Positions 1 to 64,000 of a stretch of DNA of 64,000 nucleotides are shown here, one piece after another; positions within the stretch are counted from its first letter, which is position 1; every line of letters starts with the position of its first letter. Origin of the DNA: Psychroflexus halocasei (GTDB lineage Bacteria; Bacteroidota; Bacteroidia; Flavobacteriales; Flavobacteriaceae); contig NZ_FNQF01000009.1 of the NCBI RefSeq assembly GCF_900107595.1, positions 1 to 64,000 on the forward strand, written 5' to 3'. The notes beneath the pieces were generated by a model, which saw only the letters and a program-made list of their open reading frames with translations, made no database searches and was not told where the DNA came from. The position numbers were made by a program, and so were the translations under genes.

Positions 1-1
1 C

Positions 2-79
2 CAATCCATCAACCACAAAAATTTAAAAGACCTCTACCCGCAGAATTATAAAAAAATAGATGAACTAGCAAAGATGTAG
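2..79 (+). CDS. possible 3' end of an unidentified gene entering from the left
   Basis: An open frame runs from base 2 to a TAG at 77-79 and encodes 25 residues rich in Lys, Asn and Tyr, ending ELAKM. Composition and lack of interruption fit the tail of a real plus-strand protein. It would overlap the 3' end of the convergent ArsC-like gene by about 34 bases. Too little is visible to name a family, and the frame could be fortuitous in such AT-rich DNA. Confidence 0.3.
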   Translation, partial: QSINHKNLKDLYPQNYKKIDELAKM

Positions 80-423
80 TTGGTCGGGGGGATACCGTCT
101 TTTGTTTTTTTAGCGTTGCCAATAAAAACATTTTCACCATCTATAAAAACTGGGCGTTTGAGTAAAGTGTAATGTTCAGCGATTAATTCTTTAAGCTCTT
201 CTTCTGAAACTGACTTATTCTTGAGGTCTAATTCTTTATAAATTCTCGCTCTTTTGTTAAGCAAATCCTCATAAGAGGCTGTGAAGTTTCTTAAATGTGA
301 AAGATCATCTAAAGAAATAGGCTCTTTCTTTAAATCTTGTATGAGCATATCTTCAGGAAGATCGAGATCATTCATAATGCGTTTACACGTGTCACAAGTT
401 GATAAATAAAATACTTTTTTCAT
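46..423 (-). CDS. ArsC/Spx-family thioredoxin-fold protein (arsenate reductase-like)
   Basis: This 125-residue protein has the ArsC-family layout: an N-terminal beta strand leading to a CDTC motif (C10 and C13), a central helical region with basic residues (R58, R60), and the family's K-R-P-(V/I) signature at 89-92. The CxxC resembles Spx and many annotated arsenate reductase family proteins; true arsenate reduction cannot be inferred. It is the last gene of the SCO1/DUF420 run, 11 bases after the small CxxC membrane protein, so a thiol-redox role connected with oxidase assembly is as plausible as arsenic detoxification. No arsR or arsenite pump is next to it. Confidence 0.75.
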   Translation of the reverse strand: MKKVFYLSTCDTCKRIMNDLDLPEDMLIQDLKKEPISLDDLSHLRNFTASYEDLLNKRARIYKELDLKNKSVSEEELKELIAEHYTLLKRPVFIDGENVFIGNAKKTKDGIPPTNYIFASSSIFL

Positions 424-434
424 AGGAAAGAGAG

Positions 435-674
435 TTATTCAGCTTCTTGTTTTTTTTGACGACGACTTCTATAAACGGCATAAAAAACGCCTCCAACTAG
501 TAGGTAAGGGAAGGCCATTAAGTAAACAATTCCGTTATTGATGCCTTTGGCAGCACTTTGGTCTGTGTCTGTTTCTAAAACAGCTCGACACATGGAACAT
601 TGAGCATCAGCCTCAATAACAATTGACAAGAGGAAAATAACGCTAAAGATTATTTTTAAAGAATTCGTTTTCAT
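435..674 (-). CDS. small membrane protein with exported CxxC motif
   Basis: About 79 residues: a signal-peptide-like hydrophobic N-terminus ending near ADAQ, directly followed by CSMC, a short polar stretch, one transmembrane helix (LMAFPYLLVGGVFYAVY) and a basic tail. The open frame continues upstream to 761, but that part overlaps the DUF420 gene and encodes no signal peptide, so the start is placed at the ATG at 674 (an adjacent ATG at 677 is equally possible). It follows DUF420 by about 11 bases and lies in the SCO1 operon. No family name is certain. The paired cysteines placed just outside the membrane suggest metal or redox handling during oxidase maturation, which is inference. Confidence 0.7.
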   Translation of the reverse strand: MKTNSLKIIFSVIFLLSIVIEADAQCSMCRAVLETDTDQSAAKGINNGIVYLMAFPYLLVGGVFYAVYRSRRQKKQEAE

Positions 675-685
675 CATTTTTAATT

Positions 686-1225
686 TTAATAATAAGGATA
701 CATAAAAAGATAAACTAAAACACCAGTGATTGCCACGTATAACCAAATAGGAAATGTCCAACGTGCAATTTTTTTATGTTTTTCAAAGTTACCACTTATC
801 GCTCGATATATTGTAAACAATACTAACGGAACGATAATCGCTGACAAAATGATATGCGTTATTAAGATAAAGAAATAAATTCCTTTTAGCAAGCCCTCTC
901 CACCATAAGGGACTGGATCATTACTGATTTTTGAAATAACATAACTCACCAAGAAAACAACTGAAAGTGCAAAAGCAGTCATCATGAAAAACTGATGTTG
1001 CTTTCTTTTTTGTTTTAAAATCATACGATAACCGATGATTAAAAGAAGCGCAGTCAAAGCGTTAATAATTGCATGGAAAAAAGGGAATGTACCAACATCA
1101 ACACCTAATAAATTTGAGCGTTCAGGGAGATACATCAATATAAGTACAATGATGGGAACTAAAATGGATAGCGTGATAATTGTCGGGACAGCGTACTTGT
1201 CAAACTTGGAGATCTTTGTTTTCAT
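686..1225 (-). CDS. DUF420 (CtaM/YozB-like) membrane protein
   Basis: This 179-residue protein has about five hydrophobic helices and matches the DUF420 family in length and in the spaced histidines within or next to membrane segments (for example FFHAIINA, ILITHIILSA, the KHKKIARWTFP turn). In Firmicutes the DUF420 protein CtaM is needed for a functional cytochrome c oxidase. Here it overlaps the SCO1 stop codon by four bases (ATGA), so the two are translationally coupled. Predicted role: assembly of the aa3 oxidase encoded elsewhere in this window, probably in cofactor insertion. The family assignment is good; the exact step is unknown. Confidence 0.85.
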   Translation of the reverse strand: MKTKISKFDKYAVPTIITLSILVPIIVLILMYLPERSNLLGVDVGTFPFFHAIINALTALLLIIGYRMILKQKRKQHQFFMMTAFALSVVFLVSYVISKISNDPVPYGGEGLLKGIYFFILITHIILSAIIVPLVLFTIYRAISGNFEKHKKIARWTFPIWLYVAITGVLVYLFMYPYY

Positions 1226-1896
1226 TCTAAAAGTGATTTGATGTCTTTGATAAGAATATCAATTTGAGGTTCTTCACCCTCTAAAGGATTTTTTTCGTCA
1301 TGCGGAACTGATCCTCTATAGAAAATAATCGGATTGCCAAACTCATCTTGTCTGGATCGGATATATCCTTCTTGGTCAACAAGTGCGAAGTATCCAGAAT
1401 GCTCAAAACCACCTGGTGCATTTTCATCTTCAGCAGCGTAAATATTAAAGCCTTTATTAGACAAATTATAAATTTCATCTTGATCTCCAGTGAGCAAATG
1501 CCAGTTGGCATGTTTAATTTTATATTCTTCCGCATATTCCTTAAGAACTTCTGGCGTGTCAAACTCAGGATTTATGGTGATAGAAGCAATTCCGAAATCC
1601 ATATTTCCATAAAACTCGTTTTGGACTTCAACAAGGTTTGATGTCATAATTGGGCAAATGGAAGGACAGTTCACAAAGAAAAATTCGACAACATAAACTT
1701 TATCCTTAAAGTCTGCATTAGTGATTGTTTTTTTGTCTTGATTAATAAATTCAAAATGTGGGACTTTCTTTTTTTCTCCATTTACAACAATATAGCCTAA
1801 TTCTTCACTTTCATTTCTTGAGTTATATTCGTTAACAACCCAAATTCCGAAAATGAGTACAACCAGCGATATGCCAACGTAAGAATACTTCTTCAT
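1222..1896 (-). CDS. SCO1/SenC-family copper chaperone
   Basis: A 224-residue protein anchored by one N-terminal transmembrane helix (about residues 5-22), followed by a periplasmic thioredoxin-fold domain. The Cu-binding CxxxC is present in NCPSICP (C77, C81) and the third ligand is H166 in FEHSGYF, the classic SCO1 set for delivering copper to the CuA site of subunit II. The downstream DUF420 gene overlaps its stop. Upstream, four bases away, is a second SCO-like protein that lacks the cysteines. Client: most likely CoxB at 23513-24577, which has intact CuA ligands. Confidence 0.92.
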   Translation of the reverse strand: MKKYSYVGISLVVLIFGIWVVNEYNSRNESEELGYIVVNGEKKKVPHFEFINQDKKTITNADFKDKVYVVEFFFVNCPSICPIMTSNLVEVQNEFYGNMDFGIASITINPEFDTPEVLKEYAEEYKIKHANWHLLTGDQDEIYNLSNKGFNIYAAEDENAPGGFEHSGYFALVDQEGYIRSRQDEFGNPIIFYRGSVPHDEKNPLEGEEPQIDILIKDIKSLLE

Positions 1897-1900
1897 TTGA

Positions 1901-2545
1901 TTAATCTTCTTTTTGTTTTTCTTTATATTTTTTCAATTCGAGTCTATATTCAGCTAAAAGTATTTTGACATCATCGTTAAGTTTGTCATTCACTTCTGCA
2001 ATATTACTCATATCATAGGCGTATTTTAAGCCTTCATCTTCATCCTTAAGGCGTCCTCTTAAGTTAACGTCTTTGTCAATAATAAAGCAATGCTTTGAAG
2101 AAAGCTCATCGCTTAATTTAATTTTATTACCAAGTTCATTAAAAACTGATTTGATTTCTGCATCAGTCAGACTGATGAATTTCCAGAATTTTGCATCAGA
2201 AGAGGTGGAATTGATTTCGTACTTAAATTGATCAATATATTGTTCTTGATCTGGACTGATGATTGTTACAACTTGAAAATCCTTAAACTCATGATTTTTG
2301 TCGTAAATTTTCTCTTTCATATTAAAGGCGAAAACCTTTGTCGTTTCAAAGTCGTGACCAAAGAATGTTAACAAAGTTATTTTATCTTTTAGGTTAACAG
2401 AATCAGATTTGATCGTGCTTGAAATACCAAGATCTTTTTTGATAATAGGAAGTCGTGCAAATTCATTAACAGCACTTGAGAAAAACATGTAAGCTGTAAT
2501 AGGTAGCACAAAAAGTATGATCAGAACAATTTTCTTTTTGTCCAT
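1901..2545 (-). CDS. membrane-anchored SCO/thioredoxin-like protein lacking the CxxxC
   Basis: A 214-residue protein with one N-terminal transmembrane helix (IVLIILFVLPITAYMFFS) and a soluble domain whose strand order resembles SCO proteins: LLTFFGHDF at the position of the redox loop, a VVTIISPD strand, then CFIIDKDVNLRGR where SCO has its histidine-bearing strand. The CxxxC is absent; the only cysteine lies before FIID. It is first in the operon with SCO1, so it may be a non-catalytic partner of the copper chaperone. The fold assignment is my reading of short motifs rather than a profile match. The promoter sits immediately upstream, inside the preceding terminator. Confidence 0.6.
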   Translation of the reverse strand: MDKKKIVLIILFVLPITAYMFFSSAVNEFARLPIIKKDLGISSTIKSDSVNLKDKITLLTFFGHDFETTKVFAFNMKEKIYDKNHEFKDFQVVTIISPDQEQYIDQFKYEINSTSSDAKFWKFISLTDAEIKSVFNELGNKIKLSDELSSKHCFIIDKDVNLRGRLKDEDEGLKYAYDMSNIAEVNDKLNDDVKILLAEYRLELKKYKEKQKED

Positions 2546-2558
2546 TTTAAATTTTTTA

Positions 2559-2586
2559 CAAAAATAGAAAAGGCGGTTGATATCAA
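2559..2586 (-). promoter_or_regulatory. flavobacterial promoter for the SCO operon
   Basis: On the minus strand a TTG (2584-2586) is followed, after 17 bases, by TATTTTTG (2559-2566). This matches the published Flavobacterium consensus TTG-N17-23-TAnnTTTG. The -7 box ends 13 bases before the start codon at 2545, giving a very short leader. The -33 element lies inside the preceding terminator hairpin. Confidence 0.6.
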
Positions 2587-2598
2587 CCGCCTTTTCTA
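2565..2598 (-). terminator. intrinsic terminator after the cox subunit IV gene
   Basis: A perfect 34-base palindrome with a GC-rich core (GGCGGTTGAT and its complement) is followed on the minus strand by a T-rich run. It sits between the subunit IV gene (ends 2623) and the SCO-like gene (starts 2545) and should end the cyoE-cox transcript. Confidence 0.85.
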
Positions 2599-2622
2599 TG
2601 AGTTTTTAACCTTTATTTAGAT

Positions 2623-3000
2623 TTAGAAATCCCAAGTTATAAAACCATTCACGAAGACATCATAAATATAATATCCTTCAATTAATAGAATTGCGATAAT
2701 GTATGAGATAAGGAATACGCCTGTCCAAACAACAGATCTTCTTAATCCTGATGTTTCATGCTCCATGTGCATGAATGCCCATGTAATATAGTAAGCTTTA
2801 AAAATTGTTAGGATGATAAAGATCCAGTTGAGTAAGTGCATATTGACAATATCAGTATTCACTAAAAAATCTGGTTTTATGATTCCTAAAACAACCTCTA
2901 CAATCGTTAAGACAGAAAGGATGACAAATACTTGCCAAATTCTCTTGATAGCTCCAGAGCTTTTCTTTTTATTTTCAGTAGTCGTAGTTTCTGCTGACAT
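2623..3000 (-). CDS. cytochrome c oxidase subunit IV family protein
   Basis: A 125-residue protein with a charged, Thr/Lys-rich N-terminus and three transmembrane helices (about residues 20-40, 50-73 and 87-113), the size and layout of the small bacterial subunit IV of heme-copper oxidases. The AFMHMEHE turn after helix 2 is characteristic. It is last in the cyoE-coxIII-coxIII-coxIV run, 18 bases after the larger subunit III gene, and is closed by a strong terminator. It stabilises the oxidase core rather than carrying cofactors. Confidence 0.85.
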   Translation of the reverse strand: MSAETTTTENKKKSSGAIKRIWQVFVILSVLTIVEVVLGIIKPDFLVNTDIVNMHLLNWIFIILTIFKAYYITWAFMHMEHETSGLRRSVVWTGVFLISYIIAILLIEGYYIYDVFVNGFITWDF

Positions 3001-3018
3001 GATAATTAATTTATAATA

Positions 3019-4002
3019 TTAAACGAGGTAGAAGAACGTAAAGACAAAGACCCAAACTAAGTCGACAAAGTGCCAGTAGAGTCCTACTTTTTCTACCATT
3101 TCATAAGAACCTCTTTTTTCGTAAGTTCCGACTAATACATTAAAGAATGTAACAATGAGTAGCATTATACCAATTGAAACGTGGAAACCGTGAAAGCCTG
3201 TAATGAAGAAAAAGAAATCTGCAAACAGAGGTGGTCCGTATTCATTGCGTGTTAGGTTTGCACCCTCAACAACTCTTACGGCTCTTTCGCTTAGGTATTT
3301 TTCTGCCTCAGCACGATCAAGTATTGTTTTTTCGCCGTTTTCGTTAATCTGCATTGTTCTGATAGAGAGATCAGTGTTGTCTGTAAAACCAGCTTTGATT
3401 TCATCTAAAGTGTAACTTGGTTGGTCATTACCAGAAGCATACCAAATTCCGTTACTTCCTTCATGTACAGCCTCACTTCTCTCAGAAGCTTTTGCAAAAT
3501 CTGCAATGGCTATTTGATGTCCATCGCTGTTGACAAACTGTAATATTTGACCAGATTTTGTTTCAATAGCTCCGTAAGTTCCACTGATAAAGTTTTTCCA
3601 TTCCCAAGCTTGTGAGCCTAAGAAAATTAAACCACCTAATATGGTTAATGCCATATAAGTCGTTACTTTTTTCTTGTTCATGTGGTGTCCAGCATCAACG
3701 GCTAAAACCATTGTAACAGAAGAGAAAATAAGTATAAACGTCATTAATGCGACATAATACATCGGCGCATCAACACCGTGTAAGAAAGGGAAGTGATTAA
3801 ACACTTCATCGGCAATTGGCCATTCTTCAATAAATTTGAAACGAGACAAACCGTAACCAGATAAGAAGCCTGTAAAGGTTAATGCATCGGAAAGGATGAA
3901 AAACCACATCATCAACTTTCCATAGCTTGCTTTTAAAGGAGGTGTGCCGCCACCCCAAGCCTTACCTTCAGTTCCTGTTTGTGCAACAGTAGTAGATTCC
4001 AT
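3019..4002 (-). CDS. cytochrome c oxidase subunit III, long form with extramembrane insert
   Basis: A 327-residue subunit III with helices at roughly 28-50, 78-100 and 115-131, and the conserved FHGFHVSIG and YWHFVDLVWVFVF motifs near the C-terminus. Between them, about residues 135-235, lies a polar insert (containing GIWYASG and DLSIRTMQI) that ordinary subunit III proteins lack, so the protein is about 100 residues longer than usual. Members with inserts occur in Bacteroidota, but its function is unknown. It lies 43 bases after a shorter subunit III paralogue, so this operon encodes two. Confidence 0.9.
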   Translation of the reverse strand: MESTTVAQTGTEGKAWGGGTPPLKASYGKLMMWFFILSDALTFTGFLSGYGLSRFKFIEEWPIADEVFNHFPFLHGVDAPMYYVALMTFILIFSSVTMVLAVDAGHHMNKKKVTTYMALTILGGLIFLGSQAWEWKNFISGTYGAIETKSGQILQFVNSDGHQIAIADFAKASERSEAVHEGSNGIWYASGNDQPSYTLDEIKAGFTDNTDLSIRTMQINENGEKTILDRAEAEKYLSERAVRVVEGANLTRNEYGPPLFADFFFFITGFHGFHVSIGIMLLIVTFFNVLVGTYEKRGSYEMVEKVGLYWHFVDLVWVFVFTFFYLV

Positions 4003-4045
4003 ATAATAAGATGTTTGTTGTCTGCAAAAATAGACAAAAATCTAT

Positions 4046-4615
4046 TTATTTAAAGAAATATAAAAACAAAAAGAGATATATCCACAAAATGTCCACAAAA
4101 TGCCAAAAAGTTAAGCCTAGACTGAAGCCTAACATGTTTCCTTTTGAGTACTTCTTTCTAAAATGATTATAAATTACAACCAGTAAAACAATTAAGCCTG
4201 CAAAGAGGTGAACTAAGTGTGTGACAATAATAATGTAAACAAATGAAACGCGAACATTACTAGCGCCACCTGTAAAACGGAAACCATCTTTGATGATTTC
4301 ATCAAATCCCATAAATTGCATGATGACAAACAAACTCCCTAAAATGAAAGTGATAATCATCAATAGATTTGCTGCCTGTCTATTTCCGCTTAAAATTTGT
4401 TTTTTGGCAAAGTGAAATGTAAAACTACTGATGACAATTGCAATTGTACTGTATAAAAACACAGAAGGTAAATCATAATCAGTTAACCAATCCGGGCGTG
4501 TTTTACTAACCACATAAGAGCTTGTTAAGCCTGCAAACATCATCACCATACTGATGATGCCAAACCAAAGCATCATTTTTCTTGCACGAGCTTTACTTGT
4601 ATTATCTATACCCAT
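4046..4615 (-). CDS. cytochrome c oxidase subunit III, short form
   Basis: A 189-residue five-helix protein of the heme-copper oxidase subunit III superfamily, ending in the diagnostic LTFWHFVDILWIYLFLFLY segment and carrying VTHLVHLFAGL in the preceding helix. Its start overlaps the cyoE stop by ten bases, so translation is probably coupled. The protein is shorter than proteobacterial CoxC (about 260 residues) because the first two helices of that family are missing, which is common for this group. Confidence 0.88.
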   Translation of the reverse strand: MGIDNTSKARARKMMLWFGIISMVMMFAGLTSSYVVSKTRPDWLTDYDLPSVFLYSTIAIVISSFTFHFAKKQILSGNRQAANLLMIITFILGSLFVIMQFMGFDEIIKDGFRFTGGASNVRVSFVYIIIVTHLVHLFAGLIVLLVVIYNHFRKKYSKGNMLGFSLGLTFWHFVDILWIYLFLFLYFFK

Positions 4616-5511
4616 AGTCTAATATATTTATCTAAAACGTAAACAATTTGAATAAAAGAAATGTATGAAACACTCGCCAGCATCAATGCTTTTGCAGCTT
4701 TTGTTTCACGTGTTTTATAAAGTTGAATAGCTCTGTAAAGCATAAAAATACCCAAAGCCAAAATAATTATTGCCGAAATAGGAGAGATCATAAAATCTCC
4801 AGTAATTTGAAGAACAGGAATTAAAGAAGCGATAATTGTCCAGATTGTATAAAGAATAATCTGAATTGCCGTTCCTTTATCGCGTTTACCTGTTGGAAGC
4901 ATAAAGAAACCACCTTTTTTATAATCATCATATAGCCACCAGCCTAAAGCCCAGAAATGAGGGAATTGCCAAAAAAACTGAATCATAAATAAAATCCCTG
5001 GTTCTATGCCAAACTCTCCGCTTGCTGCAACCCAACCTAACATAAATGGTATTGCGCCCGGTAGGGCTCCTGCAAAAACTGATAATGGCGTTAAGGTCTT
5101 TAATGGTGTGTAAACACTTGTGTAAAGAAATATTGATATGGCACCAAACATCGCCGTAATCGGATTGATGATGAATAGGAGGTAAACACCTAAAATCGTC
5201 ATAACTGAGGCGAGTATAAATGCATTTTGCTTTGAAACTCTCCCAGATGGAATAGGTCGATTTTGTGTTCGTTGCATTTTAGCATCTAAATCTTTTTCAA
5301 TAATTTGATTGAAAGTATTAGAAGCACCAACCATAGCGTAGCCTCCAATAGCTAGCAATAGGATGTGGAAATAATCAATATGTTCAACGCCAAGCAGATA
5401 ACCTGCGATGGATGAAAAAACAACGCTTAATGCAAGTCTGACTTTTGTGAGCGATTTAAAATCATCAAAAATGCTTGGAGTCGTATAATTTTCAGCTGTG
5501 GTTTTAGACAA
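4606..5511 (-). CDS. cyoE: protoheme IX farnesyltransferase (heme O synthase)
   Basis: A 301-residue UbiA-family prenyltransferase with about nine transmembrane helices. The Asp-rich substrate-binding motif is visible (NQIIEKDLDAKMQRT, then NRPIPSGR), as is the second loop motif WLYDDYKKGG. It attaches a farnesyl group to heme b, giving heme O, the precursor of heme a for the aa3 oxidase. The start is a TTG at 5511; no in-frame ATG is near, and a TATCTTTG -7 box lies about 18 bases upstream, which supports this rare start. It is the first gene of the four-gene cox assembly/subunit operon. Confidence 0.93.
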   Translation of the reverse strand: MSKTTAENYTTPSIFDDFKSLTKVRLALSVVFSSIAGYLLGVEHIDYFHILLLAIGGYAMVGASNTFNQIIEKDLDAKMQRTQNRPIPSGRVSKQNAFILASVMTILGVYLLFIINPITAMFGAISIFLYTSVYTPLKTLTPLSVFAGALPGAIPFMLGWVAASGEFGIEPGILFMIQFFWQFPHFWALGWWLYDDYKKGGFFMLPTGKRDKGTAIQIILYTIWTIIASLIPVLQITGDFMISPISAIIILALGIFMLYRAIQLYKTRETKAAKALMLASVSYISFIQIVYVLDKYIRLWV

Positions 5512-5528
5512 CTTTTTGGATTTTTGTG

Positions 5529-5536
5529 CAAAGATA
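5529..5536 (-). promoter_or_regulatory. -7 promoter box upstream of cyoE
   Basis: TATCTTTG on the minus strand matches the Bacteroidota TAnnTTTG box. It lies 17 bases ahead of the cyoE TTG start. No clear TTG -33 element is seen at standard spacing. Confidence 0.4.
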
Positions 5537-5614
5537 CAGCGAAAAAAATAGATTTTGAACTTTGACGAAAGTTAATATTATCTGATGTTCAAAGTAGAAT
5601 GCTGATGATGTTGT

Positions 5615-7687
5615 TTAGTAATTATAATACCAATTGAACAAGTCTGTTCTAAACCCAAAATTAAACCAAGTTGTGTTGTCTTCAAACACCGTTGCGGTTG
5701 TTTCTTCTGGTTTAAAACTTCTATGAATAATGCGTGTGTAAAGCTTAAGGTTTGTTTTTGGATTGATTAAGTAGCCAACTTCAAGTTCACCAAACAATTG
5801 TTTGACTTTATTGCCGTACCCAATTTTAATGTTATTATCCTTAATTCTGTCACGCTCATTTCCATAAATATTACCTCCATAAAAAGGATCAAGATCATCG
5901 TTTTTTTCTAAACCTCTTGTCCCTGCAATGAATTTTGCATGACCAAACCAACGGTCTTTTCGATATCTTGCAATTGCAATAAACTCTCTAAAATTAGCGC
6001 CCCATTGATGGGCTAATGATTGACCATTATGGCCGTAGTTTAAAACGCCTGTGTAATGAGAATAAGTGTAAGGCCTAACTTCATTATACTCAAGTTGTAA
6101 ATTTAAATCTTTGACTTTAAAGGCGTCAAAGTATTTAACTCCGAGTTGGAAACCTAGTTTATTTCTCCAGCTATTTTGTCCTCCAAAAATATCACTTGTC
6201 GCAAACTCGTCAATTATTAACTGACCATAAGAATTAATGTTATCAGTCCATTTATACTTATAACTTAGACCTATTAAAGCGTTTCCGCCTTTAGATCCTG
6301 TTGAAAATTCAATCATGTGATAAAATATGACAGGATTGATGTAGTTGAAATCAAAGCCTCTGTCATTATCATTTTGCCAAATAACAGATTCAAACAGTCC
6401 TATATTTAACCTTTTTGTAATGTTGTAACTGAGATGGTGTGTCGCCATGTATTTTGTTCGGTATGATCCATTATCAGTGACCTCATCTCTTGTATCTCTC
6501 AATGATCTCCAAGTATTTGTGTATTTAAGTTTCCAAATATTTGTTTCTATTTTAAAATATGGATGAATACTGGCATTATCACTTATGAAAAGTGATCTAT
6601 GTCCGTCACCTATAAAATTTTGACCATGACCTAATTGAAGTTTGAAATACTTGCTAGGTTTATAACTGATATAGCCTTCAGCGATTGGATAATCGTAAGC
6701 GTTTTCATTAAATCTTTTAGCGATCCCTCTTGAAGGAATGGTTGCTGGGTTTCCGCCAACAGGTTTTATCGATTCGGCATAAGCATTGTAATAGTCAGCA
6801 AATCTTGCTTGACTTTCGTAAATTGCTGTAAAGAAATTAAATTTCTTGCCTAATTGTCCTTGTATGTATGCAGCTCTTGTGTTATTATAAGTATAGCTCT
6901 CATCAGATTCTGTGTCTTTTCCTAATTGAAGATCTGCGGCAATATTAAAAGTTAACCAATAATCTTCTCCTTTAATTGTGACTAAATCTTCGTTAAAAAA
7001 CTTTTTACCGAGCCATGTTTTTTTGTCAAACCTTAAATCATTGACTTCTTTTTCAAAATTATAATAAGGTTTGATGTCTTTGTAAGAATAAGGTTTTGAT
7101 GATGTATGCGTGTTTGTGCCAATTCGGTTTAATTCTTTATCAAAACGATTATAAACCTCATGAGATAAAGGGATATTGAGATAACTGTTGAATTGGTCGT
7201 CATTAAACTGTTGATTTTTCAGTTGATCATATTCTTCTTGAAGTGGATTTTTTTTCTTTTCCTCTAAAATTTTAGTCTCATTTATATTAATCTCCTCCGT
7301 ATTATAAATTGGAATAGAAAGAGGAATCGTGAATCTAATAAAACGCGCTTCACCGTTATAAGTTGCAGGTTTTATTTTTGGTAATGAGTCAAAGCTTTTT
7401 TGTATTTCACTCTTGATTTTTTGATCTATCGCGTTGATGTAAATCACATTAAACTTTCCAATTGTATCAACTTCAAATAAAACTCTGGCAACACTTTCAG
7501 ATTCATCCAAAGAATCTGGATGATTATAGCTTTCTGCAAGATGATTAATAAGTTGACTTTTAAAACAATTATTCTGTTGTTCTGAGTTTTTACATTCTTC
7601 AAAAACAGGGTAAGTTTCTAATTCAGATTGTGCCTTAACAGTAAAACTTAATAACAAAAATAAAATCAGGAAGGAGTGAGACTTCAT
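5615..7687 (-). CDS. RemB-like outer membrane beta-barrel protein with N-terminal TonB-C-like domain
   Basis: A 690-residue secreted protein with signal peptide MKSHSFLILFLLLSFTVKAQ. Residues about 27-130 resemble a TonB C-terminal domain: a YPVFEECK start, a second Cys, a VLFEVDTIGKFNVI strand and LPKIKPATYNG. After a Lys/Glu/Gln-rich linker, residues about 240-690 consist of alternating aromatic beta strands typical of Wzi-like outer membrane barrels and end in an aromatic strand. Length, barrel type and proximity to tonB recall Flavobacterium johnsoniae RemB, a motility-linked outer membrane protein. This is from memory of the family, so RemB is probable but not proven. It is separated from tonB by a terminator and has its own -7 box. 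Confidence 0.65.
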   Translation of the reverse strand: MKSHSFLILFLLLSFTVKAQSELETYPVFEECKNSEQQNNCFKSQLINHLAESYNHPDSLDESESVARVLFEVDTIGKFNVIYINAIDQKIKSEIQKSFDSLPKIKPATYNGEARFIRFTIPLSIPIYNTEEININETKILEEKKKNPLQEEYDQLKNQQFNDDQFNSYLNIPLSHEVYNRFDKELNRIGTNTHTSSKPYSYKDIKPYYNFEKEVNDLRFDKKTWLGKKFFNEDLVTIKGEDYWLTFNIAADLQLGKDTESDESYTYNNTRAAYIQGQLGKKFNFFTAIYESQARFADYYNAYAESIKPVGGNPATIPSRGIAKRFNENAYDYPIAEGYISYKPSKYFKLQLGHGQNFIGDGHRSLFISDNASIHPYFKIETNIWKLKYTNTWRSLRDTRDEVTDNGSYRTKYMATHHLSYNITKRLNIGLFESVIWQNDNDRGFDFNYINPVIFYHMIEFSTGSKGGNALIGLSYKYKWTDNINSYGQLIIDEFATSDIFGGQNSWRNKLGFQLGVKYFDAFKVKDLNLQLEYNEVRPYTYSHYTGVLNYGHNGQSLAHQWGANFREFIAIARYRKDRWFGHAKFIAGTRGLEKNDDLDPFYGGNIYGNERDRIKDNNIKIGYGNKVKQLFGELEVGYLINPKTNLKLYTRIIHRSFKPEETTATVFEDNTTWFNFGFRTDLFNWYYNY

Positions 7688-7707
7688 AAAATTGAACGAT
7701 TAGGTGG

Positions 7708-7715
7708 CAAAGATA
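7708..7715 (-). promoter_or_regulatory. -7 promoter box of the remB-like gene
   Basis: TATCTTTG on the minus strand, ending 21 bases before the ATG at 7687. It lies just after the tonB terminator, so the remB-like gene is probably transcribed independently. Confidence 0.4.
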
Positions 7716-7764
7716 GCAAAAAGCTAATTTTAGCAGTTATTTGCGAGTTGAATTTATGATGCAT

Positions 7765-7796
7765 AAAAAAAGCTCGAATCAACTGATTCGAGCTTT
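7765..7796 (-). terminator. terminator after tonB
   Basis: Stem AAAGCTCGAATC, four-base loop, matching GATTCGAGCTTT, followed on the minus strand by a run of T. It lies 23 bases past the tonB stop. Confidence 0.85.
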
Positions 7797-7818
7797 AATA
7801 TTTTTATAATATAAGAGT

Positions 7819-8541
7819 TTAATCTCTAATTTGGAAAGTAATAGGAAGCGAGTAAAGAACACCTACTTTTTGACCTCGTTGCTCACCAGGTTTCATTTTA
7901 GGTAATTTATTAATAACACGCTCACCTTCTCGTTGTAATCTTGGGTGAGGGTTACGCGCTCTTACATCAACAATTTCACCAGATTTACTGATTTTAAATT
8001 GTACGTAAACTTTATTAACTCCACTTAAACCTAAGTCTTCACCAAGGCCAGTGTCGAATTCTTTACCAACAAACTCAGAAATCTTTTTACTCATACATTT
8101 CTTGCGTTCTTCATTGGTCGTGTATTTCTCACAGCCAGGGAAAATCGGTACATTTTCAATAACAGCAAAAGATACATCTCCGATTTCTTCTTCAACCTCT
8201 TCAACTTCTTCAACCTCAACAATTTCGTCTTGGTCAGTATCTGTTGATTCAATCACGACCTCTTCAACATCTTCTTCGTTGTCAACAACCTCAATAACTT
8301 CGGGTGCTGGCGGCGGTGGTGGTGGTGGTGGTGGCGGAGGTGGGGCTTTAATATCAGTAATAGGGACATCTTCTTCTTCAAGCATGTCCAAATTAACTTT
8401 ACCTGTGTCTATCTGTTCTTTATCGTATGTTTTCCATTCGATAAGGAACAAAGTTAACCCAAGCATAAGCGCAAGACCAATTTGAAAAAAAAGAAAGCTC
8501 TTTTTATTCAAATCTTTTTTTGGATTCTTTTTAGGTTCCAT
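7819..8541 (-). CDS. TonB energy-transducer protein
   Basis: A 240-residue inner-membrane protein with a short cytoplasmic Lys-rich segment, one transmembrane helix (about 17-36), a run of about a dozen prolines near residue 67, then a long acidic Val/Glu-rich periplasmic spacer and a TonB C-terminal domain (about 125-240) with FPGCEKY, VYVQFKISKSGEIVDV and LPKMKPGEQRG. It couples the proton gradient, through ExbB/ExbD encoded elsewhere, to outer membrane receptors such as the one at 34265-37252. It ends the maeB-ruvA-sprA-gcvH-vanZ-tonB series and is closed by a terminator. Confidence 0.92.
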   Translation of the reverse strand: MEPKKNPKKDLNKKSFLFFQIGLALMLGLTLFLIEWKTYDKEQIDTGKVNLDMLEEEDVPITDIKAPPPPPPPPPPPPAPEVIEVVDNEEDVEEVVIESTDTDQDEIVEVEEVEEVEEEIGDVSFAVIENVPIFPGCEKYTTNEERKKCMSKKISEFVGKEFDTGLGEDLGLSGVNKVYVQFKISKSGEIVDVRARNPHPRLQREGERVINKLPKMKPGEQRGQKVGVLYSLPITFQIRD

Positions 8542-8595
8542 AATTAATTTTTAAAGATTACTAAAGTATAAATTTTCAAAAGACTATCAATGACT

Positions 8596-9000
8596 TTACT
8601 TATTAATTTTTAAAAATTGTAACAAAGCACTTGTAATAACAAGACCGATAAATGATCCTAAAGTATTTGCTGCAATATCATAATAATCAAAAGTTCTATA
8701 GGTAGTCAAGCTCTCTTGAAGGACTTCAATAACAATGCCAAAAAGTATTGTTAAAAAAAATATACCGCTAAAATCTTTTAACGATATATTTTTTTCTCTG
8801 TAATTTCTATAATGCAGTGCCACACTAAAGCTCAATGAGGCATAGGCAATGAGATGATAAAGTTTATCTGCTGATTTGACTTTTAGCTTAGGTAAATCAC
8901 TAATATTAATAAGTGATAGAGCAGGAATTGCACTTGCTATCAGAATCAACAAGCATAGACTTAGCCACTTATTCGATATGAGCTTTATAAGCTGCTGCAT
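8596..9000 (-). CDS. VanZ-family membrane protein
   Basis: About 134 residues with four hydrophobic helices. VanZ hallmarks are visible: [14 protein letters not shown] in helix 2, GIVIEVLQ in helix 3 and the [16 protein letters not shown] segment before the last helix. The frame extends to an ATG at 9012, but the ATG at 9000 gives a more usual N-terminus and less overlap (32 bases) with gcvH. VanZ proteins are small membrane proteins of unknown biochemical role; the antibiotic-resistance name does not apply here. The gene sits between gcvH and tonB, an arrangement I recall from other Flavobacteriia. Confidence 0.85.
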
Positions 9001-9346
9001 CGATAAGGTCATTAAGTTGTTCAGTATCTTTTATTTTAGCCTTAATCATCCAACCTTTGCCATAAGGATCTTCGTTGACTAATTCTGGTTCATCTTCAAG
9101 CTCTTCATTGAATTCAATGATTTCGCCATCAAATGGTAAAAATAAGTCAGAAACAGTTTTAACAGCTTCAACAGTTCCAAATACTTCTTCTTTATCAAGC
9201 TCTTCGTCTACTGTTTCAACTTCTACATAGACAATGTCACCTAGTTCGCTTTGAGCGAAATCCGTTATGCCTATTGTTGCTACGTCACCTTCAATCTTGA
9301 CCCATTCGTGGTCTTTTGTGTATTTTAAATCTTCAGGTAATTTCAT
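8969..9346 (-). CDS. gcvH: glycine cleavage system H protein
   Basis: A 125-residue lipoyl-carrier protein of full length. It starts [19 protein letters not shown] as in canonical H proteins and carries the lipoylation motif [13 protein letters not shown], the lysine being the attachment site. It shuttles the aminomethyl group between the P, T and L proteins of glycine cleavage, none of which is in this window. It follows sprA by 19 bases and overlaps the vanZ-like gene. Confidence 0.96.
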
Positions 9347-9365
9347 CTTTATATTTGTTTAATTA

Positions 9366-12300
9366 TTAGTTTCCAAAGTTGTATCTCAATGTAAATCCAC
9401 TTCTAATCGTTGTTTGTGGATAAATTGTGGAGATCGCATTTTTCGAAAAGATATGATCATAAAAGAAAATCGCAGTTAAGTTTTTTGTGAAAGCATATTC
9501 TGCTTCAAAATCTATTGACCAAATGTCTTGTCCTGCAGTCGTTCTGTTATTTACAACATCTAATGATCTGATGATTGTTTCATTTTTTCTTAAAGATAGA
9601 TTTGCGTTTAATTTTAAATCACTGCTTAAAACGCGTCTGTTACCTTCAAATTGAGTTACAATCTTCAAATCTTTGATGCGATAACCAACCCCAAAGATAT
9701 ACTCTTCCCCTAACATTTCTGTTAAAAGGCTGTTATTAAAACTCAATGATAAAGCTCTGTCTTTTCGATATTCAGCTAAAATACTAACTGAGTTTTTCAT
9801 TTCAAAATCGACCTTTAATAAAGGTGTAAATTCTTCTATTAAGTTGATGTTTGAAATGATGTATTCACTGTTGAAATTTCCTTTTTGATTTTTATTAAAT
9901 TGCCCGTAAGGATCAATTCTGTTAAAGTTCAAGTTACTTTGAAATTGATTGATCGTGTAGGATGATGAGTAAGCATGTTGTAATGAAAACCTAGTAAACC
10001 TTTCTTTGAACCAGTTCAGACGCATTAAGCCTGAGTATTTCAAATTCCAATTTGGTAGAGGCGTATCTCTAAAAGCTCCAAGCTTTACACTTCCTGCATC
10101 TTTTCCAGTATATGCAGCAAGGAACGCAGGTAGTAACACATCTTGACTTGAGCGCCCAAAGCCTTTAGGATAACCGTTTTCGTCAATATTTGACGGATCA
10201 TTGATATTAATGCCAGCATTTGAAGCTAATCGATTTGCAATGACAAGTCTGTTACTTCTAAAATCTTCAAAAGTTTGTGATTGATCTCTTGAGCTTTCTT
10301 TAAAAGCTGTCTTGATCATATTTGTAGAAATGTTGAAGTTACCAAATGTATTTGGCGTCACAGATCTATACTCACCTGTTAGTTGATCAATATTGTAATT
10401 TTCCGCATAGGTATCAGAATACATACGGTTTGCAGTTAAGTCCAACGTTAATCCTGGTAAAAGTTTGATGCCTGCCTGTATATCTAACTGTGTGTTTTTC
10501 GTTCGTGTATATTCCTCATTAAAGTCTTGATACATTGTTAGCCAACCTTTGCGTGCAGCGCGTTCTCTTATGTCGCTTTGCCCACCAAATGTGAAAGCTG
10601 CAGAAGGTTTTAAAGTTCCTCCAAAACCTATGCTGTTAAGGTAACCTGGTAAAAAGATTCCTTTTGTGTTTGAGTAATTAACTTGCACGCGGTCAAGTGC
10701 TGTCACAATTCCTATTAAGGTATTTAATGCTTTATCTCCTGTTGATAATTCACTTGAGTTTCCTGAAGGCGCTTCTTCTTTTTGTAGCGTTTGAGCTGCA
10801 AGATCAGAGCCGCCTCTTCTTCTGCTCATTTGCTGTCTACCATTGTTGGCCTGGCTATTTGCTCGTTTCTTAGTTAAGCCGATGTAGTTATAAAATCTGC
10901 TCATCGTCAAGTTTGCATTGATGTTGTGCTGAGCAGAGTTTTGAACGGTGTTTCCTAAATCTGGAATGTCTTCAAGATTTCTTAAAACTTCAGATCCTTT
11001 TTCCCACATAAAATCTCCTGAATATGAATACTGCGCTTTTAAGAAGCTTAAAAAAGGAAGTTTTTCTAAAGGTAAAGTGTAATTAACTTGTAAACGCTGA
11101 TAATGTCTGTTTGGTTCGCCGAAGTTGATAAAATCATCCCAAATGCCAACTGAATTATCTTGATTGTTATTTTCGTCAATATAATTTCTAACAATTCTAT
11201 TTGTTGAAGAATTGAAATTAAAATTTAAAGCATCAGTTAATTTATGTTCAATACTGTATTCCCAGTCATAGAAATAATTACGCTGATATAATTTTGGCGT
11301 TCCTATGCTTCCTGGAGGCAAGTTGAGATTTCTCAATTTCATTTCGTTATACTGCCTGTTAAAAGTTGAGCTTGCAGAAAGTGATGTTGGTAATAAATTG
11401 ATATTGAAATCTGTTAATAAATCAAAATACGGACTTTTTAATAATTCAATATTTTTAAAAGGCTCAACTTTATATGGTTCAACTTGATATTCGTAAGTTA
11501 AGCCAACATTCAGGGATTGATCTTTTGATTTTTCTATTTCAAAATCTCTATGATCAATTTGATTATAAGTTCCTGAGAAAGCAAAGTTTTCAATATCGTA
11601 AGGCATTGGCGTACTTTCTTCTTGGCCAACTCTATCTTTCCTTAAGCCAATAACACTTACACTTTGGCGGCGTGTATATGTTTCCGCACGTTCTTTGATT
11701 TGGTCTCTGGTCTCACTGTCTGGTGCTGTGTCTAGAATGTTATCAAGTTCTAAATCATCATAAACCGGATCATATTTAGGCGTGATTAATTCTTCACCTC
11801 GACTATAAGAAAATGGAATACGAACACCCCAATCTTGAGGAAGAAGTTGACCGACATTAATACCTGTCACAACATCATATTGTTGCATATCTTCTTGACT
11901 ACGTTGGTTTGGACCATCTTCAATACCGCCAAAACCTGACGTACTTCTTCGACCAGTTGCTGATATGTTTGCAAAGTCAGCAAAATTGGTGTCCATGTTT
12001 GCAACGGCAGCCCAACCACCTTCATTTTTTAAACCAGATAAGCGCATTTCATTAAACCAAACTTTACCTGAAATATTTTGGTTAGAGCTGTTTGTTAAAC
12101 CTAACATCATCACTCTGACATTACCAAAACTAGGATTTCCTTTGATACCAATACGCATTTCGCCTGGTAGGCTATTTGGAGCTGGAGATAGCTCTTCAGT
12201 GAAATAATTTAGGTCAAGGCTACTGTAATTATCATCATTAAGGACTAATGACTTTATACGTTGTAAAACATCTAGACTCAACTCTAAATCATTCTCAGCT

Positions 12301-15300
12301 GGCCAAACGCCTCTTGGTGTTAAATCGCCTGGAGAGCTCACTTTTAAAGGGACTTCAATTTGGTAATAGTTGTCAGTGAAGTCGATTCCCATCCTGATGA
12401 AAGCGACCATTTCATCATCTTGTAATTGTGGATTTGGGGCAGGATATGATTCAGCATGTAAAAACATTTCAAGCTTTTCGTACTGTCGCATATCAATTTG
12501 ATAATTCTTATAAACGCCACGAGAATCTTTAGACTCTAGGTTTTTGACATTTAAAGAAATAGACTTTTCATCTTCTCTTATTGTCGTGTTGTTGTTAACT
12601 AATTCTTCGCGGTAAACACCAGGAGGAGTTACATAAGCTGATGTTGTTTCTTCTGAAACAGATTCAGAACTAAATTGTGTTGTTGTACTTGTTTCTGGAT
12701 CATTACCATCAGGTCTGATAGGTTGGTTGTAAGTTAAATAATCACCTCTCACTAGGTCCAAACTACCAAATCTTAAAATTGTCTGTTCTTCAAAATCTGT
12801 CATAAACAAACGCATAAAACGGATTGATCTTAAATCAGATATGCCGCCGACTGAATATTTGGAATCAGTTTTTAAAGGGACTCTAAATTGTACCCAACGG
12901 ACTGGCATTTGGTTCCCATTTTCTAAAGTTACATTGGTTTCTCTAACGTCTGTAATATAATCACGATCAATGCCAGCACTTGAGCTTGTATTGTTTTGAA
13001 CACTCATGTTAGGATAAATAGGAACTTCATATTCGAAATAGCTATCTATCGTGTTCATCGTGTTGTCTCTGTTAACATCTTCTACATCTGGAAAAGATGA
13101 ATTTCCTCTGTTATTTTCAGAAACATCAACAGGATTGTTGCCTTCCAAGCCGTTATATTTCGCATAACGATCAAGAATGCCACCTTCTGAGTTAAGGTAG
13201 TAGATATAATCGTCGTTTGAAGGATCTTCAAAACCAGCAAAAGCAGGGAATTTTTCAGCTTCTTGTGCGTTACTTAGTCCATCTAAACCAACATCTTGAT
13301 TGGCTCTTTGTTGTCCTTCTGTGTCAAAAGCATAAACCAAAGATTGATTACTAGGGACTTTACCAAAATTGGTTGTTAAGGTATTTGATAAGCCTCCGTC
13401 TTCTGGTAAACCGTTTTCAAATTGCTTGCGACCATCTTTTAAAATATCTTCAGAAATACTACCAAAGTTAAGAACAACTTTACCGCCATTATTTGTGACA
13501 TTGTCATCATAGATAAATGGATCCATTACCCAAAACTCAACAAATTCAACATTAGCACGTTCAAAGTCTGTTGTTTGTAAACCCCGCATAATTCCACCGA
13601 AATTCTGCTTGGCATTCGGCAATTGGTTATCGTTAGCAGCAGCTGGATTGTAGTTATACATCCCGCGCTCATTTGGATCGTAAGATAAATCCAAAGAGTA
13701 AATTGTTTGAATTTGACCAGGCACTAAATCTGTGTTTGGGAATAGTTCATTGATCAAAATTCGTCTTGAGTAATATTGGGATAAATCTTGATCCGTTAGT
13801 CCGCTTGGTCTTTGAGAGCTGTAGAAAATCGGGTCAATAGTGTACCAATTTAATTTTGCTCTGTAATTGTTGATGCTAATATCATCATTGACATCGTAAG
13901 TGCCGTTAACATCATTTGGACCTCTAAATCCAACAGGAATACTTGATAAACTCCATGAATCTGGATTAAGTACTGAAATTGAAGTTTGAGATCCTTCGAA
14001 ATCGTCGATATATGAAGTTGCTTCTCCTCCAAATTCACTTGCTTTTGGTGAGCCAGGTTTGAGGTAAGCAAATTCTCCTCTAAAAGAAAATCTAGACTCA
14101 ACATCTGTATCAATGTTAGGAAGCTTATTAACAAGCCTAGTAAAGAAAGGAACTTCAGTGTCGTATTTTAAATTAAATCCGTAGATGGAGTTGTTTATCG
14201 CTTCTGAATTATAATCTGATTTTTGAGTGATTGGTTTTTCACTTAAATTTAAAAATGTTGCGCCAAATTGTAAATCATCACTAAATCTGTGTTGAACGTC
14301 AATTCCTGTAAAGCGTTTTGTTTGTCTTCCAAAGACAGCATTGTTTTCAGTTGAAATATTAATGGGTGTGTTGGAAGCGAGTAAGGCTTCATCAAGAATA
14401 TTCACACGGCTCAACTCGTAATCAACAGTATAATCAACACCTTCTTGTAATTCTCTTCCGCCCGCAGTCACTTTAACAGAACCTCGCGGAACGTTAAATG
14501 AACCGATCGGGATGCCGTTAGCACCTGAGGATTTATAACGTCCTTTTAATTGGAATTTATTTTTATCAGTGCCTTCTTGTTTTGCTTGCGTTTTAGTTGT
14601 TTTATATAAACTTCTAAAAACATATTTCTTTTGGTTGTCGTTATAAGTCACAGGATCGCTATAATCTTCACTTCCTGTGTTTGGTGAATTGTCTAACTTT
14701 TCAAAAAGATATTCACCAAAAGGTTCAACTTGTGTAAATTTAATTAAGCCTTTATCTGGATCAATCGTAATTCCTGGTACAAAATCAAAAAAGCCATCAC
14801 CACCGTTAATCGGGTCGTTGTTAGCATTTAATTGATCTAACTGAAAGACCTTTAATAAATTTTCATCTTCAACATCAGATGGCAAAGGAACAGATGAGTT
14901 TGGCGCAGCTTCAATAAAGTTGACCGGTTCAGGATCTTTGTATAAAATATTAAACCTAAAGCCATCTTCTTCTAATTGATTTGTCCCTAAATAATAAAAG
15001 TTTTTCATCATCAAATCCCAAACAGGTTCGTTCACATTTGTAATTGGACTTTTAAGAAGCTTAACAATTAAATTTTGATTTTGAGCGATTTGTTCACCAG
15101 GAACATTAGGATTTTCAGTGGTTTCAGTTGCATCTGGTCCGCCATTTGCAAACTCACCAACTTGAAAAACTTTACCATCTGTTGTTTTATATTCAAAAGC
15201 GATACCTAAAATCTCGTCGTTTGATAAACGTTGGTTTAAAGAAATATAACCAAGCTGAGGGTAAAGCGTGTATTCATTTTGTCTTAATTCTCTTGCGTTT

Positions 15301-16601
15301 TCTAAAACAGCATAGTCACGACCTTCGGAAACAGCAGAATTAGCAGCACCAAAACCTTGGTTGACAGTTGAAATATCTCGAATGGCATTCGTTAAAATGG
15401 AATTTCCAGAGCCAATGCCAAAAGGGTTAAAATCGTTATTTGTGTTATGCGGTCTTGCGTTTGGATTATTGATGAAGTTAGGGACAGGGGGAGCGGTTTG
15501 ATTTCCTTGGTTATCAATAAATAAACCTAATTTCTCAGGATCTGATTCTCCAACATCTTGCAAAGCGACAATGCTTCTGGCATTCGAATAATCATTTGAA
15601 TTGTTTGATCTATTTGTCACCCAAACTTGAACTCTTGTGATTTGAAATTTACTATTGACAAATGGATAATTTTTTAAAGCATCATCATATTGATCACGAA
15701 AGTATTGCGATAAGAAGAAGTGTCTATTCTCATCATAATCTAAAATGAATTTATCAAAATCTCTAACCGTTGCACCGCCTTCGACTTGAACGCTTTGACG
15801 CTCTGAGTTTAGCTCTGAGAAAACACCAGTAATTGTTGTTTTACCAAACTGAAGTTCTGTTTTTACACCAAACAAACTTTGAGCACCTTCAATCAAAGAA
15901 CTATTAATTGGCATATTAACGTTACCAACTTCAATTTTACGAACGATATCATCTTCTGTTGGAGTGTATTCAAGTTTGATTTGGTTTTGAAAATCAAAAG
16001 TTGATTCTGTGTCGTATTCCGCGTTTACAGTTAATCGTTCACCAACAAAGGCTTGAAGCCCAACGCTGATGCGTTGATCAAAATCAAAAGTGACATTGCT
16101 TTGATTTCTAGGCGATATAGAAGGGTTGTCTTGTTTTGAATAAAGAATTCCTAAATCAATTGCAACTGAACCTCTTGGAATGACTTCAATTCTATTACCT
16201 CCAAAAACACTTTGAAAGAAAGAATTATTGACATAAAAAATCGGAATTAAATTCTTCTGATTTTCTTCATTTCTACCGCTAGCGGCATCAGACTTTTGTT
16301 TGAAGTAAGCTTTGAGCTGCTGCTCCATGATTAAATCATGGTATTCTTCACGCGTTAAAACCAGCGGATATTTAATACTGACTTCGCCTATTTTTTCGGT
16401 GTAAATATATTTGTCTAAAATTGGATCGTATTTGTATTTTTTTGCAATACTTGATGGATCATCCATAAAGATCTGTCCAAAACTATAACCTGTTTTGGTG
16501 CTGTCTTGTTCCGTTTGACCAAAAGTTTCTGTTGTACCAAAGAGTAAACATGTAAATACGATGCAGAAAGCTGAAAATTTATGACTTAGCAGTGACTCCA
16601 A
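9366..16601 (-). CDS. sprA: SprA, outer membrane translocon of the type IX secretion system
   Basis: A 2411-residue protein, matching the giant SprA/Sov family in length. A signal peptide (cleaved near ETFGQ) is followed by repeated aromatic beta strands and Asn/Asp-rich loops throughout, ending in an aromatic strand (FTLRYNFGN) as expected for a very large outer membrane barrel. Established knowledge: SprA is the pore through which T9SS cargo crosses the outer membrane, and it is required for gliding in motile flavobacteria. Likely cargo in this window are the proteins at 47619 and 61385. The gene begins only five bases after the ruvA stop, so it is co-transcribed with a DNA repair gene. The frame is intact over its full length. 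Confidence 0.96.
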   Translation of the reverse strand: MESLLSHKFSAFCIVFTCLLFGTTETFGQTEQDSTKTGYSFGQIFMDDPSSIAKKYKYDPILDKYIYTEKIGEVSIKYPLVLTREEYHDLIMEQQLKAYFKQKSDAASGRNEENQKNLIPIFYVNNSFFQSVFGGNRIEVIPRGSVAIDLGILYSKQDNPSISPRNQSNVTFDFDQRISVGLQAFVGERLTVNAEYDTESTFDFQNQIKLEYTPTEDDIVRKIEVGNVNMPINSSLIEGAQSLFGVKTELQFGKTTITGVFSELNSERQSVQVEGGATVRDFDKFILDYDENRHFFLSQYFRDQYDDALKNYPFVNSKFQITRVQVWVTNRSNNSNDYSNARSIVALQDVGESDPEKLGLFIDNQGNQTAPPVPNFINNPNARPHNTNNDFNPFGIGSGNSILTNAIRDISTVNQGFGAANSAVSEGRDYAVLENARELRQNEYTLYPQLGYISLNQRLSNDEILGIAFEYKTTDGKVFQVGEFANGGPDATETTENPNVPGEQIAQNQNLIVKLLKSPITNVNEPVWDLMMKNFYYLGTNQLEEDGFRFNILYKDPEPVNFIEAAPNSSVPLPSDVEDENLLKVFQLDQLNANNDPINGGDGFFDFVPGITIDPDKGLIKFTQVEPFGEYLFEKLDNSPNTGSEDYSDPVTYNDNQKKYVFRSLYKTTKTQAKQEGTDKNKFQLKGRYKSSGANGIPIGSFNVPRGSVKVTAGGRELQEGVDYTVDYELSRVNILDEALLASNTPINISTENNAVFGRQTKRFTGIDVQHRFSDDLQFGATFLNLSEKPITQKSDYNSEAINNSIYGFNLKYDTEVPFFTRLVNKLPNIDTDVESRFSFRGEFAYLKPGSPKASEFGGEATSYIDDFEGSQTSISVLNPDSWSLSSIPVGFRGPNDVNGTYDVNDDISINNYRAKLNWYTIDPIFYSSQRPSGLTDQDLSQYYSRRILINELFPNTDLVPGQIQTIYSLDLSYDPNERGMYNYNPAAANDNQLPNAKQNFGGIMRGLQTTDFERANVEFVEFWVMDPFIYDDNVTNNGGKVVLNFGSISEDILKDGRKQFENGLPEDGGLSNTLTTNFGKVPSNQSLVYAFDTEGQQRANQDVGLDGLSNAQEAEKFPAFAGFEDPSNDDYIYYLNSEGGILDRYAKYNGLEGNNPVDVSENNRGNSSFPDVEDVNRDNTMNTIDSYFEYEVPIYPNMSVQNNTSSSAGIDRDYITDVRETNVTLENGNQMPVRWVQFRVPLKTDSKYSVGGISDLRSIRFMRLFMTDFEEQTILRFGSLDLVRGDYLTYNQPIRPDGNDPETSTTTQFSSESVSEETTSAYVTPPGVYREELVNNNTTIREDEKSISLNVKNLESKDSRGVYKNYQIDMRQYEKLEMFLHAESYPAPNPQLQDDEMVAFIRMGIDFTDNYYQIEVPLKVSSPGDLTPRGVWPAENDLELSLDVLQRIKSLVLNDDNYSSLDLNYFTEELSPAPNSLPGEMRIGIKGNPSFGNVRVMMLGLTNSSNQNISGKVWFNEMRLSGLKNEGGWAAVANMDTNFADFANISATGRRSTSGFGGIEDGPNQRSQEDMQQYDVVTGINVGQLLPQDWGVRIPFSYSRGEELITPKYDPVYDDLELDNILDTAPDSETRDQIKERAETYTRRQSVSVIGLRKDRVGQEESTPMPYDIENFAFSGTYNQIDHRDFEIEKSKDQSLNVGLTYEYQVEPYKVEPFKNIELLKSPYFDLLTDFNINLLPTSLSASSTFNRQYNEMKLRNLNLPPGSIGTPKLYQRNYFYDWEYSIEHKLTDALNFNFNSSTNRIVRNYIDENNNQDNSVGIWDDFINFGEPNRHYQRLQVNYTLPLEKLPFLSFLKAQYSYSGDFMWEKGSEVLRNLEDIPDLGNTVQNSAQHNINANLTMSRFYNYIGLTKKRANSQANNGRQQMSRRRGGSDLAAQTLQKEEAPSGNSSELSTGDKALNTLIGIVTALDRVQVNYSNTKGIFLPGYLNSIGFGGTLKPSAAFTFGGQSDIRERAARKGWLTMYQDFNEEYTRTKNTQLDIQAGIKLLPGLTLDLTANRMYSDTYAENYNIDQLTGEYRSVTPNTFGNFNISTNMIKTAFKESSRDQSQTFEDFRSNRLVIANRLASNAGININDPSNIDENGYPKGFGRSSQDVLLPAFLAAYTGKDAGSVKLGAFRDTPLPNWNLKYSGLMRLNWFKERFTRFSLQHAYSSSYTINQFQSNLNFNRIDPYGQFNKNQKGNFNSEYIISNINLIEEFTPLLKVDFEMKNSVSILAEYRKDRALSLSFNNSLLTEMLGEEYIFGVGYRIKDLKIVTQFEGNRRVLSSDLKLNANLSLRKNETIIRSLDVVNNRTTAGQDIWSIDFEAEYAFTKNLTAIFFYDHIFSKNAISTIYPQTTIRSGFTLRYNFGN

Positions 16602-16606
16602 ATGAA

Positions 16607-17185
16607 CTATAGTTTTTTCAAGGCGGTTTTAATAATATTCTCTAAAGTAACAGAAGGCTCATCAGCGATAATTTTGCTGACAATCTTTTCAGATTTTTTT
16701 CTATTATATCCGAGAGTTTCTAAAGCAGATAACGCTTCTTTCTTGTGTGTATTGTTTGAATTTGGGATTTTTTTAACATCGTTAGATAAGTCCATTTTAT
16801 CTTTGAGATCAATGATAACACGCTGAGCTGTTTTTTTACCAATTCCTTTAACGCTTTGTATTGTGTCTGCATCTTCGCTTGATATGGCGTCAATCACTTG
16901 TGAAGGTGATAATGATGATAACATTATGCGAGCCGTGCTAGTCCCTATGCCTGAAACACTAATAAGTTTTCGAAAAACTTCACGTTCTTCTTTATCCATG
17001 AAGCCATATAAAGTATGCGCATCTTCTTTAACATGAAGATGCGTATATACTTTAATATGTTCTTCGTTTTTTATTTGAGAAAAAGTATGTAACGAAACAT
17101 TGATTTCATATCCAATTCCTTGGCAATCAATAACAATGTTTGTCGGATTTTTCTCTATTAATTTTCCTACAATTTGGGTAATCAT
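16607..17185 (-). CDS. ruvA: Holliday junction branch migration protein RuvA
   Basis: A 192-residue RuvA of normal length. It has an N-terminal OB-fold (ITQIVGKLIEKNPTNIVID), two helix-hairpin-helix motifs (LISVSGIGTSTARIML and SVKGIGKKTAQRVIIDL) and a C-terminal three-helix domain (about 145-192) that contacts RuvB. It works as a tetramer with RuvB (20554-21576) to move Holliday junctions. It is not adjacent to ruvB, but lies between maeB and sprA in a minus-strand operon. Confidence 0.96.
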   Translation of the reverse strand: MITQIVGKLIEKNPTNIVIDCQGIGYEINVSLHTFSQIKNEEHIKVYTHLHVKEDAHTLYGFMDKEEREVFRKLISVSGIGTSTARIMLSSLSPSQVIDAISSEDADTIQSVKGIGKKTAQRVIIDLKDKMDLSNDVKKIPNSNNTHKKEALSALETLGYNRKKSEKIVSKIIADEPSVTLENIIKTALKKL

Positions 17186-17237
17186 TTTAAGATGATTTTA
17201 AGAAGCCCAAATGTAATAAAATAAATCTATCTTAAAT

Positions 17238-19526
17238 TTATTCGTTCGTTTTCTTTTTCTCTTTAAGTTGGGCGTCAACAACACCTACAGCCGACATGTT
17301 AACCATTTCATCAACACTTGCTCCGAGTTGGAAAATGTGAGCTGGTTTTTTTAGTCCCATCAAAATTGGACCAATTGAGTCTGTATTGTTGAGCTCCTTA
17401 ATTAATTTATAAGTACCATTTGCAGCATCCAAATTAGGATAAATCAAAGTGTTGACTTTCATATTTTTAAGTTTAGAGAAAGGAAATTTTTCGTTTCTCA
17501 TTTTTCTGTTTAAGGCAAAGTCAACTTGCAACTCTCCATCAATAATAATTTCAGGATTATTTTTGTGTAAAATTGAAATGGCTTCCTTCACTTTAGCCGC
17601 ATTTGGATCTGTTGAAGAACCAAAGTTTGAATAAGATGCCATAGCGATAATCGGTTGAATGCCAAACATCTTAACGGCCATCGAAGTCATGATCGAAATA
17701 TTGGCAAGTTCTTCAGCAGTTGGATCGATATTAATAGATGTATCACTGATAAAAATTGGACCTTTTGCTGTGTTTAAAACATTGGTTGCTGCAACCTTTT
17801 TGACGCCTTTCTCTTTACCGATAATTTGTAATATAGGTTTTAAAACAGAAGGATAAGCTCTTGAATAACCGGAAAGCATTACATCAGCGTCACCTTTTTC
17901 AAGCATAACGGTTGCAAAATAATTTCTTTCTCTTAATAGTTTTGTTGCATCATAATAAGTGATGCCTTTTCTAGCTTTTTTGTTCCATAAAAATTCAGCG
18001 TATTCATCTCTTGTTTTTTTCTGACTGTCATCTTTAGGGTCGATAATTTCAATGTTATCTGCTTCAAAATCAATCTCTTTCATCAGTTCGATAATGACAT
18101 CCTTACGGCCTAATAAAATAGGGATGCCAATGCCTTCGTCATGAACAATTTGAGCAGCTTTTAAAACATCGAGATGGTCAGCTTCTGCGTAAACAATACG
18201 TTTAGGATTTCTTTTTGCCGTTGTCATTAATAAACGGGTGATTTTATCTTCACTTCCCATACGGTCGTTTAACTCATCTTCATATGCTTGCCAATCTGTA
18301 ATAGGGATTTTTGCAACACCAGATTCGATTGCAGCTTTAGCAACTGCTGGAGGGATTTTTGCTATTAATCTTGGATCAAATGGTTTTGGAATGATATAAT
18401 CTCTTCCAAAATTTAAGCGTGTTTCAGAGTAAGCAATATTGACTTGTTCTGGGACAGGTTCCTTCGCTAAATCTGCTAAAGCACGCACTGCAGCCATTTT
18501 CATTTCTTCATTAATCTTACTCGCTCTAACATCTAAAGCACCTCTGAATAAGAATGGAAATCCAAGAACATTATTAACTTGGTTAGGAAAGTCTGTTCGA
18601 CCAGTTGCCATAATCAAATCCTTTCTTGTTTTGACGGCAAGTTCGTAGTCGATTTCTGGATTAGGATTTGCCATCGCAAAAACAATAGGATTGTCCGACA
18701 TGCTTAAAAGCATTTCTGGCGAGACAATATCAGCAATGGAGAGACCAACAAATACATCGGCACCCTTCATTGCATCTTCAATGGTATGAATGTTTCTGCC
18801 AGTTGCGAAATATTCCTTTTCAGGTGTTAGATGATCTCTGTCTTTTCTAATCACACCTTTACTGTCTAGCATGACAATGTTTTCAGATTTTGCACCAAAG
18901 GATTTGTATAGCTTTGTACAAGAGACCGCTGCTGCGCCAGCTCCACTGACAACGATTCTGACATCTTCCATTTTTTTGCCTGCAATTTCAACAGCATTAA
19001 TCAGTGCAGCTGCTGAAATAATAGCGGTTCCGTGTTGATCGTCATGCATGACAGGAATATCTAACTCTTCTTTTAATCTTTTTTCGATTTCAAAAGCTTC
19101 AGGTGCTTTGATGTCTTCTAGATTAATACCTCCAAAGGTGTTAGCAATGTTTTTGACGGTTTCAATAAAAGTTTCTGGATCTTTGGTATCAACTTCAATG
19201 TCGAAGACATCGATATCTGCAAAGATTTTAAACAAAAGGCCTTTTCCTTCCATCACGGGTTTAGAAGCTTCAGGGCCAATATCACCGAGACCTAAAACGG
19301 CTGTTCCGTTTGAGATTACTGCGACAAGGTTACTTTTGTTCGTATATTTATAGGCGTTGTTTTTGTCTTTTTCTATTTCTTTGCAAGGCTCTGCAACTCC
19401 TGGCGAATAAGCGAGACCAAGGTCGCGCTGTGTAGCATATTTTTTAGTAGGTATAACTTCAATTTTGCCAGGTTTAGGTTTTGCGTGATAAACTAATGCT
19501 TCACGTCTTTTGCTTTCTTTGCTCAT
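17238..19526 (-). CDS. maeB: NADP-dependent malic enzyme with phosphotransacetylase-like C-terminal domain
   Basis: A 762-residue two-domain MaeB-type enzyme. Residues 1-430 are malic enzyme (YSPGVAEPC, HDDQHGTAII, the nucleotide-binding VVSGAGAAAVSC and the ANPNPEI motif). Residues about 435-762 resemble phosphate acetyltransferase and probably serve allosteric or oligomeric roles, as in E. coli MaeB. It converts malate to pyruvate with NADPH and CO2 and, with pckA in this window, sets flux between the TCA cycle and gluconeogenesis. A TATTTTTG -7 box and a small palindrome lie upstream. It leads the ruvA-sprA-gcvH-vanZ-tonB group. Confidence 0.95.
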   Translation of the reverse strand: MSKESKRREALVYHAKPKPGKIEVIPTKKYATQRDLGLAYSPGVAEPCKEIEKDKNNAYKYTNKSNLVAVISNGTAVLGLGDIGPEASKPVMEGKGLLFKIFADIDVFDIEVDTKDPETFIETVKNIANTFGGINLEDIKAPEAFEIEKRLKEELDIPVMHDDQHGTAIISAAALINAVEIAGKKMEDVRIVVSGAGAAAVSCTKLYKSFGAKSENIVMLDSKGVIRKDRDHLTPEKEYFATGRNIHTIEDAMKGADVFVGLSIADIVSPEMLLSMSDNPIVFAMANPNPEIDYELAVKTRKDLIMATGRTDFPNQVNNVLGFPFLFRGALDVRASKINEEMKMAAVRALADLAKEPVPEQVNIAYSETRLNFGRDYIIPKPFDPRLIAKIPPAVAKAAIESGVAKIPITDWQAYEDELNDRMGSEDKITRLLMTTAKRNPKRIVYAEADHLDVLKAAQIVHDEGIGIPILLGRKDVIIELMKEIDFEADNIEIIDPKDDSQKKTRDEYAEFLWNKKARKGITYYDATKLLRERNYFATVMLEKGDADVMLSGYSRAYPSVLKPILQIIGKEKGVKKVAATNVLNTAKGPIFISDTSINIDPTAEELANISIMTSMAVKMFGIQPIIAMASYSNFGSSTDPNAAKVKEAISILHKNNPEIIIDGELQVDFALNRKMRNEKFPFSKLKNMKVNTLIYPNLDAANGTYKLIKELNNTDSIGPILMGLKKPAHIFQLGASVDEMVNMSAVGVVDAQLKEKKKTNE

Positions 19527-19540
19527 AATTTAGAATAATT

Positions 19541-19557
19541 AACTGAAAATTTCAGTT
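19541..19557. other. 17-base inverted repeat in the maeB leader
   Basis: AACTGAAA and TTTCAGTT surround one central base. It lies between the -7 box (19569-19576) and the maeB start (19526). It may be an operator or a leader hairpin. On the plus strand it is followed by T, but no plus-strand transcript is expected here. Confidence 0.4.
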
Positions 19558-19568
19558 TTTTAGACTTA

Positions 19569-19576
19569 CAAAAATA
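19569..19576 (-). promoter_or_regulatory. -7 promoter box of maeB
   Basis: TATTTTTG on the minus strand, 42 bases upstream of the maeB ATG. No clear TTG -33 element is seen. Confidence 0.4.
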
Positions 19577-19617
19577 CAATATAATTCTCTCTAATGTAGT
19601 TGGAATTAGTGAGATGT

Positions 19618-20544
19618 TCAGTCTTTTAAGATATAATTAATATTACGCTTTAAGCCCTCATATTTTGTTCTTTTGACAGCAGATTTTCTGAAAATCTCAT
19701 TGAAGACATCTTTGGTGATTTCTGTCCAATCTTCTTTTTTGTAGTCTAGAAGATCAGGATGCGGATTGAAGAGAGGTTCATTATGTGGTTTACTGAAACG
19801 ATTCCAAGGGCAAACGTCTTGACAGATGTCACAGCCAAACATCCAATCTTCAAATTTGTTTTTAAAGTCTGACGGGATTTCTTCTTTTAACTCAATCGTT
19901 AGGTATGATATGCATTTACTTCCGTCAACTTGATAAGGCGTAATTGCTTGAGTTGGGCATGCATCTATACATTTCGTGCATGAGCCGCAATGGTCTGTTA
20001 CTGGCGTATCATAAGCGAGTGGCAAATCAATAATCAATTCTGAAATGAAATAGAAAGAGCCTCTTTGCTTGGTAAGTAGATTTGAATGCTTTCCAATCCA
20101 ACCCAACCCGCTTTTAGCTGCCCAAGCTTTTTCAAGAACAGGAGCAGAATCAACAAACACACGTCCGTTAATTTCTCCAATTTCTTCATTGAGCTCTTCC
20201 ATCATCATTCTCAATTTCTTTTTGATTACATGATGGTAATCTTGTCCGTAAGCGTATTTGCTCACTTTAAATGTGTTTTCTTTTTGATTTTCTTCTGGGA
20301 AATAATTGTAGAGAAGAGAGACGACACTTTTTGCTCCCTCAACTAGTTCGGAAGGATCAAGACGTTTATCGAAATGATTTTCCATATACTGCATTTTGCC
20401 ATTAGCATTATTATTTAACCAATTTTCTAGTCTTGGAGCTTCTTCTTCTAAAAATTCTGCTTTGCTGATACCACATGAAATGAAACCATATTTTTCGGCT
20501 TTCTTCTTGATGAGTTGGCTATGTTTTTCAGCATTTAAATTCAT
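19618..20544 (-). CDS. queG: epoxyqueuosine reductase
   Basis: A 308-residue protein of usual QueG length. The N-terminal domain has GFISCGIS and [16 protein letters not shown], the cobalamin-binding region of the family. A bacterial two-[4Fe-4S] ferredoxin domain follows ([12 protein letters not shown] and [11 protein letters not shown]). It carries out the last step of queuosine synthesis in tRNA, reducing epoxyqueuosine with B12. It starts nine bases after the ruvB stop, a pairing often seen in Bacteroidota. Confidence 0.95.
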
Positions 20545-20553
20545 CTAAAAAAA

Positions 20554-21576
20554 TTAAAATAAACCACTTTGTTGTGTCGGTTTGTTTTTATTTAAGTGTT
20601 TATAAGCTAATTCAGTGACCTCCCTACCGCGTGGAGTTCGGTTGATGAATCCTTTTTGTATTAAAAAAGGTTCGTAAACTTCTTCAATGGTTTCTGCATT
20701 TTCACCAACTGCAGTTGAAATAGTTCCTAAACCAACAGGGCCACCTTTAAATTTATCAATAATGGTGTTCAATATTTTATTATCCATATCATCAAGGCCA
20801 TGTGCATCAACGTTAAGTGCTTTGAGGCTATATTTTGATATTTCTAAATCAATATTTCCATTTCCTTTTATTTGAGCAAAATCTCTCACTCTTCTTAATA
20901 AAGAATTGGCGATACGTGGGGTGCCACGACTTCTTCCTGCAATTTCTATAGCCGCTTGCTGAGAAATTTTGACATCAAGGATGCGTGCACTTCTAATCAC
21001 GATATCGCTTAATAATTCTGTGCTGTAATATTCCAAACGGTTTGAAATCCCAAAACGTGCTCGCATAGGAGAGGTGAGCAATCCTGAACGTGTTGTCGCG
21101 CCAATGAGTGTAAATGGATTGAGATTGATTTCTACACTTCTTGCGTTGGGACCAGACTCAATCATGATATCGATTTTATAATCTTCCATTGCAGAGTAGA
21201 GGTATTCCTCGACAACCGAGCTTAAACGGTGTATTTCATCAATGAATAAAACATCTCTTTCTTCAAGATTAGTCAGTAAACCCGCTAAATCGCCAGGTTT
21301 GTCGATGACTGGTCCTGAAGTAATTTTGATATTTGCATCAAGTTCTTTCGCGAGAATATGTGCTAAAGTTGTTTTCCCGAGACCAGGAGGTCCATGGAAT
21401 AAAGTATGGTCAAGTGCCTCGCCTCTTAGGTTAGCAGCCTTGACAAAAACTTGTAAGTTTTCCAAAACGTGAGATTGTCCAGCAAAGTCATCAAAACTTA
21501 AGGGTCTTAAAGCTCTTTCATATTCAAACTCTTCTGAGTTAAAGTGATCGGCTTCTGGATTGAGGTTTTCATTCAT
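20554..21576 (-). CDS. ruvB: Holliday junction helicase RuvB
   Basis: A 340-residue AAA+ ATPase with Walker [12 protein letters not shown], Walker [10 protein letters not shown], sensor motif [10 protein letters not shown] and the C-terminal winged helix ending in [14 protein letters not shown]. It is the motor of the RuvAB branch migration complex. A strong TTG-N18-TATCTTTG promoter lies directly upstream, with the -7 box only five bases from the ATG, so the transcript is probably leaderless or nearly so. queG follows in the same operon. Confidence 0.97.
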
Positions 21577-21581
21577 AAAAA

Positions 21582-21610
21582 CAAAGATAGCGAAAAAGAG
21601 TTTCGTGCAA
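21582..21610 (-). promoter_or_regulatory. promoter of ruvB-queG
   Basis: On the minus strand, TTG (21608-21610), 18 bases, then TATCTTTG (21582-21589) fit the Flavobacterium consensus. The start codon is at 21576, implying a leaderless or very short-leader mRNA. Confidence 0.65.
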
Positions 21611-21620
21611 AACCATTGAC

Positions 21621-21654
21621 AAAAAAGCGGGAAAACCTAAAAGGAAATCCCGCT
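21621..21654 (-). terminator. terminator of the actA-coxA operon
   Basis: AGCGGGA pairs with TCCCGCT across an AT-rich loop of about 15 bases and is followed on the minus strand by six T. It lies 26 bases after the coxA stop, just before the ruvB promoter. Confidence 0.75.
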
Positions 21655-21679
21655 GAAATATATTTTAAGAAAATCTTGC

Positions 21680-23503
21680 TTAGTGCATTGTTTCTTCTTC
21701 ATTATCACGAATAGGAACGTTTTGAGGAACAAAATCTTGACCTGCGATCACGTAATCTTTTTCGTCTTTATCCATTTTAGAATAATCATAAGGCCATCTG
21801 TAAACGACTGGCAATTCGCCAGGCCAATTTCCGTGAATATGTTCCACAGGTGTTGTCCATTCAAGAGTCGTAGAGTTCCATGGGTTTTGTGTAGCTTTTT
21901 TACCATAAAAAATAGAGTAAAAGAAGTTCCATAAGAAAACGACTTGTACTGCTGCTGCAATAATTGCAAACACTGTGATTAGAACGTTAACATCAGCTAA
22001 ATCATCAAAGTATGGAAAAGCTGTGTTTGTGTAATAACGACGTGGAAGACCTGCTAAACCAACAAAGTGCATAGGGAAGAAAACCCCATAAGCTGCAATT
22101 GCTGTGATCCAAAAGTGAACATAACCTAAGTTTTTGTTCATCATGCGACCAAACATTTTAGGGAACCAGTGATAAACACCAGCGAGTAAACCGTAAATTG
22201 CTGAAATACCCATCACTAAGTGGAAGTGAGCAACAACGAAATATGTATCATGTACATTGATATCTAAAGTACTGTCACCTAGAATAATTCCTGTTAAACC
22301 TCCTGTGATAAATGTAGAAACGAAACCAATTGAAAATAGCATAGCCGGGTTCATCTGTAAGTTACCTTTCCAGAGGGTTGTAATCCAGTTAAATGCTTTT
22401 ACTGCAGAAGGAATAGCAATTAATAATGTTGTAAATGTAAATACAGAACCTAAAAATGGATTCATTCCTGAAACGAACATATGGTGACCCCAAACAATTG
22501 TTGATAAGAAAGCAATTGCTAAGATTGAAGCGATCATAGCTCTATAACCAAAAATTGGTTTTCTGGCATTTGTCGCCATGATTTCAGAGACAAGTCCCAT
22601 GGCTGGTAGAATCACGATGTAAACTTCAGGGTGACCTAAGAACCAAAATAAGTGTTCAAACAAAACTGGTGAACCTCCTTGGTGAGCTAAAACTTCACCT
22701 TGGATATAAATATCACTTAAGAAGAATGAAGTTCCAAAACTTCTATCCATAATCAACAATAAAGCTGCTGATAAAAGAACAGGGAAGGAAACTAAACCAA
22801 TGATAGCAGTGACAAAAAGAGCCCAGACTGTCAATGGTAAGCGTGTCATAGACATTCCTTTAGTTCTTAAGTTTAAAACAGTAACAATGTAGTTAAGACC
22901 TGCAATAATTTGTGAAGCGATAAAGAAAGCCATTGAAATTAACCACAACGTCATACCCATTCCTGAACCACCAATAGCCTGTGGTAAAGCACTCAGGGGC
23001 GGATAAATTGTCCATCCTGCGGATGCTGGACCAGCTTCAACAAATAGTGAGCTCAACATGATTGTACAAGAGATAAAAAATAACCAGTATGATACCATGT
23101 TAAGGAACCCTGATGCCATATCTCGTGCACCAATTTGCAACGGTATCAAGAGGTTACTGAAAGTACCGCTCAAACCTGCTGTTAGTACGAAAAAAACCAT
23201 GATTGTACCGTGAATTGTTACCAATGCGAGATACATGCTTGGATCCATAACTCCATCTTTAGAAAACTTACCTAATAAGGCATCAAAAATCCAAAAAGAT
23301 TCTCCTGGCCATGCTAGTTGAATTCTAAAAAGTACTGACATCATGATCCCGATGATCCCCATAATCAGACCTGTAATAAGGTACTGTTTAGAGATCATTT
23401 TATGATCATAACTAAAAATATATTTTTCAATAAACGTTTGTTTGTGCTCATGATGTTCTTCATGCGCACCGCCATTTTCATTATGTTGTAAAACTACTGA
23501 CAT
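21680..23503 (-). CDS. cytochrome c oxidase subunit I
   Basis: A 607-residue catalytic subunit with 12 or more helices. All metal ligands are visible: H98 (low-spin heme a), H291 with Y295 in GHPEVY (CuB and the cross-linked Tyr), H340/H341 (CuB), H426 (heme a3) and H428 (heme a) in VVAHFHLVMG. It reduces O2 to water while pumping protons. The HPEVY motif marks an A-type aa3 enzyme. It is last in the ACIII-cox operon, nine bases after subunit II, consistent with the known ACIII-aa3 supercomplex of F. johnsoniae. Confidence 0.97.
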   Translation of the reverse strand: MSVVLQHNENGGAHEEHHEHKQTFIEKYIFSYDHKMISKQYLITGLIMGIIGIMMSVLFRIQLAWPGESFWIFDALLGKFSKDGVMDPSMYLALVTIHGTIMVFFVLTAGLSGTFSNLLIPLQIGARDMASGFLNMVSYWLFFISCTIMLSSLFVEAGPASAGWTIYPPLSALPQAIGGSGMGMTLWLISMAFFIASQIIAGLNYIVTVLNLRTKGMSMTRLPLTVWALFVTAIIGLVSFPVLLSAALLLIMDRSFGTSFFLSDIYIQGEVLAHQGGSPVLFEHLFWFLGHPEVYIVILPAMGLVSEIMATNARKPIFGYRAMIASILAIAFLSTIVWGHHMFVSGMNPFLGSVFTFTTLLIAIPSAVKAFNWITTLWKGNLQMNPAMLFSIGFVSTFITGGLTGIILGDSTLDINVHDTYFVVAHFHLVMGISAIYGLLAGVYHWFPKMFGRMMNKNLGYVHFWITAIAAYGVFFPMHFVGLAGLPRRYYTNTAFPYFDDLADVNVLITVFAIIAAAVQVVFLWNFFYSIFYGKKATQNPWNSTTLEWTTPVEHIHGNWPGELPVVYRWPYDYSKMDKDEKDYVIAGQDFVPQNVPIRDNEEETMH

Positions 23504-23512
23504 ATTTTAGGA

Positions 23513-24577
23513 TTATTTTTTAGCAGTTAATTCTTGAAATGTTTGTTGTTCACTCATCCATGCATCAAAGTCTTCTTCTTCTTCAACAACGATTTTCATC
23601 TGCATGTTATAGTGTGATGCTCCACAAATTTTATTACATAGTAGAAAGTAATCAAATTCGTATTCTTCAAGAGCCATGTCGCCTTGAGCTTCTAACTCAA
23701 TACTATTCTCCTCTCTAATTTCATTTATTGTTTGAACTTTGTCAACCATGTAATCAGTTTGACGCATTTCTTCAGTTGTTAATGTTGGTGTAAAGCCAAA
23801 CTGAGTGATCATACCTGGAACAACGTTCATTTGCGCTCTAAAATGAGGGAAGTAAGCTGAGTGAAGAACATCTTGAGATCTAAATTTGAAGATGACAGGT
23901 CTTCCTTTAGGAAGGTGTAGTTCATTAACTATAACATCATCCTCAGTATAAGGATCACTTTCGTCAAGGCCAAGTTGATTAACACCTTCAATAAAACGGA
24001 CGTTAGCTTTTCCTAAAGTCTTATCATTACCAGCGTATCTTGCTCTCCAGTCAAACTGGTAAGCATAGATTTCAACAACTAGCGTCTCATCTGTTTCTTC
24101 TAAATTCATGATATCGTTCCAGCTGAATAACCCATAAATAATTAATCCTGCTAACGCAATAACTGGAATAATTGTCCAGATGAATTCTAACTTATCATTA
24201 TCTGCATAGAATAATGCTTTTCTACCTTTTTTACCGTGATATTTATAAGCAAACCAATGAAGTAGGAACTGCGTAATCATTTGTACGAAAATCAGTAATC
24301 CCATTGATATAAGCATCAATTGGTCGAATGTGTGACCGTGTTCAGATGCTGAATCAGGTAATAATAATTTACCATATTCCCAGAATGAATAAAACATCAA
24401 TCCGTAAAGGAAAACAGTAAAGGCGAGCATTAATTGAGCTTGGTTCTTATTGTCTTTGTTATCTGCTATTTCAGTATCATTACTGTCTGAGGGTTTTGAC
24501 AATTTGACAATTTTGGATAATTGCCAAAAGGTAATCCCTAAGAGTGCGATAACTATGATTATAAGTAATGTCGTCAT
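23513..24577 (-). CDS. cytochrome c oxidase subunit II
   Basis: A 354-residue protein with an extra N-terminal helix (about 2-19), then helices near 50-68 and 84-105, one at 132-150, and a periplasmic cupredoxin domain. CuA ligands are intact: H239 (DVLHS), C314, C318, H322 and M325 (CNKICGASHYNM). There is no CxxCH, so it is aa3-type rather than caa3-type. An acidic insert of about 40 residues (about 265-305) precedes the CuA loop and makes it longer than standard. It receives electrons from ACIII or a soluble cytochrome. It sits directly after actF. Confidence 0.95.
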   Translation of the reverse strand: MTTLLIIIVIALLGITFWQLSKIVKLSKPSDSNDTEIADNKDNKNQAQLMLAFTVFLYGLMFYSFWEYGKLLLPDSASEHGHTFDQLMLISMGLLIFVQMITQFLLHWFAYKYHGKKGRKALFYADNDKLEFIWTIIPVIALAGLIIYGLFSWNDIMNLEETDETLVVEIYAYQFDWRARYAGNDKTLGKANVRFIEGVNQLGLDESDPYTEDDVIVNELHLPKGRPVIFKFRSQDVLHSAYFPHFRAQMNVVPGMITQFGFTPTLTTEEMRQTDYMVDKVQTINEIREENSIELEAQGDMALEEYEFDYFLLCNKICGASHYNMQMKIVVEEEEDFDAWMSEQQTFQELTAKK

Positions 24578-24604
24578 TTGTTATTAATTTAATTCTTTGT
24601 TTTT

Positions 24605-25903
24605 TTAGTAATGGTAATTTTTACTTTCTTTAAGGAATGGATTGTTTTTAGGCAATAAATTGACTTTTCCAAGCGCATTAAAGACCACAAATATAAACAA
24701 TCCTGCGATTAATAAAACAGAACTTATTTCTGGAATACCAATCGACCATGATTCACCTACTGTTCCTGGCGCAATCATCACATAAAAGTTAAGATAATGG
24801 CCAACTAAAATTGTTATACCACTAAAGACGATGATCCAGTTGATTCGTTTGAAATCAGAGTTCATCAATATCAACAATGGGAATAAGAAGTTGATAGCAA
24901 CCATACCAAAGAATGGTATTTTATAATCTTGAATTCTTGCTGCGTAATAAACAATCTCTTCAGGAATATTTGAATACCAAATCAATAGAAATTGAGAGAA
25001 CCATAAGTAAGTCCAGAAAATAGACATACCAAACATGAATTTAGCTAGATCATGAATATGACTGTCATTAACAAACTCCATATAGCCCAATTTCTTTAGG
25101 TAAATTGTAATTAAAGCAATAGCTGTAATACCTGCAACAAACATACTTGCAAATACATACCATCCGAATAAAGTACTGAACCAGTGTGTGTCAATACTCA
25201 TAATCCAATCCCAAGACATCATAGATTCAGTCACAATGAAGAAAACCAAGAATATCGCTGATAGCTTGAAGTTCTTCTTGTGTAATCTAATATCAGGATT
25301 GTTGTCTAATTTTCTTGAGTTGTTGATAATCACTCTAGAAAGTAAAATCCATCCTCCGATATAAATCAAAGCTCTGATAAAAAAGAAAGGAATATTTAAA
25401 TAGCCAGTTTTAGCCGATATAATTGAATCATTCGCAACAATCTCAGGATCCATCCATATAAAAAGATGATTCATGTTTAACGCTGAGAATATAAAAATAA
25501 CAATTAGTATTACAGCACCAGGGAGCATGTAATGAGAAACCCCTTCCATAACTCGGAATAGAACTGGTGACCAACCTGCTTGTGAAGCGTGCTGAATTGC
25601 ATAAAATGCAAATGCACCCAAGGCAAGTAGGAAGAAAAACAAGCTTGACGTATAAATTGCTGTCCAAGGTTTGTTTTTCAGTTGTGTTAATACGTGCTCT
25701 GCGTGAGAATCGTGATCATCAACATGATCTGCATTTGCTGCATTAGCAGTATTTGCTTCATCGCCATGATGATCATTAGCTAGCATTTCCTTAACTTCTT
25801 CTACTGAAGAAGGAGTATCTACAAAGCTATAAATTAAACCAACTGCACCTACAATCATTAAAATTATAGCAGTGAGTTGTACGTTTTTTGACATCTTATA
25901 CAT
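24605..25903 (-). CDS. actF: alternative complex III subunit ActF
   Basis: A 432-residue integral membrane protein with about ten helices. It starts MYKMSKNVQLTAIILMIVG, like flavobacterial ActF, and has a His/Asp-rich loop after the first helix (about 40-68). Motifs such as MMSWDWIMSIDTHWFS and WYVFASMFVAG are typical of the ActF/quinol:cytochrome c oxidoreductase family. It resembles half of an NrfD-type module and contributes to the membrane part of the complex. It follows actE by 25 bases and precedes coxB. Confidence 0.92.
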   Translation of the reverse strand: MYKMSKNVQLTAIILMIVGAVGLIYSFVDTPSSVEEVKEMLANDHHGDEANTANAANADHVDDHDSHAEHVLTQLKNKPWTAIYTSSLFFFLLALGAFAFYAIQHASQAGWSPVLFRVMEGVSHYMLPGAVILIVIFIFSALNMNHLFIWMDPEIVANDSIISAKTGYLNIPFFFIRALIYIGGWILLSRVIINNSRKLDNNPDIRLHKKNFKLSAIFLVFFIVTESMMSWDWIMSIDTHWFSTLFGWYVFASMFVAGITAIALITIYLKKLGYMEFVNDSHIHDLAKFMFGMSIFWTYLWFSQFLLIWYSNIPEEIVYYAARIQDYKIPFFGMVAINFLFPLLILMNSDFKRINWIIVFSGITILVGHYLNFYVMIAPGTVGESWSIGIPEISSVLLIAGLFIFVVFNALGKVNLLPKNNPFLKESKNYHY

Positions 25904-25928
25904 AACTATCTATCTTGATGTTTCTAAA

Positions 25929-26510
25929 TTATTGTTCGTTTTCAAATGGAGGTTGCTCTACACCGTCTAAATCGCCTTTAAGCTTCATAACATACATGTT
26001 AACTTGCCACATTTCTTTCTGGCTTAGTTGTGATGCGTAAGAACCCATAGTGTTAAGACCATATTTGGTGACATGGTAAACACTTCCTTCTGTTATAGCT
26101 CGACCTTGATCATCAAAAGCAGGAACACCTAATATTTTTTCATTTTTGACTAGGATGCCTTTTCCATCACCTGCACCATGACATACAGCACAGTAAATAT
26201 TGAAAAGCTCTGTACCTTTTTGCATATTATCTTCAGTATACGCAATCGGGTTTCTAAGTTCAGCTTTTGCTGCATCGTAACCATCTAAATTATCCTCGTA
26301 TTCATAAGGCATCCAACCTCTAGAGATTGATCCTTCTACAGGTAGCTTTGCTTCTTGTCCCTCATAGAAAATTTCATATTCTCCATAAGTTTCATAAGCA
26401 TCTGAATACATCATGTTCGGGAAATACTGCGCGCCTTTTCCATCTTCATCAGCACATGAAAAAATAGTAAAAGCAAACATTGCTAGTAATATGAAGTTAA
26501 ACTTATTCAT
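25929..26510 (-). CDS. actE: alternative complex III subunit ActE, monoheme cytochrome c lipoprotein
   Basis: A 193-residue lipoprotein: lipobox IFSC (C19) and a single heme c site CAVCH (C107, C110, H111), with M155 in LNTMGSYASQL as the likely sixth ligand. It is the monoheme subunit that passes electrons from the ActA hemes toward the oxidase. Its start lies two bases after the actD stop. Confidence 0.93.
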   Translation of the reverse strand: MNKFNFILLAMFAFTIFSCADEDGKGAQYFPNMMYSDAYETYGEYEIFYEGQEAKLPVEGSISRGWMPYEYEDNLDGYDAAKAELRNPIAYTEDNMQKGTELFNIYCAVCHGAGDGKGILVKNEKILGVPAFDDQGRAITEGSVYHVTKYGLNTMGSYASQLSQKEMWQVNMYVMKLKGDLDGVEQPPFENEQ

Positions 26511-26512
26511 CT

Positions 26513-27037
26513 CTAGTTATCTTTTAATTTTATTTCTGTAGCTCCCGAATTATAAACTAAATCAGTAAGCTCTTTATGATTCTTTTCGTTAACTGAAATT
26601 TCCATTAGAAATCGGTCATCAGTTGTTCTTAAGTCTGGATTTTCAGCTTTTTTAAACGGCCATAATTTACTTCTCATATAAAAAGTAATAACCATTAAGT
26701 GAGCAGCAAAAAACACTGTCAATTCGAACATAATTGGAACAAATGATGGCATATTTTCAATAAAACTGAAACTTGGTTTACCACCAATGTTTTGAGGCCA
26801 ATCTTCAATCATGATAAAATTCATCATAGCCGTTGCCACAACAAGTCCAACAATACCATATAAAAAGGCTGTGATGGCTAACCTTGTTTCTTTTAAACCC
26901 ATTGCTTTATCTAATCCATGGACAGGGAATGGGGTATAGACTTCTTCAATATGATATTTATTAGCGCGGACAGATTTAACTGCTTCCATCAAAATATCAT
27001 CGTCTGTATAAATTGCTTGTAATACTTTTGACGCCAT
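26513..27037 (-). CDS. actD: alternative complex III subunit ActD (DUF3341)
   Basis: A 174-residue DUF3341 protein with two transmembrane helices (about 60-80 and 98-121), preceded by a soluble N-terminal part containing YTPFPVHGLDKAMGL, the family hallmark, and followed by a cytoplasmic tail. It is a structural subunit of ACIII. It starts three bases after the actC stop. Confidence 0.93.
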   Translation of the reverse strand: MASKVLQAIYTDDDILMEAVKSVRANKYHIEEVYTPFPVHGLDKAMGLKETRLAITAFLYGIVGLVVATAMMNFIMIEDWPQNIGGKPSFSFIENMPSFVPIMFELTVFFAAHLMVITFYMRSKLWPFKKAENPDLRTTDDRFLMEISVNEKNHKELTDLVYNSGATEIKLKDN

Positions 27038-27040
27038 TTT

Positions 27041-28495
27041 CTATTTATTAAATTCGTTAGTAAAGTCTGGCTTAGCCTCTTGCTTATAAGGGTCATGCAA
27101 TGGAGCATCGTCACCTTTTTCAGCTCTAATCTTTTTATATTTCTCACCTGATGATTTCAGGATTGATTTTAATTCTGCTTGTGCAATCACTGGGAATGTA
27201 CGTGCATATAATAAGAATAATACAAAGAAGAATCCAATTGTTCCAACAAAAATACCGATATCCACATAAGTAGGAGAGAACATTGTCCATGCTGATGGCA
27301 TATAATCTCTATGCAATGAAGTTGCAATAATCACAAATCTCTCAAACCACATTCCGATGTTTACCACGATAGAAATAAAGAAAGAGAACATGATACTTCT
27401 TCTCAATTTTGGGAACCACATAAATTGTGGTGAGATCACGTTACATGTCATCATTGACCAGTATGCCCACCAATAAGGTCCTGTTGCTCTATTTAAGAAA
27501 GCGAATTGCTCGTATTCAACTCCTGAATACCACGCCATAAATAACTCTGTAATATAAGCCACACCAACAATAGAACCCGTAATCATAATAACAATGTTCA
27601 TCAATTCGATATGTTGATGAGTAATGTATGCTTCAAGACTTGATACTTTTCTCATTGTAATAAGTAAAGTATTTACCATTGCGAATCCAGAAAAAATCGC
27701 CCCTGCAACGAAGTAAGGAGGGAAGATTGTAGTGTGCCATCCTGGGATAACTGAAGTTGCGAAGTCAAATGATACAATGGTATGTACAGAAAGTACAAGT
27801 GGTGTTGCTAAACCTGCTAAAACTAAGTGGATTTCTTCAAAACGTTGCCAATCTTTAGCACGTCCTGACCATCCAAATGATAGGATGCCATATATTTTTT
27901 TCTGGAAAGGCTTAACCGCTCTATCACGAATCATCGCAAAGTCAGGTAACAAACCTGTCCACCAGAAAACCAATGAAACTGATAAGTAAGTTGAAATTGC
28001 AAAAACGTCCCAAAGTAATGGCGAGTTAAAGTTAACCCATAAAGATCCAAATTGATTTGGAATTGGCAATACCCAATAAGCTAACCAAGGACGGCCCATG
28101 TGAATAATTGGGAAAAGTCCTGCTTGAACAACAGCGAAAATTGTCATTGCTTCGGCAGATCTGTTAATGGACATTCTCCATTTTTGTCTGAAAAGCAAGA
28201 GTACCGCTGAAATTAATGTTCCGGCATGACCAATACCAACCCACCAAACGAAGTTAGTAATATCCCAAGCCCAACCAATTGTTTTGTTTAATCCCCAAGT
28301 TCCAATACCTGTGGATACGGTGTAAATAATACATCCAAGTCCCCATAAAAAGGCAATTAGAGATATTGAAAATACTATCCACCAAGATTTGTTAGCCTTT
28401 CCCTCTACTGGTCTCACAACATCAAGTGTGACATCATGGTATGATTTATCTCCAGTAATTAAGGGTTTTCTTATAGGCGCTTCGTAATGAGACAT
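27041..28495 (-). CDS. actC: alternative complex III subunit ActC (NrfD/PsrC family)
   Basis: A 484-residue polytopic protein with about ten helices, of the polysulfide reductase NrfD superfamily, with WAWDITNFVWWVGIGHAGTLISA and SVHTIVSFDFATSVIPGWH, characteristic of ActC. This subunit forms the quinol-binding site next to the iron-sulfur subunit ActB. It lies 28 bases after the actB stop. Confidence 0.94.
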   Translation of the reverse strand: MSHYEAPIRKPLITGDKSYHDVTLDVVRPVEGKANKSWWIVFSISLIAFLWGLGCIIYTVSTGIGTWGLNKTIGWAWDITNFVWWVGIGHAGTLISAVLLLFRQKWRMSINRSAEAMTIFAVVQAGLFPIIHMGRPWLAYWVLPIPNQFGSLWVNFNSPLLWDVFAISTYLSVSLVFWWTGLLPDFAMIRDRAVKPFQKKIYGILSFGWSGRAKDWQRFEEIHLVLAGLATPLVLSVHTIVSFDFATSVIPGWHTTIFPPYFVAGAIFSGFAMVNTLLITMRKVSSLEAYITHQHIELMNIVIMITGSIVGVAYITELFMAWYSGVEYEQFAFLNRATGPYWWAYWSMMTCNVISPQFMWFPKLRRSIMFSFFISIVVNIGMWFERFVIIATSLHRDYMPSAWTMFSPTYVDIGIFVGTIGFFFVLFLLYARTFPVIAQAELKSILKSSGEKYKKIRAEKGDDAPLHDPYKQEAKPDFTNEFNK

Positions 28496-28523
28496 AATAC
28501 GCTATTGATTTATTTCTTATTTA

Positions 28524-31500
28524 TTAAGCTTCTGTTGTGTTTCTAACTTTAGTTTGATACATCACATTTGGTTTAGTACCAAGATACTCAAGAAGGTGAT
28601 ACATCCTATCGTCATCTCTTTTTTCGACAACTTTACTTTCTTTATCATTGACATCACCAAACACCATTGCACCTTTATCACAAGCTGCTGAACAAGCTGT
28701 TTGGAATTCACCATCTTTTATTTCTCTGCCATCACGTTTAGCATCTAAAATAGTTTTCTGAGTCATTTGGATACAAAGAGAACATTTCTCCATGACACCT
28801 CTTGATCTTACTGTGACATCTGGGTTTAAAACCATACGTCCTAAATCATTATTCATGTGATAATCAAACTCATCGTTTTGACTATACTGGAACCAGTTAA
28901 ACCTTCTCACTTTGTAAGGACAGTTGTTTGCACAATATCTTGTACCAACACATCTATTGTAAGTCATATGGTTTTGACCTTGACGGCTATGAGCTGTCGC
29001 AGCTACTGGGCAAACTGTTTCACAAGGCGCGTGATTACAGTGTTGACACATCACTGGCTGGAAAATTACTTGAACATCAGTTTCTGATGGCTCTTCTAAT
29101 TCAGCAAATTTGCTTAAAGATTCACTTAAACCAGAAATATTGTCTTTCTTTTCATAATCTCCTTGTAAAGAATCTTCTGAAGAATAATATCGGTCAATTC
29201 TTAACCAGTGCATATCTCTACTCTTACGGACTTCATGTTTTCCAACTACAGGAACATTATTTTCACTATGACATGCAATCACACAAGCACCACAGCCTGT
29301 ACACGAGTTAAGGTCGATAGAAAGGTTAAAGTGATGACCGATTTCACGATCAAATTCTTGCCATAAGTCAACATCTGGTGATGTTACTTTTGTAGGTTTA
29401 TGATTTAAAGAAACTTCAGGTGTTTTATTCCACGAGTCTTTCTCACTCGTGTTGAAAATTTCTAAAGTTGTTTCTTTGACAATATCACGGCGTCCCATCA
29501 TAGTATGATGTAGTTGAACACAAGCAAATTCATGAACTCCAGTGCCTTTCGAAAGTGATACATCTTGATGTGTATTAAAATCTTTATATAATTTAAAGGC
29601 ATTGTGACCAACTTGCATTTCTTCCTGAATAGATTCAGTTTTACCATAACCTAAGGCTAAACCTATTGAACCTGGAGCTTGTCCTGGTTGGATAAATGCT
29701 GGTATGTTTTCTATAGTTGTCTCGCCGAGTGTGAGGTTAACATAATCTCCATTCAACGCACCATCAGCTACATTGTAATTTTTAAGACCTAAGCTCTCAG
29801 CATCACTTTTCGCTATAGTAATGTAATTATCCCAAGATGTTCTAGTGATTGGGTCAGGCATTTCTTGCAACCATGGGTTGTTAGATTGTTGCCCATCTCC
29901 AATTGAAGTTTTTGTGTATAATGTTAATTCAAGATTATCTCCTGAATGAGCCAATAGCTGTCTTGCTACTGAACTCGCATTGAATGCAGAAGAGATTGTT
30001 TCTTCTTCAGAGTCTTCTTTATTAACTTCACTTTCGTAAGTGAAAGTTCCATCATGTAAACTTTGATTCCAAGATAATCCACCAAAATTTTGGTTAAATG
30101 TTTCTTTTATAAAACCATAGTAGTCTGTTGATTCACTAATGATGTTTAAAAGACACTCTTCAAATTGACGTGTATCAAAAAGAGGTTGGATTGTTGGCTG
30201 TATGAGGCTAAAGGTTTTTTTTGTCAATTGAACATCTCCCCATGACTCTAAGTAGTGAGGTGTTGAAGCTACATACTTAGCTTGCGTTGCTGTTTCATCT
30301 AGTTTCATACTGAATGCAACAGTGGCATCAACATTTTGCATAGCTTCAGTGAATTCTTCAGAATTTGGTAGACTGTAAACCGGATTTATTCCAGCTGTCA
30401 TTAACACACCAATTTGACCTGACTGCATTTCTTCAATTAATCTATCAATTTTTGAATTTTCGCCTTGGCGAATCATTCTTGCATTGTCTGTATCGATGAT
30501 TGTGCTTGCTAATGCAGCATTGATTTCAAGAGCCATGCGTTGTGCACCTTCATCTTGAATACCCGTAATTAAAACTGACTTTGAACCACCTTTCTTAAGT
30601 GAATTCACAGCTGAATCAACAGCTTTTTGTGTTTTAGCATTTAATTCAGTTGAGCCTGCATTTGAAACAATCTGATTGTAAATTTCAACTAGAACTTGCT
30701 TTTGAACAGAAGGTTTAGTTGCAACACGCTTATCTGCGTTTCCGCCTGATAATGTCATGTTTGCTTCAAATTGAACGTGACGTGACATTTTTCCACTCTT
30801 AGGCTCACGACCTCTTGAATAGCTTGCGTCAAATCCGCCACCTTGCCAGTCTCCTAAGAAATCAGCACCAACACTAACGATTGTTGCTGCTTTGCTAAAG
30901 TCATAGTTTGGAAGTGCTTTGTAACCAAATTTTCCTTGAAAAGCTTTTAATGCGGCTTCTTCAGAAACAGAATCGTATACGATATGTTCTGTATTAGGGT
31001 ACTTTTCTTTAAATTGTTTTATTAAACGATCTGTTGATGGACTTGCAAAAGTCTGCGTCAATAGAACGATTTTTTTTGTTGATGCTAAGTTTAGTTCTAT
31101 ACCTACTTTTTCATCAAATTCAGACCAAGTTGCATCTCTACCCTCAATTTGAGGATTTTGAAGACGCTTGATGTCATATAAATCTAAAACAGAAGCGTGA
31201 ACTCTTGCTTTACCTGCTGTAAAATCTTTTGCACTTGTATTGTTGTCAATCTTTATTGGCCTGCCTTCTCTTGTTTTTACAAGAACGCTAGCAAAGTCAT
31301 ATCCGTTTGCAATTGTTGTTGCATAATAATCAGCTACACCAGGAACTAATCTATCTGGCTGAACAACATAAGGAATAGATTTAACAACAGGACCTTCACA
31401 TGCTGCAAGTGAAGCTGCAGCTGTACTAAATCCAACATATTTTAAGAAATCTCGACGTGTAGTTTTAGAGTTTTCTAATTTTTCTTTATTACCTAAGAAT

Positions 31501-31610
31501 TCATCGGTAGGAATATGCTCTACAAACTCGTTGTTTTCAAGTGATTGCACTTCTGGATTGTTTTCATCCAGTTGTGCTTCACTTTTCCAATATTTTTTTT
31601 CTGATGACAT
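28524..31610 (-). CDS. actB: alternative complex III subunit ActB, molybdopterin-oxidoreductase-like/iron-sulfur protein
   Basis: About 1028 residues. An unusual Tat-like signal is present after a 50-residue extension (TTRRDFLKYVGFSTAAASL, then C in AACEG), the TAT-variant export signal of ActB proteins. A molybdopterin-oxidoreductase-like domain (about 90-700) is followed by a ferredoxin-like domain with four cysteine clusters: CTGCGACVIAC, CQHCNHAPCETVC, CVGTRYCANNC and CSLC...CSAAC. ActB proteins are known to carry Fe-S clusters but no Mo cofactor. The frame extends to a TTG at 31622, but the ATG at 31610 gives the family's MSSEKKYWKS start. Confidence 0.94.
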   Translation of the reverse strand: MSSEKKYWKSEAQLDENNPEVQSLENNEFVEHIPTDEFLGNKEKLENSKTTRRDFLKYVGFSTAAASLAACEGPVVKSIPYVVQPDRLVPGVADYYATTIANGYDFASVLVKTREGRPIKIDNNTSAKDFTAGKARVHASVLDLYDIKRLQNPQIEGRDATWSEFDEKVGIELNLASTKKIVLLTQTFASPSTDRLIKQFKEKYPNTEHIVYDSVSEEAALKAFQGKFGYKALPNYDFSKAATIVSVGADFLGDWQGGGFDASYSRGREPKSGKMSRHVQFEANMTLSGGNADKRVATKPSVQKQVLVEIYNQIVSNAGSTELNAKTQKAVDSAVNSLKKGGSKSVLITGIQDEGAQRMALEINAALASTIIDTDNARMIRQGENSKIDRLIEEMQSGQIGVLMTAGINPVYSLPNSEEFTEAMQNVDATVAFSMKLDETATQAKYVASTPHYLESWGDVQLTKKTFSLIQPTIQPLFDTRQFEECLLNIISESTDYYGFIKETFNQNFGGLSWNQSLHDGTFTYESEVNKEDSEEETISSAFNASSVARQLLAHSGDNLELTLYTKTSIGDGQQSNNPWLQEMPDPITRTSWDNYITIAKSDAESLGLKNYNVADGALNGDYVNLTLGETTIENIPAFIQPGQAPGSIGLALGYGKTESIQEEMQVGHNAFKLYKDFNTHQDVSLSKGTGVHEFACVQLHHTMMGRRDIVKETTLEIFNTSEKDSWNKTPEVSLNHKPTKVTSPDVDLWQEFDREIGHHFNLSIDLNSCTGCGACVIACHSENNVPVVGKHEVRKSRDMHWLRIDRYYSSEDSLQGDYEKKDNISGLSESLSKFAELEEPSETDVQVIFQPVMCQHCNHAPCETVCPVAATAHSRQGQNHMTYNRCVGTRYCANNCPYKVRRFNWFQYSQNDEFDYHMNNDLGRMVLNPDVTVRSRGVMEKCSLCIQMTQKTILDAKRDGREIKDGEFQTACSAACDKGAMVFGDVNDKESKVVEKRDDDRMYHLLEYLGTKPNVMYQTKVRNTTEA

Positions 31611-31638
31611 ATCTCGATTCAAATTTTCTTCATTATTA

Positions 31639-32958
31639 TTAATAGTGACACTTACCGCATTCGATTCCGCCCATTTGAGCTGCAGTAACTTTTTCTACGC
31701 CATACTTTTTTGCTAGCTCTTCATGAATCTTTTCATAGTAAGCATTGCCTTCCATTTTAACATTTGTTTCTCTATGGCAATTAATACACCATCCCATTGT
31801 TAAAGGAGAATCTTGGTACATGATTTCCATTTCTTCAACTGGACCGTGACAAGTCTGACATTCAATTTGTCCTACGCTCACATGTTGAGAGTGATTAAAG
31901 TATGCAAAATCAGGAAGGTTGTGTATTCTTACCCATTTCACAGGTTTTGTTTCTCCCGTGTAAGATTGCGTTGAAGGATCCCATCCAGTTGCATCATAAA
32001 GCTTTTGGATTTCTCCGTCATAAAATTCTTTTGAGTATTCTTCAGTGGCTGTTTCGTCAGAAACTTCAGCAATTTGCTTATGACAATTCATACAGGTATT
32101 TAGTGAAGGAATGCCTGAATGTTTAGATTTTCTTGCAGATGAGTGACAATATTTACATTCAATTTGGTTATCGCCTGCGTGAATTCTGTGTGAGTAGTGA
32201 ATAGGTTGAATTGGTTCATAACCTTGGTCAACACCAACGTTCATCAAAGCACCATAGCCAAACCACGTCACGACTAAAAGCATAACACCAACAGTTAGAA
32301 TAATCAGGAATTGATTTTCTGCAAATGCAACCCAAATAGGCTTACCTTTTTCTTTTTTCTCTTCAACTTCAACACCATTAACTTCCGCAAATTTGCGTAA
32401 TGTTTTATTAACCAAGTAAAGAATTACTGCAAGCATCAATAAAACGAATGCTAATACGCCAATAATGACTTCATTAGAAATGCCAGATCCGCCACCGCCG
32501 TCTGCAACTGCAGCACCAGCCTCAGCTTCCTTCTTTTTTGGTTCTGGTTTTGGTTGTTCTACATATGCTAGAATGTCGTCAATGTCTTTATTGCTTAACT
32601 GGGGGAAAGCATTCATAGAAACTTTGTTCCATTCATTGTAAACAGCAACAGCTTCAGAATCTCCTGAAGCAATTAATTCTTGACTGTTCTTAATCCATTT
32701 GTAAAGCCATTCCATATCACGACGTTCAGTTACGCCATGTAAAGCAGGGCCCACACCGTCCTTGTAAGGTTTGTGACATGCAGCACATAAAGAATTGAAT
32801 AAATCCTTTCCGGCTACCGGGTCAGCTCCGGGAATCGCCGATTCAGTGCTTTCTGCAGATGCTTCATCTTCCTGAGCATAAGTGCTTGAAAGTGAAAAGA
32901 TAAGAATGGATAGTAAAAAATACTTTAAAATTCCTTGATTTAAGGTCACCTTTCTCAT
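31639..32958 (-). CDS. actA: alternative complex III subunit ActA, multiheme cytochrome c
   Basis: A 439-residue exported protein with signal peptide (about 1-28). Residues 45-135 form a class I monoheme cytochrome c domain (C58, C61, H62; likely Met ligand M115). Two membrane helices follow (about 163-183 and 214-237), then a multiheme domain with five more CxxCH sites at 268, 289, 367, 391 and 434, the last two residues from the C-terminus. That makes six heme sites; the classical ActA has five, so the N-terminal domain appears to be an added electron-transfer module. It is first in the ActA-F/coxBA operon. Confidence 0.93.
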   Translation of the reverse strand: MRKVTLNQGILKYFLLSILIFSLSSTYAQEDEASAESTESAIPGADPVAGKDLFNSLCAACHKPYKDGVGPALHGVTERRDMEWLYKWIKNSQELIASGDSEAVAVYNEWNKVSMNAFPQLSNKDIDDILAYVEQPKPEPKKKEAEAGAAVADGGGGSGISNEVIIGVLAFVLLMLAVILYLVNKTLRKFAEVNGVEVEEKKEKGKPIWVAFAENQFLIILTVGVMLLVVTWFGYGALMNVGVDQGYEPIQPIHYSHRIHAGDNQIECKYCHSSARKSKHSGIPSLNTCMNCHKQIAEVSDETATEEYSKEFYDGEIQKLYDATGWDPSTQSYTGETKPVKWVRIHNLPDFAYFNHSQHVSVGQIECQTCHGPVEEMEIMYQDSPLTMGWCINCHRETNVKMEGNAYYEKIHEELAKKYGVEKVTAAQMGGIECGKCHY

Positions 32959-33005
32959 AGTGTTGTAATTAACTATTTTTGTTAAGCTTGTAAGTTGTAA
33001 TATTC

Positions 33006-33018
33006 TGTTAATTTAACA
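33006..33018. other. 13-base palindrome downstream of the actA -7 box
   Basis: TGTTAA and TTAACA flank a single T. It lies just inside the predicted actA leader (minus strand) and is also upstream of the divergent SPOR gene, so it could be an operator. No regulator is assignable. Confidence 0.3.
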
Positions 33019-33033
33019 AGCCAGAATTGTTCA

Positions 33034-33041
33034 CAAAAGTA
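33034..33041 (-). promoter_or_regulatory. -7 promoter box of the actA operon
   Basis: TACTTTTG on the minus strand matches TAnnTTTG. The leader to the actA start at 32958 would be about 70 bases. No TTG -33 element is visible at standard spacing. Confidence 0.4.
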
Positions 33042-33147
33042 ATACTTAACAATGATTTTCTGAATAGACTCATTTGTTAAATGCTAATTTATAACGCTTC
33101 TAAATAGATTGTGACGCAAATATATTATTTTAGCTGAAAATTTTTCC

Positions 33148-33513
33148 ATGAAATATCTTTTTTGTTTTCTCTTCATTTATTCATCATTTACCGTTTTTTC
33201 TCAGTCAGAAATCAAAGGTGAAAATGCAAGGCTTGTACAAGAACTTAGTTCAACCAAAAGTAAGCTAGAGTCGAGATTTCAGCTGAAATCAGTTTATAAA
33301 ATACAAGTGTTTTCAGGAAGTATTCAACAAGCCAAAAAAGTCAAAAACGACTATGATCAGTTAGCGCTAGATTTTAGCTCAATGATTTTTTATGAGTCTC
33401 CAAATTACAAGGTTTGGATTGGAAGTTTCCGAACTAAACTAGATGCTGATAGAGCTTTTCTTGAATTAAAAAATGACTTTCCTCATGCTTTTGTGTTTCA
33501 ACCAGGTCGCTAA
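33148..33513 (+). CDS. secreted SPOR-domain protein
   Basis: A 121-residue protein with a signal peptide (MKYLFCFLFIYSSFTVFSQ) and a C-terminal SPOR domain (about 48-118; YKIQVFSGSIQQAKKVKND and YKVWIGSFRTKLDADRAF). SPOR domains bind denuded peptidoglycan strands. It is divergent from actA and 36 bases before the first DUF2064-like gene. A periplasmic envelope role is likely; a direct link to either neighbour is unproven. Confidence 0.85.
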   Translation: MKYLFCFLFIYSSFTVFSQSEIKGENARLVQELSSTKSKLESRFQLKSVYKIQVFSGSIQQAKKVKNDYDQLALDFSSMIFYESPNYKVWIGSFRTKLDADRAFLELKNDFPHAFVFQPGR

Positions 33514-33549
33514 CTTTATTTAATTAACACTTCTTTTACAATCGTTAAA

Positions 33550-34233
33550 ATGTTGTCCAATACGGCTATTTTATTTTTTTATCAGAATCCTGAATTCGAA
33601 AAGAAAAATCTGGGCGTAAAAAGGCAGCAATTTTTTCATTATCAAAACAATCGAATTCTAAAAGAATTAAAAAAGTCTGGGTTTAAATTTTTCTGTTATG
33701 ATGAATCAAAACAAAGAGGACAAACTTTTGCAGAGCGTTACCTCAATGCTATTGATGATGTTTTTAAACTAGGTTACAAAAAAGTCATTTCCATAGGGAA
33801 TGATTCACCACATTTAAACACTAATCACTTAAATCAAGCAGCTCTTGATCTTCAAAAGAAAGATATGTGTTTTGGGCCTTCTTATGATGGCGGTTTTTAT
33901 TTGTGGGGATTAAATCATTCGTGTTTTGATAAAGAAGCATTCTCTCAATTAAATTGGCAATCTTCAACAATTCTTGATGAAATCAACAATATTGCTGTTA
34001 TTCACAAACAAAGTTATTCACTTTTAGAAAAGTTAATTGACATTGATACTCAAGCTGATGTTGATCTAATTCTTACAAGTGAAAAGAAGTTGTCAACGTT
34101 GATCACCTTTCTGCTATCTGCAATGTTAAGTGTTAATCGGCTAGCTCAAGATTGTCACAACTCTCGTTTGTTAAAATCCAACACTCCAATTTATTATAAT
34201 AAAGGTTCGCCGCTTGATGTCGTTTTTCAGTAG
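33550..34233 (+). CDS. DUF2064/TIGR04282-like glycosyltransferase-fold protein, divergent copy
   Basis: A 227-residue protein. Its centre (about 78-125) has the family's nucleotide-binding core: KKVISIGNDSPHLN, then MCFGPSYDGGFYLWGL, parallel to VVIVGTDIQDLN and VVIGPASDGGYYLLGM in the gene at 42265. The N-terminus lacks the usual FARxPExGxxKTRL signature (it reads FFYQNPEFEKKNLGVKR), and a C-terminal extension of about 50 residues is unlike the family. NCBI names such proteins arsenosugar biosynthesis glycosyltransferase from gene neighbourhood; no arsenic genes are seen here. It is 31 bases before the TonB receptor start and opens the transport cluster. Confidence 0.7.
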   Translation: MLSNTAILFFYQNPEFEKKNLGVKRQQFFHYQNNRILKELKKSGFKFFCYDESKQRGQTFAERYLNAIDDVFKLGYKKVISIGNDSPHLNTNHLNQAALDLQKKDMCFGPSYDGGFYLWGLNHSCFDKEAFSQLNWQSSTILDEINNIAVIHKQSYSLLEKLIDIDTQADVDLILTSEKKLSTLITFLLSAMLSVNRLAQDCHNSRLLKSNTPIYYNKGSPLDVVFQ

Positions 34234-34264
34234 CATTTAATTGTTCATTTTTAACGCATCTTGC

Positions 34265-37252
34265 ATGTCCCGAATTTTATTTTTGTTTTTATGCTTACCT
34301 TTAATAGGTTCAGCACAGAATAACATATCAGCTCACATTTATAACAGTCACACAAATGAGCCTTTACAAAATGTTGAACTCAAATTATTCAATGTTTATC
34401 ATGGTTTTAAGCAATTACAAACAACTTCATCTGCGGGTGTTGCACATTTTAAATCTGTGCCTTCACTTGATGGATTTCAAATTGTATTTAATGGGAATTC
34501 TCAGTTTAAACAAGCTAAAAGTGAAGTATTCAATTTGCGTTCAAATGAAAACCCGACAATTATTTTATACGCAATTTCTACAAAATCAGAAATCCAGAAT
34601 TTAGATGAAGTTATTATTTCTTCTAAAAATCAGCCTCAATTAAATCGACGTGATGCTGAAGTTTCTTTTGAAATAAATTCTAAAGAAATTGAACAAATTC
34701 CCGTTGAAGGACGATCGATTTCAAAAGTGCTTCACCGCTTGCCAAATGTGACCAAAGCGACTGGATTTTTTACTGAAGCACCAAATGTAAGTGTCAATGG
34801 TGCCAATCCATTATTTACTAATTATACGGTTGATGGCTTAGATAATAATGAAAGATTTCTTGGAGGAATGCGATTTGCTATCCCATCAGGCGCTGTCAAA
34901 AATATGACTGTATTCACCAGTAATTATTCTGCGGAATATGGCTTGACACATAATGCTGTGATTGATGTGACAACAAAATCTGGTCGTAATCATCTTGAAG
35001 GAGAAGTTTTTTTCTTGACGCGACCTGGTTCTGTCATTGATGCTTCTAGTCCTTTTGCACAGAGAGATTTATCAGGCAATCAAGTTAAAGATGGTTTTGC
35101 ACGTTATCAATCAGGTTTTTCTCTTGGTGGACCTTTGGTAAAAAATAAAACTTTCTTTTTTATAAATTACGAACACACGACAGATGTGAAAGATAACTTG
35201 TTGAATAGTCCAGATTTAGGAATTTCTGAAACAATTAGAGGGAAAAATAATTTTGATTATGTCACAGTTAAAATTGATCAGCATTGGAGTTCTCGTTTTA
35301 GATCTTCATTGCGTGCCAATTTAGGTTTAATCACTATTGACAACCAAGGCGGCGGTTTAGATGGCGGAGTTGCATTTCCTTCAGCTGGTTTTGCGCAAGA
35401 ACGCAACAGCTTCAATTTAGCCTTTAAAAATGCTTATTATATTGATAATTTTGATTTTGAAACAAATTTTCAATACAGCCGCTTTCATTGGGATTATTCA
35501 AAATCTTTTCAAGATGGGCCTCAAGTCACAATCCGAAATCCTCAAGAGTTACCCATCGCAATTATCGGTAATAATGGAACGACCTTCGATGAGCTTGAAA
35601 ACACTTTTCAGTTTCAACAGAAAGTGAGTTATTTCTATAAAAATCATACCTTCAAAGCTGGATTTCAGTTTTTGTCCGGCCAACATCAACTTTTTGGCGG
35701 TGGCAATCCTGATGGTAATTATCTTGTTGATTTGTCACAAAACCAACTTGACTTTTTAAGATCTCAAAATTTTGGAAGTCAATTATCACCTGAAGGTCTT
35801 CCTGCAGATGTTGATGTTGTCAATTATAATGTCGAATTAAATCCAAATTCTTTTGGAGCAACACAAAGAATTTATAGCTTTTATCTTGAAGATGAATGGC
35901 AAGCTTCACGCAATTTAAAATTGACTTTTGGGTTAAGATACGATTATGACAATCTTTCAAAAGGCGGCGGAACAAAAAGTGACGAAAATAATATCGCACC
36001 ACGCTTAAATTTCAATTATCAATTGTCCGAAAACTCAGTGATCAGAGGTGGTTATGCCATTGCTTATGATAAAATTAATTATGCAATTTACAGCGATGCG
36101 CTTCAGCAAAACACAACTTCTGATGCTTATAAACAACAACTTCAAGCTTTGATTGATCAAGGTATTTTACCACAAAATACGTCTTTAGATCGCATCACTT
36201 TTGATGGGAATTTAGTTGCAAGTTTAACAGATGTCCCTTACCTCAATGCGCCAACGGCTTCAGATTTACAAAACCAAAGAGAAAGCATTTTTTCTAATGA
36301 ACGTCGTATCTTAAACCCTAACGGCTATCAAAATCCTTACAGTCATCAGTTTTCTTTGGGATATCAAACAAAAATTGATGGTGATAAATTATTTTTCATC
36401 GATCTTTTTCATAACCGAGGTGAAGATTTGTTTCGTTTACGAAATTTAAATGCTGCTGAAGAGATGACGATTGATCAAAATTTCACTGCAGCTGATGTGA
36501 GAACTGTTGAAGAAGCTGATGCTTCAAGACCTATTCCTATTAAAAATAATCAAGGGATTATTAATGGTCAGTGGGTTGATGGTGTTGCAAGAAACATTGT
36601 GATGACAGAATCAAAAGGGAAATCAGAATACTGGGCGGCGAGTTTTAATTTTCAAAAATCACGTGGCGATGATGCTTATAAACTCAGGCTAAATTATACG
36701 ATTTCTTCTTTAAAAAATAATACTGAGGATATCAACTTCCGAGCACAAGATGCTAATAATTATGAAGCAGAATGGGGACCGTCCATCAATGATAGAACGC
36801 ATAACATCAATGGGATTCTGACTTATTTTCCATTGAAAAACACGCAATTAACTTTTGCAGGTTTGTTGCAAAGCGGACAACCAATTAACAGAATTCCTGA
36901 TGCTGAAATATACGGAACCACTGATTTGAACGGAGACGGGTCAGGATTTGGTGAAGCTTATTTGGGTAACAGCGATAGGTCACCAGGTGAGTCTCGAAAT
37001 AACGATCGATTGCCTTGGTCTTTTAATTTTGATCTTGGGGCTCAATATCAATTCGTGTTTAATGAAAATTCACGTTTCATCATTCGTGCCGATGTTTTCA
37101 ATGTCTTTAATGTTGAAAATTTGAGCGGTTATAGCAATAATGCAACGCAGAGCAATCAGATTCAAGTTGGTTCAAAATCTTCAGGTCGTTTTGTTCAGCG
37201 TAATGCAGGTCCGCCACGTCAATTTCAGTTTGGTTTAACTTACTTATTTTAA
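34265..37252 (+). CDS. TonB-dependent outer membrane receptor, non-SusC type
   Basis: About 995 residues. The signal peptide (MSRILFLFLCLPLIGSAQ) shows the true start is the ATG at 34265; the frame opens upstream at a TTG at 34241. An N-terminal carboxypeptidase-regulatory-like domain (about 20-110) is followed by a TonB-box-like LDEVIIS, a plug (IEQIPVEGRSISKVLHRLPNV, NYTVDGLDNNERFLGG) and a 22-strand-type barrel ending FGLTYLF. There is no SusD partner, so this is not a glycan SusCD system. It lies four bases from the YnjB-like gene, so it should import the same substrate that the ABC transporter takes up. Confidence 0.92.
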   Translation: MSRILFLFLCLPLIGSAQNNISAHIYNSHTNEPLQNVELKLFNVYHGFKQLQTTSSAGVAHFKSVPSLDGFQIVFNGNSQFKQAKSEVFNLRSNENPTIILYAISTKSEIQNLDEVIISSKNQPQLNRRDAEVSFEINSKEIEQIPVEGRSISKVLHRLPNVTKATGFFTEAPNVSVNGANPLFTNYTVDGLDNNERFLGGMRFAIPSGAVKNMTVFTSNYSAEYGLTHNAVIDVTTKSGRNHLEGEVFFLTRPGSVIDASSPFAQRDLSGNQVKDGFARYQSGFSLGGPLVKNKTFFFINYEHTTDVKDNLLNSPDLGISETIRGKNNFDYVTVKIDQHWSSRFRSSLRANLGLITIDNQGGGLDGGVAFPSAGFAQERNSFNLAFKNAYYIDNFDFETNFQYSRFHWDYSKSFQDGPQVTIRNPQELPIAIIGNNGTTFDELENTFQFQQKVSYFYKNHTFKAGFQFLSGQHQLFGGGNPDGNYLVDLSQNQLDFLRSQNFGSQLSPEGLPADVDVVNYNVELNPNSFGATQRIYSFYLEDEWQASRNLKLTFGLRYDYDNLSKGGGTKSDENNIAPRLNFNYQLSENSVIRGGYAIAYDKINYAIYSDALQQNTTSDAYKQQLQALIDQGILPQNTSLDRITFDGNLVASLTDVPYLNAPTASDLQNQRESIFSNERRILNPNGYQNPYSHQFSLGYQTKIDGDKLFFIDLFHNRGEDLFRLRNLNAAEEMTIDQNFTAADVRTVEEADASRPIPIKNNQGIINGQWVDGVARNIVMTESKGKSEYWAASFNFQKSRGDDAYKLRLNYTISSLKNNTEDINFRAQDANNYEAEWGPSINDRTHNINGILTYFPLKNTQLTFAGLLQSGQPINRIPDAEIYGTTDLNGDGSGFGEAYLGNSDRSPGESRNNDRLPWSFNFDLGAQYQFVFNENSRFIIRADVFNVFNVENLSGYSNNATQSNQIQVGSKSSGRFVQRNAGPPRQFQFGLTYLF

Positions 37253-37256
37253 TAAA

Positions 37257-38474
37257 ATGAAATTTTTAAAACTCGCTTTTAGTATATTAATTTTATTTTT
37301 TTTGATGTCTTGTCAAGAATCAAAAAAACAAGAAAAGATTGATTTGTCAGAATTATCTTGGGATGAAATTATTGAACAAGGCAAGTCTCAAGAGATCAAT
37401 ATGATGATGTGGAAAGGCGACCCAAAAATCAATGCTTATATGCAAGATGTTGTGAAACCTTTAGTGAAAGAAAAATACAATGTCAAACTCAATATAATCA
37501 GTGGTCAAGGTAATGTTTTGGTGCAAAGTTTAATGAACGAAATTCAGGCGAATGTGAGTCAAAGTGAACTTGATATGCTCTGGATTAACGGCGAAACTTT
37601 TTATCAATTACGACAGATTGATGCTTTGTTTGGCCCATGGACTGAAAAACTTCCGAATGCAAAATATATCGATTTTGAGAATCCTTTCATAGGTAAAGAT
37701 TTTCAGCAAGAGATAAATGGTTATGAAATGCCTTGGGGAAATGTTCAAATGACTTTAATCTATAATTCTGATAAAGTTCAAAACCTACCACAATCACGAG
37801 AAGAATTATTTGATTTTGTTAAAGAAAACCCAGGTAAATTAACTTTCGATAATCATTTTACGGGTTTAACTTTTATGAAAAGTTTACTGATTGATATTGC
37901 TGGAAGGAAAACACTTTCTGGTGAATTTGATGAAGAAAAATACATGAAGTACAGCGCAGAATTATTTTCTTATCTCAAAAAAATAAAACCTTATTTATGG
38001 CGAAAAGGCAAAGTTTTTCCTGAAGATGTGGCGCAAATACATCAACTTTTTGCCGCTGGTGAATTATGGTTTACAATGAGTAATAATGACGCAGAAGTGG
38101 ATAATAAAATTAGCGAAGGTCTCTTTTCAAAAAATTCGCGGGCTTATGTTCCCGAATTCGGAAGTATCCAGAACTCTCACTATCTCGGGATTCCTGAAAA
38201 ATCTGCTTATAAATTATCAGCGATGCTGGTAATTAATGAAATGATTTCGCCTGAATTACAGTTTCAAAAAATGCGACCAGAAGTTTGGGGAGACGGAAGT
38301 GTTCTTGATTTTAAAAAGTTGCCTATAGAGATTCAAAAGAAATGGAATTCTTCAAAAAAAAGACAATATGCGCCATCAAGAGTTGAAATTCAGAAAAATG
38401 CTTTGCAAGAATTGGCACCAGAATATATGATAAGATTGGCGGATGATTTTCAAGAAAAAATACTTCAAGAGTGA
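37257..38474 (+). CDS. YnjB-like ABC transporter substrate-binding lipoprotein
   Basis: A 405-residue lipoprotein (lipobox LMSC, C19). Body motifs MMWKGDPKINAYM, MLWINGETFYQLR and EMPWGNVQMTLIYN match my memory of COG4134/YnjB, the periplasmic part of the uncharacterised E. coli YnjBCD transporter. The family is distantly related to Fe3+, thiamine and polyamine binders. Its substrate is unknown. The TGA stop overlaps the GTG start of the first permease (GTGA), showing translational coupling. Confidence 0.82.
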   Translation: MKFLKLAFSILILFFLMSCQESKKQEKIDLSELSWDEIIEQGKSQEINMMMWKGDPKINAYMQDVVKPLVKEKYNVKLNIISGQGNVLVQSLMNEIQANVSQSELDMLWINGETFYQLRQIDALFGPWTEKLPNAKYIDFENPFIGKDFQQEINGYEMPWGNVQMTLIYNSDKVQNLPQSREELFDFVKENPGKLTFDNHFTGLTFMKSLLIDIAGRKTLSGEFDEEKYMKYSAELFSYLKKIKPYLWRKGKVFPEDVAQIHQLFAAGELWFTMSNNDAEVDNKISEGLFSKNSRAYVPEFGSIQNSHYLGIPEKSAYKLSAMLVINEMISPELQFQKMRPEVWGDGSVLDFKKLPIEIQKKWNSSKKRQYAPSRVEIQKNALQELAPEYMIRLADDFQEKILQE

Positions 38475-39340
38475 ATCTAAAATTTACATACACAAAACTT
38501 CTCAGAGTCATTTTCTTGATGTTGATCCTCTTGCCAACTTTGGCAGGTTTTACTTATGCTTTGCTTTATAGTTTTGGCCTAACGGGTTTGCTTAGTGAAG
38601 GTTTCACCTTAAAGCATTGGACTGAAACTTTATCTGATTTCTATGCTTGGAAGTCCATTGGTTTTAGTTTAATGATTGCCATGATCAGTGTGTTTATCAG
38701 TTTTTGGATATCACTTTTTTTGGTTTTAAAACTCACAAAAGATTTTCAAAAGAAATGGTTTCACCGTCTAATTTTCGTGCCTTTGTGTTTCCCAGCAACC
38801 GTGATGGCCTTATATGTGCTACAAACTTTTTCTAAATCAGGTTTTTTTTCAAGAATAAGTTATCAATTGGGTTTTATTGATCAAATAGAAAGTTTTCCTG
38901 AATTAACAAATGATGCTTACGGTATCGGGATTATGCTGACTTCAGTTTTGATGGTTTTTCCTTTTTTTACAATTTATATCAAAAATATTTTTGATGCCGA
39001 AAAACTAAATGAATATCAGCAGTTGTCACAAAGTTTAGGAGCTTCATCTCTACAAACGTTCTGGAAAATTTCATTACCAATTTTATGGCGAAAATCTAAA
39101 CTGACTTTGATGCTTTACATCATTTTTGTGATGGGAAGTTATGAGGTGCCTTTACTTTTAGGTCGACAAAATCCGCAGATGATAACACCACGAATTGTTG
39201 ATAAAGCACAGCGCTTTAATCTTCAAGATATTCCTCAGGCTTATGCCATGGCACTAATGTATTTAGGTGTTGTTTTAATTTTAATTCTAGTGACTTCAGC
39301 TTCTTTTGTTCAATTTTTTAAAAGAAAATCTGATGCTTAA
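38471..39340 (+). CDS. ABC transporter permease, N-terminal half of a YnjC-like pair
   Basis: A 289-residue inner-membrane permease with six or seven helices and the BPD_transp_1 loop signature (SLGASSLQTFWKISLPILW, about 187-205). It starts with GTG at 38471, overlapping the YnjB-like stop. In E. coli YnjC is one fused protein of about 500 residues with two permease domains; here they are separate genes. It is expected to pair with the next permease as a heterodimer. Confidence 0.88.
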   Translation: MNLKFTYTKLLRVIFLMLILLPTLAGFTYALLYSFGLTGLLSEGFTLKHWTETLSDFYAWKSIGFSLMIAMISVFISFWISLFLVLKLTKDFQKKWFHRLIFVPLCFPATVMALYVLQTFSKSGFFSRISYQLGFIDQIESFPELTNDAYGIGIMLTSVLMVFPFFTIYIKNIFDAEKLNEYQQLSQSLGASSLQTFWKISLPILWRKSKLTLMLYIIFVMGSYEVPLLLGRQNPQMITPRIVDKAQRFNLQDIPQAYAMALMYLGVVLILILVTSASFVQFFKRKSDA

Positions 39341-40109
39341 AAGAACTATACATCTCGTTTTAATCACCCTAATTTTATTACCTATCTTGGTTTTAATGAT
39401 GTTGTCATTTGGTGAGCAATGGATTTTTCCTGATGTTTTCCCTCAAAATTTCAACACCAAAACTTGGCTGAAATTGTTTTCATCAGATTCTGAAATAAGT
39501 AAAAGTTTAGGCTTATCGGTTCTGATATCTTTAAGTGTTGCTTTTTTATCAACCTTAATGGCTTTTGTTTTTTCTAAAGTGATTTCGACCTCAAAATATA
39601 AAAATCAATACATCAAACTTGCTTATTTACCATATATATTATCACCAGTTGTTTTGGGCGTTTTATGGCATTATTTTGCTGTGGTTTTAAAACTAAATGC
39701 AAGCTTTTTTGGTGTTGTTTTAGCACAATTTCTCATTTGTTTTCCTTTTGGTTTTATCATATTATCGAGTTTCTGGTCTCGTCATATTTATGATATTCAA
39801 AATTTGAGTTTCACTTTAGGCGCTTCAACATATTTTAGTTTTAAAAGAATTATTTTTCCCTTAGCAAAACCTATTTTAGGTTTATGTTTCTTTCAATGTT
39901 TTCTGATTTCGTGGTTTGATTATGGTTTAACACAATTAATCGGTGGCGGACAAATCAAAACACTAACTTTATCGGTGTTTAATTTTATCAAAGAGGCTAA
40001 TATTTTCTTGGCAGCTATAGCAAGTTTACTTCTCTTGTTTCCTCCGTTATTGCTTTTGTTTTTTAATAAAAAAATTAAGTTTAAAAGAAGTTTGATTAAC
40101 ACTCATTAA
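39333..40109 (+). CDS. ABC transporter permease, second half of a YnjC-like pair
   Basis: About 258 residues with six helices and the EAA-like loop FTLGASTYFSFKRIIFPLAKP. The frame opens at a TTG (39306), but the ATG at 39333 leaves a normal N-terminus (MLKRTIHLVLITLILLPILVL) and an eight-base overlap with the upstream permease. Its last residues lie one base before the ATPase start. Heterodimeric partner of the permease at 38471. Confidence 0.88.
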   Translation: MLKRTIHLVLITLILLPILVLMMLSFGEQWIFPDVFPQNFNTKTWLKLFSSDSEISKSLGLSVLISLSVAFLSTLMAFVFSKVISTSKYKNQYIKLAYLPYILSPVVLGVLWHYFAVVLKLNASFFGVVLAQFLICFPFGFIILSSFWSRHIYDIQNLSFTLGASTYFSFKRIIFPLAKPILGLCFFQCFLISWFDYGLTQLIGGGQIKTLTLSVFNFIKEANIFLAAIASLLLLFPPLLLLFFNKKIKFKRSLINTH

Positions 40110-40110
40110 A

Positions 40111-40839
40111 ATGCGATTAGAACTTAAAAATATATCTAAAAGCTTTCAGCAAAAACCTGTTTTATCTTCAGTTAATTTACAATTAAATGAAAATCAGGTC
40201 ATCAGTGTTTTAGGAAAATCTGGAAGTGGAAAAACGAGTTTATTAAAAATCATAGCCGGACTTGAAAAACCTGATTCTGGTGATGTTTTTCTAAATCAAA
40301 AATCCATTTTAAATAAGAAGGTTAATCAACGACAAATTGTTTATCTCTTTCAGGAAGCTTTACTTTTTCCACATTTAAATGTGTTCGACAATATCGCTTT
40401 TGGGTTACAAGCGCAAAAAGTTGAAGCAACAGAAATAGAAAGTCGCGTTAAAGCTATTTTAAAAGAAATTGCATTGTCAGATCATTCTTCTAAATTCCCG
40501 CTTCAATTATCAGGCGGCGAAAAACAGCGCGTTGCATTTGCGAGAGCCATCATCATCGAACCTCAAGTTTTATTGCTCGATGAACCTTTTGGCGCATTGG
40601 ATGTGGAGACTCGCGAAAATATGCAAAAGCTGTTTTTAAAACTGATCAAACAATATGGAATTTCAGCTTTATTTGTTACCCACGATTTAAAAGAAGCTCT
40701 GATGATTGGTGATCAAATTGCTAAAATTGATCATGGCCATTTGAGAACATATCAAAATAAAAAAGATTTTATTCAAGATGAAAAATCTGGAGTAAAAGAA
40801 GAAATTGATTTTTGGACGAAAATCCAAGAATTTGAATAG
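40111..40839 (+). CDS. ABC transporter ATP-binding protein, YnjD-like
   Basis: A 242-residue ABC ATPase with Walker A GKSGSGKTS, Q-loop LFQEALLFPH, signature LSGGEKQRVAFARA, Walker B VLLLDEPFGALD and the His switch VTHD. There is no long C-terminal regulatory domain, unlike PotA/FbpC, consistent with the short YnjD type. It powers the two permeases directly upstream. Confidence 0.9.
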   Translation: MRLELKNISKSFQQKPVLSSVNLQLNENQVISVLGKSGSGKTSLLKIIAGLEKPDSGDVFLNQKSILNKKVNQRQIVYLFQEALLFPHLNVFDNIAFGLQAQKVEATEIESRVKAILKEIALSDHSSKFPLQLSGGEKQRVAFARAIIIEPQVLLLDEPFGALDVETRENMQKLFLKLIKQYGISALFVTHDLKEALMIGDQIAKIDHGHLRTYQNKKDFIQDEKSGVKEEIDFWTKIQEFE

Positions 40840-40846
40840 TTGAAAA

Positions 40847-41797
40847 ATGAAGAAAGATTTTAATCACGTTGAATCGCTTTATTGGGTTTTCACACAACTT
40901 TGTAATGACGATTGTGACCATTGTTATAACGATTCAAGTCCTTTTGGGGCGAGAATTTCAAAAGAAGATTGTTTTGCAATTATCGAGAATATGCCTGATC
41001 GCGTTGATCGTTTGATCTTGAGCGGTGGCGAACCTTTATCTGAGATTAAACTACTTTATGCTATTTTAGATAAAATTCAAGAAAAATACGGAGACGAAAC
41101 ACAAGTGATGCTTCAAACAAACGGAGACTTGTTGAACAAAGAGAAACTTGAAATTTTAATCGAAAAAGGTGTCAGACGTTTTGATATCGCAAGTATTGAT
41201 CGCTACCACAAAAAAGCAGGAAGTCGTCTAGCTGAATTAGGTGAAATTTTTGAGAGTTGCGGCGTGAATGGCACAGAAAAAGATCCTTTGATTGAAGGCG
41301 GACATTATTTAGCCGAAAACCCTTTGAGCTGGGGTTACTGGGGTGCAACTGAAGAAATGTGGCTCGGCGGAAATTGGGCGAGAGGCAAAGCCGTTAAAAA
41401 TGATATTTATAAAAAGGATCCAGATCATAATTTCTGTAATATTTTATCAGGCGCCAGAAACTTTTTAGGCGGTTATGATGATATTCCTAATGAATTTAGC
41501 ATTCAGTTATGGCGCATTAATCCATGTTGTCCAGGCACACATTTTCCGATGGGCGATGCAAGAAAAGAAAAAGTTGTCGATGTTTTGGAGCGCGCTTCAA
41601 AAAACTTGGTTTTCAGAATGCTTAACGAAGGAAAGCCATTAAAAATGGGAGAACATCTCGGTGTTTCTCAAGAAGAATCTAAAGCCAAAAATGCTGATTT
41701 GAAAAACATCTGTTTGTATTGCGATGAATTTATGAAATGTCATAAAGATGAAATTTTTGATAAAAATGGCGTGATGGCAACTGATGCTATTTCATAA
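40847..41797 (+). CDS. radical SAM protein with extra C-terminal cysteines
   Basis: A 316-residue radical SAM enzyme. The CX3CX2C loop is at C19, C23, C26 (QLCNDDCDHCY), followed by SGGEP at 59-63. Additional cysteines occur at 138, 197, 227/228 (INPCCPG) and C289-x2-C292-x5-C298, which could hold an auxiliary iron-sulfur cluster in a shortened SPASM/Twitch-like region. The C19 loop implies use of S-adenosylmethionine to start a radical reaction. Unlike ArsS of arsenosugar synthesis, no such motifs are recognisable, so the substrate is unknown. It starts eight bases after the ATPase and 18 bases before the rhodanese. Confidence 0.85.
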   Translation: MKKDFNHVESLYWVFTQLCNDDCDHCYNDSSPFGARISKEDCFAIIENMPDRVDRLILSGGEPLSEIKLLYAILDKIQEKYGDETQVMLQTNGDLLNKEKLEILIEKGVRRFDIASIDRYHKKAGSRLAELGEIFESCGVNGTEKDPLIEGGHYLAENPLSWGYWGATEEMWLGGNWARGKAVKNDIYKKDPDHNFCNILSGARNFLGGYDDIPNEFSIQLWRINPCCPGTHFPMGDARKEKVVDVLERASKNLVFRMLNEGKPLKMGEHLGVSQEESKAKNADLKNICLYCDEFMKCHKDEIFDKNGVMATDAIS

Positions 41798-41815
41798 CTG
41801 ATTAAAGCTTGTGAA

Positions 41816-42268
41816 ATGTCACTATCCCATAAAGAAATTATTCAAGAGTTACTAACGAAGAAAAATACGGGTGAAATTCCTTATATTTCTGTTGAAGATT
41901 TATATCGACAAAAACATAATGATTTTCTTGTTTTTGACACACGTGAAGAGGCTGAATATAATGTGAGCCATTTGCCAAATGCAATTCATATTGGTTATGA
42001 AAATTTTGACTTAAAAAGTTTTCAAAATCAGTATTCAAAATATTCACAAATCATTCTGTATTGCTCTTTAGGTGTACGCTCAGAACGCATAGGCATTCAA
42101 CTTCAGAAAGCAGGATTTCAATCTGTCAACAATTTATATGGCGGGATATTTCATTGGGCTGACTTTGATTATCCACTTTTTGATTCTTCAAATGAAATCA
42201 CCGGGAAAGTTCATGTTTATAGTTTAAAATGGGAAAAATATCTTTTTAAAGCCAAAGCTGTTTTATGA
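41816..42268 (+). CDS. rhodanese-domain sulfurtransferase
   Basis: A 150-residue single-domain rhodanese. DTREEAEYNVSHLPNAIHI is the entry motif and the active-site loop is C83-SLGVRSE, a persulfide-carrying cysteine. A 30-residue C-terminal tail follows. E. coli ynjBCD is also followed by a rhodanese gene (ynjE), so this pairing is conserved across phyla. It probably delivers sulfane sulfur to a product of the cluster. It overlaps the next gene by four bases. Confidence 0.88.
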   Translation: MSLSHKEIIQELLTKKNTGEIPYISVEDLYRQKHNDFLVFDTREEAEYNVSHLPNAIHIGYENFDLKSFQNQYSKYSQIILYCSLGVRSERIGIQLQKAGFQSVNNLYGGIFHWADFDYPLFDSSNEITGKVHVYSLKWEKYLFKAKAVL

Positions 42269-42882
42269 GTAAGGAAAAAAAACTCTTATTGATTTTTGCA
42301 CGACATCCTGAATTAGGAAAATGCAAAACAAGATTAGCTAAAAGCGTTGGCGAACATGCGGCTCTGGAAGTTTATAAATATCTGCTGAAAAACACTGCCG
42401 AGATCACTCAAAAAATCAATGTTAAAAGACAAGTTTGGTATGCAGATCAGATTCATAAAAATGACATTTGGGATGATGGTTTATTTGAAAAAAGAGAGCA
42501 AATTCAAGGTGATTTAGGTGAAAAAATGCAGCATGCTTTTGAAACTGCTTTTCATGAAAATGCTGAGAAGGTTGTGATTGTTGGGACTGATATTCAAGAT
42601 TTAAACGAAAAAGTGATTAATCAAGCTTTTAAAAAACTTGATACAAATGATGTGGTGATTGGTCCTGCTTCAGATGGTGGTTATTATTTATTAGGAATGG
42701 AAAGTTTGAATCCTGAAGTTTTCCAGCTTAAAGAATGGAGCACATCACAAGTTTTTAATCAGACAATTGATGCGCTCAAGGACAAAAAAATAAGTATTTT
42801 AGAGCAGAAAAATGATGTTGATTATCTAGATGATATTAAAGGAAACACAGAATTAGAAAACATTATAAAAAAGTACAAATGA
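42265..42882 (+). CDS. DUF2064/TIGR04282-family glycosyltransferase-like protein
   Basis: A 205-residue GT-A-like protein with full family signatures: LIFARHPELGKCKTRLAK at the N-terminus (nucleotide-sugar loop), KVVIVGTDIQDLN, then VIGPASDGGYYLLGM, and DVDYLDDI near the end. NCBI calls the family arsenosugar biosynthesis glycosyltransferase because of its usual neighbours; the reaction itself is not established for this context. It overlaps the rhodanese by four bases and the PNP gene by four bases. A divergent paralogue opens the same cluster at 33550. Confidence 0.85.
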   Translation: MSKEKKLLLIFARHPELGKCKTRLAKSVGEHAALEVYKYLLKNTAEITQKINVKRQVWYADQIHKNDIWDDGLFEKREQIQGDLGEKMQHAFETAFHENAEKVVIVGTDIQDLNEKVINQAFKKLDTNDVVIGPASDGGYYLLGMESLNPEVFQLKEWSTSQVFNQTIDALKDKKISILEQKNDVDYLDDIKGNTELENIIKKYK

Positions 42883-43694
42883 CATATATAGAACAAACAG
42901 TTGACTATTTAAGAGAGAGAGGTTTTGAGTCACCTGAGATTGGAATTATTTTAGGAACAGGATTAGGGAAGTTACCTGATGAAGTTGAGATTTTAGCGGA
43001 AGTCAGTTATAATCATATTCCGCATTTTCCGACAGCAACAGTTGAGTTTCATAAGGGCAAACTGATTTATGGAAATCTTGAAGGTAAGAAAGTTGTGATT
43101 ATGCAAGGTCGCTTTCACCTTTATGAAGGCTATGATTTTCTTGATGTGACTTATCCAGTTCGAATAATGAATCGATTAGGAATCAAAAAATTATTAGTGT
43201 CGAATGCTGCTGGCGCGATTAATCTAGATTTCAAAAAAGGCGATATCATGCTGATTGATGATCACATTAATTTATTGGGCGGCTCACCTTTAGCTTTTAA
43301 AGGTGTTTCAAAAACTGGTGATCGTTTTGTAGATATGAGTTGTCCTTACGACAAAAAAATGAGCGAAAAAATTGAGGCGATAGCCAAACGTAATGACATC
43401 GCGTTACACAAAGGTATTTATGCTTCAGTAAAAGGACCTCAACTTGAAACAAGAGCTGAATATCGTTATTTGAAAATTATTGGAGCCGATGCTGTTGGGA
43501 TGAGTACAGTTCCAGAAATTATTGTGGCAAACCACCTGAAGCTTCCTGTTGTTGCTGTTTCTGTGTTAACTGACGAATGTGATCCTGATGATTTACAAGA
43601 AGTTGATGTGCAGTCTATTTTAGACATGTCAGCTAAAGCTGAACCTAAAATGATTAAGCTGTTTAAAGAATTAATTGCTGATTTAGAAGTTTAA
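42879..43694 (+). CDS. purine nucleoside phosphorylase
   Basis: A 271-residue trimeric-type PNP (PNP/MTAP family): ILGTGLG phosphate loop, QGRFHLYEGY, LLVSNAAGAIN, YASVKGPQLETRAEYR and the C-terminal VSVLTDECDPDD. It cleaves purine nucleosides with phosphate to base and ribose-1-phosphate. In its cluster it might act on a nucleoside or adenosyl derivative made by the radical SAM enzyme, or simply on an imported nucleoside. It is the last gene of the tight run and is followed by a terminator. Confidence 0.93.
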   Translation: MTYIEQTVDYLRERGFESPEIGIILGTGLGKLPDEVEILAEVSYNHIPHFPTATVEFHKGKLIYGNLEGKKVVIMQGRFHLYEGYDFLDVTYPVRIMNRLGIKKLLVSNAAGAINLDFKKGDIMLIDDHINLLGGSPLAFKGVSKTGDRFVDMSCPYDKKMSEKIEAIAKRNDIALHKGIYASVKGPQLETRAEYRYLKIIGADAVGMSTVPEIIVANHLKLPVVAVSVLTDECDPDDLQEVDVQSILDMSAKAEPKMIKLFKELIADLEV

Positions 43695-43722
43695 AAATTA
43701 ATATTTTAATAAGAATTTAATT

Positions 43723-43755
43723 AAAAAGCATAGTTTTGAAAACTATGCTTTTTTT
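43723..43755 (+). terminator. terminator after the PNP gene
   Basis: AAGCATAGTTTT and AAAACTATGCTT form a hairpin followed by a T run. It ends directly at the GTG start of the next gene, so read-through might feed that gene. Confidence 0.8.
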
Positions 43756-44847
43756 GTGATTGTGAGAATTTTATTTGTATTTATTTTATTTTTAGGCTTC
43801 GGTGTGACGCAAGCGCAAAGTCAAATTGATGGTTTTCATGTGTCTTATCTTTTCGGGAAAGTGATTATGCATAAACCAGAAATGTCACACCTCGTTCAAG
43901 GACCAACGCATGGTTTTTCTTTGTCTTATGATCACTTTTTAACTGGTGAAAAAGAATGGCATCAACTTTACAATTATCCAAGTTTTGGTGTGAGCTTTGT
44001 TTATCAAAACATGGGAGCAACGCAGTTAGGGAATGTTTATAGTCTTCATCCACATTATAAATTCTATTTTCTTAAGCGTCGACTGAATTTGAAGTTTGGT
44101 TTAGGTTTGGGATACATTACAAACCCTTTTGATAAAATTGATAATCCTAAAAATGTGGCTTACGGATCAAAACTAACAGCTAGTGTTTTATTTGAATTAT
44201 CTTACCAATCTCAGCGATTGTTTAATCTACCATTAAGATTTCAAGCTGGATTATTTTTGATGCACTACTCAAACGGGAAAATGCAATCACCAAATACAGG
44301 TACAAATAATTATGGTCTTTCTGCCGGTTTGACTTATGATGTTTCTGAAGACGTAAATTTTAAGGAGAAAGAAATCACAGAAACTCCAATCAAGCCAATG
44401 AATTACCAATTTATATTTGCTTCAGGGTTTAATGATTTAGGATTATTACAATCAAAAAAATATCCTTTCTTTACATTCACAACTTTGGCTGAAAAGCCTT
44501 TAACTCATAAAAATGCAATACAACTTGGCGCTGATTTATTTTTGAGCCAAGCTGCAAAAGAACATAACGTTTATAAAGAAGCCGCTTTCCCAAATGATGG
44601 TATTTCTGCGGATGATGATTACAAAAGAATCGGACTTTTTGGAGGACATCGTTTTTATATGGGAAAACTTAATGTGGCCACTCAAATCGGTTACTATATA
44701 TATTACCCTGTTGATTATTTAAAGAGAGTTTATACCAGAATTGGTCTACAATATGATATTTCAAAACACTTTTTTGGTTCTTTATTATTGAAAACACATT
44801 TTGCAAAAGCAGAATCAATTGAATTTGGAATCGGATTTAAATTATGA
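43756..44847 (+). CDS. PagL-like acyloxyacyl hydrolase family outer membrane protein
   Basis: A 363-residue exported protein, with signal peptide MIVRILFVFILFLGFGVTQAQ starting at a GTG (43756; another GTG at 43762). Alternating aromatic strands form a barrel, and MHYSNGKMQSPNTGTNNYG carries the His-x-Ser pair of the lipid A 3-O-deacylase (PagL) active site. It is about twice the length of Pseudomonas PagL, as in the Bacteroidota acyloxyacyl hydrolase family. The activity is not proven. It overlaps the following lipoprotein gene by four bases. Confidence 0.75.
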   Translation: MIVRILFVFILFLGFGVTQAQSQIDGFHVSYLFGKVIMHKPEMSHLVQGPTHGFSLSYDHFLTGEKEWHQLYNYPSFGVSFVYQNMGATQLGNVYSLHPHYKFYFLKRRLNLKFGLGLGYITNPFDKIDNPKNVAYGSKLTASVLFELSYQSQRLFNLPLRFQAGLFLMHYSNGKMQSPNTGTNNYGLSAGLTYDVSEDVNFKEKEITETPIKPMNYQFIFASGFNDLGLLQSKKYPFFTFTTLAEKPLTHKNAIQLGADLFLSQAAKEHNVYKEAAFPNDGISADDDYKRIGLFGGHRFYMGKLNVATQIGYYIYYPVDYLKRVYTRIGLQYDISKHFFGSLLLKTHFAKAESIEFGIGFKL

Positions 44848-45593
44848 GAAACATTTTTTTTTACATATTTATAATCACATTATTTTCTTGCGATATTGAA
44901 GACGCCAAAGATTGCTTGCGTTCACATTCTGAAAAGGAAACCTATGAACAAACCATCATCGCTATTGAAGAAGTGATTGTACGCAGAGATATTCAACTTT
45001 CTGTGAAACAATCAACTGAAAATAAATTGGAAATCATCACCGATCAAAAGTCTTTTGAAAATTTAAATATTGAGTTTAATAATCAAACTTTAGAATTAAG
45101 TTTGGACAATGTTTGTCCTTTTGGAAATTCAGAACCTTTTGCCGAAATTGTTTTGCATGTGACTGATATTCGACAAATCCGAAATTCAAGTCAGTACACA
45201 ATACAAAGTCTTGGGCAGCTCAATTTTCCTTTTTTAAGATTGATATCTGAGAGTTATAATGACAATGATGCTTTAAATTCTGGCGATTTTAAAATGGATA
45301 TTGATGTAAATAATTTTGGGATCGTCAGTTCAGGTATTTCAGATTTCTACATCACAGGAAAAACCAATAAAATGTCACTCGGTTTTTATGATGGTTCTGG
45401 TGCCTTTTATGGAGAAAATCTTCAGGCACAAGAAGTTGATATATTTTACCGATCGAGCAGAAATTCACAACTTAACGTACAGCAAAAAGCTGTTGGTGAA
45501 ATTCGCTCGACAGGTTCAATATATTTTCAGCAAACGCCTAACAATTTAGCGATTGAATGTTTTTATACAGGATGTTGGTTTGTGACAGATTAG
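44844..45593 (+). CDS. DUF2807 (GIN-domain) lipoprotein
   Basis: A 249-residue lipoprotein (lipobox LFSC, C16) with repetitive beta-strand content typical of DUF2807, the putative auto-transporter adhesin head domain (IVLHVTDIRQIRNSSQY, then GDFKMDIDVNNFGIVSSGISDFYITGK). The function of such proteins is unknown. It ends convergently with greA and overlaps it by four bases. Confidence 0.75.
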   Translation: MRNIFFYIFIITLFSCDIEDAKDCLRSHSEKETYEQTIIAIEEVIVRRDIQLSVKQSTENKLEIITDQKSFENLNIEFNNQTLELSLDNVCPFGNSEPFAEIVLHVTDIRQIRNSSQYTIQSLGQLNFPFLRLISESYNDNDALNSGDFKMDIDVNNFGIVSSGISDFYITGKTNKMSLGFYDGSGAFYGENLQAQEVDIFYRSSRNSQLNVQQKAVGEIRSTGSIYFQQTPNNLAIECFYTGCWFVTD

Positions 45594-46066
45594 TCACGTG
45601 AGATCTCGATAATCTCAAAAGTAAGTGTGCCATTTGGAACTTTGATTTCAGCGAGGTCGCCTTCTTCTTTACCAAGTAAGCCTTTACCGATAGGAGAGTC
45701 AACAGAAATTTTATTTGACTTTAAATCAGCTTCGCTTTGCGCGACCAATTTATAAGTCATTTCTTGATTTGTCTTTGTGTTTTTAAGCTTCACAGTAGAG
45801 TGAATCAGGATTTTAGAAGTATCCAATTGAGATTCGTCAATGACGCGTGCATTTGAGACAACTTCTTCTAATTTTGAAATTTTCATTTCCAACATACCTT
45901 GTGCTTCTTTTGCAGCATCGTACTCAGCATTTTCACTCAAGTCGCCTTTGTCTCTTGCTTCACCAATTGCTTGTGAAGCTTTAGGCCTTTCAACATCTCT
46001 TAATTGGTCAAGCTCAGCCTTCAGCTTTTTTAAGCCTTCTTCTGAATAATAAGAAACTTTACTCAT
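45590..46066 (-). CDS. greA: transcription elongation factor GreA
   Basis: A 158-residue GreA of standard length. An N-terminal coiled coil (about 1-75) carries the acidic tip motif DLSENAEYDAAKEAQ, whose Asp and Glu coordinate the Mg2+ in the polymerase secondary channel; the C-terminal FKBP-like domain ends VPNGTLTFEIIEIS. It rescues backtracked RNA polymerase by stimulating transcript cleavage. Its leader has a hairpin followed by T7 between promoter and start, like an attenuator. Confidence 0.97.
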   Translation of the reverse strand: MSKVSYYSEEGLKKLKAELDQLRDVERPKASQAIGEARDKGDLSENAEYDAAKEAQGMLEMKISKLEEVVSNARVIDESQLDTSKILIHSTVKLKNTKTNQEMTYKLVAQSEADLKSNKISVDSPIGKGLLGKEEGDLAEIKVPNGTLTFEIIEISRD

Positions 46067-46084
46067 AATCTTAGATTTATATCA

Positions 46085-46115
46085 TAAAAAAAGAATCCCG
46101 CTTTTACGAGATTCT
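46085..46115 (-). terminator. attenuator-like hairpin in the greA leader
   Basis: On the minus strand AGAATCTCG and CGGGATTCT form a nine-pair stem (one G-U) with a six-base loop, followed by seven T, 18 bases before greA's ATG. It begins at the predicted transcription start, so a short terminated RNA of roughly 30 nt is possible. Confidence 0.6.
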
Positions 46116-46121
46116 AAGTTA

Positions 46122-46152
46122 CAAATGTAATAATTTTACAGATTGAAATCAA
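46122..46152 (-). promoter_or_regulatory. promoter of greA
   Basis: On the minus strand TTG (46150-46152), 20 bases, then TACATTTG (46122-46129) fit the flavobacterial consensus. The leader of about 50 bases contains a terminator-like hairpin. Confidence 0.6.
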
Positions 46153-46164
46153 TAGTTTTAAGTT

Positions 46165-46599
46165 ATGTTTAAAAAAGTCCTCCTGATATTTAGCTTGTTA
46201 ATTGCTTTGACTTCTTGTGAATCAGATGATGAAAGAAGAAACAATCCTAATTTGGTTGATCTAAATGTTGACCTGCAAATCAGCTTAAATTTACCCCAAT
46301 TTATCGATCTTAATTATCCAGGGAATGCTGTTTATGTGGGAACTCAAGGCAACCTTGGAATTATTATTGTCAATACTGGTAATGACTTTTTAGCTTGGGA
46401 TGCTGCTGATCCAAATTTATTGCCAAATCAGAATTGTGCACGATTAGAAATTAATGGTTTGAATGCCGAATCAGAGTGTGAGCAACTTAATGTTTACAGT
46501 CTTGCGACTGGACAACCAATTTCTGGTGAAAACCTCATCTATCCGCTTTATCAATACAGAGTGGTTCAATCAGGTGATATTATTCAGATTTATAATTAA
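46165..46599 (+). CDS. hypothetical lipoprotein with a Rieske-like fold lacking cluster ligands
   Basis: A 144-residue lipoprotein (lipobox LTSC, C18). The second half resembles small Rieske-type proteins in strand order (DFLAWDAADPNL, C..C spacing, YPLYQYRVVQSGDIIQIY), but the Cys-His pairs that bind the 2Fe-2S cluster are absent. This is my reading of weak similarity. It is divergent from greA, and its 3' end overlaps the ABC ATPase by 20 bases, convergently. Confidence 0.5.
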   Translation: MFKKVLLIFSLLIALTSCESDDERRNNPNLVDLNVDLQISLNLPQFIDLNYPGNAVYVGTQGNLGIIIVNTGNDFLAWDAADPNLLPNQNCARLEINGLNAESECEQLNVYSLATGQPISGENLIYPLYQYRVVQSGDIIQIYN

Positions 46600-47551
46600 G
46601 TCTATTATTTATTTTTTCAAGATCAAAATGAAATTTGATTTGATTTGTAGTCGGTTTTTCAACTGAGTTGATGATGATTTCTTCGCCTTTGTATTTTGCA
46701 ATAATCATGTAATGCTGACCTTTAAAATAGATATTTAAAACGTCAGCTTCTTCAGTGGCATTTTCAGATATTTTAATTTCTTCAGGATAAATAATGGTTT
46801 TTTCACTTGAAGGCTTGATCTCAGGAATCATGAGTTGATTGACCTCTCCAAAAAGCGAAGCGCAGTACATGTTTTTAGGTTTGGTATAAACGGCTTCCGC
46901 TTTTCTGTAATCTATTTGTTTGCCGTTTTTTAAAATCATAATGCTATCTGCAAAACCTAGTACATCATCCATGTCGTGTGTGGCAACAATCAGGCTGATA
47001 TTTTCTTTTTTGAGATATGAAAAAATCTCTCTTCTCAGTTTATGTTTTTTAAATTGATCAATATGGCTGAAAGGTTCGTCAAATAAAATCAGCTGAGGTT
47101 TTTTGGCTAAAGCACGACCGATGGCAACACGCTGTTTTTGTCCGCCACTCAAGTTTTTCACCATTTTATCTTTTAAATCTTTAAGTTCTAAAAGTTGAAG
47201 AAGTTCATCAGTTTTCTGCTGACTTTCCTCTGGAAATTGACGTGAGAGATGTTTTTTTATGTTTTCTTCAACACTGATGTATGGCATCAAATCAAACTCT
47301 TGCGCAAGATATTTGAAATGTTCATAACCGGGAATTAAATTGTATTTCGGTCCTTTAATTTCATCTTTTCTCCAAAAAATTTGCCCTTCTTTTAAATCAT
47401 AAAGTCCAAAAATAGATTTGAGAAGTGTGCTTTTACCGCAACCGCTTTCGCCAATAATCGCAGTAAATTCTCCAGGTTGAACTTCAAAATTGATATTTTT
47501 CACACCTTCAGAAGCATTGTGAAGGTAGGTCAGGTTTTTAACTTTTAACAT
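46580..47551 (-). CDS. orphan ABC transporter ATP-binding protein
   Basis: A 323-residue ABC ATPase with Walker A GESGCGKST, signature LSGGQKQRVAIGRA, Walker B LILFDEPFSHID and the HD switch ATHDMDD. A C-terminal part (about 235-323) resembles the OB-like regulatory domain of PotA/FbpC-type ATPases. No permease or binding protein is adjacent, so partners lie elsewhere or it acts alone. A CATCTTTG box close to the -7 consensus lies just upstream. The downstream end overlaps the convergent lipoprotein gene by 20 bases. Confidence 0.85.
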   Translation of the reverse strand: MLKVKNLTYLHNASEGVKNINFEVQPGEFTAIIGESGCGKSTLLKSIFGLYDLKEGQIFWRKDEIKGPKYNLIPGYEHFKYLAQEFDLMPYISVEENIKKHLSRQFPEESQQKTDELLQLLELKDLKDKMVKNLSGGQKQRVAIGRALAKKPQLILFDEPFSHIDQFKKHKLRREIFSYLKKENISLIVATHDMDDVLGFADSIMILKNGKQIDYRKAEAVYTKPKNMYCASLFGEVNQLMIPEIKPSSEKTIIYPEEIKISENATEEADVLNIYFKGQHYMIIAKYKGEEIIINSVEKPTTNQIKFHFDLEKINNRLNYKSE

Positions 47552-47566
47552 GATACAAAGATGAAT

Positions 47567-47598
47567 AAAAAAATCCTGATGAGATATCAGGATTTTTG
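47567..47598 (-). terminator. terminator after the M36 peptidase
   Basis: AAATCCTGAT and ATCAGGATTT form a hairpin with a five-base loop, followed on the minus strand by a T run. It lies between the peptidase stop (47619) and the ABC ATPase start (47551). Confidence 0.8.
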
Positions 47599-47618
47599 AG
47601 AATTAATATTTTAGATTG

Positions 47619-50222
47619 TTATTGAACAATCAATTTTTCTGTTGTTGTTTTTAAGCCATTATTCATCTTTACAAAATAAACGCCGCTCGATAAATGACTG
47701 ACATCAATAACTTGATTTTCTGAAGTTTCTTGAGAAAGAATTTCGCGTCCATTGATATCGTAGATCTGAACATTAACTTTTTCAAAATTCAATTGACCAA
47801 AATCTATTTCAAAGTGACTTTGAGTTGGATTAGGGAAAATCTTAAAATCAGATTTATTAAAACTTTCATTATTTAAAGTACAATTTAGTAGATCAGAAGG
47901 TGGTAAATCAAAAGCTTCAGTTTGATCATATCTACTGTATGCAGAACCTTGGTTAGCGCTATAACCTAAACCACGACGTGCAAAAACTTCCCAAATTAAA
48001 CATTGATTTGCGCCGTTGTTAATCAGTTGGTCTGCTTGTAAAATAGCATCACGTCCGTCAATAAAACCAGGGTCACAAGATTGTAGTTTTAAACCATCAA
48101 TCACAAGTTGCATTACTTTATTGTTACCGCCATCACCATTGTATAAATCTGGATCATAACCGTAAACATCGATAAATTCCCAAGTTAAATCCCAAAGCAT
48201 TGTTGCCCAAACAAATCCAATGCCGTGAGGTGCAGAGAGCTGATAGTTGTTCGTTAAATCATAAGTTGCAGGATTAACACTCATATTCGTCGTGTAAGGA
48301 AAAGGACGAATTCCAGAACCTGAAATATCTTGGTTAACAGCAAAAGTTCCGTAGCCACGAGCATCTGTGCTTTGGTCACCTTCATTCATTGTCATGATAA
48401 GTCCGATCCAGTCGCTCCAGCCTTCACCCATTTGTTCGTCATTAAAAAGACAATTGACGTCAGCTTTTCCACCAGTCAGTCTGCTTGAAATACCATGGCC
48501 ATATTCATGAGCAATAATGCCATTATCAAAATCTCCATCAATTTTAAATGGACCATTATTTGCGATGCTGGTTGTTATTGTTTCATTGTTTTCAAGAGCA
48601 GAAATTAAATTTTGCCCATCATATTGAGTGATCATTAATGATGGAATGCTAATTGAAGTATTTTCTCCGCCCATTCTGATAGGTTGTCCAGCTTCATTAT
48701 TGACAACAATCACAGCAATGGCGCCTGCGTTTTGGGCATTCATAACTTTGTCAGTAAAGCTGCAATTTCCTCGCTTAATAACAGCAATTTTTCCATCAAT
48801 TTCAGCTGGATTGGTTAAGTTATTACAAGCTTCATAATCATTAAAGCTAGTAAAGTCTTCAGCTAAAACAAGATTAGCGATTAAAGCTTCAGTTGTTAAT
48901 GCTGGACCAAATCCAGCTTCGACACCATAATATTCTCCTGAAGCGCTCGAATTTATGATGTTTATTTGTGGTAAAGGCTGGCCTGTTGTTGCCCATAAAA
49001 ACATTTGCATTCTTGGGCTGTAACCATCTGGTGGCGTACCAAAGTTTGCGTTATTAATACCGCTGCCATCTTGCGCATCAGCATAAACTGGGTCATTTTC
49101 GTAGAGCGAAGATGCTTCATAATTTTTCTGTTGAAAGTTGCCAGCTTCTTCATCAAAACCGTAGGCAAACCATAGGTCGTGCATCATATTATTACGAACA
49201 AAAAGGTTTGTAATTGCTGCATCTTCATTAACCACTGCAGGCTGGTTTTCTTGAAAAGGGAAATCAAAATTAAGATTAGTGCCTCCGTCAGGTGAGTAGC
49301 CAGGAGAATCATTTCCAGCTCTATCCTCATGAGCATAGACATTATTTCCTCTCGTAATTGTGTATTCTGCACCTTCAATGCCATCTGTATCATGCCAGCC
49401 ATAAGGAGAAGCAATCACGTTAGCAGGATTAATTAATAAAGATGTTTCTCCATGATTAGGTGACTCGACAGTAATGTCGAAAGCGCGATATTGAGCATTG
49501 TCACTTAAAGTGGACTGCTGAAATAAAACAGATCTTTTCTGTTGAATTTTTTTATATTGCTTTAAACCTAAAAATTTTTGATGATTATGATTTTCAAAAT
49601 TACAGCTGAGTAGCCAATCGTTCTGATCGATGATTTCTCCTGAGCTAGCATCTAATCTAAAACTCCACCAGTGTTCAGTATTTTTAAGATAGATACTGAT
49701 ATCCCAAGCTAAAACAAGTGCATTATCAATTTCTTGATAAACCAACTGAGCAAGAATTTTTTCATGTGAAATCGAGTTGTTTTCTAATTCGTAAGAATTC
49801 TTAGTTTTACTCTCAATAATTCTAGTTTCAGAATTCTTATCTAATTGAAAATAATTAGCAGCAATATTGATAGCTTCTTTGACATCAAGACTTGCAGATG
49901 TGTTTGAAATTTTATCGTTGAGACTTGAAGTGAAATTGTGACTTTGTAAAGAAACTTCTTGATTTTTGACTAAAAAAGTACCAATTGCATTGTAAATAGG
50001 AACCCCATTTAAACTTTGTTGTATATAAATTAAATCGGCATCAAGACTTTCAGAGAAATGCTGACTGCTTAATTGCAATTGATCAACATCTTTAAAATCT
50101 AATCCTTCAGTTGAAGCATTGCGCTTAAGATAATCTTTGATAAATTGTGAGTTGTTCTGAGCAAAAAGGCTTGACGATATGATCATCAAGCCTAATGTGA
50201 AAAGTAAAGTTTTAAACTTCAT
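47619..50222 (-). CDS. secreted M36 (fungalysin) metallopeptidase with PA domain and T9SS sorting domain
   Basis: About 867 residues. The signal peptide MKFKTLLFTLGLMIISSSLFAQ fixes the start at the ATG at 50222; the upstream extension begins with TTG. Order: FTP-like propeptide (about 25-200), M36 catalytic domain interrupted by a protease-associated domain (about 430-550), zinc motif HEYGH at about 572-576 with the third ligand Glu in GEGWSDW (about 600), then a C-terminal T9SS type A sorting domain (IFPNPTQSHFEIDF to EKLIVQ). It is exported through SprA and probably digests extracellular protein. Confidence 0.92.
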   Translation of the reverse strand: MKFKTLLFTLGLMIISSSLFAQNNSQFIKDYLKRNASTEGLDFKDVDQLQLSSQHFSESLDADLIYIQQSLNGVPIYNAIGTFLVKNQEVSLQSHNFTSSLNDKISNTSASLDVKEAINIAANYFQLDKNSETRIIESKTKNSYELENNSISHEKILAQLVYQEIDNALVLAWDISIYLKNTEHWWSFRLDASSGEIIDQNDWLLSCNFENHNHQKFLGLKQYKKIQQKRSVLFQQSTLSDNAQYRAFDITVESPNHGETSLLINPANVIASPYGWHDTDGIEGAEYTITRGNNVYAHEDRAGNDSPGYSPDGGTNLNFDFPFQENQPAVVNEDAAITNLFVRNNMMHDLWFAYGFDEEAGNFQQKNYEASSLYENDPVYADAQDGSGINNANFGTPPDGYSPRMQMFLWATTGQPLPQINIINSSASGEYYGVEAGFGPALTTEALIANLVLAEDFTSFNDYEACNNLTNPAEIDGKIAVIKRGNCSFTDKVMNAQNAGAIAVIVVNNEAGQPIRMGGENTSISIPSLMITQYDGQNLISALENNETITTSIANNGPFKIDGDFDNGIIAHEYGHGISSRLTGGKADVNCLFNDEQMGEGWSDWIGLIMTMNEGDQSTDARGYGTFAVNQDISGSGIRPFPYTTNMSVNPATYDLTNNYQLSAPHGIGFVWATMLWDLTWEFIDVYGYDPDLYNGDGGNNKVMQLVIDGLKLQSCDPGFIDGRDAILQADQLINNGANQCLIWEVFARRGLGYSANQGSAYSRYDQTEAFDLPPSDLLNCTLNNESFNKSDFKIFPNPTQSHFEIDFGQLNFEKVNVQIYDINGREILSQETSENQVIDVSHLSSGVYFVKMNNGLKTTTEKLIVQ

Positions 50223-50287
50223 TAAATTTGATTTTTTCTGCAAAATAAGTCGAATTTAATGAAAGACTGATTTAACCCATGTTAAAA

Positions 50288-51652
50288 TTATTTCAGGTTA
50301 TGTGGGTTATAGCCAAGATATTCGGTTTGTGTTTCTGTGAACTCAATACCATGTTCTTCTAATTCTTTCAAAATAGGTTTATAAATCTCAGGATAAATTG
50401 GTCTGAGAACACCAGGTCTAGTAATTTCTTTTTTGATCATTTTTATAATCGCAATTCCTAATGGTAGACCAACAGTTCGAGACATGGCTGTAAATGTTTG
50501 ATCTTCACCAATGCTCACCATTGTTGAGTCAATTTGTTTTTTTTGACCATCGAGTTCATACCCAAATTTATGATACATCACAATCATATCTTTGTCATCA
50601 GGTTTTAGCATCCATTTTTCTTCAAGAATTGATTGTAGAGCTTGTGCTGGCGTTGCGTTTTTGATACCGATTGTTTTTTTGTTGTTGAAAATATCTAGAT
50701 CTAAAAGTTTCTCCCAAAGCAAATCATCTTGATCGATTTTTAGACTGTGTCGCAGTTTTAATTCAACAGAATCTGTTGGTGAGTAAGGCAAAAATGTATT
50801 GAAAAACTCACGATAAGTCATGTGTTCTGAATCTTCTAAAGTGTAAGTATCGTCAGTTACACCAAGTTGAACAAATACATTCCAAGCTTTACTAAATCCG
50901 ACACGGCGCAGCGTTCCTCTATATAAAGTTGGTATATCTTCGATGCCGTAAACTTCACGGTAAGCTAATGAGTTTCTGTTGGCTAAACCTTCAAATTGTC
51001 CATAGCCAGGAACCTCTAAAAATTCGGTTCTTCTAAATAAACGTTGATAAGGAATGTATTTGTATTTGCCTTCTTGTATAAATTTAGCAGGACCGCCTTG
51101 TCCGGCGACGACAACATTTCTGGGATTCCATGTAAATTTATAATTCCAAAGGTTATCATCGCTTTCAGGAGCGACCAATCCGCCGGTGAAAGATTCGAAA
51201 AGAATAAGTTTACCGCCCTTATCTCTGATTTCATCGATCACCTTCATGGCGCTCATGTGGTCAACACCAGGATCGACACCAATTTCGTTCATGAAAGTCA
51301 AGCCTTTCGTTTTAACTTCTTCGTCAAGCGCAGCCATTTCATCAGAAACATAAGAAGCTGTTGCCATATTTTTACCAAAATTGACACAATCTTTGGCAAC
51401 CTCAATATGGAATCTTGCAGGAAGCATTGAGACAACCATATCGGCTGCTTTTATTTGCTTCTGTCGTTCCTCTGTGTTAAATATATCGAGTTCAATTGCT
51501 TTTGTTGATGGATATGCCGCTGATTTTTTGGCAGCTTGCATATCTTTGTCAGCGATTAAAATTTGTAAGTTATTTTCTTGAGCGTTTGCATCTAAATATC
51601 TGACAAGTGCAGATGCCGATTTACCAGCTCCAATGATTAATAATTTAGTCAT
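50288..51652 (-). CDS. saccharopine dehydrogenase-family oxidoreductase
   Basis: A 454-residue protein: an N-terminal Rossmann domain (LLIIGAGKSASALVRYL), the catalytic region MNEIGVDPGVDHMSAMKVID typical of saccharopine reductase/dehydrogenase (Lys9-type), and the C-terminal saccharopine dehydrogenase domain. In flavobacteria such proteins are annotated as saccharopine dehydrogenase C-terminal domain proteins; they may act in lysine catabolism or another carboxy-amine reaction. It is divergent from the DUF423 gene, with a 61-base gap. Confidence 0.85.
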   Translation of the reverse strand: MTKLLIIGAGKSASALVRYLDANAQENNLQILIADKDMQAAKKSAAYPSTKAIELDIFNTEERQKQIKAADMVVSMLPARFHIEVAKDCVNFGKNMATASYVSDEMAALDEEVKTKGLTFMNEIGVDPGVDHMSAMKVIDEIRDKGGKLILFESFTGGLVAPESDDNLWNYKFTWNPRNVVVAGQGGPAKFIQEGKYKYIPYQRLFRRTEFLEVPGYGQFEGLANRNSLAYREVYGIEDIPTLYRGTLRRVGFSKAWNVFVQLGVTDDTYTLEDSEHMTYREFFNTFLPYSPTDSVELKLRHSLKIDQDDLLWEKLLDLDIFNNKKTIGIKNATPAQALQSILEEKWMLKPDDKDMIVMYHKFGYELDGQKKQIDSTMVSIGEDQTFTAMSRTVGLPLGIAIIKMIKKEITRPGVLRPIYPEIYKPILKELEEHGIEFTETQTEYLGYNPHNLK

Positions 51653-51713
51653 AGTGTAAATAAATTAGTAAATATTAGTTTAATTGGCACGAATGTAATT
51701 AAATAAGTTTAAA

Positions 51714-52100
51714 ATGAGCAAGAAGCTATTAGGTTTAGGATTAGGACTCGGTGGAGTCGCAATTATTTTAGGTGCTTTTGCATCGCATGGTTTAACAAAA
51801 CACTTAACTGAGAGTCAAATCCTTACTTTTGAAACAGGTGTTCGATACCAAATGTATCAAGCTTTTTTTTTGATTTTAATGAGCTTTGTTAAGGAGTTGA
51901 ATTCAAAATCGAAATCTGTTGTCTTGTGGCTAAATGTTTTTGGGGTTTTGTTTTTCTCAGGTTCAATTTACGGCCTATCAACAAATACGTTATCAAGCTT
52001 TGATTTTACTAAAATTGCATTGATAACTCCTTTAGGAGGAAGCCTTCTTATTTTCTCTTGGTTTTATGTTTTATTTATTGTTTTTAAAAATAGAAAATAA
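51714..52100 (+). CDS. DUF423 membrane protein
   Basis: A 128-residue protein with four transmembrane helices. LGGVAIILGAFASHGLTKHL and FETGVRYQMYQAFFLI are the diagnostic DUF423 segments, and the FSGSIYGLS and TPLGGSLLIFSW helices follow. Function unknown. It stands alone before pckA, with a 74-base gap containing a palindrome. Confidence 0.88.
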   Translation: MSKKLLGLGLGLGGVAIILGAFASHGLTKHLTESQILTFETGVRYQMYQAFFLILMSFVKELNSKSKSVVLWLNVFGVLFFSGSIYGLSTNTLSSFDFTKIALITPLGGSLLIFSWFYVLFIVFKNRK

Positions 52101-52113
52101 TAGAAATACTACT

Positions 52114-52133
52114 CACTTATTTGGAAATAAGTG
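52114..52133. promoter_or_regulatory. 20-base palindrome upstream of pckA
   Basis: CACTTATTT and AAATAAGTG are separated by GG. It sits three bases before the TAAATTTG -7 box (52136-52143), covering the spacer, which is a typical place for a repressor or activator site. It could alternatively end the DUF423 transcript, though no strong T run follows. Confidence 0.5.
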
Positions 52134-52135
52134 TT

Positions 52136-52143
52136 TAAATTTG
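52136..52143 (+). promoter_or_regulatory. -7 promoter box of pckA
   Basis: TAAATTTG matches TAnnTTTG, 31 bases before the pckA ATG at 52175. No TTG is found at the normal -33 position, so an activator may be needed. Confidence 0.45.
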
Positions 52144-52174
52144 TTAGCCAAATGACAATACAACATCATATATT

Positions 52175-53770
52175 ATGCAAAACAAGGATAGTCAAGCGAA
52201 AACAATTTCGCTAAAGTCTTACGGCATTCATTCAGATCAAATTAATTATCAATTATCTTCTGAAGAACTTCACAAAATTACAGTAGAAAAAGGTCAAGGT
52301 CAAACTGTTGATTCAGGCGCTTTAGCTGTTAACACAGGTAAATTTACTGGGCGATCTCCATTAGACCGTTTTATTGTAAAAGATGAAATCACTAAAGATG
52401 AAATTTGGTGGGGCGATATCAATATCCCTTTTGAAGCAGACAAATTTGATAAGCTTTATGATAAAGTCGTCAAATATCTTTCTGATAAAGAAATATTTGT
52501 AAGAGATGCATTTGCTTGTGCAGAAGAAAGCTATAAAGTTAATATTCGCCATATCAATGAATATGCGTGGAGTAACATGTTTACATATAACATGTTTTTA
52601 AGACCAACTGAAGAAGAACTAGAAAACTTTACACCAGAGTGGACGGTAGTTAATGCGCCAGGTTTTCAAGCTGATCCTGAAGTTGATGGGACACGTGACA
52701 AAAACTTTGCAATCTTAAACTTTACTAAAAAGATTGCTTTAATCGGTGGGACTGGATATACTGGAGAGATCAAAAAAGGAATTTTTTCAGCGCTTAACTT
52801 TATTCTGCCAGTAGATAAAAATACATTGCCAATGCACTGTTCAGCAAACTCTGGACAAGATGGCGATACAGCAATTTTCTTTGGGCTTTCTGGGACTGGT
52901 AAAACAACATTGTCTGCAGATCCTGAACGTCAACTTATTGGTGATGATGAGCATGGTTGGACAAATGAAAACATTGTCTTTAACTTTGAAGGTGGCTGCT
53001 ATGCAAAAGTGATTGATCTGACTGAAGAGAAAGAACCTGATATTTATGGCGCGATCAGACCAGGTGCAATTCTAGAAAATGTAACAATCCGAGATGGAAA
53101 AGTAGATTTTGAAGATTCTACGATTACACAAAATACAAGAGTCAGTTACCCAATTTATCATATCAATAACATCATGAAGCCTTCGGTAGGGAAAAATCCT
53201 AAAAATATTTTCTTCCTAACGGCAGATGCTTTTGGTGTGTTGCCTCCGATTAGTAAGTTAACACCAGGTCAAGCAGCTTATCACTTTATCAGTGGTTATA
53301 CTGCAAAAGTAGCAGGAACTGAAGCTGGTATTGATGAGCCTTTACCGAGTTTTTCAGCTTGTTTTGGCGCACCATTTATGCCGTTACATCCAACACGTTA
53401 CGCTGAAATGTTGAGTGCAAAAATGAAAGAAAGCGGAGTTAACGTTTGGTTGGTTAACACAGGTTGGACAGGTGGACCTTACGGCGTCGGATCAAGAATG
53501 AAATTGAAATACACGCGAGAAATGATTTCATCAGCATTAGAAGGTTTACTTGATAATGTTGAGTATGAAACACATGAAGTTTTTGGTTTAAATATGCCTA
53601 AAACATGTGAAAACGTTCCGAATGAAGTGCTTAACCCTAAGTCAACTTGGAGTGATGGAAAAGCATATGATGAGAAGGCAGAAATATTAGCTAAATCATT
53701 CAAGAACAACTTTAAGAAATTTGAAGATTACGCAAATGAAGAAATCATGAATGGAGGACCACTTCATTAA
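52175..53770 (+). CDS. pckA: ATP-dependent phosphoenolpyruvate carboxykinase
   Basis: A 531-residue PckA of normal length. The P-loop GLSGTGKTTLSADP, the GDDEHGW metal-binding motif and FNFEGGCYAK are all intact. It converts oxaloacetate and ATP to PEP and CO2, the entry to gluconeogenesis, and works alongside maeB. The upstream palindrome and weak promoter suggest regulated expression; a strong terminator follows. Confidence 0.97.
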   Translation: MQNKDSQAKTISLKSYGIHSDQINYQLSSEELHKITVEKGQGQTVDSGALAVNTGKFTGRSPLDRFIVKDEITKDEIWWGDINIPFEADKFDKLYDKVVKYLSDKEIFVRDAFACAEESYKVNIRHINEYAWSNMFTYNMFLRPTEEELENFTPEWTVVNAPGFQADPEVDGTRDKNFAILNFTKKIALIGGTGYTGEIKKGIFSALNFILPVDKNTLPMHCSANSGQDGDTAIFFGLSGTGKTTLSADPERQLIGDDEHGWTNENIVFNFEGGCYAKVIDLTEEKEPDIYGAIRPGAILENVTIRDGKVDFEDSTITQNTRVSYPIYHINNIMKPSVGKNPKNIFFLTADAFGVLPPISKLTPGQAAYHFISGYTAKVAGTEAGIDEPLPSFSACFGAPFMPLHPTRYAEMLSAKMKESGVNVWLVNTGWTGGPYGVGSRMKLKYTREMISSALEGLLDNVEYETHEVFGLNMPKTCENVPNEVLNPKSTWSDGKAYDEKAEILAKSFKNNFKKFEDYANEEIMNGGPLH

Positions 53771-53791
53771 TTGATTTTGACATAAGATATT

Positions 53792-53827
53792 AAAAAAGCC
53801 TCTCAAAATATTTTGAGAGGCTTTTTT
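53792..53827. terminator. bidirectional terminator between pckA and hemD
   Basis: GCCTCTCAAAA and its complement form a long hairpin flanked by A6 on one side and T6 on the other, so it can end both the plus-strand pckA and the minus-strand hemD transcripts. Confidence 0.9.
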
Positions 53828-53852
53828 GTATTTTAAAAAATGACAGTAAATT

Positions 53853-54596
53853 TTATTTTTTATCGTCTTTAATATAATTCTCTAAAGCCATTGTCATCGA
53901 TGGAGCTTCTGGTGTTGGTGCTTTAATTTGAACTTTTAAACCGTGTTTTTCAGCCATTTTTAAAGTTGTTTTGCCAAAAGCAGCTATGCGAGTGTCTTTC
54001 TGTTCAAAATCAGGAAAGTTCTCAAAAAGAGATTTGATTCCGCTTGGACTGAAAAAGACAACGACATCATAAAAAACTTCTTTTAAGTGAGATAAATCAC
54101 TTACAACAGTTTTGTAAAAAATACCACGTGTCCAATCCACACCGATTTTGTCGAGTTGTTGAGGGACAACAGGTTTTAAACTATCAGAAGAAGGCAATAA
54201 AAACTTTTCATCTTTATGTTTTTTAATGCTTGCAACTAAATCTTGGAAGTTTCTTTTGCCGACATAAATTTTACGCTTACGGTAAACAACATATTTCTGT
54301 AAATAATACGCAACAGCTTCACTCTGGCAGAAATATTTCATGCTGTCAGGGATTTTGAAACGCATTTCTTCAGCGATTCTAAAGTAATTATCAACAGCAT
54401 TTCTACTTGTTAAGATAATTGCAGTGAAATCATTTAAATCAATTTTTTGCTGACGAACTTCTTTTGATTCAACACCTTCAACGTGAATAAACGGAATAAA
54501 ATCAACTTTTACTTTGAGTTTGTCTTCGAGTTCAGCGTAAGGTGAGTTTTCAACTTTGGGTTCTGGTTGGGAGATGAGAACAGTCTTGACTTTCAT
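53853..54596 (-). CDS. hemD: uroporphyrinogen-III synthase
   Basis: About 247 residues in two HemD-type lobes: KTVLISQPEP, FTAIILTSRNAVDNYF, DVVVFFSPSGIKSLFENF and IAAFGKTTLKMAEKHGL. It closes the tetrapyrrole ring of heme and siroheme synthesis. The frame continues to a GTG at 54617, but the ATG at 54596 fits the family. It is co-transcribed with the DUF4271 gene upstream. Confidence 0.88.
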   Translation of the reverse strand: MKVKTVLISQPEPKVENSPYAELEDKLKVKVDFIPFIHVEGVESKEVRQQKIDLNDFTAIILTSRNAVDNYFRIAEEMRFKIPDSMKYFCQSEAVAYYLQKYVVYRKRKIYVGKRNFQDLVASIKKHKDEKFLLPSSDSLKPVVPQQLDKIGVDWTRGIFYKTVVSDLSHLKEVFYDVVVFFSPSGIKSLFENFPDFEQKDTRIAAFGKTTLKMAEKHGLKVQIKAPTPEAPSMTMALENYIKDDKK

Positions 54597-54618
54597 GTGT
54601 GTTTGGTTTTGAAACACC

Positions 54619-55263
54619 CTAAGAGTTAAGCCACTTATAGCTAATAACTAGTGGTGCTATTTCAAGGCTGCAAATGTACAAAATAAAATAATACCAATCT
54701 TGTATTATGTACTTTCTATATCTGTATATGTAGTTTCCTATAAAGACAAGGTTTGTCAGGCAAAATAAAACAATAACGAGATAAGAAAATCCTTCAAATT
54801 GAATTTTATTATAGGTTAAAATCGCAGTAAGAGGTAAAATAAGTAAAGAGGCATATCCCAAACTTGCAATTTTGAAGAAAATATAATTGAGGATTAAGTC
54901 TGTTTTATTTATAAAAAAACCAACACAAATCTCTAAAAGACTTTTGGATATAATAATGATTGAAAAAAATAAACCAATATGTGAAAAGTTAACGATGTCA
55001 GAGTTCGTTTTTAAAGTTTCAATTTGCATCATGCTAATGCTCATAACACTGATCGTAATGATAAAAAGTATTAAATCAAACCAAATAATTTGTTGCTTGA
55101 GTCTTTTCTTTTCCGCGAAATAAGATTTTAAAAAATCAAGCTTAAAAAATAAATAAAACTCATTGGTGTTGATATATTTGGCAGCAACAATCAAAAGGAG
55201 GATAGCTAAATAAATAAAGCTAATCCAATCAGATGAACTTGTATGCCTAACAATAACCTCCAC
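54619..55263 (-). CDS. DUF4271 membrane protein
   Basis: About 214 residues with seven or so hydrophobic helices; DUF4271 family by size, by hydrophobic profile, and by its usual place next to hemD in flavobacteria. The frame starts at a TTG (55278), but that codon lies inside a TACATTTG -7 box, so the GTG at 55263 (MEVIVRHTSSSDWISF) is preferred. Function unknown. Confidence 0.75.
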   Translation of the reverse strand: MEVIVRHTSSSDWISFIYLAILLLIVAAKYINTNEFYLFFKLDFLKSYFAEKKRLKQQIIWFDLILFIITISVMSISMMQIETLKTNSDIVNFSHIGLFFSIIIISKSLLEICVGFFINKTDLILNYIFFKIASLGYASLLILPLTAILTYNKIQFEGFSYLVIVLFCLTNLVFIGNYIYRYRKYIIQDWYYFILYICSLEIAPLVISYKWLNS

Positions 55264-55275
55264 AATTTTTTTCTG

Positions 55276-55283
55276 CAAATGTA
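55276..55283 (-). promoter_or_regulatory. -7 promoter box of the DUF4271-hemD operon
   Basis: TACATTTG on the minus strand. It overlaps the TTG that would otherwise be the DUF4271 start, which argues for the downstream GTG at 55263. Confidence 0.45.
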
Positions 55284-55329
55284 AATTAATTTGTTGTTTT
55301 GTTAACTCAATCCATGGACATAAAATATT

Positions 55330-55337
55330 TACCTTTG
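55330..55337 (+). promoter_or_regulatory. -7 promoter box of the GT2-pyrC operon
   Basis: TACCTTTG, 22 bases before the ATG at 55360. The -33 element is unclear. Confidence 0.45.
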
Positions 55338-55359
55338 CGGCACAAACTTTAGCAAATCA

Positions 55360-56082
55360 ATGAACAAACGATTGGTGATCATACCAACTTATAATGAATG
55401 CGAAAACATCACAGATATCATTGATGCTGTTTTTTCGCTTCCACTTGATTTCCATCTCCTTGTTATTGATGATAATTCTCCAGATGGGACGCCTCAATTA
55501 GTCAAAGATTTGCAGAAAACTTACCCTAATCTCTTTCTTGAGGTAAGACTTAAGAAAAACGGTTTAGGAACCGCTTACATTCATGGTTTTAAATGGGCTT
55601 TAGAAAAAGGCTATGAAAAGATTTTTCAGATGGATGCCGATTTTTCTCATAATCCTAAAGATTTGGTTGAAATGGATAAAGCATTTCTAACCGATGGTGC
55701 AGATGTTGTTATAGGATCTAGGTATTTAACAGGTGTAAATGTTGTTAACTGGCCGATGAAAAGGGTTTTGATGTCTTGGGGCGCCTCAAAGTATGTAAAG
55801 TTGATCACAGGTTTAGAAATAGAAGATACCACGGCAGGTTTTGTAGCTTATAGAAAAGAAGTGCTTGAGAAAATTGACTTGAATCGCATAAAGTTTATAG
55901 GTTATGCTTTTCAAATAGAAATGAAATATAAAGCTTATCATTTAGGTTTTAATGTCAAAGAAATTCCGATTATCTTTACCGACAGAACTCGTGGAAAATC
56001 TAAAATGAGTAGCAAAATAATAACAGAAGCAGTATTTGGTGTAATCCGTATGCGCTTCCGTAAAATGATAGGTAAATTGTAG
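55360..56082 (+). CDS. polyprenol-phosphate mannose synthase-like glycosyltransferase (GT2)
   Basis: A 240-residue GT2 enzyme of the dolichol-phosphate mannosyltransferase (DPM1) type: IPTYNECENI, VIDDNSPDGTPQL, QMDADFSHNPKDL (the DAD metal site) and DTTAGFVAYRKEVL. It has no membrane domain, as in DPM1-like soluble forms. It transfers a sugar from a nucleotide donor to a lipid carrier for glycoprotein or lipid glycosylation. The stop codon abuts the dihydroorotase start. Confidence 0.9.
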   Translation: MNKRLVIIPTYNECENITDIIDAVFSLPLDFHLLVIDDNSPDGTPQLVKDLQKTYPNLFLEVRLKKNGLGTAYIHGFKWALEKGYEKIFQMDADFSHNPKDLVEMDKAFLTDGADVVIGSRYLTGVNVVNWPMKRVLMSWGASKYVKLITGLEIEDTTAGFVAYRKEVLEKIDLNRIKFIGYAFQIEMKYKAYHLGFNVKEIPIIFTDRTRGKSKMSSKIITEAVFGVIRMRFRKMIGKL

Positions 56083-57420
56083 ATGGTATATTTAATTAAA
56101 CATGCGAAGATTGTTAATGAAGGAAAGATAACTGAAGGTGACGTTCTGATTGAAGATCATATCATTAAAGAGATCAATTCTTCTATAAGTGTTAAATCAA
56201 GCGAAACAAAAGTGATTGATGCTGAGGGAAACTATTTAATCCCTGGTATGATCGACGATCAGGTTCATTTTAGAGAACCAGGATTAACACATAAAGAAAC
56301 AATTTTGACAGGTTCGAAGGCTGCTGTTTCTGGCGGAATCACATCTTTTTTTGAAATGCCGAACACGAATCCACAGACTACGACACAAGAGAAATTTCAA
56401 GAGAAAATAGAACTAGCTCAAAAAGGAAGTTTTGCTAATTATGCTTTCATGTTTGGCGGAACGAATGATAATTTAGAGGAGATTAAAAAGATAGACCCTC
56501 AAACAACGCCTGCACTGAAGCTTTTTTTGGGTTCTTCTACAGGAAATATGTTGGTTGATGATGAAAAGGTTTTAAAAGAAATTTTTGAAAACTCACCGAT
56601 TATAATCTCTGCACATTGTGAAGATGAAGCTACAATTAAAGCAAATTTAGATAAAGCAATTGAAGAATTTGGTGAAGAAATCCCGATAGGCCAACACCCG
56701 AAGATCAGAAGTGCTGAAGCTTGTTATTTATCTTCTTCAAAAGCGATAAAACTCGCAGAGGAAACAGGGGCTCGATTACATGTTTTTCATTTATCAACAG
56801 CAAAAGAAATGCGTCTGTTTAACGGAAAGAAAAAACTCGAAAATAAAAAAATTACAGCTGAGGTATGTGTGCATCACTTGTGGTTTTCAGACGAGGATTA
56901 TGACGAAAAAGGAACTTTAATAAAGTGGAATCCAGCTGTGAAATCAGCACAAGATCGTCAAGCACTTTTAGAGGCGCTTAAAAATAACAAAATCGACGTG
57001 ATAGCTACTGATCATGCGCCTCATACTTTAGAAGAAAAACAAAATACTTATACAAAAGCACCAAGCGGCGGACCTTTAGTTCAGCATGCTTTACCAGCTC
57101 TATTCGAATATTATCATCAAGGCGTTTTGAGTGTTGAGCAAATTGTGGAGAAAACATCTCATAACCCTGCAAAACTTTTTGATGTTGAAAAAAGAGGCTT
57201 TATTAAGGAGGGTTATTTTGCTGATTTAGTGTTGGTCAATCTCAACTCGCCTTGGACAGTCAATCAATCTAATATTTTTTATAAATGTGGTTGGTCACCA
57301 TTTTTTGGAAATACCTTTAAATCGAGAATTACGCATACTTTTGTTAACGGACATCTTGTTTATAACAACTTTAAGTTCAGTGAAGAAATGCCGGGACAGC
57401 CATTAAAATTTGACAGATGA
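56083..57420 (+). CDS. dihydroorotase
   Basis: A 445-residue amidohydrolase of the class I dihydroorotase type. The metal site begins DDQVHFREPGLTHKE; further metal or substrate residues are in ISAHCEDE, LHVFHLSTAKE and VIATDHAPHT. It closes carbamoyl-aspartate to dihydroorotate in pyrimidine synthesis. It starts immediately after the GT2 gene and overlaps the DUF4296 gene by four bases. Confidence 0.95.
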   Translation: MVYLIKHAKIVNEGKITEGDVLIEDHIIKEINSSISVKSSETKVIDAEGNYLIPGMIDDQVHFREPGLTHKETILTGSKAAVSGGITSFFEMPNTNPQTTTQEKFQEKIELAQKGSFANYAFMFGGTNDNLEEIKKIDPQTTPALKLFLGSSTGNMLVDDEKVLKEIFENSPIIISAHCEDEATIKANLDKAIEEFGEEIPIGQHPKIRSAEACYLSSSKAIKLAEETGARLHVFHLSTAKEMRLFNGKKKLENKKITAEVCVHHLWFSDEDYDEKGTLIKWNPAVKSAQDRQALLEALKNNKIDVIATDHAPHTLEEKQNTYTKAPSGGPLVQHALPALFEYYHQGVLSVEQIVEKTSHNPAKLFDVEKRGFIKEGYFADLVLVNLNSPWTVNQSNIFYKCGWSPFFGNTFKSRITHTFVNGHLVYNNFKFSEEMPGQPLKFDR

Positions 57421-57800
57421 TAAAACGTCTTAGTTATATTTTTTTTATTCTAATCATGATGGTTTCATGTCAGGAAACTTATGAGGTATCTAAACCTGAT
57501 CAATTGATTGGTAAAGAGAAAATGATTGAGATTGTCACTGATATGATGATTCTTGATGCTGCAGATAATGTTTCTGATATTCCTTTGAAAAAAAACAACA
57601 TTAGCTCTTATCAATTAATTTCTGAAAAATATGGAATTGATAGTATTCAGTTGAAGCAAAATCTGAATTATTACAATACTCAATTTGATGAGAATTTAGA
57701 AATTTACAAGGAGGTGAAAGCAAATGTGGAAGCTAAGAGAAGCGCCTTAGATGAGCCGAAAGAAGATTCAGACTCAACCTCAGTAAAAACAATTAAGTAA
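57417..57800 (+). CDS. DUF4296 lipoprotein
   Basis: A 127-residue lipoprotein (lipobox MVSC, C18). The LIGKEKMIEIVTDMMILDAA motif and the following helical region match DUF4296, a small lipoprotein family of Bacteroidota. It overlaps the dihydroorotase stop, and its neighbour order recalls other flavobacterial genomes. Function unknown. Confidence 0.85.
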   Translation: MIKRLSYIFFILIMMVSCQETYEVSKPDQLIGKEKMIEIVTDMMILDAADNVSDIPLKKNNISSYQLISEKYGIDSIQLKQNLNYYNTQFDENLEIYKEVKANVEAKRSALDEPKEDSDSTSVKTIK

Positions 57801-57807
57801 AACAACT

Positions 57808-58821
57808 TTAAGATTCTTCTTCTTTATCGTGATATGCGATAAGTTTGATACTGTCTTCTATTGATCTAAATTCAAAATTTAATAGCTCTTTGATTTTTGA
57901 ATTATCGTAAATTAATTTAGAATTCAGATTTTGTATTAAATTCAAGTTGATTTGTTTCTTGTAGCCAAACACAGAAATCATCGATTCTATCACCCAGAGA
58001 ATATACATCAAAGTTTTGCTAAGCTTAATGCTAGGAGGTTTTGCACCATACGCATTAGCGATAAGCGTCATCACACGTTTAAAGTCTGTATTTTCGCTGA
58101 CCAAGATAAAACGTTGTTGTTTAACCTCATGTTGTGTGAGTTGATACATGATTTCAACACAATCATAAACATCAACAAATCCCGTTTGTTTAGGAATGTA
58201 AAAAGAAAAACCAGCTTTTGCCTTTTTGAGGATTAATCCGCTGCCTGACGCTTCAAAACCATCACCAAGCACAACACCAGGGTTCACAATAACTGCATTT
58301 AAGCCTTCTTGCGTTGCTCTCCAAACCTCTCGCTCTGCACCATATTTTGCAATGGCATAAATGTTTGTTTTGTCTTGCTCAGAGATCGTGATTTTTTCGG
58401 TGATTCGGTCAGAAATTTCATCAGGACTCAGTGTCGCAATTGAGCTGACGTGACAAAGTTTTTCAACTCCGTAATCCAAAGCAAAATTGACAATGTTTTT
58501 AGTTCCCTCAATATGTAATCGTCTCATTTGTTTATAATCTGAAGGCGAATTGCTGATAAGCCCAGCGCAATGGTAAAGATGCTTAATTTGAGTTTTAAAA
58601 ATCTCTTCTAATCTAGGAACATCTAAAATGTCCGCTTTTTCCCATTTGATGTTTTCAGAAATAGATTCTGAGGTAATTGCATCATATTTTAAAAGAACAT
58701 CAATACTGTGTTTTTTCTTTAGTTCACTCCTAAAAATAGCAATTGATCTTTCTTTTTGAAGAATTAATTTGGCTAATAGATGCGTGCCTAAAAAACCTGT
58801 TGCGCCTGTCACTAAATTCAT
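57808..58821 (-). CDS. NAD-dependent epimerase/dehydratase family protein
   Basis: A 337-residue extended short-chain dehydrogenase: GATGFLGTHLLAKL nucleotide loop, LYHCAGLIS, the YxxxK site YAIAKYGAE, and NPGVVLGDG. The substrate is unknown; members act on nucleotide sugars or hydroxy-carbonyl compounds. It is convergent with the DUF4296 gene and divergent from tyrS. Confidence 0.85.
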   Translation of the reverse strand: MNLVTGATGFLGTHLLAKLILQKERSIAIFRSELKKKHSIDVLLKYDAITSESISENIKWEKADILDVPRLEEIFKTQIKHLYHCAGLISNSPSDYKQMRRLHIEGTKNIVNFALDYGVEKLCHVSSIATLSPDEISDRITEKITISEQDKTNIYAIAKYGAEREVWRATQEGLNAVIVNPGVVLGDGFEASGSGLILKKAKAGFSFYIPKQTGFVDVYDCVEIMYQLTQHEVKQQRFILVSENTDFKRVMTLIANAYGAKPPSIKLSKTLMYILWVIESMISVFGYKKQINLNLIQNLNSKLIYDNSKIKELLNFEFRSIEDSIKLIAYHDKEEES

Positions 58822-58864
58822 GCTGTAAATATACTCAGGTTATAGGAAAAAAGAAGCATTATAA

Positions 58865-58872
58865 TATCTTTG
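58865..58872 (+). promoter_or_regulatory. -7 promoter box of tyrS
   Basis: TATCTTTG, 17 bases before the tyrS ATG. The -33 element is not obvious. Confidence 0.45.
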
Positions 58873-58889
58873 TACCAAATTATTAAAAG

Positions 58890-60185
58890 ATGAAAAAGGA
58901 TTTTGTAAAAGAGGTCACCTGGAGAGGAATGGTACACGATGTCATGCCAGGTACACAAGAGCATTTGAATGAAGAGGTAAGAGCTGCATACGTTGGTATT
59001 GACCCCACTGCAGATTCACTTCATGTTGGGCATTTGGTTGGTGTGATGTTGTTAAAACATTTTCAGTTGTCAGGTCATAAACCTGTTGCTTTAATTGGTG
59101 GTGCAACTGGAATGATAGGTGATCCGTCTGGGAAATCAGATGAAAGAAATCTACTAGATGAAGAAACGCTTGCAAAAAACCAAGCAGGCATTAAAAAACA
59201 ATTATCTAAGTTTTTAGATTTTGAAAGTGATGCTGAAAATGCTGCAATTTTGGTTAATAATTATGACTGGATGAAAGAATTTAGTTTCATTGATTTTATT
59301 CGTGATGTTGGAAAACACATGACTGTCAATTATATGATGTCTAAAGACTCTGTCAAGAAAAGATTAGATGCATCATCTCAAGTCGGTCTGAGTTTTACTG
59401 AATTTACTTATCAATTGGTTCAAGGCTATGATTTTTTACATTTATTTCGCCATCATTCATGCAGTTTGCAAATGGGTGGTAGTGACCAGTGGGGAAATAT
59501 CACAACCGGAACTGAGCTGATAAGAAGAGTTGACCAAGAAAAAGGTTATGCCTTGACTTGTCCTTTAATCACAAAAGCTGATGGAGCTAAATTCGGAAAA
59601 ACAGCCTCTGGTAATATCTGGTTAGATCCTGAAAAAACATCTCCTTTTAAATTTTACCAATTCTGGTTAAATACAAGTGATGATGATGCAGAAAAGTTTA
59701 TCAAGATTTTTACTTTTAGAGATCAAGAAGAGATTGAAGGCTTAATTGAAAAGCATAAAGCAGAACCTCACTTGAGAACTTTACAAAAAGTATTGGCTGA
59801 AGATTTAACAATCACGGTTCACAGTGAAGTTGAATTAGAAAAAGCCAAAAAGGCAACGCAAGTTCTTTTTGGTAAATCAACTTTTGATGATTTAGCGTCA
59901 ATTGATGAACAAACTTTTTTGGATGTGTTTGATGGTGTGCCTCAAGCTGAAACTAGCTTAGAAGATTTTAATGATTTAGAAATTGTTGAGGTTTTAACGA
60001 CCTTGTCTGGGTTTATGAAATCAAAAGGAGAGGCGAGAAGAGCTTTAAAGCAAAACTCTATATCGGTGAATAAACAAAAAATTGATGCTGATAAAAAAAT
60101 GAGTCCAGAGGACCTTATTAACAGTAAATATGTGCTAATAAGTAAAGGGAAGAAGCAGAATTATCTTTTAGTTGTAAGATCATAA
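58890..60185 (+). CDS. tyrS: tyrosyl-tRNA synthetase
   Basis: A 431-residue class I synthetase of the TyrRS type: a HIGH-equivalent HVGH in [22 protein letters not shown], the tyrosine-specific [11 protein letters not shown] and GGSDQWGN, and a KMSKS-like KFGKT loop. The C-terminal S4-like RNA-binding domain is present (about 365-431). It attaches tyrosine to tRNA-Tyr. Confidence 0.97.
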
Positions 60186-60200
60186 AGGCTGTAAAAATAA

Positions 60201-60226
60201 TAAAGCCCCGAAAATTCGGGGCTTTA
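60201..60226 (+). terminator. terminator after tyrS
   Basis: AAAGCCCCGAA and TTCGGGGCTTT form a strong hairpin with a two-base loop; only a short T run follows. It lies 15 bases after the tyrS stop. Confidence 0.85.
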
Positions 60227-60245
60227 CCTTAACTAACCAATCTAT

Positions 60246-60293
60246 TATGAAAAAACTTCATCCTACCACAAACATAAAACAATTTTTCAATTA
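60246..60293 (+). other. orphan 15-codon reading frame with a gene-start-like leader
   Basis: An ATG in CTATTATGAAAAAAC begins a 15-codon frame (MKKLHPTTNIKQFFN) after an AACTAACCAATC leader, a style common ahead of flavobacterial genes. There is no gene behind it. It could be a decayed gene start or a small peptide; nothing proves translation. Confidence 0.3.
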
Positions 60294-60334
60294 AAAAATG
60301 ATTTTCAAATAAAAATTATATTTTTATATAAAAG

Positions 60335-61315
60335 TCATAACGCCATAAGGTTACAGCCCCTAATATCACTATTGTCAAATCTTCCTATCACTTCAAATTT
60401 ACTTTTTGTTAATTTTCTTCCTAAATCTTGTGTTGCAATAAAGCTACATGAGTGTAAGTTTGCAAGATCAATAACATTAATACCCCCATTTTTATTTTCA
60501 CCAATGAGCTGTAAAGGATCTTCAGTATCACGTATTAATACTTGCATTTGTTTTGGTAAATCGAAAACTCCATGGCCTTTGCTATAGGCTTGCGACAATA
60601 GTTCTGTCATCCCATATTCGCTGTGTATTTTATCTGTATTGAAACTCTTTTTTAATAATTGATGTACTTCTTCACGAATCATTTCTTTGCGTCTGCCTTT
60701 CATGCCGCCTGTTTCCATGACAATAATGTTTTCAAGATCAACATGGTAATTTTCAGCAAGATCTAGCAAAGCAAAAGTGACACCGATTAATAAAACTTTC
60801 TTTTTCTTGATTTCGGGGTTTTCTAAAGTTTTGACGAGTTCGTCTAGGTTGTTTAAATAAAAGCCACTTTCACTGGATTGACTTCTTTTAATAAAGTCAT
60901 TTGCCATGTGAACCAAGGATGAGTTATCTCTTTCTAAATAAGAAGGTAACAAAGCTAAAACCGTGAAATCTTCAACTGAACCATAAAACTTCTCAAAAGT
61001 GAGAAGACAGCTTTTTTCATATAAATCTGTATCAGCAACATAATGAATGCTTCTTTGCTGACCAGTTGTACCGCTACTCATAAATTGAATGTCAGCATCA
61101 CAGTTTTTATTTAAAACTTTATGAGATTTGAAAAACTCAATAGGCAAAAAAGGAATTTCTGCTGTTTTTTTTACCTCATCTGGATTGACCTTAAGCAAAT
61201 CGCAATATTTCTGGTAAACCAAAGTATGCTCATATTGGTATCGAAAAACTTTTAAACAAGTTTTGATAAAATCTTCCTCAGATTGAATATTAAAGATTTC
61301 TTCTTCAAGTTTCAT
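60335..61315 (-). CDS. LuxE/PaaK-like acyl-protein or acyl-CoA ligase family protein
   Basis: About 326 residues of the LuxE/PaaK (acyl-protein synthetase/ANL-like) family: FLPIEFFKSHKVLN, the phosphate-loop-like MSSGTTGQQRS, IVMETGGMKGRRKEMIRE and HSEYGMTELLSQAY. The frame reaches a GTG at 61342, but that codon lies in the upstream terminator, so the ATG at 61315 is chosen. No luxCD genes are present, so bioluminescence is unlikely; an acyl-activating or surface-lipid role is possible. Confidence 0.8.
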   Translation of the reverse strand: MKLEEEIFNIQSEEDFIKTCLKVFRYQYEHTLVYQKYCDLLKVNPDEVKKTAEIPFLPIEFFKSHKVLNKNCDADIQFMSSGTTGQQRSIHYVADTDLYEKSCLLTFEKFYGSVEDFTVLALLPSYLERDNSSLVHMANDFIKRSQSSESGFYLNNLDELVKTLENPEIKKKKVLLIGVTFALLDLAENYHVDLENIIVMETGGMKGRRKEMIREEVHQLLKKSFNTDKIHSEYGMTELLSQAYSKGHGVFDLPKQMQVLIRDTEDPLQLIGENKNGGINVIDLANLHSCSFIATQDLGRKLTKSKFEVIGRFDNSDIRGCNLMAL

Positions 61316-61330
61316 AAAAATTGTTTCAGA

Positions 61331-61360
61331 CAAAAAAAGCACCTCAACAGAGGTGCTTTT
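61331..61360 (-). terminator. terminator after the T9SS cargo gene
   Basis: GCACCTC and GAGGTGC form a hairpin with a four-base loop followed on the minus strand by seven T. It lies between the cargo gene (ends 61385) and the LuxE-like gene. Confidence 0.88.
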
Positions 61361-61384
61361 GCAAATATATTTATTTTAAATTGA

Positions 61385-63040
61385 TTATCTAACAATCAAT
61401 TTCTTTGTAATGCTATTTGACTCTTGAGTGATTTTAACTAAGTAAACTCCAGATTTTAAAGCTGAAATGTTCAAGCTTTCGTTAGAGTTCATTTCTTGAG
61501 AAATAACTGCTTTACCTAAAATATCATAAACTTCAACAGTAAAATCATCTGAATTTGAAGTGTTGATGTTTACATAAGTTCCTTGAGTAGGGTTAGGATA
61601 AACGCTAAATTCAGTAGCGTCAAAAGATGTGTTTCCTAAAGTTGCATTGAAATCATCTAAGCTTCTTGGGAATAACTGACCATCTCCTCCAAATTCAGAA
61701 ACAATACCTACAACATTGTTTAATTGAGTTGATGGAATTACTTCACCAATAAAATCAGCATTTTGAAATTGAGTTCTAAGAATAGTTGAGTTTGATCCAT
61801 CGGTTAAAGTGTAGTTAGTTCCTGCAGCGAACATTGCAGTACCATCACCTTCAGTAATTGTTACATTTTCGATAGCAACAACTTCAGATTCGTAGTTATT
61901 AAAGTTTGTAAGCAACTCATTAATCGTGATAATTTGTGGCACAATTTCGTTGTTATTAGAAGTTGCGACACCTGGATCTTCACTTGGGATGAATTGCATG
62001 ATACCGTTGTATTCAGATACAGAACCTGTGATCCCAGTGATACCATCTCCAATATTATAAGATGTTGTAATGTTTCCAGCAGGATCATCAATTAATATAG
62101 CAGCAGTAGCATCTTCAATATACTTTTGACCTCTAAAGTTTTGTTGGAAAGTCAATATAGCCTCGCTTGATAAAGTGAATAGGCTTCCATCTTGAGCGCT
62201 AGCTCTTAAAGCTGCGATATCAGAAACAGTACTTGTAGAAACAACATTAAAGTTAACTTCAGCAGTTACAGCAGGAGATAAAGGTTGGTCGCTTTGATCA
62301 AGCAATTCCATGCTAACACTGTGTGCACCTTCACTTAAACCAACTAGGCTAATAGGAGTTGAATCATATTGAGCAATTGGTGTACCACCATCAACAGTGT
62401 AAGAGATATAGCCATCACCAGTTCCATTTCCTAAAGCGAAGTTTTGAACGCTAAATTCAACGTCAACGTCACCAGAAGAAATGTTTTGACCTTCAGCAGG
62501 TGTTAAAATTGCTAATGCAGGACCAGATAATGCTTCAACTTTAAAGTTGTCAATGTAAAATAAGGAACCATCAACCCAGTCATCAGCGATATCATAAAAA
62601 CGAATACCAAATTCTTGAGAACCATCTGCTGTTGGCGTGTATTCAAAAGAAATTGTTTGCCATTGGTTAATAACAGCAGGATCAGAATATTGGCTTGGTT
62701 CATAACCAGTAGCGTTAAAGACTCTAACTCTTGCTTGGCTGTTAGTTGCGTAAACATCTAGACTTACCTTATAAGTTGTTCCGCTAACTAAACTCACTGA
62801 CTGTCTGATGTCAGTATTTCCTTGATCCTGAGTAAGTAAATTAACACTTGCAGATGAGTTACCTTCTGAAACAAAAGCTGCATCAGTGTTTTCTGTCAAG
62901 TCAGTTGTTGAAAAATCAATAACTGGCCATCCGTCAGGTGCACCTGATGTCCAATCTTCAAAGCTACCGTTGGTTGCCAAGTTTTGACCAACCATCGCAA
63001 AGCTAAAAAGCAAAGCAAATAATAAAGTAATTTTTTTCAT
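61385..63040 (-). CDS. secreted multi-domain protein with T9SS type A sorting domain
   Basis: About 551 residues. The signal peptide MKKITLLFALLFSFAMVGQ fixes the start at the ATG at 63040. Order: a carbohydrate-binding-like module (about 25-175, NGSFEDW to YIDNFKVEAL), an Ig-like segment (about 180-265), a DUF5689/OB-fold-like region (about 270-465) and the T9SS sorting domain (VYPNPTQGTYVNIN to KKLIVR). No catalytic domain is seen, so it may be a binding or adhesion protein. A TATATTTG box lies 24 bases upstream. Confidence 0.85.
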   Translation of the reverse strand: MKKITLLFALLFSFAMVGQNLATNGSFEDWTSGAPDGWPVIDFSTTDLTENTDAAFVSEGNSSASVNLLTQDQGNTDIRQSVSLVSGTTYKVSLDVYATNSQARVRVFNATGYEPSQYSDPAVINQWQTISFEYTPTADGSQEFGIRFYDIADDWVDGSLFYIDNFKVEALSGPALAILTPAEGQNISSGDVDVEFSVQNFALGNGTGDGYISYTVDGGTPIAQYDSTPISLVGLSEGAHSVSMELLDQSDQPLSPAVTAEVNFNVVSTSTVSDIAALRASAQDGSLFTLSSEAILTFQQNFRGQKYIEDATAAILIDDPAGNITTSYNIGDGITGITGSVSEYNGIMQFIPSEDPGVATSNNNEIVPQIITINELLTNFNNYESEVVAIENVTITEGDGTAMFAAGTNYTLTDGSNSTILRTQFQNADFIGEVIPSTQLNNVVGIVSEFGGDGQLFPRSLDDFNATLGNTSFDATEFSVYPNPTQGTYVNINTSNSDDFTVEVYDILGKAVISQEMNSNESLNISALKSGVYLVKITQESNSITKKLIVR

Positions 63041-63064
63041 AATGTTTGTTTTTAATTTTCGCTT

Positions 63065-63072
63065 CAAATATA
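63065..63072 (-). promoter_or_regulatory. -7 promoter box of the T9SS cargo gene
   Basis: TATATTTG on the minus strand, 24 bases before the start at 63040. Confidence 0.45.
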
Positions 63073-63283
63073 GGCTTTTTTAAGCTATTTGTCATTCATA
63101 AGTTAATAGACTTAACGATTTGATGATATAAGTCATGATTATCATTTTTAAAATATGGATTTGATAAAGGAAAAATTAATAGTATTTTTATTTGATAATA
63201 AAAACTAAAAGAGTTAATGAACATTATCAATTATTGAAAATGCAAACTGCTCTTTTTGGTATAATATTTTTTAGTTATTAAAG

Positions 63284-63303
63284 GTTAACTAAAGTTTACT
63301 AAA
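63284..63303 (+). promoter_or_regulatory. tandem 10-base direct repeat, possible response-regulator site
   Basis: GTTAACTAAA is immediately followed by GTTTACTAAA (one mismatch). OmpR/PhoB-type regulators bind direct repeats with 10-11 base spacing, and such a regulator is encoded 80 bases downstream, so autoregulation is plausible. Confidence 0.45.
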
Positions 63304-63343
63304 AAACTCCTTATCATAATTATTTATTAATTTAGGTGTCTGA

Positions 63344-63361
63344 TATATTTGTCTAAATTTG
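63344..63361 (+). promoter_or_regulatory. two overlapping -7 boxes of the response regulator gene
   Basis: TATATTTG (63344-63351) and TAAATTTG (63354-63361) both fit TAnnTTTG; the second is 23 bases before the ATG. Neither has a good TTG -33 element, consistent with activator dependence. Confidence 0.45.
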
Positions 63362-63384
63362 TATCAGAAATATTTAAAATCTTT

Positions 63385-64000
63385 ATGGAAAAATCAGAGA
63401 TTACAATTTTAATTGCAGATGACGATCCGGATATTTTAGAAATATTAAGTTATAATCTTAAACAAGAAGGTTACAAGGTTGTAAAAGCTGAAAATGGCGC
63501 TAAGGCTGTTAAGAAAGCCAAGAAGAAAAAGCCTGAACTCATCATCTTAGACGTGATGATGCCTGAAATGGATGGAGTTGAAGCCTGTGAGAAAATTAGA
63601 GAGATTAAAGGTTTAGAAAATACCGTCATTACATTTTTAACAGCAAGAGCAGAAGATTACTCTCATGTTGCAGGTTACGATGCTGGAGCTGATGACTATA
63701 TTACCAAGCCTATTAAGCCTAAAGTATTGATGAGCAAAATCAAAGCTTTGCTGCGTCGTTTTAGAACTGAAGGACCTGAAGAATTAAATATTTACAGCGT
63801 TGGCGATATGACTGTTAATCGAGATGAATATAAAGTCACTAAAGCTGATCAAGAATTTTCGCTCCCACGAAAAGAATTTGAGCTTCTCGCTTTGCTATCT
63901 TCTCAACCTGAAAAGGTTTTCAAACGTGAAGATATCCTCAATACAGTTTGGGGGGATGAAGTGATTGTGGGCGGCCGTACAATTGATGTTCACATTAGAA
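63385..64000 (+). CDS. PhoB/OmpR-family response regulator, 3' end cut by the window
   Basis: About 205 codons are visible, starting MEKSEITILIADDDPDILEIL. The receiver domain has the acidic pair DDD, the phosphoacceptor Asp in LIILDVMMPEMDG, a Thr/Ser in FLTARAE and the Lys in DYITKPIKP. A trans_reg_C winged helix follows (LPRKEFELLALLSSQPEKVFKREDIL to GGRTIDVHIR) and runs off the edge, with perhaps 20 residues missing. A histidine kinase may follow outside the window. Flavobacterial homologues are often annotated PhoB-like. Confidence 0.93.
   Translation, partial: MEKSEITILIADDDPDILEILSYNLKQEGYKVVKAENGAKAVKKAKKKKPELIILDVMMPEMDGVEACEKIREIKGLENTVITFLTARAEDYSHVAGYDAGADDYITKPIKPKVLMSKIKALLRRFRTEGPEELNIYSVGDMTVNRDEYKVTKADQEFSLPRKEFELLALLSSQPEKVFKREDILNTVWGDEVIVGGRTIDVHIR

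Follow-up and report, generated by a model that had tools for sequence, protein, structure and literature searches.

The window, a 64,000-nucleotide stretch of Psychroflexus halocasei DNA, carries a run of ten genes whose first seven (DUF2064a, TonB receptor, YnjB, two permeases, ATPase and radical SAM protein) constitute a conserved Bacteroidota operon, and at the same chromosomal site in two congeners a peroxidase, ArsS and ArsM replace the TonB receptor, YnjBCD and radical SAM genes. The gene order, this site-for-site replacement, the exclusion statistics and the alternation of processing enzymes described below were all obtained by computation. Our reading, held tentatively and rated somewhat short of probable, is that the operon serves to take up and process a 5-deoxy-5-substituted ribonucleoside or ribosyl compound, with an organoarsenical of the arsenosugar type as the likeliest candidate, and that it substitutes for de novo synthesis by ArsM/ArsS. 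The first-pass annotation is supported in part: its system, its arsenosugar link and its nucleoside direction held up, its sulfur transfer is doubtful in general, and nothing pointed to its large or metal-bearing ligand.

Layout and conservation of the operon

The genes and the profile matches on which their names rest are as follows.

33550..34233, + strand: DUF2064 protein 1 (DUF2064a); PF09837, 74.6 bits
34241..37252, + strand: TonB-dependent outer-membrane receptor, OMP_b-brl_4 type; PF25183, 197.7 bits, with Plug and TonB barrel
37257..38474, + strand: YnjB-family substrate-binding protein; NF008633, 354.9 bits (cut-off 203)
38471..39340, + strand: ABC permease 1; BPD_transp_1
39306..40109, + strand: ABC permease 2; weak PhnV/PotC/ModB-type permease matches, no Pfam match
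40111..40839, + strand: ABC ATPase, YnjD-like; ABC_tran, 120.7 bits
40847..41797, + strand: radical SAM protein of an unnamed family; Radical_SAM, 52 bits
41816..42268, + strand: rhodanese NF045521 ("rhoda_near_glyco"); 169.9 bits (cut-off 145)
42265..42882, + strand: DUF2064 protein 2 (DUF2064b), canonical TIGR04282, CofC-like; TIGR04282, 211.1 bits (cut-off 134); CofC, 33.4 bits
42879..43694, + strand: purine nucleoside phosphorylase (PNP); NF006054, 337 bits (cut-off 218)

The strand and coordinates given in the first-pass annotation were borne out, but its count of nine genes was not, as ten lie between 33550 and 43694. With the listed start codons, neighbouring genes are spaced by −35 to +18 bases, and the next gene upstream is 36 bases away. 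For the receptor and permease 2, the TTG codons listed as starts probably lie too far upstream; the true start of permease 2 is likely near 39336. A search of 28000–48000 against Rfam (E up to 0.1) yielded no RNA element.

Two peptide patterns retrieved 131 relatives, and the best 80 loci were compared, so that the counts are conditional on close relatives. Upstream counts refer to the 64 loci with at least 9 kb upstream (16 of the 80 had less and were left out) and downstream counts to the 67 with at least 3.5 kb downstream (13 had less and were left out). The receptor, YnjB, both permeases, the ATPase and the radical SAM gene are all present in 56/64 loci, and 52/64 hold the full seven-gene set including a DUF2064 match. 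Taken singly, the DUF2064 match upstream of the radical SAM gene is found in 55/64, the receptor in 59/64 and each permease and the ATPase in 58/64; YnjB is absent from 6/64. The gene order of this core is far beyond chance, and the system for uptake and conversion is conserved as such. Radical SAM, TonB and DUF2064 genes stand without an ABC importer at two loci (L036, L049) and at the more distant L105 and L107. Downstream of the radical SAM gene, the rhodanese is found in 9/67 loci, the second DUF2064 gene in 8/67 and PNP in 9/67; these three genes are a flavobacterial add-on, and the expectation that all the genes would be conserved together holds for the seven-gene core, with the add-on genes as conditional partners only. 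A plasmid collection contained no copy of the radical SAM protein at 1e-10.

Replacement by ArsS and ArsM genes

In the window, the order is DUF2064a–TonB–YnjB–permease 1–permease 2–ATPase–radical SAM–rhodanese–DUF2064b–PNP; at two loci from genomes of the same genus (L118 and L119), it is DUF2064a–peroxidase–ArsS–AsSugarArsM–rhodanese–DUF2064b–PNP. The congener ArsS and AsSugarArsM pass their cut-offs, the peroxidase is 72–76% identical to a TIGR04169 protein, and the DUF2064 and rhodanese assignments rest on a scan of L118. The flank is uneven, with two of the downstream flanking genes missing in congener G174. The arsenosugar locus, ArsM–ArsS (TIGR04167) with TIGR04169, TIGR04282 and TIGR04283, is found in two congeners at the window's site, and DUF2064a, rhodanese NF045521, TIGR04282 and PNP are common to it and the window operon. 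The window genome differs in that ArsS (TIGR04167, at least 300 bits) and AsSugarArsM (at the profile threshold used) were not found and TIGR04283 gave no match at 1e-30, whereas the TIGR04282 member is present as DUF2064b. TIGR04283 has two matches each in congeners G174 and G541. The sole TIGR04167 match in the window genome is the radical SAM protein, which at 19.5 bits against a cut-off of 300 is ruled out as an ArsS.

Within the locus DNA compared, an ArsS- or ArsM-type gene is seen in only 9/80 radical SAM loci. ArsS and the radical SAM operon occur together in L009, L016 and L021, and in L011 ArsS lies ∼0.6 kb upstream of the stretch compared. The Ulvibacter locus L016 has ArsS and no AsSugarArsM match, and the ArsM-like enzyme of loci L011, L018, L022 and L077 lacks one cysteine found in the canonical ArsM of L087.

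Across 395 genomes of the phylum, YnjB occurs in 21 and ArsS in 155 with an overlap of 0 (Fisher P 3e-5; family-stratified one-sided P 0.001; two-genus P 0.002); P values other than the stratified ones treat genomes as independent. The glycosyltransferase TIGR04283 associates with both, and among ArsS-negative genomes it is present in 16/21 with YnjB and 67/219 without (P 6e-5). The arsenosugar association suggested at the outset is therefore seen at both the locus and the phylum level. Among 50 genomes hand-picked from the 80 loci for the radical SAM gene, ArsS is also present in 12, and therefore the exclusion is not absolute. TIGR04283 is absent from 15/38 genomes with the radical SAM gene and without ArsS, so the supposed common end of the pathway is lacking in many.

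The importer and its nucleoside-type partners

The binding protein scores above the curated YnjB cut-off and shares an operon with two permease domains and one ATPase, which identifies the importer as YnjBCD, a family that we take to be COG4134. We know of no substrate for YnjBCD, an orphan importer in E. coli, where it is annotated as putative. The ydjXYZ-ynjABCDE locus of E. coli has in common with the window the binding protein (YnjB above the NF008633 cut-off), permeases and ATPase, and AhpD/CMD-type and sulfurtransferase genes lie near its YnjBCD genes, as in the fullest flavobacterial operons; E. coli YnjA has no TIGR04169 match. In contrast, the permease of the window operon is split over two genes, ydjXYZ is missing from it, and a TonB receptor, DUF2064a and the radical SAM gene are present as well. 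Permease 1 would correspond to the first half of E. coli YnjC and permease 2 to the second. The receptor type is presumably the one called Oar-like.

The N-terminal Cys of YnjB is invariant in an alignment of 37 sequences, making the protein a likely lipoprotein, and 16 YnjB proteins share 46 invariant or almost invariant positions. Its model (pLDDT 93.6) has a PotD/FutA/AfuA-type fold, a generic match that includes polyamine and iron binders and is uninformative for the ligand; there was no PDB sequence match at 0.01. NF008633 is the sole NCBIfam match at 0.01, with none to thiamine, iron, polyamine or 2-AEP importer families: by profile, the protein is YnjB and no known thiamine, iron or polyamine binder.

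Sister YnjBCD operons carry a divergent gene of MTA-phosphorylase-like (MTAP-like) or nucleoside-hydrolase (IUNH) type, in most cases together with one for a methylthioribose-kinase-like (MTRK-like) enzyme, as in the salvage of 5′-deoxyadenosine/5-deoxyribose (Drd) and MTA; the window has its radical SAM gene at that position. The place after the ATPase is taken by an MTAP-like gene in 8 and an IUNH gene in 4 (together 12) of 17 YnjB loci, and an MTRK-like gene accompanies it in 9 of the 12. Two others (L146, L148) have a distant radical SAM gene there, and three more without an MTAP/IUNH match are L138 (7.8 kb), L141 (2.6 kb after permease 2, no ATPase match) and L149 (contig ends at the ATPase). 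By tblastn at 1e-8, MTAP-like, IUNH or MTRK-like matches occur in 0/87 radical SAM loci (window included, several of them short) and 0/15 ArsS loci. In a YnjB tree, for which only ORFs of 380–450 aa were taken from the 80 loci, the MTAP/IUNH types fall beside and among the radical SAM types. The scanned MTAP-like (97–107 bits) and MTRK-like (74–112 bits) proteins score far below the cut-offs of 275, which suggests a substrate related to MTA/MTR, yet different. The early hint of a nucleoside or sugar was right in direction, and nothing pointing to a large or metal-bearing ligand emerged. The families GAT7 and GAT8 look by eye like glutamine-amidotransferase-fold proteins and have no Pfam or NCBIfam match.

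These partners also fit import and salvage of a common 5′-modified nucleoside or sugar (such as MTA, methylthioribose or 5′-deoxyadenosine/5-deoxyribose) to supply carbon, sulfur or purine, with no arsenic involved, which we consider possible, if rather unlikely. In Peptoclostridium a nucleoside hydrolase adjoins YnjB, the window genome is without ArsS, AsSugarArsM and TIGR04283, and 5-deoxyribose salvage, according to PMC6079011, can be entered in the same two ways, by a phosphorylase or by a nucleosidase plus kinase, and has putative sugar transporters in some clusters. However, such salvage leaves the ArsS/YnjB exclusion, the site-for-site swap and the TIGR04283 association unexplained, the scanned phosphorylases and kinases fall far short of the MTA/MTR cut-offs, and neither isomerase nor aldolase, the other two 5-deoxyribose pathway genes, was noticed alongside by eye.

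On the arsenosugar-type reading, the compound would cross the outer membrane through the TonB receptor, be bound by YnjB and be moved into the cytosol by the split YnjC-like permeases and the YnjD-like ATPase. The radical SAM protein would perform the processing step for which sister operons use the MTAP-like or nucleoside-hydrolase enzyme, mostly with the MTRK-like one, and the ribose moiety may be handled by PNP and the nucleotidyltransferase-like DUF2064b, both of which also lie downstream of ArsS in sister operons. Here we infer the ligand, its arsenic, the radical SAM reaction and what DUF2064a and the rhodanese do. An extension, speculative and in our view unlikely, is that uptake is dedicated to arsenosugars or arsenic nucleosides, that the radical SAM protein is a new enzyme acting on 5-arsenoribosyl compounds, that the YnjBCD family, E. 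coli included, imports 5′-modified nucleosides, and that a cassette swap at one site decides whether the same ribosyl intermediate is made (ArsM/ArsS) or scavenged (YnjBCD).

Genome context points the YnjBCD family to a 5-substituted ribosyl compound and links it to arsenosugar genes; an orphan transporter family, found in E. coli too, thereby gains a testable job. If true, the proposal would bring to light a bacterial system dedicated to uptake, a new radical SAM enzyme and a switch between making and scavenging, all of which could be tested in marine flavobacteria that grow in culture. In open-licence PMC literature mentioning YnjB, no listed title or abstract opening concerns its substrate; searches of open-licence PMC papers found nothing on dimethylarsinoyl-adenosine and, among the papers listed, no description of this operon. 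A 2025 review (PMC12608789), where it deals with the absorption of arsenicals into cells, states that the ways in which small organoarsenicals, arsenosugars among them, are taken up are largely unknown.

The rhodanese, radical SAM, DUF2064 and PNP proteins

The first-pass annotation had the operon import a scarce metal- or sulfur-bearing compound for radical and sulfur-transfer chemistry by the radical SAM protein and the rhodanese. That a TonB receptor, a complete ABC importer and both enzymes share one operon, and that rhodanese-type genes also occur at the E. coli and Ilyobacter YnjBCD loci, agrees with this, but the rhodanese follows the radical SAM gene in only 9/67 loci and a ribosyl ligand is suggested by the way nucleoside-type enzymes alternate with the radical SAM protein. 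Judged by eye, the N-terminus of 11/13 rhodaneses has a hydrophobic stretch resembling a leader, absent in those of the window and L008, which casts doubt on cytosolic sulfur transfer as a general step. We regard the proposal as improbable.

In an alignment of 40 radical SAM proteins, the CxxxCxxC motif, C42, C197, C227 and C228 are invariant and C289 and C292 nearly so, and the protein appears SPASM/twitch-like. Its model most resembles EpeE and BtrN, followed by viperin; SPASM/twitch enzymes of BtrN and EpeE type are its closest solved folds (TM about 0.5), but identity is 15–18% in the ten best matches, and the 25 best of 44 NCBIfam matches all stay below their cut-offs (the highest at 40.2 bits against 380). 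That the protein is a RiPP or protein maturase, with the transporter moving a peptide or its product, fits the fold and the presence of the peptide epimerase EpeE among the best matches, but is very improbable, since all RiPP maturase models in the 25 matches listed score far below their cut-offs and, with the ten genes at most 18 bases apart and 36 bases to the upstream gene, a precursor gene would not fit inside the operon, where none was found.

DUF2064a scores 100.6 bits against TIGR04282, below the cut-off of 134; in an alignment of 15, it lacks the GKxKTRLA motif seen near the N-terminus in TIGR04282 copies and has a C-terminal tail of its own. The PNP family has one match per genome in 25/25 genomes, which rules out a dedicated paralogue and makes PNP a likely household gene drawn into the operon. 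Household PNPs, including the window's single copy, match the MTAP-like protein weakly by blastp, and the PNP tree has long branches at L035 and L125.

Gene content and conservation of the operon

The ten genes between positions 33550 and 43694, one more than the nine counted in the first-pass annotation, lie on one strand with intergenic gaps of -35 to +18 bases. They encode, in order, a DUF2064 protein (DUF2064a), a TonB receptor, YnjB, two permeases (P1 and P2), an ABC ATPase (ATP), a radical SAM protein (rSAM), a rhodanese, a second DUF2064 protein (DUF2064b), and a purine nucleoside phosphorylase (PNP). The genes discussed individually here are

33550-34233, forward strand, DUF2064a
40847-41797, forward strand, rSAM
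41816-42268, forward strand, rhodanese
42265-42882, forward strand, DUF2064b

Profile searches place YnjB in NF008633 (354.9 bits, cut-off 203), the rhodanese in NF045521, and DUF2064b in TIGR04282; DUF2064a falls under the TIGR04282 cut-off and, by alignment, lacks the GKxKTRLA motif found in the b copies. Among the matches listed for the rSAM, none reaches an NCBIfam cut-off. Alignment of 40 relatives shows that CxxxCxxC is kept, that C42, C197, C227, and C228 are invariant, and that C289 and C292 are nearly so. The predicted model (pLDDT 83.5) resembles SPASM/twitch enzymes in fold, with EpeE and BtrN at the top, viperin next, and SpeY lower, at 15-18% identity in the ten best matches.

Scanning GTDB genomes for rSAM relatives gave 131, and the best 80 were retained; the titles of all but two of these (one Thalassovita and one "bacterium") name Bacteroidota lineages. 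The order TonB-YnjB-P1-P2-ATP-rSAM is present in 56 of the 64 loci having at least 9 kb upstream, 52 of which also contain a DUF2064 match, and YnjB is absent from 6 of the 64. Loci L036 and L049 have DUF2064, TonB, and rSAM genes without the importer, as do the more distant L105 and L107 (∼50% rSAM identity). The rhodanese, DUF2064b, and PNP, previously grouped with the rest, do not belong to the wider conserved unit: they lie downstream of the rSAM in just 9, 8, and 9 of 67 loci, respectively. As a further correction, PNP has no second family member in 25/25 genomes. Within the window's own family, the rSAM is rare (2/199 genomes, including this one).

Exchange of genes at one site in the genus

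Neither ArsM nor ArsS had been seen in the window, and searches with TIGR04167 and NF038099 extend this absence to the whole genome. In two congeners, G174 and G541, where genome search found no such rSAM, the same chromosomal site reads DUF2064a, a TIGR04169-type peroxidase, ArsS, arsenosugar-type ArsM (AsSugarArsM), rhodanese, DUF2064b, and PNP. Both share with the window the upstream genes of 484, 1032, 439, and 121 aa and the downstream genes of 158, 144, 323, and 708 aa; the 363 and 249 aa genes directly after the window PNP have counterparts in G541, and none was found in G174. From this gene order and the common flanks, TonB-YnjB-P1-P2-ATP-rSAM therefore occupies the place of peroxidase-ArsS-ArsM. 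The shared genes probably moved along with the cassette, because the PNP tree joins the window to L008, L014, and L019, which have an rSAM at the site (support 97/94), and not to the congeners.

A hydrophobic leader-like stretch, judged by eye, begins 11 of the 13 rhodaneses compared, suggesting that the enzyme is probably exported in most relatives. The window rhodanese and that of L008 (10978-11439) have no such leader, and their location may therefore have changed.

Alternative partners of the importer

We fetched 17 YnjB loci, 16 from genomes without such an rSAM by search and one from G468. In 12 of these, the ATPase is followed by a methylthioadenosine-phosphorylase-like (MTAP-like) protein (8) or an IU nucleoside hydrolase (4), and 9 of the 12 contain a methylthioribose-kinase-like (MTRK-like) gene. 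These calls come from profile scans for a sample and BLAST for the others; where profiles were run, the MTAP-like and MTRK-like scores fell far under the equivalog cut-offs. The hydrolase-type operons (L142-L145) have a SusC-like protein in the receptor's role, with SusD-like and MTRK-like genes each in three of four. At 1e-8, none of the three enzyme types matched in 87 rSAM loci or 15 ArsS loci.

On the YnjB tree, the rSAM label requires 5 changes, at least 2 forced by well-supported branches, and MTAP and hydrolase types are placed next to and amid rSAM types. The window YnjB is 57% identical to that of MTAP-type L134, 42% to two of the hydrolase type, and 50-63% to two of the rSAM type. 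Across these operons, the importer is constant and the processing enzyme alternates between nucleoside-cleaving enzymes and the rSAM, which makes a nucleoside or ribosyl compound altered at the 5-position the most likely ligand.

In G427 and G546 (L146 and L148), a distant SPASM rSAM (∼26-33% identical over most of its length) directly adjoins a YnjB of the E. coli type; the association of rSAM with YnjB may therefore predate the Bacteroidota operon. Outside this phylum, sampled as eight plasmid-collection records (L110-L117) and E. coli K-12, YnjBCD partners vary among TVP38-type membrane proteins, FAD oxidoreductases, CDP-alcohol phosphatidyltransferases, CMD proteins, rhodaneses, and DUF547; the Peptoclostridium partners include a nucleoside hydrolase. 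We note that 5 of the 8 plasmid-collection loci have a CDP-alcohol phosphatidyltransferase gene as an immediate or near neighbor, often accompanied by genes for TVP38 and FAD oxidoreductase, a hint that the product may be lipid-linked.

Distribution of YnjB and ArsS across the phylum

One set of 395 genomes of the phylum served for all four counts: ArsS 155, the glycosyltransferase TIGR04283 218, YnjB 21, and rSAM 7. YnjB and ArsS never overlap (ArsS in 0/21 genomes with YnjB vs 155/374 without; Fisher P 3e-5). The chance of zero overlap is 0.001 among TIGR04283-positive genomes stratified by family and 0.002 within two genera (g272, 5 ArsS vs 3 YnjB; g280, 8 vs 1). Among ArsS-negative genomes, TIGR04283 occurs in 16/21 with YnjB vs 67/219 without (P 6e-5). 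Such exclusion, combined with association to TIGR04283, is what one would see if a single pathway had two alternative sources. Against it, however, count the weak YnjB-TIGR04283 association across all 395 genomes (16/21 vs 202/374, P 0.07), the presence of ArsS in 12 of 50 genomes chosen for rSAM (∼20 expected; P 0.04), and the lack of TIGR04283 in 15/38 rSAM genomes without ArsS and, by genome search, in the window's own genome. Separately, 51/395 genomes have strong TIGR04283 matches and neither ArsS nor YnjB, which would reflect either a third route or a different role for the glycosyltransferase.

Taken together, the site swap and the exclusion statistics suggest that YnjBCD operons would scavenge the compound that ArsM/ArsS makes. 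The weakest links of this proposal are the putative arsenic content of the ligand and the putative rSAM reaction, and its main rival is a non-arsenic 5'-modified nucleoside.

The arsenic link is weak in that an ArsS- or ArsM-type gene is nearby in only 9 of the 80 rSAM loci. ArsS and the rSAM operon occur together in Aquimarina and Ulvibacter (L009, L016, and L021), and in L009 and L016 genes of the TIGR04283 and DUF547 types follow downstream; genome search found AsSugarArsM in Aquimarina and not in Ulvibacter. In L011, ArsS lies ∼0.6 kb beyond the upstream end of the stretch retrieved. In five loci (L011:7893-9997, L018:7970-9998, L022:7996-9999, L077:5793-7851, and L087:10779-13055), the neighbors of the rSAM include two proteins, GAT7 and GAT8, together with an ArsM-like methyltransferase. 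GAT7 and GAT8 look like glutamine-amidotransferase-fold proteins, and the L011 copies gave no Pfam or NCBIfam match. The ArsM-like protein of L011, L018, L022, and L077 lacks one cysteine present in the canonical ArsM of L087.
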